DNA of 35,299 bases from contig JALOQY010000020.1 of assembly GCA_025459285.1 (NCBI GenBank), forward strand, positions 1 to 35,299, written 5' to 3'. This stretch comes from Planctomycetota bacterium. Lineage in GTDB: Bacteria > Planctomycetota > JAJSAM01. Below the pieces are notes generated by a model. That model saw nothing but the letters and a program-made list of their open reading frames with translations, was not told where the DNA came from and ran no database searches. The number at the start of each line of letters is the position of its first letter. Position 1 is the first letter of the stretch. Positions 1 through 35,299 of the stretch are shown piece after piece. A program made the position numbers and the translations under genes.

Positions 1-49
1 CAACGAGGCCGCGCGGGATTGTTGCTCACGCTCTGAGCGGGATCTGCTC

Positions 50-997
50 GTGGTCGAGGGGCTGCAGGTTTCCTACCCGCTCGCCGGCGGACGGGAGGCC
101 CGGGCGGTCCGGGGAGTGTCGCTGACCGTCCGCCGCGGAGAAGTGCTGGCGCTCGTGGGCGAGTCGGGGTCGGGGAAGACGAGCGTCCTGCGGGCGATCC
201 TCCGCCTGTCGAAGGGGCGGGTGGAGGGGCGGGTTCGCTTCTCGGGCCTCGACCTGCGGGCGATCCGGGGCCAGGCGCTGCGGGAGGCCCGGCGGCGGAT
301 GCAGCCGGTCTTCCAGAACCCCTACGCCTCCCTGAACCCCCGTCTGACGGCGGGGGCGGCGGTGGCGGAGCCGTTCCTGATCCACGCCCGGGCCGGTCGC
401 GCCGAGGCCGCCGCGCTGGCCGCGGCGCTGCTCGAGCGGGTCGGCCTCGACCCTTCGCACCACCCGGGCCGCCGGCCCGCGGAGTTCTCCGGCGGGCAGC
501 GCCAGCGCATCGCGATCGCCCGCGCCCTGGCCGCGGAGCCGGAACTGCTGCTGCTGGACGAGCCGGTGAGCGCACTCGACGTCTCGGAGCAGGCGCGGAT
601 CCTGAACCTGCTCGCGGATCTGCGCGCGGAGCGCGGCCTCGCGTACCTGCTGGTGACCCACGACCTGTCGGTGGTCCGCCACGTCGCGGACCGCATCGCG
701 GTGCTGTACGCGGGCCTCGTCGTGGAAGAGGGTCCGGCCGCGGCGGTCCTCGCGCGGCCGGCCCATCCCTACACCCGGGCGCTGCTGGCCGCGGCGCCCG
801 TGGCGGATCCCGGGCGGGCGCCATCGACCGTGCCGGTGCGCGGCGAGCCGCCGGACCCGGCGGCCCCGCCGGCGGGATGCTCGTTCCATCCGCGTTGCCC
901 GCGGGCCGATGAGGGTTGTGCCGAGCCGACCTACGCTCCCGCGCTCACGGCGGCATCGCCGGACCATCTCGTCGCGTGCCGGCGCCCGCCGCTATAA
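50..997 (+). CDS. Oligopeptide/dipeptide ABC transporter ATP-binding protein (DppF/OppF-like); frame open to the window edge, so the true start may lie upstream
   Basis: Walker A GESGSGKTS, signature FSGGQRQRIAIARAL, Walker B LLLLDEPVSALD, C-terminal oligopeptide-transporter motif CSFHPRCPRA. GTG at 50; the upstream frame (NEAARDCCSRSERDLLV) has no stop. Confidence 0.93.
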   Translation: MVEGLQVSYPLAGGREARAVRGVSLTVRRGEVLALVGESGSGKTSVLRAILRLSKGRVEGRVRFSGLDLRAIRGQALREARRRMQPVFQNPYASLNPRLTAGAAVAEPFLIHARAGRAEAAALAAALLERVGLDPSHHPGRRPAEFSGGQRQRIAIARALAAEPELLLLDEPVSALDVSEQARILNLLADLRAERGLAYLLVTHDLSVVRHVADRIAVLYAGLVVEEGPAAAVLARPAHPYTRALLAAAPVADPGRAPSTVPVRGEPPDPAAPPAGCSFHPRCPRADEGCAEPTYAPALTAASPDHLVACRRPPL

Positions 998-998
998 T
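993..998 (+). promoter_or_regulatory. Consensus -10 box TATAAT ahead of the M16 peptidase gene, overlapping the upstream stop codon
   Basis: Exact TATAAT at 993-998, 33 nt before ATG 1031; the TAA stop of the ABC gene (995-997) lies inside it. No convincing -35. Confidence 0.4.
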
Positions 999-1030
999 CC
1001 CGCTTCCACGCCGAATGGGAGCACCTTCCG

Positions 1031-3676
1031 ATGTCGAGAATGCCCGCCGTCCTCGTCCTTTCCCTGGCCCTGGCGACCGTGGCCGAGGCGAACCCGGACG
1101 GGATCACCGTCCGCACGCTCGGAAACGGCCTCGCGGTCGTCGTGAAGGAGGACCACAGCAAGCCGCTCGCGGCGCTGCGGATCTACGTCCGCACGGGGGG
1201 CGCGCTGGAGATGGAGTACCTCGGCTGCGGGATCTCCCACTACTACGAGCATCTGCTGTCCGGGGGGACCACCACGAACCGGAGCGAGGCGGAATCCTCG
1301 AAGATCCTCCAGGAACTGGGCGGCCAGAAGAACGCCTACACGGCCTTCGACCACACCTGCTACCACATCCTCACGCACCGCGATTTCATCGGTCGCGCCA
1401 TCGACCTCTACGGGGACTGGATGGTGAACAACACCCTGGACCCGGCGGAGGTTGCGCGGGAGAAGGGCGTGATCCTCCGCGAGATCGACATGGGGGAGGA
1501 CGAGCCGCGGCGCGTCCTCGGCAAGCTCCTGAACGAGACGATGTACCGGGAGGCGCCCCTGCGCGTCCCGAACATCGGCTACCGCGAGAACTTCGCGCGC
1601 CTCACGCGGGACGACCTCGTGCGCTACTACCGGAACCGCTACGCTCCCGACAACGCGGTGGTGGCGGTGGCCGGCGATGTCGATCCGGAGGAGATCTTCC
1701 GGGCCGTGGAGAAGGCGATGGGCCACTGGGAGCGCCGGCCGCTCCCCGTCGTCCACCTGAAGGCCGAGCCGCGCCAGACCGCCCCCCGGTACGCCGAGAG
1801 GGAGCACGACGTGAAGCAGGCCATGGTGCGCATGGCCTGGCCGACGATCGATCTGTTCCACGAGGATCTCTTCGACCTTGACATGATCTCGGCGGTCCTT
1901 TCGGAGGGGAAGTCCAGCCGCCTTCGCCGGAAGCTGGTGGAGGAAGCGGGCCTGACGGACTCGATCGACACGTGGTCGTGGACGCCCTGGTACATGCCGG
2001 GCGCGTTCGGGATCGCGTTCCAGGTGCCGGCGGAATCGCTCGAGCGGGCGATCGGGATGGTCCGGGAGGAGATCCGGCGGATCCGGGAGGAACCCGCGAC
2101 ACCCGCCGAGGTCGAACGGGCGAAGACCCTGCTCGTGTGCCGCCACGAGGCCGGTCTGCAGAAGGTGGAGGACCAGGCCGCGCAGGCGGGGATCGATCTC
2201 CTGACCACCGGGGACCCCCGGTTCAGCGCGCGCTACGTCGAGCGGATCCGGGCCTACCGGCCGGACCGGATGGCGGGCGTCGCCGGGCGGTGGCTCCGGG
2301 ACGACGGCCTCTCGATCGTGGTGCTGCGGCCCCGCGGATCCCCGGCGGCCGGCGCGGCCGGGGCGCCGAGGGAGGAGTCGGGATCCGGCTCGGTGCGGGA
2401 GGCGACGCTCGGAAACGGGATGCGGCTCGTCGTTCGCCGTGTCCCGGGGATCGTCCCCGTGGGAGTTGAAGTCTTCTTCCATGGCGGCCTGCGGGCGGAA
2501 CCGGCGGGGAAGAACGGGGTCTCGAACCTGACCGCCCGACTGCTGCTCCGCGGGACGGCGAAGCGATCGGCGGCGGAGATCGTCGATGCGCTGGAGGAGC
2601 GGGGCGGGTCGATCTCCTCGCAGAGCGGGAACCACACGATCGGGCTCTCCGTGACCCTGCCGCGCGGAGCCGAGGATCTGCCGGCGGCGACGGAGGTTCT
2701 CGCCGACATCCTCGGGGGGGCCTCGTTCCCGGAGGGGGAGTTCGAACGGGAGCACCGGATCGCGGTGATGCTGGCGGCCCGGCAAGGGGACGTCTGGCAG
2801 TCGGAGGCGTTCCACTTCGCCCGCCAGGAGGCCTTCGGGGACGGCCCTTACGGCCACCCCGCGGGGGGAACGCCCGAGAGCCTCGCGGCGGTCACGCGGG
2901 CGGACGTGCTCGCCTTCGCCCGCCGATGGGTCGACCCGCGCGGGATGGTCGTGTGCGTGGCGGGGGAGGTGGATCCGGAGGCGACGCTCGAGCTGCTCGG
3001 GAAGGCGTTCGGCGGTCTCGCCGGGCCTTCGTCCTATGCGCCGCCCGCCCCGCCCGCCCCGGAGTGGGCCGGGGGCTCCTTCCCCGCGGATCGATTCGCC
3101 TTCCGGGGGAATGCGAAGACGCAGGCGGTGCTGACGATCTCCTTCGCCGGACCGGCCTGGGCGGAGGTCGCGGATCGCGCGGCCCTCACCGTGGTCGATG
3201 CCTTCACTTCGGGACTCGGCCTGCCATCGGGCTGGTTCCACGAGGCGCTGCGCGGCGGCGAGCAGTCGCTCGTCTACTTCGTGCACCTGTCGGTCTTCAC
3301 GGGGCTCGAGGGCGGGCTCTCGTACGTGATGACGCAGACCCGGCCGGATCTGCTCGGGAAGGTCTTCGATCTCACGATGGCGCAGGTCGCCCGACTGCGG
3401 CGCGGGGAGTACACGGACGAGGAGATCGCGATCGGCAAGGCGGTGGCGATGGTGGCGGCGCCGGCGGACCTCCAGACCGTGAACGACCTGGCCCAGACCG
3501 CGGCGCTCGGCGTCCTTTACGGGGTCGGCCACGACTTCGAGGCCCGGTACGAGGCGGCGGTGCGGGGGGTGACGCGCGCCGACATCGAGCGGGTGGTGAA
3601 GCGGTACTTCGGGCGCAGTGTGGTCACCGTCACGGGCTCCCCGGAGGTCGAGAAGGTCTTCGAGTCGCTGCGCTGA
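1031..3676 (+). CDS. M16 family zinc metallopeptidase, two-domain (fused) form, probably exported
   Basis: Signal-like N-terminus MSRMPAVLVLSLALATVAEA; inverted zinc motif HYYEH; second M16-like half (VREATLGNGMRLVVRRVPGIVPVGVEVFFHGG...) lacking HxxEH. Confidence 0.92.
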   Translation: MSRMPAVLVLSLALATVAEANPDGITVRTLGNGLAVVVKEDHSKPLAALRIYVRTGGALEMEYLGCGISHYYEHLLSGGTTTNRSEAESSKILQELGGQKNAYTAFDHTCYHILTHRDFIGRAIDLYGDWMVNNTLDPAEVAREKGVILREIDMGEDEPRRVLGKLLNETMYREAPLRVPNIGYRENFARLTRDDLVRYYRNRYAPDNAVVAVAGDVDPEEIFRAVEKAMGHWERRPLPVVHLKAEPRQTAPRYAEREHDVKQAMVRMAWPTIDLFHEDLFDLDMISAVLSEGKSSRLRRKLVEEAGLTDSIDTWSWTPWYMPGAFGIAFQVPAESLERAIGMVREEIRRIREEPATPAEVERAKTLLVCRHEAGLQKVEDQAAQAGIDLLTTGDPRFSARYVERIRAYRPDRMAGVAGRWLRDDGLSIVVLRPRGSPAAGAAGAPREESGSGSVREATLGNGMRLVVRRVPGIVPVGVEVFFHGGLRAEPAGKNGVSNLTARLLLRGTAKRSAAEIVDALEERGGSISSQSGNHTIGLSVTLPRGAEDLPAATEVLADILGGASFPEGEFEREHRIAVMLAARQGDVWQSEAFHFARQEAFGDGPYGHPAGGTPESLAAVTRADVLAFARRWVDPRGMVVCVAGEVDPEATLELLGKAFGGLAGPSSYAPPAPPAPEWAGGSFPADRFAFRGNAKTQAVLTISFAGPAWAEVADRAALTVVDAFTSGLGLPSGWFHEALRGGEQSLVYFVHLSVFTGLEGGLSYVMTQTRPDLLGKVFDLTMAQVARLRRGEYTDEEIAIGKAVAMVAAPADLQTVNDLAQTAALGVLYGVGHDFEARYEAAVRGVTRADIERVVKRYFGRSVVTVTGSPEVEKVFESLR

Positions 3677-3679
3677 CAG

Positions 3680-3730
3680 CCTGTCGGGGTAAAGGGTCGC
3701 AGCGCAGAGATCGTCCTTGGCCCCGACAGG
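3680..3730. terminator. Possible bidirectional terminator between convergent genes
   Basis: Perfect 10-bp inverted repeat CCTGTCGGGG (3680-3689) / CCCCGACAGG (3721-3730), 31-nt loop, exactly between the stops of the + M16 and - HAD genes. No U tract. Confidence 0.45.
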
Positions 3731-3733
3731 ATG

Positions 3734-4468
3734 CTAGACCGGCAGGCCGAAGTCGGTGCGGAGGATCGCCGCGAGTTCGTCGAAATGCCGGATCTCGAAG
3801 TCCGGGGGAACGGCGGAGGGCAGATCGCCGTGCTTGCCCGTCCCTCGGCGGCGAACGGCGATCATGCCGGCACGCTTGGCGGGCTCGATGTCGGTGACGG
3901 GATTGTCGCCGACGAACATGACCTCGCCGGGGGCGAACCCGATGGTGTCGAGGGCCCGCCGGTAGAACTTGGGGTTGACCTTCGAGATCGCGAACTGGTC
4001 GGAGATGAAGATGGCCCGCGGGTCGAGGAATTCGTAGATGCCGAGGCGGATGATCTTTTCCGCCTGCTTGACCTCGAGCCCCTCGGTGAGGACTCCGATC
4101 ACAAGAGTCGTGTTTGCGCGGAGGGACCCGAGCAGGGCGTGGGCGCCCGGGAACAGGTGGAGTTCGCGGAATTTCGTCTCGTGGTAGGCGACCACGGCGG
4201 CCGCGAGGAGGATGGCGGGATTGGCGTTGCCGAGGGCGGAGGCGGGGAGCCGCCGTAGCAGTCGATCGTAGAGCTTGTCGTAGTTGGAGGGGACCTCGGA
4301 GATCACTTCCTTCAGCTCGCGGAACGCCGACTCCTCGTCGATGCCTAGCCCGTGGCGGATCATGGCGCGGATCGAATTGCGGCGGGCCGTCTCGGCGAAC
4401 TCCGTGGTGGAGTACAGGGTGTCGTCGATGTCGAAGAGGACGGCCTTCAGGGGGCGCGCGGGACTCAC
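3734..4468 (-). CDS. HAD-superfamily hydrolase
   Basis: Motif I KAVLFDIDDTLY and motif IV-like VMFVGDNPVTDIEPAKRAGM; GTG start at 4468. Confidence 0.9.
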   Translation of the reverse strand: MSPARPLKAVLFDIDDTLYSTTEFAETARRNSIRAMIRHGLGIDEESAFRELKEVISEVPSNYDKLYDRLLRRLPASALGNANPAILLAAAVVAYHETKFRELHLFPGAHALLGSLRANTTLVIGVLTEGLEVKQAEKIIRLGIYEFLDPRAIFISDQFAISKVNPKFYRRALDTIGFAPGEVMFVGDNPVTDIEPAKRAGMIAVRRRGTGKHGDLPSAVPPDFEIRHFDELAAILRTDFGLPV

Positions 4469-4540
4469 GCCGGAAGACTATACCATCCGCCGGGCGCAGC
4501 GGTAAGGCATCGGGCGGCGGTTCGTGAGGTCGAGAAAGCA

Positions 4541-4570
4541 CGCGGCCCGCGTCGGGAGACGCGGGCCGCG
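4541..4570 (-). terminator. Strong hairpin downstream of the secretin ORF
   Basis: 13-bp perfect stem CGCGGCCCGCGTC / GACGCGGGCCGCG, loop GGGA; followed on the minus strand by TGCTTTCT. Confidence 0.7.
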
Positions 4571-4589
4571 GTTCGCATGTCTTCAGGGG

Positions 4590-5906
4590 TCAACGCAGAG
4601 GCGAGCGGAAGCGCGCCTCCTCTTCCTCGAGATCGGTGATCCGGGTGGTCACGATGACCATCAGGTTCTCGATCTCCTTCGACGAACCCTTGCGGGAGAA
4701 GAGGAAACCGAGGATCGGGATCTTGGCGAGGAAGGGCACCTCGGACTGCATGTCCACGAGGGAGATGTTCTTGAGGCCGCCGATCACCAGGCTGCCGCCG
4801 TCGGGGACCCGCACCGTCGTCTGGGACTTCTGGATGATGAGCTCCGGGATCTGGATGGTCACCGGAGTGGTGAGGGCGCCGAGAGAGGTCTGGTAGGTGG
4901 GGATCGGGCGGATCAGCGTCGCGATCGTGGGCTGAAGCTGGAGAGTCACGTACTTGCGGTCGTGGGAGATGGTCGGCCGGACGTCGAGTGTGAGGCCGTC
5001 CTGGATGATGCCCACGATGGGGTCGGCGATGAAGGCGGTCTGCGCCACCTCCACGTCGAAGTCCTGGATGAACGAGAGCTGGTTGACCAGCGTGATGTTG
5101 GCGCGCTGGGTGTTGTAGACCGTGAGGCTCGGCGCCTGGAGGAGCCGGCCCTGGCGGGTCTTCTGAACGGCGCGGACGATGAGGGAGATGTCCGTGTCGT
5201 CGATCATGGTGTACTGGATGATGGCGCCGCCGAGCGGGGAGAGGATCGAGCCGAGGGCCCGGTCGAAGATCTGCTCGGTGCGGCCGCGGTAGTCACCGTC
5301 GCCGAAGTCGTTGTAGAAGATGCCGGCGGAGGGCTTGGAGCCGGATGCGGAGGGGAGGCCCGGGCCGCTGTTGTCGAAGCCCGCGGACGCCGAGTCTTCC
5401 AGACCGTTCGTGACGTCATCGAGATTGACCAGCGGGCCCTTCTCGCCGCCGAGTCCGCGGACGTCGACCCCGATGTCCTGGAGGAAGTCGTCGCTGACGG
5501 TGAGGAAGCGGGTCTCGATGGTCACCACGAGGCCGGCGAAGCGGCGCAGATCGTTGAGGAACCGTGCGATCTCGGCCTGGATCTCCGGGGTGTGGTTGAC
5601 GACGAGCTTGTCCTCGCCGCTCGGCTGGATGCTGAAACCGCCACCTTCCCACGACTCCGGCTCGATGTTGTCGATGACGAGCTGCATGAGGTCTTCGACC
5701 CCGCCGCCGAAGATCTGTTCGCCTTCCTCGGCCTTGCCGAAGAGGGGCTGGCTGTCGTCGATTTCGGCGCCGGCCGGCTTCAGGATCAGGTTCGGGGCGA
5801 TGAAGTTGGTCAGCTTGATCGTGAGGTCGCCGACCGGGTGGACGCGGAGGATGGCCTTGCCGCGCGCGCCCTCGCGGTTCGTGATGAAGACCACGCCGTT
5901 ACGCAT
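4590..5906 (-). CDS. Secretin C-terminal portion (GspD/PilQ-like); probably the 3' part of a gene interrupted at about 5900-5925
   Basis: Secretin-like C-terminus VRVPDGGSLVIGGLKNISLVDMQSEVPFLAKIPILGFLFSRKG; co-linear with the C-terminal half of 16038..18587. ATG at 5906 overlaps the upstream ORF stop by 8 nt. Confidence 0.88.
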   Translation of the reverse strand: MRNGVVFITNREGARGKAILRVHPVGDLTIKLTNFIAPNLILKPAGAEIDDSQPLFGKAEEGEQIFGGGVEDLMQLVIDNIEPESWEGGGFSIQPSGEDKLVVNHTPEIQAEIARFLNDLRRFAGLVVTIETRFLTVSDDFLQDIGVDVRGLGGEKGPLVNLDDVTNGLEDSASAGFDNSGPGLPSASGSKPSAGIFYNDFGDGDYRGRTEQIFDRALGSILSPLGGAIIQYTMIDDTDISLIVRAVQKTRQGRLLQAPSLTVYNTQRANITLVNQLSFIQDFDVEVAQTAFIADPIVGIIQDGLTLDVRPTISHDRKYVTLQLQPTIATLIRPIPTYQTSLGALTTPVTIQIPELIIQKSQTTVRVPDGGSLVIGGLKNISLVDMQSEVPFLAKIPILGFLFSRKGSSKEIENLMVIVTTRITDLEEEEARFRSPLR

Positions 5907-7755
5907 GGGACTCGAATTCGAGGGAGGTGACGGTCAGCGTGACCGGCGCGGCCTCGAGGTCCGACTTCACCTTGTCGTCAATCACGATGTTGATGTTCTT
6001 GAGCTGCCGCAGGACGTCGAGGGCCTCGGGCATCGTGGCGTTCTCGAAGGAGAAGCTCACGATCTCCTGCTGGAGCCGGTTCTTCAGAGCCTGATCGGCC
6101 GGGTCCATCTCGGAGGAGATGTCGAGGTCGGTGAGGGCTGCCGCGCGGCGGCTGATGCGGTCCCACTCGCGCTGGTTCGGCCACTCGAGCGGCCGGTCGG
6201 ACCACGGGATCGTCGTGTCGCGGATGTCGATGCGCCACTCGCGGAAGCGTTCCTTGGTGGCGCGGAGGAGGCTGTCGGACATCGCGAGGTGGCGGGCCCG
6301 AACGGACTGGTCGAGGATCTCGCGGGCGCGGGCATTCATGGGATCGAGGCTCAGCACCTGTTCGGCGAGACTCTCGGCGAGATCGAACCGCTCGTTCTCG
6401 AACGCATCGATCGCCTCGGTCAGGAGCTTGTTGATCCGATCCTCGGCGGCCTGCTTGCGCTTCAGTTCTTCCTTGCGCACGTCGTCGAGGGCCTGGCGCG
6501 CACGGTCCTTGGCGAGCAGCTCTTCGTACTTGACCTTGTCCTGACGGCAGCGGAACAGGAAGTCGTTGGCGTCGCTCTTCATCGTGCCCCAGTCGATGCC
6601 GTAAGGGGCGTTGTCGATGATGGTGAGGACGTTGTCGAAGTTCTTGATCGCGTCGTCGTAGAGCTTCGCGTTGTAAGCCTTCTCACCCTCGCTGAAGTAG
6701 TGGGCGGCCTGAGCCTTCGCCTCCTGGATCTTCACTTCGTGGAGGCGCTGGAGTTCGGTCTGCGCCGAGGGGATCTCGCCGGCCCGACGGCCCTGGGCGG
6801 CGAGGATCTTCTGGTACAGCTCGATGGCTTTCTGGTTGTCGGGCTGGCGCTCCAGGGCCTTGAGGATCCACTCCTCGGCCTCGGGATAGCGTAGCTCGCC
6901 GAAGTGGGTCTCGGCCTGGCCGACATAGTAGTTGACGAGGTACTCTTCGTACTGGAGTTCCACGCGCTTCCGCTCGGCCAGCTCACGCATCCGCCGGTCG
7001 GCTTCGCTCTCGTAGGCCGGCGGCGGAGGCGCCACGGGCACGGGAGGAGGAGCCGGTGCGACGACGGGGGGAACCGGCTCGACCGTCGGGGCGGCAGGAA
7101 CCGGAGGCGGAGGGGTCGGCTCGGGAGCGGGCGGAAGGGGCATCGGCTCGACGACCGGGGCGGGCCCGGGCATCGGGGCGGGCTTGCCCGGATACTTCGC
7201 GGGCTCGACGCCGGCCGCGGGGCCGGTGGCCTTCGGCTGGAACGCCGGGTACTTGGCGGGCTCCACCGGGCCGCCGGCGGGGGCGGCACCCGCGGCGGGG
7301 GCCGCGGGGTACTTGGCCGGCTCGACCCCGGGTGCGGAAGCGGGCGCCGGGACGTAGGGTGCAGGAACCGCCGGCACCACGGGCTCCGGGACGACCGGCA
7401 GGTCCGGCGCGGGCGCGGCCGGCACGACCGGCGCCTCGGGAACCGCCGGTGGAGCCGGGACGGCGGGGACGATCGGCGGTTCGGCAGGCTGCGGAGCCGG
7501 CACGGGCGCGCTGCCCGGCCGGTCTTCCATCCCCTGGTCCTTCATCAGGCGGGCGACGTACTCCTCGGTCGTGTAGGACCGGGGCGGCATCGTCGGCTCG
7601 CCACCTTCAGGCAGGTCGGTGGTGGTCGTACCCTTCGCCACGACGGGCCCCGAGGCCTTGTCCGGCGGGGCAGGCTTCTTGGGAGGCCCCCCGCAGGAGA
7701 AGACGAGCAGGGCGACGAGCGTCAGGAGGGTGAAGGCGGTCAGCAAACGCGGCAT
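5899..7755 (-). CDS. TPR-containing, proline-rich lipoprotein, N-terminal portion of a secretin
   Basis: Start corrected to ATG 7755 (AGGAG upstream); lipobox LLVFSCGG; Pro-rich linker; TPR-like helices; ends in an N-domain-like segment (FSFENATMPEALDVLRQLKNINIVIDDKV...VTLTVTSLEFES) that stops where the intact paralogue continues. Confidence 0.83.
   Translation of the reverse strand: MPRLLTAFTLLTLVALLVFSCGGPPKKPAPPDKASGPVVAKGTTTTDLPEGGEPTMPPRSYTTEEYVARLMKDQGMEDRPGSAPVPAPQPAEPPIVPAVPAPPAVPEAPVVPAAPAPDLPVVPEPVVPAVPAPYVPAPASAPGVEPAKYPAAPAAGAAPAGGPVEPAKYPAFQPKATGPAAGVEPAKYPGKPAPMPGPAPVVEPMPLPPAPEPTPPPPVPAAPTVEPVPPVVAPAPPPVPVAPPPPAYESEADRRMRELAERKRVELQYEEYLVNYYVGQAETHFGELRYPEAEEWILKALERQPDNQKAIELYQKILAAQGRRAGEIPSAQTELQRLHEVKIQEAKAQAAHYFSEGEKAYNAKLYDDAIKNFDNVLTIIDNAPYGIDWGTMKSDANDFLFRCRQDKVKYEELLAKDRARQALDDVRKEELKRKQAAEDRINKLLTEAIDAFENERFDLAESLAEQVLSLDPMNARAREILDQSVRARHLAMSDSLLRATKERFREWRIDIRDTTIPWSDRPLEWPNQREWDRISRRAAALTDLDISSEMDPADQALKNRLQQEIVSFSFENATMPEALDVLRQLKNINIVIDDKVKSDLEAAPVTLTVTSLEFESHA
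7130..7340 (-). repeat. Degenerate tandem repeats encoding (G)VEPAKYP in the Pro/Ala-rich linker
   Basis: Three VEPAKYP copies: GVEPAKYPAAPAAG, PVEPAKYPAFQPK, GVEPAKYPGKPAP. Approximate boundaries. Confidence 0.75.
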
Positions 7756-7853
7756 ATCAAGCGTCTCCTGTGCAGCATTCCGGATGCGAACACCCCGCAG
7801 GGTGCGCGCTGCGCCTCTGTGCCCAAATGAGGTATGCCCTCGACGAGGCGGCA

Positions 7854-7882
7854 ACTCTAGCACCGCCCCCGGGGGCTGTCAA
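7854..7882 (-). promoter_or_regulatory. Sigma70-type promoter for the split secretin gene
   Basis: Minus strand TTGACA (7877-7882) - 17 nt - TAGAGT (7854-7859), about 100 nt upstream of ATG 7755. Confidence 0.65.
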
Positions 7883-7907
7883 ATCGAAAGCAAGCGGAGC
7901 GAAACGA

Positions 7908-9650
7908 TCACTTGTCATTCTGGATTCCGAGGTTATGACGGAACCGTGACACTTCGAGACGGTCGGCATCCGTGACCGCCGCGGCGTCCGCGCGGGCCAG
8001 CAGGGAGGCCGCTTCGTCGATGCGACCCTGGTGGTGCCGGAGGACGGCGAGCATGAGCCAGGTCCCGGTGTCCGGGACCACTTCCGCGACATGGCGGGAC
8101 GCGACCCGATCGGCTTCGGCGAGGTCGGGGACGAGCAGCAGCGCCTGGAGCCAGAGGTCGAGGACCTTCGCTTCCCGGAGGCCGGAGTCGAAGGCGCGGC
8201 CGAAAGCCCGCGCGGCGTCCGGCCAGTGCGCCGAGTGACGATGGGCCCGGCCGAGCCAGAAGGCCACGGAGGGATTGGCGGGGGCCTCGGCGGCCAGTTC
8301 CAGGAGGCCAGCCTCGGCGGCGGGGTCGCGGCCGACGACGGAGGCGAGACGGTCGAAGCGGGCCGCAAACCGACCGTCGGGGGAGGGGAGGGCCTCGTTC
8401 TCGGCCCACGGGAGAACCCGCAGGCGCGAGCGCCCGATCCCGGCGGCGTAGGGGAAGCCGGCAAGCTCCGGAAGGCCCGTCCCGACGGGCTCGGCCAGCG
8501 GGGCGAGGGACCGGTAGCGCTCCATGGCGGCGGCGAGGGCGACGGGGACATCGGGTCGCGATGCTTCCTCCCGGGGATCCGCGGCGAGGTCGTAGCACTC
8601 CGTCCGATTCCCGCGAACGAGCTTCACGGTCCCCTCCCGCGCGGCGAAGAGTTGGGCCCAGCCCATGCGCCGGTATCCATAGAGGGTCTCGGAGCACAGC
8701 GGTCCGTCACCGGCGGGGCCGTGGAGGAGCGTCGAGGACGTGGTGGCGGCGGCGCCGGCGGCCTCGAGGATCGCCGTGGCGACCGATCCGAGGCCCACCG
8801 GGTCGGCGCGGGCGGCGCCGGCGGGGAGGCGGCCGGGCCACCGGAGGAGGAGGGGAACCCGGAGCGTGGCCTCGGTGAGCAGGTAGCCGTGGGTGGCCTC
8901 GCCGTGCTCCCCGAGCCCTTCGCCGTGGTCGGATGCGAACAGGACGAACGTGTCCGGTTCATGGCCTGCGGCATGGAGCGCGTCGAGGAGGACGCCGAGA
9001 CAGGAATCGGCGTAGGCGACTTCTTCGGCATAGGCCTCGGGCGTTCCCGGGGCCGCGCCGCGGCGGAACGCCGCCGGGGCCTCGTAGGGGTCGTGGGGGT
9101 CGAACAGGTGGACGAAGAGGAAGAACGGCCGCGGCGAGGAGGCGAGCCAGGAGGCGGCGGCGCGGGCCGTATCGCCGCCGGCGCGTTCGGCGTAACGGAC
9201 CTCTCCAGGGACGGCGGAATCCGGACCGTCGTAGACCGAGAAGCCGGCATCGAGGCCGGTGCGCGCGGCAAGGACGGACGAGGAGACGAAAGCCGCCGTG
9301 GTGTAACCGCGGGATTGCAGCTCCTCGGCGACGGTGCGAAACGGCCGGTTGGCGGCCGGAGGGAGAGGGCGGGGAGGATCGTTGTCCCGGAGGTCGTGGG
9401 ACGGCGGGGGAAGTCCCGTGAGAATGGTGGCGTGGGCCGGGAGGGTGAGCGGGCACGGCGTCACGCAGGTCTCGAAGCGGACACCTTCGGCAGCGAGGCG
9501 ATCGGCGCGCGGCGTGCGCGACGCGGCGTTCCCGTAGCAGCCGAGCGCGTCGGCGCGAAGGGTGTCGATGGAGACGAGGAGGATCGAAGGCGGAGGACCA
9601 GCACCGCAACCTGCGGCGAGACACGCGAGGAGGAGGATCGTCCGGAACAC
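7908..9650 (-). CDS. Sulfatase-like (alkaline phosphatase superfamily) lipoprotein with C-terminal TPR-like region
   Basis: Lipobox LLACLAAGC; SILLVSIDTLRADALGCYG; CPLTLPAHATILTG; FASDHGEGLGEHGE; C-terminal helical repeats. Confidence 0.88.
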   Translation of the reverse strand: MFRTILLLACLAAGCGAGPPPSILLVSIDTLRADALGCYGNAASRTPRADRLAAEGVRFETCVTPCPLTLPAHATILTGLPPPSHDLRDNDPPRPLPPAANRPFRTVAEELQSRGYTTAAFVSSSVLAARTGLDAGFSVYDGPDSAVPGEVRYAERAGGDTARAAASWLASSPRPFFLFVHLFDPHDPYEAPAAFRRGAAPGTPEAYAEEVAYADSCLGVLLDALHAAGHEPDTFVLFASDHGEGLGEHGEATHGYLLTEATLRVPLLLRWPGRLPAGAARADPVGLGSVATAILEAAGAAATTSSTLLHGPAGDGPLCSETLYGYRRMGWAQLFAAREGTVKLVRGNRTECYDLAADPREEASRPDVPVALAAAMERYRSLAPLAEPVGTGLPELAGFPYAAGIGRSRLRVLPWAENEALPSPDGRFAARFDRLASVVGRDPAAEAGLLELAAEAPANPSVAFWLGRAHRHSAHWPDAARAFGRAFDSGLREAKVLDLWLQALLLVPDLAEADRVASRHVAEVVPDTGTWLMLAVLRHHQGRIDEAASLLARADAAAVTDADRLEVSRFRHNLGIQNDK

Positions 9651-9701
9651 GCCGGCGATGATGGGGAAGGGCTGTCACCCGGCGGTCATGCGCGGAAACG
9701 A

Positions 9702-9731
9702 CGCGGGGCGCGGCAGGTGCCGCGCCCCGCG
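9702..9731 (-). terminator. Hairpin terminator downstream of the Exb/Tol operon
   Basis: Near-perfect long inverted repeat CGCGGGGCGCGGCA GG TGCCGCGCCCCGCG, 23 nt past the stop of the last ExbD gene. Weak U tract. Confidence 0.55.
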
Positions 9732-9753
9732 GGGATGAAGGTTTCCGGATCCG

Positions 9754-10266
9754 TCAGCGATCGCCGACGTTCCGCTCCGAGTCCGGGTCGCCCGGTCCGG
9801 AGTGGGGCCGCCCGGGCGGAGGGGCACCGACGAACGTGATGTCCTTGATGTTCGCCTTCATGAAGGCGTCGATCGTCCGGATCACGTGCTGGTGGGGGAC
9901 CCAGGCCCAGGCATTGATCTCGCCGGGGATCTCGTCGTTTTCGGCACGGATCGCCTTGATCCGCTGGTCGAGGAGCGCGAAACCCTCGTCATCGACTCCG
10001 ATTTCGGCGTCGAGGAGCTTGACCCGGGTGCGGGTGTCCTCCTCGTGCCGCTTCAGTTCGACGACGATCTTCGGCTTCTCCTCCAGCTTGATCTTGGTCT
10101 TCGCGAGGCCGCGGTCCTTCGGCAGGAAGGCCGCGACTTTCCGCTCCAGCGCCTTGAACTTCATCGCGCACATGAAGAAGATGATGAGCTGGAACGTGAT
10201 GTCAATCATCGGGGTGAGATTGACTTCCATGTCCCCGCCGCTGTCCGGCATCTTGCCACGCGCCAT
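9754..10266 (-). CDS. ExbD/TolR-like protein (second of two)
   Basis: MEVNLTPMIDITFQLIIFFMCAMKF, the ExbD/TolR N-terminal TM segment with conserved Asp. Confidence 0.9.
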   Translation of the reverse strand: MARGKMPDSGGDMEVNLTPMIDITFQLIIFFMCAMKFKALERKVAAFLPKDRGLAKTKIKLEEKPKIVVELKRHEEDTRTRVKLLDAEIGVDDEGFALLDQRIKAIRAENDEIPGEINAWAWVPHQHVIRTIDAFMKANIKDITFVGAPPPGRPHSGPGDPDSERNVGDR

Positions 10267-10311
10267 ACTCTGCTCCTTCCCCGGGGTGCCGGGGAACAGG
10301 CTAGCCGTATT

Positions 10312-10800
10312 CTACTTCACCTCGAAGTCCGCCGTCGCGAATTGCAGCTTGTAGATCCGGACGGAGGGGTCCGCGCAGGCCTGCATGACCCACTGGACCT
10401 CTCGCCAGCGGACTTCCCGGTCGCACCGGATGAGGACGAAGATCTCGCTGGGCTGGTTCGGGTCGTTCTCGTCGCGCTTCGTCTCGGCGTGGGTGAAGAG
10501 GACTTCCTTCAGGTTCTCGAGGTTGTAGATCTTCCCCTTGATCTTGACCACGATGTCCTTGGTCGTCGCCCAGTCATCGGCCTTGTTGATGTTGACGATG
10601 ACGCGCTTGTCCTTCTCGTCGGCCTTGTCCTCCACGGCCTCCGTGGAGAGGGGAAGCTTCAGGTTCTCGATCTCCTTCTGGGTCAGGTCGGTGACCACGA
10701 GGAGGAAGATGAGGAGCTGGAAGACGATATCGATCATCGGCGTCATGTTGAAGCCGAGGTCGGAGTTGCCGGCGCTCATGCTGACGTTCGACTTTGCCAT
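10312..10800 (-). CDS. ExbD/TolR-like protein (first of two)
   Basis: LGFNMTPMIDIVFQLLIFLLVVTDL; periplasmic domain with IVVKIKGKIYNLENL and VLIRCDREVRWREVQWVMQAC. Confidence 0.92.
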   Translation of the reverse strand: MAKSNVSMSAGNSDLGFNMTPMIDIVFQLLIFLLVVTDLTQKEIENLKLPLSTEAVEDKADEKDKRVIVNINKADDWATTKDIVVKIKGKIYNLENLKEVLFTHAETKRDENDPNQPSEIFVLIRCDREVRWREVQWVMQACADPSVRIYKLQFATADFEVK

Positions 10801-10831
10801 GGCTGCTCCTTAAAGCGGCCGACCCAGCGTC

Positions 10832-11542
10832 CTAGGTGGAGGACTGGGGACGGAACCGCTCGATGAGATCGGCGGCGATCGCCGTGAGTTCAACGGTGAG
10901 CTTGATGACGCGGTTCTTGAAGAAGAAGAAGAAGAACAGGCCGGGCATACCCACCATCAGGCCGAACATGGTCGTGATGAGCGCCACCGCGACGCCGCTC
11001 GACAGGTCGGCCGGGGTGACCGTCGCGCCGAGCCGCGTGATCGTGTCGAAGGCGCCGATCATGCCGAGCACCGTCCCGAACAGTCCGAGCAGGGGGGCGA
11101 TGTTGGAGATCATGGAAATCCAGCTGATCTTCTGCTGCAGCTTGAGGCTCTCCTCGTTGGAGGTATCCTCCACGGCCTTCTCCATGGCGGAGAACCCGGC
11201 GTTGATCTTGGGGAGGGCCGCGGCGAGCATGTTCGTGAGGAAGTTGGGCTCGGACTCGCACAGCTCGAGCGCGTCCTGGTACTCCTCCTCCTCGAAGAGG
11301 GCCTCGATCTCGTCGATGAGTTCCGGCGGCGCGATCTTGGTGCGCCGGATCGTGACGAAGTGCTCGATGGCGAGCGCGAGGGAGGCGATGGAGAGGCCGA
11401 TGATGATATAGCCGCACCACCCGCCGCCCACGATGATGTCGCCGACCGTCGACATGGCCTGCTTGCCGCTGCCGACCTGGGCGAGCGCGGTCCCCGCCGA
11501 GAAGAGCAGGGCAATCGCGGTCAAAGACACGAGCTTCTTCAT
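10832..11542 (-). CDS. MotA/TolQ/ExbB proton channel family protein
   Basis: Start corrected to ATG 11542 (AGGAGA upstream); signal MKKLVSLTAIALLFSAGTALAQ; TolQ/ExbB core ISNIAPLLGLFGTVLGMIGAF and VAVALITTMFGLMVGMPGL. Confidence 0.93.
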   Translation of the reverse strand: MKKLVSLTAIALLFSAGTALAQVGSGKQAMSTVGDIIVGGGWCGYIIIGLSIASLALAIEHFVTIRRTKIAPPELIDEIEALFEEEEYQDALELCESEPNFLTNMLAAALPKINAGFSAMEKAVEDTSNEESLKLQQKISWISMISNIAPLLGLFGTVLGMIGAFDTITRLGATVTPADLSSGVAVALITTMFGLMVGMPGLFFFFFFKNRVIKLTVELTAIAADLIERFRPQSST

Positions 11543-11626
11543 GCTTCTACTTCTCCTAAAAGTTGCACCTGACCTTACGGAAACCTTCATCTTCCGGTAA
11601 CCCTGTCGGGCCCGGCCAGCAAAATC

Positions 11627-12778
11627 TCATTTCCTCGCCCACTCGGTCTCCGGGTAGTACTGCCGGAGTTCCTTCTTCGCCTGCTCGGCCAGCCGCTTGT
11701 TCCAGTCGCCGCCGAGCTTCGCGAGGGCCAGGGACTTGAGCCACAGCGCCCGGGCGACCTCGCGGCGAGCGGAGAAACAGGTGACCTCGGCCTCGGTGAA
11801 GCTGAGAAGGGCGTCGCGGGGTTTGTCGTCGAGGAGGCATCGTCCGAGACCGTTCAGTACGGCGGCCTTCACCTGGTCTTCCTGGGGGTACTTCGCGGGG
11901 AGACCGGAGAAGTAGTCCTTCGCGCGGTCCCAGTCCTGCTTCGCGCCGGAACTCTCGGCCCACGCGACGCGTGCCCAGCCCTGCTCGACCACGGCGTCGA
12001 TTTCCGCCGCCCGCAGCTCCTTCTGCCACTTCGCGGGTTTCGCGAACCGGAGCTCGCGCTGGGCCAGCGCGACCACGTTGTCGAAGGCGGTGACCGCCTC
12101 GGCGTTCTTGCCCTCCGCCATGAGGATGGTCGCGAGGAGGCGCGCCCCCCGTACCTGCCAGAGGGGGTTCTTGATCGTCTCGCCGGTCTTCTGGATGGCC
12201 TCGGCGGCCGTGCGGGCGCCGTCCCAGTTCTTCTGGAGGATGCAGACGTCCGCGATGCCGCCGCGGATCTCCTTGAACCAGAGCGACTTCGGGTTCGCCT
12301 TCAGGGCCTCCTCGAAGGCGCTCAGGGCTTCCGCGAGGCGGGAGGTCTCCTGCTGTCCGAGGGCGAGGAGCGCCTGTCCCTTCCGGAGGGCGGCGGCCTC
12401 GAGGAGCCACGGCCGGGCGCGCCCGGCGTCCACGGCGTTCTTCGCGCCGTCGAAGTCGGAAATCGCCGCGGCCCACTGTTCGTTCCGGAGGTTCCGGAGG
12501 CCGTCGAGGAACACCTTGGGGGCGTCGCCGTAGATCAGGTCGTCCACCCGCGCGCCTTCCTTTTCCTGGGCGGTCTTGCCGCCGCGGAGGGTGTACTTCA
12601 CCTTGTCGTAGGTCGCCTCGTCTACCCGGATCCGCTCCATCTTCTGGGGCTTCCCGTCGTCGTCGAAGAACCGGAGGACGTCTCCGTACTCCCGGTCGAT
12701 CGTCTCGTCCTGGGCCAGGACGGAGGCCGGGACGGCGGCGAGGAGCAGCACGATCGCGATCGATTGCAGGGTCTTCAT
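11627..12778 (-). CDS. Exported repeat (TPR-like) protein in the Tol/Exb operon
   Basis: Signal peptide MKTLQSIAIVLLLAAVPASVLAQ; helical repeats (AAISDFDGAKNAVDAGRARPWLLEAAALRKGQALLALGQQ...); directly follows the 989-aa ORF's stop. Confidence 0.8.
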   Translation of the reverse strand: MKTLQSIAIVLLLAAVPASVLAQDETIDREYGDVLRFFDDDGKPQKMERIRVDEATYDKVKYTLRGGKTAQEKEGARVDDLIYGDAPKVFLDGLRNLRNEQWAAAISDFDGAKNAVDAGRARPWLLEAAALRKGQALLALGQQETSRLAEALSAFEEALKANPKSLWFKEIRGGIADVCILQKNWDGARTAAEAIQKTGETIKNPLWQVRGARLLATILMAEGKNAEAVTAFDNVVALAQRELRFAKPAKWQKELRAAEIDAVVEQGWARVAWAESSGAKQDWDRAKDYFSGLPAKYPQEDQVKAAVLNGLGRCLLDDKPRDALLSFTEAEVTCFSARREVARALWLKSLALAKLGGDWNKRLAEQAKKELRQYYPETEWARK

Positions 12779-12781
12779 CGT

Positions 12782-15691
12782 CTACCTCCCGAGGTTCCGC
12801 AGTTCGGTCTGCGCCTTCTCGTTGACGGCCGCGAACTCCTTCTCGAGGCCGGAGTTCTTGAGGACACCGAGGCTGCTGAAGCTCTTGTACTGCTCGACGA
12901 CGTTCTTCAGGGCCTGGGGGTCACGGAAGGCCATTCCGTAGTTGAGCCAGATCTCGTGGAGGAGGAGTTGCCACTTCCACCAGTCCGCGGTGTACATGCG
13001 GGACCGGTCGACCTTCAGGAGGATCTTGATGAGCGTCATCCCGCGGACCATGTCCTCCTGCTGCATGAGCTTCAAGTAGGCCTGCGCGAGGCCGTACATG
13101 ATGCTGGGGACGGCCCGGATCTTCTTCATGAGCTCCTCGAGGACGGCCTGGGGGAACTCCGACATCTTGAGGATCTCCATCACCCGGGCGCGCGCGCCGG
13201 CGTCAGGGATCAGGAGTCGCTCGAAGACGTTCTTGGCGTCGGCGAACTTGCCCTGGGAGATGTAGATCTCGGAGAGCATGACGGAGATGCCGTCCTCCTT
13301 CTTCACGATCTCCTTCTTCTCAGGGGTCTCGCCGGCGATCGCGTCGAGGCGCTGGTTGTAGATCTCCAGCGCCTTCGTCAGCGCCAGCTCCGCCAACGCC
13401 CACTCCTTCAGCAGGTAGTACCACCCGCCGATCGTCTCCCACTCCTCGGCGGTCACGCGCTCCTTGCTCTTCATGTACTCCGCCATGTAGTCCGCGGCCT
13501 TCTTCAGGGCGGCCTGCCAGATCGGCCCGCGGTCGGCCTTGTCGGGGGCTTCGTCCGCGGCCCGCCGGAAGGCGTTCCCGACGGCGTAGAGGGCGGAGGC
13601 CGTGCCGGACCACTCGGCGTACTCCGAGCGCATCCGGAGGGCTTCCTGCTCGCCTTCCTCGAGCTTCTTCAGCTCCACGAGGGCCAGGACGCGGGCGAGT
13701 GCCACGAGGGGGAACCACGACCTCGTGTTCTCGTCGGCGTAGGTCTTCTCGAAGCCCTTGAGGATATCGAGGACCTTCGAGGGCTCCTTCATGCGGGAAT
13801 GGCACATGGCCGAGTAGTAGGTGCAGATCGCGAGGGACTGCTGCCGGTTGGCCTTGCGCTCCGGGTCGGTGGTCACGTTCTCCGGGTTGTCGATGAACTT
13901 CCGGACGGAGTCGAAAGTGGAGAGCGCCTTCCTGTAGTCCTCGGTCTTGAAGAGGACCTCTCCGATGCGCGCGAGGGCCTTCTCGTGCAGGATGGAAGTC
14001 TTCTGGACGCCGGCCAGGCGCTCCATGGCGAGCTTGTAGAATTCGGCGACCTTCTCGGCGCCCGAGCCCCGGGCGGTGTCCGCATCGTCGATGTAGTCGG
14101 CGCCTTCGAAGTACTGGAGGTCGATCGACTTCGGGTGTTTCGGGTACTGCTCGGCGAAACGGGACCGGGCCTTCTTCTTCAGTTCCTCGAACCACGGGTC
14201 CTGCGTGACCGCGAACTGGCCCGTGGCCGCTCGATAGCGGTAGTAGGCCGCGTTGCCGGCCTCGGCCTCGTCGATCTTCCGGAAGGTGGCTTCGATGTGA
14301 TCGAAAGCGTAGTAGGCCTCCAGGTACTTCTCCGCGCGGAGGTAGCAGTCCCCGATCTGCATCCAGGACGGGATCGTGAACTGCTTGAGCTGCGCGTCGC
14401 CCTCCGCTGCCGCGATGACCTGCTGGAAGGAGCGGACGGCGTCATTCCACTCCCGCGACGTCTTGCGGCCGAGGGCGGCCTTCATGAGGACGTCGGGGGG
14501 GAGGGAGAGCGATCCGCCGTGCTCGGAGATGATCTCGTTGATGAGGGCGTTGGCCAGGTAGTTGGTGCCGGGGGCCCAGGTCTCCGTGCTCATCAGGCTC
14601 TCGGCCTTCGTGCTGATCTCGGTGGCCCTCTCGAGCGCTCCCTTGGCATCGCCCATGTTCTTCAGGATGCGGGCGTAGGCGAGGAGGGCGCGGTGGCCGT
14701 AGTTCCGGGACAGGACGTCGGGGAGCCGCTGGAGCATCTCCACGGCCTTCTTCGCCGCCTCGTCGCGGAAGTCGCGGCCGTCCTTCACGCCGAGCTGGTC
14801 GCAGTACTCGAAGAGCTTCCAGTAGGCCTGGAGGTAGAGGTCGCTCCACTTGAGGTAGTTGCCCGTGTCCGTCTTGGGATCGGGCACCGGGTAGCCGAAG
14901 GCGGTGGAGAACCACTCCATCGCCTCGTCGGGCTGCTCCAGGTCCTGACAGGCGAGGCCCAGGTAGAAGTAGGCGTAACCGCCGAGGATGTTCTCCTCGT
15001 TCTCCCAGACGAACTTCGTCAGCTTCTCGATGGCCCGCTCCATCGTGCCCTGGCGCTCGGCGCCGCCGGGAGTGTAGAGCTGCCCCTTGTTGTAGTGGGT
15101 GGCGGCCTCGAAGAAGCGCGCCCGCCGGGCATCCCAGTCCAGGTCGCGGAAGCGGTCGGACTCGGGGTCGAGGTCCTCGAGTTTCTTCTCCATCGAGTCG
15201 GCGGCGCCCTTGAAGAGGTCCGTGGCCGAGTCGTAGGCGTCCTCGGCCTTCTTGCGGAACTCCTCGGCGCGGCCGGGGTCCTTCTCCTTCTGGTCCGAGA
15301 GGAACGACCCCTTGCTCTGGAGCATGATCCCGATCTCGAACTTCGCGTCGGTCTGGCGCGGATGGGTCGGGTAGCTCGACAGGAACTGCGTGAAGCCGGC
15401 CTCGGCATCCTCGAATCCCTTGAGGATGTCATCGGGGTTCTGCTTCGGATCGTTCCGGATGTCGAGCACCTTGGCCTTCTTGAGCAGGGCGAGGCCCAGC
15501 TCCCCGTTGGCCCGGTCCTCGTTGCTCCGGGAGGTGTCGCGGATGATCGCCTCGAACTGCTCCTGGGCGAGGTCGTAGTACTTGAACTCGACCAGGCCCT
15601 GGGCGAACTCGAAGTCGTCCTTGCGCGCGGCGCTGGCCGCGGCGGCCAGGGCGAGCAGGAACACGAACCCGACGGCAATCGTGCGTTTCAT
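12782..15691 (-). CDS. Large exported TPR-repeat protein (about 969 aa)
   Basis: Start corrected to ATG 15691; signal peptide MKRTIAVGFVFLLALAAAASA; many A/L/Y-rich helical repeats (FAQGLVEFKYYDLAQEQFEAIIRD..., LAGVQKTSILHEKALARIGEVLFKTEDYRKALSTFDSV). Confidence 0.87.
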   Translation of the reverse strand: MKRTIAVGFVFLLALAAAASAARKDDFEFAQGLVEFKYYDLAQEQFEAIIRDTSRSNEDRANGELGLALLKKAKVLDIRNDPKQNPDDILKGFEDAEAGFTQFLSSYPTHPRQTDAKFEIGIMLQSKGSFLSDQKEKDPGRAEEFRKKAEDAYDSATDLFKGAADSMEKKLEDLDPESDRFRDLDWDARRARFFEAATHYNKGQLYTPGGAERQGTMERAIEKLTKFVWENEENILGGYAYFYLGLACQDLEQPDEAMEWFSTAFGYPVPDPKTDTGNYLKWSDLYLQAYWKLFEYCDQLGVKDGRDFRDEAAKKAVEMLQRLPDVLSRNYGHRALLAYARILKNMGDAKGALERATEISTKAESLMSTETWAPGTNYLANALINEIISEHGGSLSLPPDVLMKAALGRKTSREWNDAVRSFQQVIAAAEGDAQLKQFTIPSWMQIGDCYLRAEKYLEAYYAFDHIEATFRKIDEAEAGNAAYYRYRAATGQFAVTQDPWFEELKKKARSRFAEQYPKHPKSIDLQYFEGADYIDDADTARGSGAEKVAEFYKLAMERLAGVQKTSILHEKALARIGEVLFKTEDYRKALSTFDSVRKFIDNPENVTTDPERKANRQQSLAICTYYSAMCHSRMKEPSKVLDILKGFEKTYADENTRSWFPLVALARVLALVELKKLEEGEQEALRMRSEYAEWSGTASALYAVGNAFRRAADEAPDKADRGPIWQAALKKAADYMAEYMKSKERVTAEEWETIGGWYYLLKEWALAELALTKALEIYNQRLDAIAGETPEKKEIVKKEDGISVMLSEIYISQGKFADAKNVFERLLIPDAGARARVMEILKMSEFPQAVLEELMKKIRAVPSIMYGLAQAYLKLMQQEDMVRGMTLIKILLKVDRSRMYTADWWKWQLLLHEIWLNYGMAFRDPQALKNVVEQYKSFSSLGVLKNSGLEKEFAAVNEKAQTELRNLGR

Positions 15692-15771
15692 GTCACTCCT
15701 CGGATCTGACGGCTCCCGCGAGGTCTCGTCCCGTCCGGGGTCGTCGCCCACATCGACCTGCCCCGGTGTAA

Positions 15772-15805
15772 GCGGACCTTTACGCGCGTGTAAAGCTCGG
15801 TCCGC
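15772..15805 (-). promoter_or_regulatory. Two-tier hairpin in the predicted 5' leader of the TPR/Tol operon
   Basis: Outer GCGGAC (15772-15777)/GTCCGC (15800-15805), inner CTTTAC (15778-15783)/GTAAAG (15790-15795), loop GCGCGT; lies between the predicted promoter and ATG 15691. Confidence 0.45.
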
Positions 15806-15829
15806 GGTGAGGGACGGGGCAAAAACCGC

Positions 15830-15857
15830 ATTGTAGGCAACGGGGTGCGCGGATCAA
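15830..15857 (-). promoter_or_regulatory. Sigma70-like promoter for the TPR/Tol operon
   Basis: Minus strand TTGATC (15852-15857) - 16 nt - TACAAT (15830-15835). Confidence 0.5.
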
Positions 15858-15987
15858 CTATCCTCGGGCCTGGGGTCGGCATGGCTGCCATGTCCATGGC
15901 AAACGCCGTACCGCGACGGGGTCCTTGGCAGGTAACCCCCATGGTACCGCCGGACTTCGCCGCGTCAAGCGTGGAGGAGGCCCGGTG

Positions 15988-16023
15988 AAAAAAAGGGCCC
16001 CGCCGGCAAGGCCGGCGGGGCCC
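15988..16023 (-). terminator. Rho-independent terminator of the second secretin gene
   Basis: 13-bp stem GGGCCCCGCCGGC / GCCGGCGGGGCCC, loop AAG (15995-16023), followed on the minus strand by seven T. Confidence 0.9.
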
Positions 16024-16037
16024 GGGTTCGTCGTGTA

Positions 16038-18587
16038 CTACCGGGCGCCGTAGCGCGGTTCCATCTCCTCGAGGACCAGGATCTTGGCCTTGATGAGGAC
16101 GATGAGATTCCGCCGCGCCAGGAACGTCCCCTTCCGGCTCCAGAAGAAGGAGAGGAGGGGGATCTTGTCGATCCACGGCACGGAGGACTCGAGGCGCTGC
16201 TCCTCGAAGAACTTGAGGCCGCCGAGGAGGAGGATGCCGCCGTCGGGCATGGTGACCGTGGTGCGGACCCGCTGGATGTTGATCTCGGGAAGCTGGATCG
16301 TGACCGGAGGTCCGTTGGCGAGGGTCGTGGTGAAGGTCTGGATCGGGCGCTTCAGCAGCGCCACGGTCGGGCGGAGCTCCAGCGTCACGTACCGGCGGTC
16401 CGCGGAGACGATGGGCGTCACGTCGAGGATCACGCCGTCCCGAAGGGTCTGGACGATCGGGTCGCCGATCTGGGCGGCCTGGGCGATCTCCACGTCGAAG
16501 TCCTGGATGTAGGAGACCTGGTTCAGGACGGTGATGTTGGCCCGGCTGTGGTTGTAGGCCGTCAGCTTGGGGGCCGTGACGATCGTGGCGCGGGTGGACT
16601 TCTCGACGGCCCGGAGCACGACCTGGAGCTGGGTGTCGTCGAGGTAGGTGGCCTGGATCGAGGCGCCGCCCGTGGGGAGGAGGACGTCGGTGCGGCCGAG
16701 GGCCACGTCGAGCAGGTTCTCCACGCGACCGCGGATGTCGCCATCGCTGTTCAGGTTGTAGAAGACGCCGGACTCGCTGCTCGTGCCGATGCCGGCGGGA
16801 GTGCCGGGGGAGCCGGAGAGGACGTCGTCGAAGGGCTGCAGGACGCCCTTGCCGCGGAAGCCGAGGCCGCCGGACTGGTCGCCGAGACCGCGGAGGTCCA
16901 CGCCGATGTCCTGCAGGAAGCTGTCCTCGACGGTGACGAAGCGCGTCTCGATCTGGACCGTGAGGCCGCCCGTCGCGCGGAGGCCGTTGAGGAGGTCCTG
17001 CACCTTGCGGTGCGTCGTGGCCGGGGCCTTGATGATCAGGATCCCGCCTTCGCGGAAGGCCACGTCCCCGCCCGCGTCCCACACCTCGGGATCGATCGAC
17101 GAGCGGATGAGTTCGGCCAGTGCGTCGCCCTCGAACGCCTTCTGGGGCTCGGCGGGCTCTTCCTCGAAGCCGAAGCCGAAGCCACCGGACGGGACGAGGT
17201 TGATGTCCTCACCGGGGAAGGACTGGATGGGGACCGTGAGGTCCTTGACGTCGTAGAGGTCGAGGACCATCTTGCCGAGGCCTTCGGCGGCGGTCCCGAT
17301 CTGGACGACACCCTGCTCGACGCGGTAGGAGAGGCCCTTGGTCAGGGTGATCAGCTCGAGGGCGCTGGCCACCGTGATGCCGTCGGCCTTCAGGGTGATC
17401 GACAGCTCGTCCTCGGTCTTCTCCTCGAAGACCTTGGGGAGGACGATGATGTTCACCTCGGCGTACTCGGCGAGGAACTTGATCGCCTCCTGGAGGGAGG
17501 TGTTCTCGTAGTTGATGTTCACCGTCTTCGCCGCGAGGATGTTCTCGATCTCGCGGGCGCGCGGTTCGTCTCCGCCGGCGAGGGCCCGGCTGAAGGCGTA
17601 AGGCTTGCGCTGCCCCTGGACCTGGAGCCAGTCCTCCGGGAAGATCACGGGCTCCACCTGCGGCATCGCGGAGACCTGCAGATCCTCGAAGGCCCGCTGC
17701 CACTGCTCCTGGAGGTTCCGGCGGGTGACCTGCTCGTCCTGGGCCGACCGGGCCTCACGGGCGATGCGGGTCAGGCGGGCGGCGGTGTCGTTCGTCGGAT
17801 CCAGCACGAGGATCTGCTCGCCATAGGCCCGCGCCACGTCGAACTCCATCCGCTCCATCGCGAGGTTCGCGTCGCGGAAGAGGCCCATGATCTGCGCCTC
17901 GCGCGCCTGCTTCAGGCGCTTCTCGTCGGCCTCCTTCAGGAGGTTGGCCTCGCGGATGGCGGCGTCGCGGCGGTCCTTGTCCGCCTGCACCTTGCGGCCG
18001 CGGGCCGAGGCGATCATGTCCTTCAGCTGCGGCTCGCCGGGATTGAAGTCGCCGTAGTACGGGAAGAGGCCCGCGATCAGGAGGGCCTTTTCGTACTTCG
18101 TGATCGCCTGGTCGAACTCACCCTCGCCCTCGAGCGTCCGGCCGATCCGGGCGAGATCCGAGATCTCGGCCTGGGCGGCCTGACGCTGGACCTGGCGCTC
18201 CTCCACCGAGCGATCCATGGCGGACCGCGCGGTGGCCGGGGCGACGCCGAGGATGGCGCTCGCCTCGTCGAGTCTCGCCTTGGCGGCGGGGTTGCCGGGA
18301 TCGATCTCCAGCACCCGGGCGTAGTTCTTCTGGGCCTCGGCCCAGTCGGCGCGCTCGCGGGCCGCGTCGCCGTACTTCATGAACTGCGCGACGAGGAAGT
18401 CCCGTTCGGTCATCTCGCGGGATTTCTCGCCAGCGGCGGACGCCATGTAATCGGTCCCGCCCGGCGCCGTCGGCGACACGGAGACTCCGCCGCCGTCCGG
18501 GGGTGGGGGGGACTCGCTCCCCGTGGTGCATCCTGCGGCCACGGCCGAAACGAGCACTGCCAGAGCGAACCACCTGAGACCCGTCAT
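16038..18587 (-). CDS. Intact secretin lipoprotein with N-terminal TPR-like region (GspD/PilQ family)
   Basis: Lipobox LVSAVAAGC; TPR-like segment; N-domain INYENTSLQEAIKFLAEYAEVNIIVLPKVF; secretin C-terminus VTMPDGGILLLGGLKFFEEQRLESSVPWIDKIPLLSFFWSRKG. Confidence 0.92.
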   Translation of the reverse strand: MTGLRWFALAVLVSAVAAGCTTGSESPPPPDGGGVSVSPTAPGGTDYMASAAGEKSREMTERDFLVAQFMKYGDAARERADWAEAQKNYARVLEIDPGNPAAKARLDEASAILGVAPATARSAMDRSVEERQVQRQAAQAEISDLARIGRTLEGEGEFDQAITKYEKALLIAGLFPYYGDFNPGEPQLKDMIASARGRKVQADKDRRDAAIREANLLKEADEKRLKQAREAQIMGLFRDANLAMERMEFDVARAYGEQILVLDPTNDTAARLTRIAREARSAQDEQVTRRNLQEQWQRAFEDLQVSAMPQVEPVIFPEDWLQVQGQRKPYAFSRALAGGDEPRAREIENILAAKTVNINYENTSLQEAIKFLAEYAEVNIIVLPKVFEEKTEDELSITLKADGITVASALELITLTKGLSYRVEQGVVQIGTAAEGLGKMVLDLYDVKDLTVPIQSFPGEDINLVPSGGFGFGFEEEPAEPQKAFEGDALAELIRSSIDPEVWDAGGDVAFREGGILIIKAPATTHRKVQDLLNGLRATGGLTVQIETRFVTVEDSFLQDIGVDLRGLGDQSGGLGFRGKGVLQPFDDVLSGSPGTPAGIGTSSESGVFYNLNSDGDIRGRVENLLDVALGRTDVLLPTGGASIQATYLDDTQLQVVLRAVEKSTRATIVTAPKLTAYNHSRANITVLNQVSYIQDFDVEIAQAAQIGDPIVQTLRDGVILDVTPIVSADRRYVTLELRPTVALLKRPIQTFTTTLANGPPVTIQLPEINIQRVRTTVTMPDGGILLLGGLKFFEEQRLESSVPWIDKIPLLSFFWSRKGTFLARRNLIVLIKAKILVLEEMEPRYGAR

Positions 18588-18608
18588 TGACCGCTCCCTT
18601 CGACCCAG

Positions 18609-19517
18609 TCAGTCCTTCGACCTCGGAAGCCAGCGTTCGACATCGGGCGTGTCCGGCGGGAGGACCACCGCTCCCTCGCTCACCACGGGTACCGGAACGG
18701 CCCGTTTCGCGACCACGACTTCACCGCTTTCCGCATTCCGGAGAAGCCTGCCGTCGGGCAGGAACTCCGGCACATCCGTCTCGCGCGTCACGATCTGCCT
18801 CGTGGCGCGCAGACCGGCGAACTTCGAACCGGTCCGGTAATCCATCTCCGGCCGCTTCTCGCCGATCTCGTCGCCCGCGGCCACCGCGAACTCCGCGGGG
18901 GGGCGGGCGGCGACCGCGACCCGGAACCGGGCCCGCCCCTCGGCATCCGACCCGAGATAGGCGAGGGACACCGGCAGGCGATACCGCACGAGTCGCTGCT
19001 CGGCGCCGGCGAGGATGCCCTCGGGTCCGAGGGCGGTCACGCGGTAGACCCGCGATCCCGCCACGGCGTCCAGCGTCTCGTCGCGGAACGTCCGGGCATC
19101 CGGGCCGAGGCGTTCTACCCGGAGGCTCTGGCCATCGTCGGCCAGGCGCACCAGGAGATAACCCGTGGCCGGGAGGCCCTCGGCGTCCCAGCGGAGCAGT
19201 ACGGCCCCGCCCTCCTCCTCTCCGCGCAGGTTTCGCACGGCCGGAGCCGCGGGGTTGACCGCGGTCCCGGGAGCCGTCCGGGAGAAGCGTGGATCGGAGG
19301 CGAAGACCGGTCCCGTCACGCTCGACAGACCTCTCGAAAGAGCGTCGGCATCGCGCATGAGCGCAGTGCCCTCGGCGTCGTCCGGCGCGGACTTCGCTCC
19401 GTCTGTCCCGCCCGCAGGACCGGACGTCCCGAAGGCGAGCCAGAGCGACCCGAGAAGCACGACGGACGCGAGCGCGAGCGCGACGACACCAGCGCTGCCG
19501 CGCGTGTTCACGACCAT
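18609..19517 (-). CDS. Single-TM anchored protein with a fibronectin type III-like segment
   Basis: N-terminal TM GVVALALASVVLLGSLWLAFG; FN3-like PAVRNLRGEEEGGAVLLRWDAEGLPATGYLLVRLADDGQ...RVYRVTALG. Confidence 0.7.
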   Translation of the reverse strand: MVVNTRGSAGVVALALASVVLLGSLWLAFGTSGPAGGTDGAKSAPDDAEGTALMRDADALSRGLSSVTGPVFASDPRFSRTAPGTAVNPAAPAVRNLRGEEEGGAVLLRWDAEGLPATGYLLVRLADDGQSLRVERLGPDARTFRDETLDAVAGSRVYRVTALGPEGILAGAEQRLVRYRLPVSLAYLGSDAEGRARFRVAVAARPPAEFAVAAGDEIGEKRPEMDYRTGSKFAGLRATRQIVTRETDVPEFLPDGRLLRNAESGEVVVAKRAVPVPVVSEGAVVLPPDTPDVERWLPRSKD

Positions 19518-19562
19518 CGTCTGAATGCCCTCGGGTATGCGCCGGAAGAAACCGGTCCGAAC

Positions 19563-19591
19563 CCTATAGGAGAACTGTCATGGGATTGCAA
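19563..19591 (-). promoter_or_regulatory. Putative promoter for the FN3-protein/secretin pair
   Basis: Minus strand TTGCAA (19586-19591) - 17 nt - TATAGG (19563-19568). Confidence 0.4.
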
Positions 19592-19643
19592 CGAAAATGG
19601 GCCCTTCCCGATGTCGGTCGGGGGCCATCGAAGGGGGCGCGGC

Positions 19644-19988
19644 CTACCATCGGACCTCGACGCTGCAGACGGTCGGATCGGTGGTCGCCTGGACCCGGAA
19701 GAGCCGGGGGGCCGGCGTGCGCGGACCGGAAAGCGCGCGCAGCACGCCGGGGAGCAGGTCCCAGGGGATCTCGAACCGGCGGACCGCCGACGGCGGATCG
19801 CCGGCCGCGGGGATGGCCGGAAGAGGGGCGAGCCGCAGATCCTCGGCGGCCCGGAGCAGGGGGTCATCGGCGGGAAGCGACGCGGACCTCGGGGTCTCCG
19901 GGGCGGGCCGGTAGAGCGGCCGGACGACCAGGAGTCCGATGGTGGCGGCCGCGACGAGGGAGGCGAGGAAGACGATCGGGCCCTTCAC
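19644..19988 (-). CDS. Short single-TM protein (114 aa), PilO/GspM-like by size, topology and position
   Basis: GTG start at 19988 overlapping the upstream TGA by 4 nt (GTGA); VKGPIVFLASLVAAATIGLLVVRPLY TM segment. Only in the ORF track as the tail of 19644..21008. Confidence 0.6.
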   Translation of the reverse strand: MKGPIVFLASLVAAATIGLLVVRPLYRPAPETPRSASLPADDPLLRAAEDLRLAPLPAIPAAGDPPSAVRRFEIPWDLLPGVLRALSGPRTPAPRLFRVQATTDPTVCSVEVRW

Positions 19989-21385
19989 CGCTGCACCTCG
20001 AACCGGATGCGCCAGGTGGCGAGCGGCGTCCCGTCGGGAGCCGCCCCGAACTCCGGTGGCCCGTGGGCGGCGAGCGCCGCGCCCCGCTCGCCGGGCGACG
20101 CCGGGTCGTAATCGGGAAGTCGGAGGACGAGTCGGCCCGAGCAGGAGTCGTCCTCCTCGACGACCAGTTCCAGCGCCTCCGCGGACCACGGCGCGGCGGC
20201 GTCCCCGGGGATGCAGGCGAGGAGAGCCTTGAGCGCCCGGGGGAACGCCAGGGACCGGCGGGCGTCGGAAACGGCGGCGCGGAGGCGGGCCACGGACTCG
20301 GCGGACGGCGCGCCCGGGGCGGGGCCCGGCGGGGTACGGCTCTTTCGCAGGTGACCTCCGGCGAACGCCACGGCGAGCGCGAGCCACAGGACGGCGGCGG
20401 CGGCGAAGAAGGAGCGGGAGCGGCCGGGAGGCAGCGAGAGGGTCTCGGGCAGCGGCCGGAATGCCAGGTCGAGTCGGCGGGGGAGGAGAGCGCCCGCGGC
20501 GGCGGCCCCGAGGGCGCCGGGGGCACGCAGGAGGAACTCCTCCGTGCGTGGAGGTTTGACGCGCCCCATGGAGGAGAACAGGGACTCCGCGGGTTCCGTC
20601 GCGACAGGCGGCGAGGGGAGCGTGGCGGCGAGCTTCGCCCGGAGGTCGCCCTCGACTCCGAGGAGGATGATGCGCTCCGGTGCGGCCCGCGCGACGCGGG
20701 TGCGGTGATACTCGATGACCCGGCCGACATCCGCCGTGAAGACGGCGAACCGGTCGGGATCGAGGAGTTCGCGGGTTCCGATCGGCAGGCTCTGCCGCCG
20801 GATGGCCGAGCCGTCGAGGAAGAGGATCGACGTCCACTCGGGGCGGACGTGGAGGATGAGCCCGTCGCCGGCGAAGCCGAGGACCGTCCGGACTGCGGTG
20901 AGGACGGCGTCCTCGGAGAGCACGAGGGACCAGGACCTCGCGCCGGCCGATTCCAGGGCCACCATGAGCCCCTCGACGCGCGCCCGTTCCTCCGCGCAGA
21001 GGAGCCACACGTTCGGACCCGTCCGCGCGTACCGCAGGTCGACCACGTCGGCCTCGGGGCCCACGCGTTCGAGGAGTCCCTCGCGCAACTCCTCGGCGCT
21101 CTGGAGCATCTCCTCCGGGCTGAGGACCACCGTGCCGAAGGAGGGAGCGGGGGCGACGAGGGAGACCACCACGGGGTGGCCGGCGATCCCGCGTCGCCTG
21201 ATGAACGCGGAGACCGCCTCGTGGGCGGGCTTGTCGCCGCGGCGTTCCTCGACCGCCAGTACGGAGAGCTTCCCGTCGGCGGTCCGCACGACGCGTGCGG
21301 CGTGGAGATACCCGGGTCCGGCTTCGATCCCCCAGACGGGAACCGGCGAAGAGGGAGGTGCGGCGGGCATGGAGACAAGGTACAC
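19985..21385 (-). CDS. PilM/GspL-like protein with a C-terminal TM and periplasmic domain (ATG at 21370 is an alternative start)
   Basis: Actin-fold-like opening VPVWGIEAGPGYLHAARVVR...LSVLAVEERRG; FGTVVLSPEEMLQSAEELREGLLERVGPEADVVDLRY; TM FFAAAAVLWLALAVAFAGGHL; coupled to a PilO-like gene. Confidence 0.6.
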   Translation of the reverse strand: MYLVSMPAAPPSSPVPVWGIEAGPGYLHAARVVRTADGKLSVLAVEERRGDKPAHEAVSAFIRRRGIAGHPVVVSLVAPAPSFGTVVLSPEEMLQSAEELREGLLERVGPEADVVDLRYARTGPNVWLLCAEERARVEGLMVALESAGARSWSLVLSEDAVLTAVRTVLGFAGDGLILHVRPEWTSILFLDGSAIRRQSLPIGTRELLDPDRFAVFTADVGRVIEYHRTRVARAAPERIILLGVEGDLRAKLAATLPSPPVATEPAESLFSSMGRVKPPRTEEFLLRAPGALGAAAAGALLPRRLDLAFRPLPETLSLPPGRSRSFFAAAAVLWLALAVAFAGGHLRKSRTPPGPAPGAPSAESVARLRAAVSDARRSLAFPRALKALLACIPGDAAAPWSAEALELVVEEDDSCSGRLVLRLPDYDPASPGERGAALAAHGPPEFGAAPDGTPLATWRIRFEVQR

Positions 21386-21433
21386 GCGCGGATGGCCCCG
21401 GTCAATCAGTGACAGATGCCACGCCCGCCCGCG

Positions 21434-22192
21434 TCAGCTACCCGCGGCCGGTGGCGGGGCCGGGGATTCGGCGGCGGCTCGGGCCGGGATCGGGGGAGGC
21501 CAGTCGCCGGTGAACTCCCGCAGGAGCCGATGGACCTCCTTCAGGTCATCCCAGACGTCGCGCTTGGCGGCGGGGTTGCGGAGCAGGTAGGCGGGGTGCA
21601 GGGTGGGGAAGAGCGTGGCGGTACCGCCCGGATAGGCGAACGGGCGGGGCTTCCCGCGAAGCGAGAGGATGCCCATGGGAGTGTCGAGGAGCAACCGTGC
21701 GGGCACCCGGCCGAGGGTGAGGATGATCGCCGGTCGGATGGCCGCGATCTGGGCCGTGAGATAGTCGCGACAGGCCGCGATCTCCTCCGGGGCGGGGTCG
21801 CGGTTCCCCGGGGGGCGGCACTTGAGGACGTTGGCGATGAAGACCTCCTCGCGGCGGACGGAGATCGCCGCGAGCATCTTCGTCAGCAGCTCCCCGGCGC
21901 GCCCCACGAACGGCCGCCCCTGGCGGTCTTCGTCCTCGCCGGGGGCCTCGCCCACGAGGAGGAGCGGAGCGCGCGGCGACCCTTCGCCGGGGACGGCGTT
22001 GCGGCGGCCCCGGCACAGGTCGCACCGGGTGCAGGCCCGCACGCGCATCGCGATGTCCTCGACCAGGTCCTCCGGCGGCAGCGCACGCGGGGAGGCCCGG
22101 GGGGGGAGCGCGCAGGCCGAGCCGGAGGACGCGGCCTCCGCGCGGAGCGCCTCCGCGACCTCGCGGGCGAGGCGGGCGAGTTCGTCCCTCAT
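21434..22192 (-). CDS. Uracil-DNA glycosylase family 4-like
   Basis: Start corrected to ATG 22192; CTRCDLCRGRRNAVPGEG, LLLVGEAPGEDEDRQGRPFVGRAGELL, NVLKCRPPGNRDP, LFPTLHPAYLLRNP. Confidence 0.93.
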   Translation of the reverse strand: MRDELARLAREVAEALRAEAASSGSACALPPRASPRALPPEDLVEDIAMRVRACTRCDLCRGRRNAVPGEGSPRAPLLLVGEAPGEDEDRQGRPFVGRAGELLTKMLAAISVRREEVFIANVLKCRPPGNRDPAPEEIAACRDYLTAQIAAIRPAIILTLGRVPARLLLDTPMGILSLRGKPRPFAYPGGTATLFPTLHPAYLLRNPAAKRDVWDDLKEVHRLLREFTGDWPPPIPARAAAESPAPPPAAGS

Positions 22193-23181
22193 CGCATCAC
22201 CGCTCCGCACGTGGCGAGCACCTCCGGGAGGAGGGTGGCGAGGACCATCTCCCGGGCCGCCGCGAGCGGCAGGTCGACGGTGGCGCCCGCCGCGCGGGGG
22301 TGGCCCCCGCCCCCGAAGCGGGCGGCGAACGCGTGGACGGGGAAAATGCGACGCGACCTCAGGCTGACCTTCGTGGCCTTGCCGTCCGACGCCGGACGGA
22401 AGAGCACACCGACCTCCACGCCCTCGACGGAGATGGGGTAGTCCACGACGTCGCTGGCGCAGAGGGGATCGGCGCCGCTCTCCTCGATCATCGCGGGGGT
22501 GACCGTGACATGGGAGACGAGTCCGCCGGCGGCGAGTTCGAGGCCGGCGAGGGCGAGGCCGAGGAGCCGGTACCAGGCGGCGGAGGCGGAGCGGTACACG
22601 GCATCGGTGACCGCCTGGGGATCGGCGCCGGCGTCCAGCAGGTCGGCCGCGGCGCGCAGCGTGGCGGGCGTCGTGTTGCCGTACCCGAACCGGCCCGTGT
22701 CGGTGACCAGCGCGAGGAGGAGGGGGAGCGCGAGGTCCGCGTCGAGGGGGGTGCCGAGTTCCGCGAGCACCCGCATCGCCATCTCGCCCACCGCCGGGGA
22801 GGCGGGGTCGATCCACGAGAGGTGGCCGAAGCGGGTGTTCGTCTCGTGGTGGTCGAGGTTGACCACGAGGGGCACGGCCCGGCAGGTGGTGGCGAGAGCG
22901 CCGAGGCGGGCCTCGTCGGCGCAGTCGAGAGCGAGAGCGAGGTCGAAGGGGCCCGGCGGGCCGCCGGGCGAAGTGTCCACCTCTCCGGGCCGTGCGAAGG
23001 ACCGCAGGGTGGGCGGCAGGGACCCTCCGGCCGCGAAGACCGCCTCGCGGCCGAGGCGGCCGAGGGCCCGCGCGAGGGCGAGGCCGGCGCCGAGTCCGTC
23101 GCCGTCCGGAGGGACGTGGGAGACGATGACCACCCGCCGCGCCCCCTCGAGGGCGCGGGCCACGGCGGCGGGACCGCTCAC
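22189..23181 (-). CDS. DHH-family phosphoesterase (NrnA/oligoribonuclease-like)
   Basis: VSHVPPDGDGLGAGLAL, LVVNLDHHETN, DHHA1-like FGGGGHPRAAGATV; ATGA overlap with the UDG gene. Confidence 0.92.
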   Translation of the reverse strand: MSGPAAVARALEGARRVVIVSHVPPDGDGLGAGLALARALGRLGREAVFAAGGSLPPTLRSFARPGEVDTSPGGPPGPFDLALALDCADEARLGALATTCRAVPLVVNLDHHETNTRFGHLSWIDPASPAVGEMAMRVLAELGTPLDADLALPLLLALVTDTGRFGYGNTTPATLRAAADLLDAGADPQAVTDAVYRSASAAWYRLLGLALAGLELAAGGLVSHVTVTPAMIEESGADPLCASDVVDYPISVEGVEVGVLFRPASDGKATKVSLRSRRIFPVHAFAARFGGGGHPRAAGATVDLPLAAAREMVLATLLPEVLATCGAVMR

Positions 23182-24455
23182 CGGGCCACCGGTCGCGCCC
23201 GGAGGCCGTCGGCGAAGGGTTCGGCGAGCGTCACGCGGGTCGCATGGCCCATGAGGGAGTCCTCTCCGTCGAAGTAGGCGCCAAACCCGTGCTCCGTGCG
23301 CCCGTGGAGAAAGCCGCGCCGCCGCCGGAACTCCACGGCCACCGTGGCGTCCCGTCCCGCGGCGGCCTGCCGCGCGGCGAGCGAGAGTCCCGCGACGACG
23401 GCCTCGGCGCGGGCCGCGCGGCGCCGGATCTCACGGGGGTCGACGCGGCCGGGCAGTCCGGCGGCGGGCGTGCCGGGGCGGGGCGAGAAGGGGAAGACGT
23501 GCGCGCCGGCGACGCCCGCTCCGGTCAGGACGGAGAGGGTCGCTTCGAAGTCCTCCTCCGTCTCCCCCGGGAAACCGGCGATGACGTCGGTCGTCACGGC
23601 GCAGCCGGGGCGGGCGGTCCGGACCGCGGCGACGGCGTCGAGGAAGCCGGCGGGCGGAGTCCGCCGGCGCATCGCCGCGAGGACCCGCGGCGATCCGGAC
23701 TGGAGCGGGAGGTGGAGGTGCGGGGCGAGGCGCGGCTCGGAGGCGAGCACTTCGAGGAGTCCGGCGTCGAGCTCGGAGCACTCGAGGGAGCTGAGACGCA
23801 GCCGGCGGAGGCCCGTCTCGCGGAGCACGCGGCGGACGAGTGCGGCGAGGGCGCCGGGCGGGCCGTAGGCTCCGAGGTGGATGCCGGTGAGGACGACCTC
23901 GGGATAGCCGGCCCGTTCGAGCGTGGCGATCTCCGCGACGACGGTGTCGGGCCGCTTGCTCCGGGGCGCCGGCCGGAGGAGGGGCACGATGCAGTAGGCG
24001 CAGCGGAGGGGGCAGCCGTCCTGCACCTTGACGAATGCGCGCGCCCGGCCGGCCCGGGCCCGGACGCGCCGTTCGATCGCGGGTGCCGGATCGGGACGGC
24101 CCCCGAAGAGGTCGAGCAGCTCGTCGCGGCGGGCGGGGGGGACGACGGCCGCGACGCGGGGGAGGGCGGCGGCCGCTTCCGGCGCGAGGGCCGCCCCGCA
24201 GCCGGTGACGTAGATCCGGGCCCGGGGGTGCTCCCGGGCCATGCGCCTCACCGCCTTCAGGGATCTCGCCTGACCCTGGGCCGTGACGGCGCAGGTGGTG
24301 ACGACCACGACGTCGGGGTCCTCGTCGGTCACCGCGCAGCCGGCATCCGCCGCCCGTTCACGGATCACCTCGGCGTCGTACTGGCTCACCTTGCAGCCGA
24401 GGGTGAGGAAGCGCGCGCGGCGCGGAACGGGTGCTGTCTCGACGGGCTCCACCAT
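23178..24455 (-). CDS. mtaB: tRNA t6A37 methylthiotransferase-like (MtaB/MiaB family radical SAM)
   Basis: Start corrected to ATG 24455; FLTLGCKVSQYDAEVI; radical SAM VKVQDGCPLRCAYCIVP; HLHLPLQSGSPRVLAAMRR; ATGA overlap with the DHH gene. Confidence 0.9.
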   Translation of the reverse strand: MVEPVETAPVPRRARFLTLGCKVSQYDAEVIRERAADAGCAVTDEDPDVVVVTTCAVTAQGQARSLKAVRRMAREHPRARIYVTGCGAALAPEAAAALPRVAAVVPPARRDELLDLFGGRPDPAPAIERRVRARAGRARAFVKVQDGCPLRCAYCIVPLLRPAPRSKRPDTVVAEIATLERAGYPEVVLTGIHLGAYGPPGALAALVRRVLRETGLRRLRLSSLECSELDAGLLEVLASEPRLAPHLHLPLQSGSPRVLAAMRRRTPPAGFLDAVAAVRTARPGCAVTTDVIAGFPGETEEDFEATLSVLTGAGVAGAHVFPFSPRPGTPAAGLPGRVDPREIRRRAARAEAVVAGLSLAARQAAAGRDATVAVEFRRRRGFLHGRTEHGFGAYFDGEDSLMGHATRVTLAEPFADGLRARPVAR

Positions 24456-24540
24456 CGCGGGGCCAGCAAACCGCGCCGCGGGGAGCGGACCAAGCAAAAA
24501 GGTGCAGAGCGGCCGGGCGGGACCATTACCCTCATGCGCC

Positions 24541-25956
24541 GTGCGCGGAGAGCCCGACATCTCGGTCATCGTGGCCTGCTTCGACGAGGAGGAAGCGCTG
24601 CCGTCCCTCTTCGCGGAGCTCGAACGTGTCGCGGCCGAGGCGGCGGCGCGGGGCCTCGGGATGGAGACGGTGTTCGTGGACGACGGCTCGGGGGACCGCA
24701 CGGGGGCGCTGCTCGCCGAGCATGCCGCGGCCGGGCCGTGCCGTACGGTCGTGGTCCATGACCGGAACCGCGGCTTCGGGGCGGCGATGCGGAGCGGACT
24801 CGCGGCGGCCCGCGGCCGGGTCCTCGTGGTGTACGACGCCGACGCGACCTATCCGGCGGGCGACATCCTGCGCCTCTCGGCGGCGCTCGAGACCGCGGAC
24901 GTGGCGGGGGCCAGTCCCTTCGCGGAGGGGGGCTCGGCCATGGCGGGCCCGGTCCGCCGGGCGATGTCCCGGGGCGCGGCGGCGCTCTACCGGCTCGCGC
25001 TGCGGGGGCGGGGGCGCGGTCTTTCGGCCTTCACGTGCGCCTTCCGGGCGTATCGCCGTGAGGCGCTCGGGAAGATGGAGTTCCGTGCCGACGGCTTCCT
25101 CGCGGCGGCGGAGGTCCTCTGCCTCCTCCTCGTCGCGGGCGCGCGGACCGTGGAGGTGCCGTCGCGCCTTTCCACGCGGCTCCACGGAAGGTCCAAGATG
25201 AGGGCCTTCCGGGCCGGCCTCGCGCACCTTCGTCTCCTCAGGGACGTGTGCCTGAGACGGGGGCGCTTCCGCCCGCCGTCGGCCCCGCGCCGGCCGTGGG
25301 GTCGGCCGGCCGCGGGGCCCGCGGACCGTGCTTCGTGGAACGCGGACCTCAACCGGAAGCACCCGATGGCGCGGATCGAGACGCACGGGAACCCGCTCGT
25401 GCGCGCCGCCGAGGAGCGGCGCCGGCAGGGGGTTCTCGCCCTCCTCGGCGGCGCGCGGGGGCAGCGGATACTCGACGTGGGGGCGGAGCGGGGGCTCGTG
25501 GCGCGCCGGATCCGCGCCGCCGGCGGAGAGCCCGTGCTCCTCGACGTGGACGCGGCGGTGCTCTCTCCCGGCGACTCCGTGGCCGGGGAGGCCGAGCGCC
25601 TGCCCTTCGCCGGACGGAGCTTTCCGGCCGTGCTGCTCTCGGAGGTGCTCGAGCACTGCCCCGACCCCGCGGCGGCGCTGCGGGAGGCGCTCCGCGTGGC
25701 GGCGCCGGACGGACGGGTGGTCCTCTCGGTCCCCGACGACGGCCTGGTCGTCGGGGCCAAGCGGTTGCTGCGGGGGGTCGGGCTCGGCCGCCTCTTCCGG
25801 GGACTGCCGGAGGGGACGCCGCCCGGCCACCTGCACCGATTCACGCGCGACGGACTCCGGGATCTGCTGGAGGGAGTCGCGCGGCTGCGGCGGCTCGTCC
25901 GCGACGTGCCCTCGGCGGCCTTTCTCGCCGTCGTATCGCGGCGGGAGGAGGTCTGA
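24541..25956 (+). CDS. Glycosyltransferase family 2 fused to a class I SAM-dependent methyltransferase
   Basis: GTG 24541: ISVIVACFDEEEALPSLFAEL, VFVDDGSGDRTG, VVYDADATYP; then RILDVGAERGLVARRIRAAGGEPVLLDVD, LLSEVLEHCPDPAAALREALRVAAPDGRVVLSVP. One uninterrupted frame. Confidence 0.85.
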   Translation: MRGEPDISVIVACFDEEEALPSLFAELERVAAEAAARGLGMETVFVDDGSGDRTGALLAEHAAAGPCRTVVVHDRNRGFGAAMRSGLAAARGRVLVVYDADATYPAGDILRLSAALETADVAGASPFAEGGSAMAGPVRRAMSRGAAALYRLALRGRGRGLSAFTCAFRAYRREALGKMEFRADGFLAAAEVLCLLLVAGARTVEVPSRLSTRLHGRSKMRAFRAGLAHLRLLRDVCLRRGRFRPPSAPRRPWGRPAAGPADRASWNADLNRKHPMARIETHGNPLVRAAEERRRQGVLALLGGARGQRILDVGAERGLVARRIRAAGGEPVLLDVDAAVLSPGDSVAGEAERLPFAGRSFPAVLLSEVLEHCPDPAAALREALRVAAPDGRVVLSVPDDGLVVGAKRLLRGVGLGRLFRGLPEGTPPGHLHRFTRDGLRDLLEGVARLRRLVRDVPSAAFLAVVSRREEV

Positions 25957-27798
25957 GTGTGCGGCATCGCCGGGATCCTCGCCGACCGCGGGCGGCCGCC
26001 GCCGGAGCCGGATCGCGTCCGGGCGGCCCTGCGGGCGATGGCCCACCGGGGGCCGGACGGGGCGGGGGTCGTGGCGCGCGGACCGGCGGTCCTCGGCAAC
26101 TGCCGGCTCGCGATCGTGGATCCGGCGAACGGCGCGCAGCCCATGGAGGAGGGGCCGGGCGGCGCGGTCCTGACGCAGAACGGCGAGATCCACGACCACG
26201 TGGAGCGGCGGCGGGAACTCGAAGCGCGGGGCGAGGTCTTCCGCACGAATTCGGACACGGAGGTCCTTCTCAAGCTCCTCGCCCGGTACGGCCCCCCGGC
26301 GCTCGCCGATGTGACGGGGATGTTCGCGTTCGCGTTCTTCCGGCCGGGGACCGGCGAGCTGCTCCTCGGACGGGACGCCTTCGGGGTGAAGCCGCTCCTC
26401 GTGGCGCGGGACGCGGAGCGGGGGGAGACGCTGTTCGCCTCGGAGGTCGCGGGGCTCGTGGCGCTCGGCCATCGCCCTCGGCTCGACTTGGAGGCCCTCG
26501 CGGAGCGCCTGGCCTTCAACTTCCCGCTCGGGGACCGGACGCTTCTCGCCGGGGTGCGGACCGTTCCGCCGGGCCGGTGTCTCCACCTCGCGGGCGACGG
26601 GAGATGCTCGGAGACGATCTTCTCCCGGGTCGTCTTCCGGGACGACGGGGACCGGGCGGAGGAGGACTTCGCGGAGGAGCTGCGGGGCGAGATCGTCCGG
26701 TCGGTGCGCCTCTCGCTCCGGGCCGACGCGCCGCTCGGGGTGACGCTGTCCGGTGGTCTCGATTCGGGCCTCGTCGGGGGCGTCGCCGTCCGGGAAGGAG
26801 GCCGGCCCCTCCCGGCCTTCACGGGTTACTTCGACGAGGGGCCGGAGTTCGACGAGAGGGTCCACGCGCGCCGGGCGGCGGCGGAGGCGGACCTTCGCCT
26901 CGTGGAGGTCCCGGTCCGGCCCGATGACCTCCTCGCTCGGATCCGGGACCTCGCCGTGGCGCTGGAGGGCCCGATCGCGGGGCCGGGAACGCTGCCCCAG
27001 CTCCTCACGGCGTCGCGGGCGGCAAGGGACGTGCGCGTGCTGCTGACCGGGCAGGGGGCCGACGAGCTGTTCGGGGGCTATGCGCGGCATCGGCTGGTCC
27101 TGCTCGCTCTCGCGGGCCGGCTCGACCCGGAGCGGCTCCCCGCGGACCTCGCCGGCTATCGTCCGCTGGCCCGGCGGCTCGCCGGGTTCGCGCCAGGGGC
27201 CGATGTCGCCGACCTCTTCTTCCGGCTGGTCTTCCGCGGCGACGGGGTCGAAGGGCTGCTCGGGCCGGCCTTCGGCGGGATCTTCCGGCGATACGACGCG
27301 CGCGCGGCCTTCGAGGGCGCCTTCGCGAGGGAGGACGGGGACCCGTTCCGGCGGATGGCCTCCTTCGAGCGGCGCACCCTCCTGCCGGCGCTCCTGCACG
27401 GCGAGGACCGGGTGTCCATGCGGTGCTCGGTGGAATCCCGCGTCCCGCTGCTCTCCCCGGCGATCGTCTCGCTCGCCGCGCGCATCCCCTCCCGCTTCAC
27501 GTGCACGGCGGACGAAGGGAAGCGGATCCTCCGGCGCGCGGCCGAGGGGATCGCGCCACCTTCCGCGGTGGCGCGCCGGGACAAGATGGGCTTCCCGGTA
27601 CCGCTCGGGAAATGGGCGGCGGGACCGCTCGGCGCGGCCCTCGAGGCGCGGCTGGCCGGCGGGCCGCTCGTTCCCCTCGGGATCCTCGCGCCGGACGGTC
27701 CCGGGCGCATCGTGGCGGGGGCCGGCGGTCACGGCCGCCACCTGTGGTTCTTCCTCCTCCTCTCCGAGTGGCTCGACGCCGCGGGCGTCAGACCGTGA
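25957..27798 (+). CDS. asnB: Asparagine synthase (glutamine-hydrolysing)-like, AsnB family
   Basis: GTG directly after the preceding TGA; MCGIAGIL (Cys2 nucleophile), AMAHRGPDGAGV, LTLSGGLDSGLV, TGQGADELFGGYARHR. Confidence 0.93.
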   Translation: MCGIAGILADRGRPPPEPDRVRAALRAMAHRGPDGAGVVARGPAVLGNCRLAIVDPANGAQPMEEGPGGAVLTQNGEIHDHVERRRELEARGEVFRTNSDTEVLLKLLARYGPPALADVTGMFAFAFFRPGTGELLLGRDAFGVKPLLVARDAERGETLFASEVAGLVALGHRPRLDLEALAERLAFNFPLGDRTLLAGVRTVPPGRCLHLAGDGRCSETIFSRVVFRDDGDRAEEDFAEELRGEIVRSVRLSLRADAPLGVTLSGGLDSGLVGGVAVREGGRPLPAFTGYFDEGPEFDERVHARRAAAEADLRLVEVPVRPDDLLARIRDLAVALEGPIAGPGTLPQLLTASRAARDVRVLLTGQGADELFGGYARHRLVLLALAGRLDPERLPADLAGYRPLARRLAGFAPGADVADLFFRLVFRGDGVEGLLGPAFGGIFRRYDARAAFEGAFAREDGDPFRRMASFERRTLLPALLHGEDRVSMRCSVESRVPLLSPAIVSLAARIPSRFTCTADEGKRILRRAAEGIAPPSAVARRDKMGFPVPLGKWAAGPLGAALEARLAGGPLVPLGILAPDGPGRIVAGAGGHGRHLWFFLLLSEWLDAAGVRP

Positions 27799-27826
27799 CG
27801 GGACGGATACCGAGGCGTGGCGATCT

Positions 27827-28405
27827 ATGAGGGCTATGCGAGTGGACGGAACGCGTGGACGATCGGGATGGCTCGCGGCGGCGGGGGTGCTCGTCGTCGC
27901 CTTCGCCGTCTACATCCCCACCTTCGGGGCGGGGTTCCTGGCCTACGACGACTACGAGACGGTGGTGGACGCGCCGCGGCGGTCCTTCTCCGAAATCTGG
28001 ACCGGAGTCACGTTCAAGACCTGGCTCCCGGTGACCTTCTCGAGTCTGCGGATCGACATGGCCCTGTTCGGCACGGAGAACGCCGCGGGCTACCGGATCG
28101 TGAACGCCCTGCTCCATGGACTCAACGCCCTGATCGTCCTCCTGCTCGCGCGCCGGCTTCTCGGGTCCGGCCTCTTCGCCTTCGGGGCCGCGCTGCTCTT
28201 CGCGCTCCACCCCGCGGCGACGGAATCGGTGGCGTGGGTCTCCGAGCGGAAGGGGCTCCTCGCGTTCCTCTTGGATCTCCCGGATCGCGCTTTCCACCGC
28301 GCTGCTCGCCCTCGCCCTGCTGTCGAAGGGGAGCGCGCTGGCCGTGCCGCTGCTCATCGCGGTGCTCCTCGTCGCGAAGGTCGCTCCGGGCCTGCGATTT
28401 CGTGA
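27827..28405 (+). CDS. N-terminal fragment of a TMTC/DUF1736-like membrane protein; frame probably lost near 28270-28290
   Basis: AFAVYIPTFGAGFLAYDDYETVVDAP, NALLHGLNALIVLLLARRLLG, LLFALHPAATESVAWVSERKGLLAFLL, then non-family sequence (DLPDRAFHRAARPRPAVEG) to the stop. Confidence 0.7.
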   Translation: MRAMRVDGTRGRSGWLAAAGVLVVAFAVYIPTFGAGFLAYDDYETVVDAPRRSFSEIWTGVTFKTWLPVTFSSLRIDMALFGTENAAGYRIVNALLHGLNALIVLLLARRLLGSGLFAFGAALLFALHPAATESVAWVSERKGLLAFLLDLPDRAFHRAARPRPAVEGERAGRAAAHRGAPRREGRSGPAIS

Positions 28406-31400
28406 TCTGGCCGCCCCCGCGGTCTGCGCCGGGGTCCTCACCGCCGTCCACTACGCCGTGGCGCTCGCGGAGGGGCCGGCGCGGGGGGCGGGAGGTCCTG
28501 AGGTGCTGCCGCTCCTCGCGACCGACGTCGTGGTCCTCGGGCGCTACCTCCGGCTCCTCTACTTCCCGCTGTGGGGCCAGAGCCTCGTCCCGGACGTCGC
28601 GGTCCGGGATGGCCTTTCGCTCGCGCGCCTGCTGCCGGCGCTGGTCGTCGTCGCGGCGGCGGCGGCGGCCCTCGCCGTCTCCTTCCGGCGGGACCGGCGC
28701 GTCTTCGCCGGTCTCGCGATGGCGCTCCTCGCGCTCGCGCCGTTCAACAACCTGTTCCCGCGCACGGACGTGCTGTTCGCCGAGCGCTACCTCTACTTTT
28801 CGCTCCTCGGAGCGGCGCTGGCGCTCGCGGCGCTCGCCGCGCGGTTCGGGTCCGCGGGCCGCGCGGGACTCGGCGTGGCGGCTGCGGGCTTCCTCGTGCT
28901 GACCCTCGCGCGAAACGGTGTCTGGGCCGACGAGGTTTCGGTCTTCCGGGACGCCGCGGCGAAGGCCGGGGACTCCTGGCTCGCGCCGATGAAGCTCGGC
29001 GATGCCCTGAAGATGCGGGCGGCGTCCGGCGAAGTGACGGATCCCGGGGAGTTGCGGGGTCTGCTCGCGGAGGCGGCGGGGGAGTTCCGGCGGGCGCTGC
29101 CCCGCGCCGGGACGCCTCAGGAGGAGATCCGCTCGCGGGTCGACCTGGCCGGCGCGCTCCTCGTTTCGGGCGAGCGGCCGGAGGAGGTGCTCGCGGCCCT
29201 CGACCCCGCGCTCCCGATCCTCTCGCGGCTGCCCGCGGAGGCGACGGGTCCGCTCACGCTGGAGGTGATGCAGAACCGCGGGGCGGCGCTCCTCATGCTG
29301 GGGCGGGCGGAGGAGGCCGCGGAGGCCTACCGGCAGGCGGCGGCCGCGGCGCCCGGTTCGGGTGGTCCGCTCGCGGGCCTCGCGGCGGCGCTGGCGCGCG
29401 GGGGCGACCTCGCGGGGGCGGTGGCCGCCGGCCGGGAGGCGGTCAAGGCCGATCCGGCGGCCGAGGGGGCGGCGGTGGCGCTGGCCGAAGCGCTCATCCT
29501 CTCGGGGGAGGAGACGGAGGCGCGGGCCGTGCTCGCCGCCCACGTGGCGCGCGCCGGCGGAGCGACGCGGGCGCGGACCCTTCTCGGGCAGTTGAGCCTC
29601 GCGGTCGGCCGGCCCCGGGAGGCGAAACGGGAGTTCGCCGAGGTGCTGCGGGCGGCTCCCGGTCACCCGGATGCGCGGCGGGGCAGCGCGGAGGCGGACC
29701 TCATGCTGGCGCGGGGCGCGCTGGCGCGCGGCGCGCGCGACGAGGCGCGTTCGCTCGCGGAGTCGGCGGTGACGGCCGATCCGGAATGCGCGGGGGCGAT
29801 CGCGTTCCTCGCCGGCCTCGTCGACGACGCGGAGCGCGCGGAGCAGCTGCTGTCCTTCGCGGCGACGCTTCCGGGCGGGGAGGGGGCCCGGGACACGCTG
29901 TCGGCGCACCGGCTTGCCGCGGGGGTCCCGCGTCTTCGTGCCGGGGACGCGGCGGGTGCCGCACAGGACGCGGTCCGGGCGCTCCGGGCGGCGCCGGCGC
30001 GCCTCGACGGCGGGCTCCTCGAAGGGCTGACCGGGGACCTGCTCGCCGACTTGCGGTCCTTCGCCGCCGGGCCGGGCGCGATCGGCCGCGAGGGGCTGCT
30101 GGCCGGCCTCGTCGCCCTGTCCGGCGGGGACGCGGCGCTCGCCGAGGAGCAGCTCGGCGGGGCGCTGAAGGCGGCGGTCGACGCCGGCGGCGGGCCGGCG
30201 GTCCGCCTCGTGCTGCTCCTGCGGGGCCGGGGCCGCGCGGCGGCGGGGGACCTGGAGGGGGCGGAGGCGGACCTCTCGTTCGCCATGGAGCGGGACGCCT
30301 CCGACTGGCTGGCGCCGCTGCTCCTCTCCGAGGCGCGGAGCCGGCGGGCGGGGGGGGCGCTCTCGCGGGGAGAGTCCGCGGACGTCTTCCTCGATGGCGC
30401 GGTGTCGGCGGCGGAGGCCGCGGCGGCGCGGGCTCCGGAGCGGCTCGAGCCGCTGCTGCGGCTGGGCGAGGCGCACTTCGCGGCGGGGCGTTCGATCGAC
30501 GCCCTGCGGGCGTTCTCGCGGGCGAAGGAGGGGTGGCCGGACCGCTCCGAGCCGCGCCTCGACCTTGCCGCCGTCTACAAGGCGCACTTCGTCGCCTCCG
30601 AGGACCGGGAAGCCCTGCGGGGGGCGCTGGAGGAGGTGACGGAGGCCCTCCGGCTCGAACCGGGGAATGCCCGGGCGCGGGCCGCGCTGGGGGAGGTCCT
30701 GCTCCTGTCGGGCCAGGCGAAGCGGGCGGCCATGGAGTTGTCGCGGGCGGTGGCGGAGGACCCGACGCTGGTCGAGGCGCGGGAGACGCTGGCCGGGCTC
30801 TACGTCCACAGTGGGCGTTCCCAGCTGGAGCAGGGCGGGCCGGAGGCCGCGGCGAAGGCGGCGGAGTCGGCCCAGCTCGCGCTGGCCCTCGGAGCCCGTG
30901 GCGCCGGTCCCCATCTGCTCCTCATGGACGCGCGGCGGGCGGAGCGGGACTTCGCGCGGGCGCTCGAGAGCCTCGCGGAGGCGAAGGCGCGGGAGCCGGA
31001 CTCCGAGGAGGTGAAGGACGGGGCGGCCCGCTACCACCGGGATCTCGGGTACGCCTTCCTGCTCACGCGGCAGGAGGCGAAGGCGATGGCGGAGTTCAGG
31101 AAGGCGGTGGAGTCGGGTTCGAAGAACACCGATCTCGCGCCGGTGCGGCGGCTGCTCGGGATGGAGGAGGGCGGACCGGAGGGCGAGTCGCCCGATCCGG
31201 AAGTCGTGGCCATCCTCCGGGAGCGGACGGAGACGGCGCGCCGCCATTTCGAGGAGTCCGGGCGCCTGCTCGCGGCGGGGGACCTCGAGGGGGCGGAGCG
31301 GGAGATCCGGGCGTCGCTGGAGGCGCGCCGCACGGGCGAGGGGTTGTGCCGGCTCGGGGAGATCCAGCTCGCGGCTCGGCGGGAGGAGGAGGCGATCCGG

Positions 31401-31613
31401 TCCTTCCGGCTTTCGGCGGAGGTGAAGCCGGGGCTTGCCGCGGCGCACCTCGCGCTGGGCCACGCGCACTATCGGCGGGGGGAGATGGCGGAGGCGGTGG
31501 AGGCTTTCGAGCGCTGGCTCTCGACGGCGGGCGAAGGCGTGTCGGAGGAGGCGCGGGAGGCGATCCGGGCGCGGGTGACGGAGATGCGCGGGAAGCTGGA
31601 CGCGGGGAAGTGA
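28344..31613 (+). CDS. C-terminal part of the same TMTC-like membrane protein with a long TPR region
   Basis: Same frame already encodes RIALSTALLALALLSKGSALAVPLLIAVLL upstream of GTG 28344; FNNLFPRTDVLFAERYLYFSLLGAALALAAL; then about 900 aa of TPR-like repeats. Confidence 0.82.
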   Translation: MPLLIAVLLVAKVAPGLRFRDLAAPAVCAGVLTAVHYAVALAEGPARGAGGPEVLPLLATDVVVLGRYLRLLYFPLWGQSLVPDVAVRDGLSLARLLPALVVVAAAAAALAVSFRRDRRVFAGLAMALLALAPFNNLFPRTDVLFAERYLYFSLLGAALALAALAARFGSAGRAGLGVAAAGFLVLTLARNGVWADEVSVFRDAAAKAGDSWLAPMKLGDALKMRAASGEVTDPGELRGLLAEAAGEFRRALPRAGTPQEEIRSRVDLAGALLVSGERPEEVLAALDPALPILSRLPAEATGPLTLEVMQNRGAALLMLGRAEEAAEAYRQAAAAAPGSGGPLAGLAAALARGGDLAGAVAAGREAVKADPAAEGAAVALAEALILSGEETEARAVLAAHVARAGGATRARTLLGQLSLAVGRPREAKREFAEVLRAAPGHPDARRGSAEADLMLARGALARGARDEARSLAESAVTADPECAGAIAFLAGLVDDAERAEQLLSFAATLPGGEGARDTLSAHRLAAGVPRLRAGDAAGAAQDAVRALRAAPARLDGGLLEGLTGDLLADLRSFAAGPGAIGREGLLAGLVALSGGDAALAEEQLGGALKAAVDAGGGPAVRLVLLLRGRGRAAAGDLEGAEADLSFAMERDASDWLAPLLLSEARSRRAGGALSRGESADVFLDGAVSAAEAAAARAPERLEPLLRLGEAHFAAGRSIDALRAFSRAKEGWPDRSEPRLDLAAVYKAHFVASEDREALRGALEEVTEALRLEPGNARARAALGEVLLLSGQAKRAAMELSRAVAEDPTLVEARETLAGLYVHSGRSQLEQGGPEAAAKAAESAQLALALGARGAGPHLLLMDARRAERDFARALESLAEAKAREPDSEEVKDGAARYHRDLGYAFLLTRQEAKAMAEFRKAVESGSKNTDLAPVRRLLGMEEGGPEGESPDPEVVAILRERTETARRHFEESGRLLAAGDLEGAEREIRASLEARRTGEGLCRLGEIQLAARREEEAIRSFRLSAEVKPGLAAAHLALGHAHYRRGEMAEAVEAFERWLSTAGEGVSEEAREAIRARVTEMRGKLDAGK

Positions 31614-31692
31614 CCGGCAAGCGCGCCGCCAGGCACAGAAGGTCGGGTGTCGTCGGGAACTCCCCGTACCCGCCCTGCGGACAACCGATAAG

Positions 31693-31721
31693 TTGACCCG
31701 CCGCCCCCCGCCGTGTCACTC
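31693..31721 (+). promoter_or_regulatory. Weak promoter candidate upstream of tRNA-Val
   Basis: TTGACC at 31693-31698; poor -10 (TCACTC) 17 nt downstream. Confidence 0.25.
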
Positions 31722-31739
31722 TACCGCACTCCGAACCGT

Positions 31740-31814
31740 GGGCCGTTAGCTCAGAGGAAGAGCGCCATCCTCACACGGTGGAAGTCGTAGGTTCAAGTCC
31801 TACACGGCCCACCA
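31740..31814 (+). tRNA. tRNA-Val (anticodon CAC), CCA encoded
   Basis: Manual fold: acceptor GGGCCGT/ACGGCCC; D-arm GCTC-AGAGGAA-GAGC; anticodon arm CCATC-CTCACAC-GGTGG; T-arm GTAGG-TTCAAGT-CCTAC; ACCA end. Confidence 0.95.
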
Positions 31815-31821
31815 CCCCCGA
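31790..31821 (+). repeat. Direct repeat copy 1 (tRNA-Val 3' end plus 7 nt)
   Basis: GGTTCAAGTCCTACACGGCCCACCACCCCCGA, identical to 31966-31997. Confidence 0.95.
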
Positions 31822-31852
31822 AGTCTCTTGCCCCTACCGAGGTTCTGGCCCC

Positions 31853-31871
31853 GACTTGAACCTACGACTTC
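31853..31871 (-). repeat. 19-nt inverted copy of the tRNA-Val variable/T-arm region
   Basis: GACTTGAACCTACGACTTC is the exact reverse complement of 31781-31799. Confidence 0.95.
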
Positions 31872-31879
31872 TCGGGGAA

Positions 31880-31920
31880 GGAGGCGCGTCAGCGCCTCCG
31901 GTGGGGGCGCGAGCCCCCAC
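31880..31920. other. Two adjacent perfect 8-bp hairpins with tetraloops
   Basis: GGAGGCGC-GTCA-GCGCCTCC (31880-31899) and GTGGGGGC-GCGA-GCCCCCAC (31901-31920; GNRA loop on the + strand). Confidence 0.85.
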
Positions 31921-31965
31921 AGAACACCGCGCCCGCCGTGATGCCGCCGGAGGCGGAAGCGCGGC

Positions 31966-31997
31966 GGTTCAAGTCCTACACGGCCCACCACCCCCGA
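31966..31997 (+). repeat. Direct repeat copy 2: detached tRNA-Val 3' half
   Basis: 32/32 identical to 31790-31821, without the 5' half of a tRNA. Confidence 0.95.
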
Positions 31998-32463
31998 CCG
32001 AAACCTCCGGAGTCCCGTCCCTACGGTCGTTTCCACGCAGACTCGAGATGGCGCGCCGTTGCACCCTCCAATGGCCGATCCTGGCGTCTCCGGGCCATTG
32101 TGTGGACCTCCGTGTGACACATTTCTGTCACACTTCCGCGTGCTGCAGGCCCTCCGGTCGCGGTGGACGGCGTCGATACGCGGAAGGCTTCGTCATGGTC
32201 CGGCCTCGTTCGCCGCCGCGGCGATCTCGCGGTGGAGGCGGACCTCCGGGATCATCGACTCCCGGCAGTCTTCTGGGGAGTTCTCGACCTGTGGCTGGCG
32301 GGTCTGATGATCCCCGTGGAATGATCGGGCGGGCTCTTCGACGACCGGCGCCCGGATGACCGCACTTCCCGCGATCCAGGCTTCCGCGTCTTGAACCACC
32401 TCGCTCTTTGCCGGCGGGCCGGTCTATAATGGCGGCATTCCCCGTGCGGTGCAGAGGTGGGTC

Positions 32464-32844
32464 ATGCGCGCTCCCGTCCTTCTCGCCTCGGGCCTTCTCG
32501 CCGCCGGCGGCCTGCGGCTGCTGTTCGTTCCGAGGCCTGGCGGAATGGAGTCCGGTGCGCGTCCGGACGAACTGACCGGTCTGGCGTCCATCGACCCGCC
32601 GGCCCTGCCGGCCACCTCGACGGGGTTCGCAGTCCTCTTGGGCCGCGTCACCCGCGCGGGCGCGCCTCGCGCGGCGCTGGTGGAGGTGCGGCCGCTCCGG
32701 GATGTGTCGGGCTGCCGGACGGTCGCCGCCCGGCCGGCGGCCGACGCGATCGCGACAGGTAGGGACGGATCGTCAGCCGCTGTCAGGGCCCGGAGCGGGT
32801 CGGTGGCGCAAGCGCCAGGGCGGAGTCCGTGCGGAACCTCGTGA
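32464..32844 (+). CDS. Small exported protein with a possibly truncated carboxypeptidase-regulatory-like segment
   Basis: TATAAT at 32425-32430; N-terminus MRAPVLLASGLLAAGGLRLLF; FAVLLGRVTRAGAPRAALVEVRPL...AIATGRDGS then low-complexity tail. Confidence 0.4.
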   Translation: MRAPVLLASGLLAAGGLRLLFVPRPGGMESGARPDELTGLASIDPPALPATSTGFAVLLGRVTRAGAPRAALVEVRPLRDVSGCRTVAARPAADAIATGRDGSSAAVRARSGSVAQAPGRSPCGTS

Positions 32845-33722
32845 CCGCATGCATCGTCGGGGTTCTGGTGCTGGTGGCGATGGCCGCATGGTCGGTCTTC
32901 GAATTGCCTCCTCCGATGCTGGTGCTCCGGTATGGTCTGCCCCCGACTGGCGGTCCGACAGGACGGCGCGTCGAGATCGAAGGAGTGATTTTCGTCGAAC
33001 TGCGGCCCGGCTACTTCCGGATGGGCTCGCACGCGCGCTGCGACGGCGGGGATCTGCGGGGGCGGATCGGCGCGGTCTTCGGCTTCACCTGGGGGCGCCC
33101 GGCGACGCACTCGAGCGAGTGTCCGCGGCATTGGGTGGAACTGCGCCGGGCTTTCTGGATCGCGAAGGCGGAGGTCACGACCGAGCAGTTTCGGCGCTTT
33201 GGTGCACATCTCGTCCGTGATCGCCCGGTGAGTCTCGACCCGAAGCCGGTGACGGAGCTGCTGTGGGATGATGCTCGAAGGTACTGCGAGTGGTTGGCCA
33301 CCCGCGGTCCGCTCGAGGTCCGCCTGCCGACCGAGAGCGAGTGGGAGTTCGCCTGCCGGGCGGGCTCAGAGGGCGAGTACTGCTTCGGGGACGCGGCATC
33401 GCGAATGGGGGGGTACGGCTGGTCACGCGAGAATTCCCGGGGGCTGATCGAGGCCGGTGCCGCATGGCTCGCCAACCGGTGGGGGCTCTTCGACATGCAT
33501 GGCAATGCCGGCGAATGGTGCTGTGATCGCTGGCACCCGAACTACGACGGCGCGCCGTTGGACGGATCGGCCTGGACGGACGTCGGCTCGCCGGACCGGG
33601 TGAGCCGGAGCGGGAGCGCCTTCGATACGTGGTTGGACTGTGGATCGGCCCGGCGCAGGGGGACGGACCAGTGCCGCAGACTGCACCTCGGCGGAGTGCG
33701 TCCCGCCGCGGACCCCCGCTGA
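32829..33722 (+). CDS. Formylglycine-generating enzyme/SUMF1-like domain protein, membrane-anchored
   Basis: N-terminal TM; GYFRMGSH, FWIAKAEVTTEQFRRF, LLWDDARRYCEWLA, VRLPTESEWEFACRAGSEGEYCFGD, WGLFDMHGNAGEWCCDRW. Confidence 0.88.
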   Translation: MRNLVTACIVGVLVLVAMAAWSVFELPPPMLVLRYGLPPTGGPTGRRVEIEGVIFVELRPGYFRMGSHARCDGGDLRGRIGAVFGFTWGRPATHSSECPRHWVELRRAFWIAKAEVTTEQFRRFGAHLVRDRPVSLDPKPVTELLWDDARRYCEWLATRGPLEVRLPTESEWEFACRAGSEGEYCFGDAASRMGGYGWSRENSRGLIEAGAAWLANRWGLFDMHGNAGEWCCDRWHPNYDGAPLDGSAWTDVGSPDRVSRSGSAFDTWLDCGSARRRGTDQCRRLHLGGVRPAADPR

Positions 33723-33754
33723 CGCCCGGGATCGCGGCTCCGACACGGGTCGGA

Positions 33755-33804
33755 TCGAAGGGGCCGCGGGCCCTCCTTCGACACCCCCTGAGAACCAGGG
33801 GTGT
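33755..33804. terminator. Two tandem hairpins between convergent genes
   Basis: TCGAAGG-GGCC-GCG-GGCC-CT-CCTTCGA (33755-33781) and ACACCCC(C)TG-AGAAC-CAGGGGTGT (33781-33804, one bulge). Confidence 0.45.
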
Positions 33805-33808
33805 GCAA

Positions 33809-33871
33809 GGCCGGCAGGTGGGGAGATTGGCGCGCCCGGTCCGCCGGTCGCCGCTTCGAGCCCCGGCCGGG
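33809..33871 (+). pseudogene. Possible degenerate tRNA-Leu-like remnant
   Basis: GGCCGGCAGGTGGGGAGATTGGCGCGCCCGGTCCGCCGG...CTTCGAGCCCCGGCCGGG resembles tRNA-Leu D-arm (GGTGG.GGAATTGGCAGACGCGCC) and T-loop (GTTCGAGCCCC); CCGGC/GCCGG acceptor pairing possible; T-stem and anticodon arm not intact. Confidence 0.35.
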
Positions 33872-33962
33872 ATCGATCGCTGACCTCTTCGCGGCCTTCG
33901 CCAAATCCCGTGGTGGCAGGCTGGACTTTGGCGGCGAATTCAAGTCAGGGAATCCGGACTGT

Positions 33963-35200
33963 TCACGCCGGGTCGGCGGACAGCAGGTAGCCGCGTTCGA
34001 GGAGTTCGCGGGTCAGGGCGCAGACCTCGGGGACGACGGCGTCCACCGGGACGCCGGCCCGGAAGGCGAGGGCGTGAGCCAGTTCCGACAGCGGGCGGAC
34101 GCCGTCGAAGCGGCCGCAGAAATCGGCGGCGTCGGGCCGGAGGGGAAACTCCGCGAAGAGCCCCTCGGGATGCACCAGTCGCACGGAATCGAGCCCCCAG
34201 GTACCGCCCTGGGCCCGGTGGGCGGCGATCAGCCGGACGGAAGGGGGGGGCGCGAACCGCCGAGTGAGCAGGTCGGCGTCGGCGGGACAGGCCTCCAGCA
34301 CGTCGCGGTTGGCGAACCCCCGGTGGACGGCATCCCCGAACGCGCCGCGCGGGCGGTCGGCGTGGGTCATGAACTTGGCCCACGTCCTCCCGGTGCGACG
34401 GCGCAGGGCGATCAGGCCACCGTGCATCGCGGTGACGCGGTGGGCCCGGAAGAAGGCCATCCACTGCTCGAAGAACCCGGCGTCGTCGTCCTCGGATCGC
34501 CACGGGGCGTCGAGGAGCTTCGACTGCGTGTAGCTCTCGGGGGTCTGGGAGTAGAGCGGCATGACCCAGACGTCGCAGCCGAGGCCGCCGAACCAGCCCT
34601 CCAGCCGCCTGGTCCACGGCTCGCCCTCGACCTCCGCCCATTCGCAGATCATCTGGAGGAAACCTCCCTCGGCGAGCACCTCCGGCGCCCCGCGCACGAG
34701 GCGGCGGCAGAAGCCGTCGAGGGGTTCGTCCTCGGAGTGGGCGTAGACGAGGCCCTCCGAGGGGCCGAGGATGAATGGCGGGGTCCGGCCGGAAACCGGC
34801 GCGAAGAGGTCGCCCTCGAGACACTCGATGTTCCCAAGGCCGTTCAGCTCCGCGCTCAGGCGGGTGAAGAAGAGGCACCGGGGGTTGATGTCGGTGGCGG
34901 TCACGGAGACGCAGTGGGCCGCCGCCACGAGGGCCTGGATGCCGTTTCCGCAGCCGAGGTCGAGGACGCTGGCGAAGGGCCGGCGGATCGTGGAGTCGAG
35001 CATGAGGATCGCCGCGGGGTTCACGGTCAGCACGTGCTCCGCGGCCTTTGGACCGAGGACCTGCCGGAAGTGGTCGGAGACGACGAGGAGGTCGCGGAAG
35101 GGGCGCACGCGGAACGGCGCCGTCACCCGGTCGCCCTCGACGGCGAGGAACCCGAGGCGTGCCGCGAGGTCCCGGAAGTCGGCCGGGAGGGCGCGCTCCG
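33963..35200 (-). CDS. Class I SAM-dependent methyltransferase (small/HemK-like), 5' end missing or scrambled at the window end
   Basis: VLDLGCGNGIQALVAAAHCVSVTATDINPRCLFFTRLSAELNGLGNIECLEGDLF. The track starts at GTG 35126, but the frame continues upstream as ...AERALPADFRDLAARLGFLAVEGDR-VTAPFRV, so the true start is probably beyond. Confidence 0.82.
34683..34781. repeat. 99-bp direct repeat, internal copy (within methyltransferase)
   Basis: Identical to 35201-35299 by manual comparison. Confidence 0.93.
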
Positions 35201-35299
35201 CGGCGCCCCGCGCACGAGGCGGCGGCAGAAGCCGTCGAGGGGTTCGTCCTCGGAGTGGGCGTAGACGAGGCCCTCCGAGGGGCCGAGGATGAATGGCGG
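35201..35299. repeat. 99-bp direct repeat, terminal copy ending at the last base of the window
   Basis: Identical to 34683-34781; flanking bases differ at the left border (G vs C). Confidence 0.93.

Follow-up and report, generated by a model that had tools for sequence, protein, structure and literature searches.

A conserved gene cluster of the Planctomycetota joins two secretin genes to an Exb/Tol motor, and we consider it an evenly balanced question whether this cluster encodes one PMF-energised, secretin-based envelope-spanning complex. Secretin machines are regarded as powered by a cytoplasmic ATPase, and Exb/Tol motors are regarded as serving TonB, Tol-Pal and gliding. A conserved cluster that unites a secretin with an Exb/Tol motor would, if the reading is true, provide a new way to energise a secretin. 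The cluster also names candidate genes in a phylum for which neither the structures that cross the outer membrane nor the proton-dependent uptake of macromolecules have yet been assigned to molecules (PMC5394234).

The cluster is located in a window of 35,299 nucleotides, which is the whole stretch of DNA that was analysed and belongs to a contig of a 5.0-Mb MAG (88% complete; 534 contigs) that named relatives assign to Planctomycetota. ORF and Pfam scans place all of the cluster genes on the minus strand, with bounds at or a few bases off 4590-21385. In the order of transcription, the genes encode a PilM-like protein, a PilO-like protein, an FN3 protein, the secretin S1, a giant TPR protein (TPRL; 989 aa), a smaller TPR protein (TPRs; 383 aa), ExbB, two ExbD proteins, a sulfatase-family lipoprotein and the secretin S2. 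Every component that a sequence-only reading of this DNA had named is present on the minus strand, and the Pfam Secretin, MotA_ExbB, ExbD and TPR profiles identify the secretins, the motor subunits and the TPR proteins. The sulfatase-family gene, which occupies the same place in many relatives, is an addition to that list.

S1 (16038-18587, minus strand) is a TPR-secretin lipoprotein of 849 aa with a Pfam Secretin match (2.4e-25), a TPR match and the lipobox AAGC. S2 is distributed over two ORFs of the window that overlap by eight bases (5899-5906). The N-terminal part (5899-7863, minus strand) is a Pro-rich lipoprotein that contains TPR (TPR_2, 4.2e-7) and the first secretin N-domain, and the C-terminal part (4590-5906, minus strand) contains the secretin domain (Secretin, 2.5e-26). 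S2 consists of one ORF of ~880-1050 aa in the relatives examined, and an alignment to the nearest relative, in which S2 lies in one ORF, shows that the window S2 is without 47 nt at the ORF junction. The earlier description of two secretins thus stands for the number of genes, but the lower gene is broken here; two intact secretin genes in the window are ruled out because the 47-nt deletion splits the lower one. The break is either a natural mutation or an assembly fault. Pfam also recovered the TPR regions that had been proposed for the N-termini of both secretins and for the 383-aa and 989-aa exported proteins.

S1 and S2 form separate clades in the main group of the maximum-likelihood secretin tree (S1, 23 rows, support 99/93; S2, 16 rows, 100/99), and the 4590-5906 part of the window falls in the S2 clade. 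The two supported clades exhibit a similar internal order, which indicates an early duplication after which both copies were inherited together; this split holds for the better-sampled main group and is not recovered among the deeper lineages. Over residues 231-698, S1 matches the Amuc_1098 family NF042912 (2.6e-25) with 88.6 bits, where the cut-off is 750, and is a homologue of Amuc_1098 that stands outside that equivalog. The cluster secretin scores 62.5 bits with the GspD model TIGR02517, far under the cut-off of 351 bits, though the Pfam Secretin profile matched.

The motor is encoded between the two secretin genes. It consists of an ExbB/TolQ proton-channel subunit (10832-11590, minus strand; MotA_ExbB, 4e-25; TolQ, 2e-18) and two ExbD/TolR subunits (10312-10800 and 9754-10266, both minus strand; ExbD, 1.5e-17 and 1.6e-13, respectively). 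The transmembrane Asp of ExbD is found in 127/127 ExbD proteins of the loci described below, and the channel Thr residues of ExbB are found in 54/54 aligned orthologues that are ungapped at those positions. The motor residues are therefore intact and invariant in the aligned orthologues, in line with the motor assignment made from the window. The exported proteins TPRL (12782-15751, minus strand; Pfam TPR) and TPRs (11627-12778, minus strand; TPR_19, 1.1e-8) are encoded upstream of ExbB, with TPRL orthologues directly following S1 across families and TPRs at a conserved position. Downstream of the motor, a conserved accessory gene (7908-9650, minus strand; PF00884, 6.7e-38) encodes a lipoprotein of the sulfatase/phosphodiesterase family with a TPR tail. 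The active-site stretch of this protein reads PCPLTLPAH, not the usual CxPSR sulfatase motif, and its chemistry is uncertain.

What is the nature of the inner-membrane part of the cluster? The PilM-like protein (19985-21385, minus strand; 466 aa) comprises an actin-like PilM domain, one transmembrane segment and a short PilN-like periplasmic tail. By itself, it gave no direct Pfam or NCBIfam match. Profile-profile alignment of its family with the Amuc_1101/PilM-type proteins of the same locus in relatives gave an hhalign probability of 98.9% (E 2e-17). In other families, the PilM homologues of the locus match PilM PF11104 (6e-27 in L046), and their best NCBIfam match is the Amuc_1101 family NF045709 (1.6e-42 to 2e-77; 261 bits against a cut-off of 650). 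The PilM-type locus profile matches both PilM (6.6e-64) and PilN (4.4e-5) of the Myxococcus T4aP machine structure 3jc8, and these homologues are therefore PilM-PilN fusions. The PilO-like membrane protein (19644-19988, minus strand; 114 aa) has a GTG start that overlaps the PilM stop. Its position, transmembrane segment and coupling to PilM are conserved in relatives. The ORF, though short, is real, which bears out the PilM-like/PilO-like pair of the sequence-only reading. An AF2 model of the L109 orthologue at the PilO position, not of the 114-aa window protein itself, retrieved Amuc_1100 first (6lad, 6kny and 6laf) and T4aP PilO next in Foldseek (pLDDT 72; 12 sequences). Profile and fold matches together identify PilM, PilN and PilO inner-membrane ring components of the T4aP type.

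The third member of the inner-membrane part is a bitopic FN3 protein (18609-19517, minus strand) that is located at the PilP/GspC place. Its AF2 model (pLDDT 74.9), which like the other structure model was built on a shallow alignment, has a transmembrane helix and an FN3 domain and ends in a C-terminal beta domain. Foldseek and hmmsearch of the PDB gave FN3 proteins only and no PilP or GspC match; the position and the C-terminal beta domain suggest that the protein may play a PilP/GspC-like role. Several members of the order to which the window belongs encode PilM and the C-terminus of the FN3 protein in one ORF of ~830-880 aa just upstream of S1 (L040, 3915-6392; L041, 2615-5101; L044, 16903-19533).

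The cluster is widespread in the phylum. S1 has a homologous match in 59/59 relatives sampled. Gene order was compared in 119 loci, some of them duplicates, that were picked by similarity to S1 and consist of 40 stretches from the sampled genomes and 79 named Planctomycetota loci from a public-genome scan; these loci were read with profiles built from the window genes, and gene calling was simple and profile-based. The order (UDG)-PilM-PilO-FN3-S1-TPRL-TPRs-ExbB-ExbD-ExbD(-ExbD)-(sulfatase)-S2 recurs across dozens of families. Where a locus extends 6.5 kb or more past S1, ExbB was found in 24/33 genome loci and 44/58 named loci, and two or more ExbDs were found in 22/33 and 44/58, respectively, although the two sets share some loci and are not fully independent. 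In most of the loci whose sequence extends far enough, the ExbB gene and both ExbD genes lie between S1 and S2, with orientation and order unchanged. Non-conservation of the neighbourhood, which would have spoken against the proposed machine, was thus not seen.

Conservation differs between the parts of the cluster. Many family members lack an adjacent PilM-PilO-FN3 set, and the arrangement S1-TPRL-TPRs-ExbB-ExbD-ExbD-S2 is kept where PilM-FN3 is absent from the locus (e.g. L048 and L054, and L140 as far as its stretch reaches). This arrangement is the more stable core, and the PilMNO part is not universal. Profile reading detected no ExbBD near some S1 loci (e.g. L125, L157 and L071-L073). 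L065 and L066, which belong to one family, contain three tandem TPR-secretin genes after PilM, and ExbBD was undetected in the stretch.

The cluster overlaps with several known systems and is identical to none of those compared. It shares PilM, PilN (fused here to PilM), the PilO fold and a secretin with the PilMNOPQ set of the type IVa pilus. However, the planctomycete cluster has an FN3 protein at the PilP place and TPR-secretin lipoproteins, and PilB, PilC and pilin are missing from the locus. A secretin, at the level of the Pfam profile, is also shared with the type II secretion system, in which GspL and GspM correspond to PilM-PilN and PilO, whereas GspE, GspF and GspG-K are not found in the planctomycete locus. 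The TolQ/ExbB and TolR/ExbD proteins with invariant channel residues are common to the Tol-Pal and TonB-ExbBD systems. In contrast to those systems, the planctomycete cluster encodes two or more ExbDs, and Pfam and NCBIfam scans found no TolA/TonB, TolB, Pal or TonB receptor among its genes. The Myxococcus AglRQS-Glt gliding machine resembles the planctomycete cluster in that a single TolQ is paired with two TolR homologues and accompanied by TPR proteins. For AglRQS-Glt, by contrast, neither a secretin nor PilMNO is known.

The closest counterpart of the secretin module is found in Akkermansia muciniphila. Amuc_1098 is an abundant outer-membrane secretin of 907 aa with N-terminal TPRs (PMC4960237) and is encoded in a 'type IV pili' cluster together with Amuc_1099-1102 (PMC10688800). 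A TPR-secretin, a PilM-like protein (Amuc_1101) and a PilO-fold protein (Amuc_1100) have counterparts in both clusters, the first two with scores far under the curated Amuc cut-offs, whereas the planctomycete cluster additionally encodes the ExbB-ExbD-ExbD motor, the two large exported TPR proteins, the sulfatase and the second secretin. No match to Amuc_1099 or Amuc_1102 turned up. A TPR-secretin with PilM/PilO partners is a known kind of the PVC superphylum. The sequence-only reading, which presented the machine as a candidate undescribed one, is accordingly too broad for the PilM-PilO-TPR-secretin part, which is homologous to Amuc_1098-1102. The open literature searched did not describe any Planctomycetota cluster that combines a secretin with ExbBD, subscription papers and preprints lying outside the scope of the search. 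As far as found, the joining of a PilM/PilO/S1 module to an ExbBD motor, to two large TPR proteins and to a second secretin is therefore undescribed.

The energy source usual for such machines is missing from the locus. The T2SSE and T2SSF profiles, each of which recovered its own family in control loci, gave matches in 0/119 loci. A pilin-signature scan, which picked up six pilins in a pair of control loci, detected none in the 119 loci or the window. The reported absence of a GspE/PilB-type ATPase, a GspF/PilC platform and a pilin thus extends from the cluster and its flanks to the related loci. A fragmented ordinary T2SS or T4P with ATPase or pilin genes next door was not seen in the 119 loci. 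Elsewhere in the genomes, the search for GspE and GspF that had been suggested gave the opposite result, as T2SSE, T2SSF and further PilMs were found in 59/59 genomes.

On the one-complex reading, PilM in the cytoplasm, the PilN-like tail, PilO and the FN3 protein would together make up a T4aP/Akkermansia-type ring in the inner membrane, and the two TPR-secretin lipoproteins would serve as channels or rings of the outer membrane. Within the periplasm, the exported TPR proteins may bridge or gate the secretins. The ExbB-ExbD-ExbD genes, bracketed by the two secretin genes, are placed to energise the assembly, and their proton channel would replace, or act beside, a cytoplasmic ATPase as the energy source. 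Proton flow through ExbB would move the periplasmic domains of ExbD, which may act on the TPR/secretin assembly and in this way cause the channel to open or a large substrate or fibre to be driven across the envelope. The union of all parts in one complex, power supply by ExbBD and the movement of macromolecules or fibres are inferred, in the case of PMF energisation from homology. The PMF-energised secretin/TPR complex proposed from the window is favoured by the conserved order, the intact motor residues and the lack of a local ATPase, whereas it is weakened by a second PilM'-pseudopilin cluster nearby in some relatives and by the observation that none of the 59 genomes is without T2SSE or T2SSF. 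Furthermore, PilM-PilO-FN3 is often non-adjacent and ExbBD is undetected near some S1 genes, so that the grouping of all parts in a single complex does not hold without exception. The ExbBD motor could be accessory to the secretin system. The most far-reaching version, a phylum-wide machine in which a pilus-type PilMNO/secretin scaffold has lost its cytoplasmic ATPase and is driven by ExbBD via the giant TPR proteins and moves macromolecules or fibres through two specialised secretins, is rather unlikely.

The chief rival explanation holds that the cluster is the outer-membrane/periplasmic half of a dispersed T2SS/T4P-like system, in which the pseudopilins, a second PilM/PilO, GspE and GspF are encoded elsewhere and assemble with S1/S2, while ExbBD has an accessory task such as remodelling of the wall or gating of the secretin. 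This explanation is a real possibility, although we rate it short of even. Pseudopilins near S1/S2 leave room for it in five genomes (G002, G015, G021, G033 and G049), where a second conserved cluster, FHA-FHA-PilM'-PilO'-TPR-pseudopilins (N_methyl), is located 9-24 kb from S1/S2. This second cluster (L181, 652-17688; also L177, L176, L178, L179 and L187) encodes two FHA proteins, PilM', PilO', a 941-aa TPR membrane protein and several pseudopilins, with a 1,700-1,800-aa protein in some cases, and no secretin gene was seen in it within the stretches read. In addition, orphan tandem T2SSE/T2SSF loci exist, and the T2SS platform PulF has been reported as an ion channel, which provides a precedent for ion gradients in the T2SS (PMC10790770). 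In the window genome, the second cluster is on contig C39. Its linkage to S1/S2 was, however, not seen in other long contigs (e.g. G024, G037 and G051) or in Pla86. The Pla86 genome is complete; its S1 locus at about 2.32 Mb contains no PF11104 PilM, other PilM-type genes are ~3 Mb away and the nearest GspE-type T2SSE is ~450 kb away. Other secretins of the window genome (contigs C21, C189, C428, C60 and C177) could serve a dispersed system, and two co-inherited secretins with a conserved motor do not suit a standard T2SS.

It is improbable that two independent units merely lie side by side, one a pilus-like TPR-secretin/PilMNO system as in Akkermansia and the other an ExbBD-TPR system for outer-membrane stability, nutrient uptake or surface motility. 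L065, L066 and L071-L073, in which PilM with secretins or secretins alone occur and ExbBD is undetected nearby, would suit such a division, as would the many loci that keep ExbBD without PilM; the placement of ExbB and both ExbDs between S1 and S2 in most sufficiently long loci argues against it. Another proposal concerns function rather than architecture and overlaps with both the one-complex and the dispersed-system readings, namely that the machine underlies, at the molecular level, the crateriform structures of planctomycetes or their CCCP-sensitive uptake of macromolecules. Crateriform structures, whose molecular make-up is uncharacterised, join the outer membrane to the inner one and can bear fibres, and macromolecule uptake was abolished by CCCP in experiments in Planctopirus and Gemmata (PMC5394234). 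A phylum-wide envelope-spanning secretin/PMF complex would suit such structures, and the link is attractive. Nevertheless, we judge it very improbable: no sequence link to the cluster is available, Planctopirus and Gemmata may lack the ExbBD form, four complete or near-complete genomes of families f5 and f27 gave distant secretin matches only, and in three of these four the stretches read showed no ExbB.

The surroundings of the cluster are also partly conserved. Asparagine-synthase (AsnB) and large TPR genes are found between the two clusters in G002, G015, G021 and G049, but not in G033, with a glycosyltransferase in most, and AsnB/TPR-type genes of like kind flank the window cluster at 25.9-31.6 kb. 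A tRNA-Val (CAC) gene is located at 31740-31814, just after a large plus-strand TPR gene, and the G002 order, in which the FHA-PilM'-pseudopilin cluster comes next, is not continued in the window past it. On contig C60 of the window genome (L186, 4715-9080), another ExbD gene is found ~2-3 kb from the gene of a 429-aa secretin. The immediate neighbours of the cluster are conserved and housekeeping-like: a HAD hydrolase (3737-4468) directly follows S2, and a uracil-DNA glycosylase, a DHH/NrnA-like protein and a radical-SAM methylthiotransferase are encoded upstream (21434-24701).
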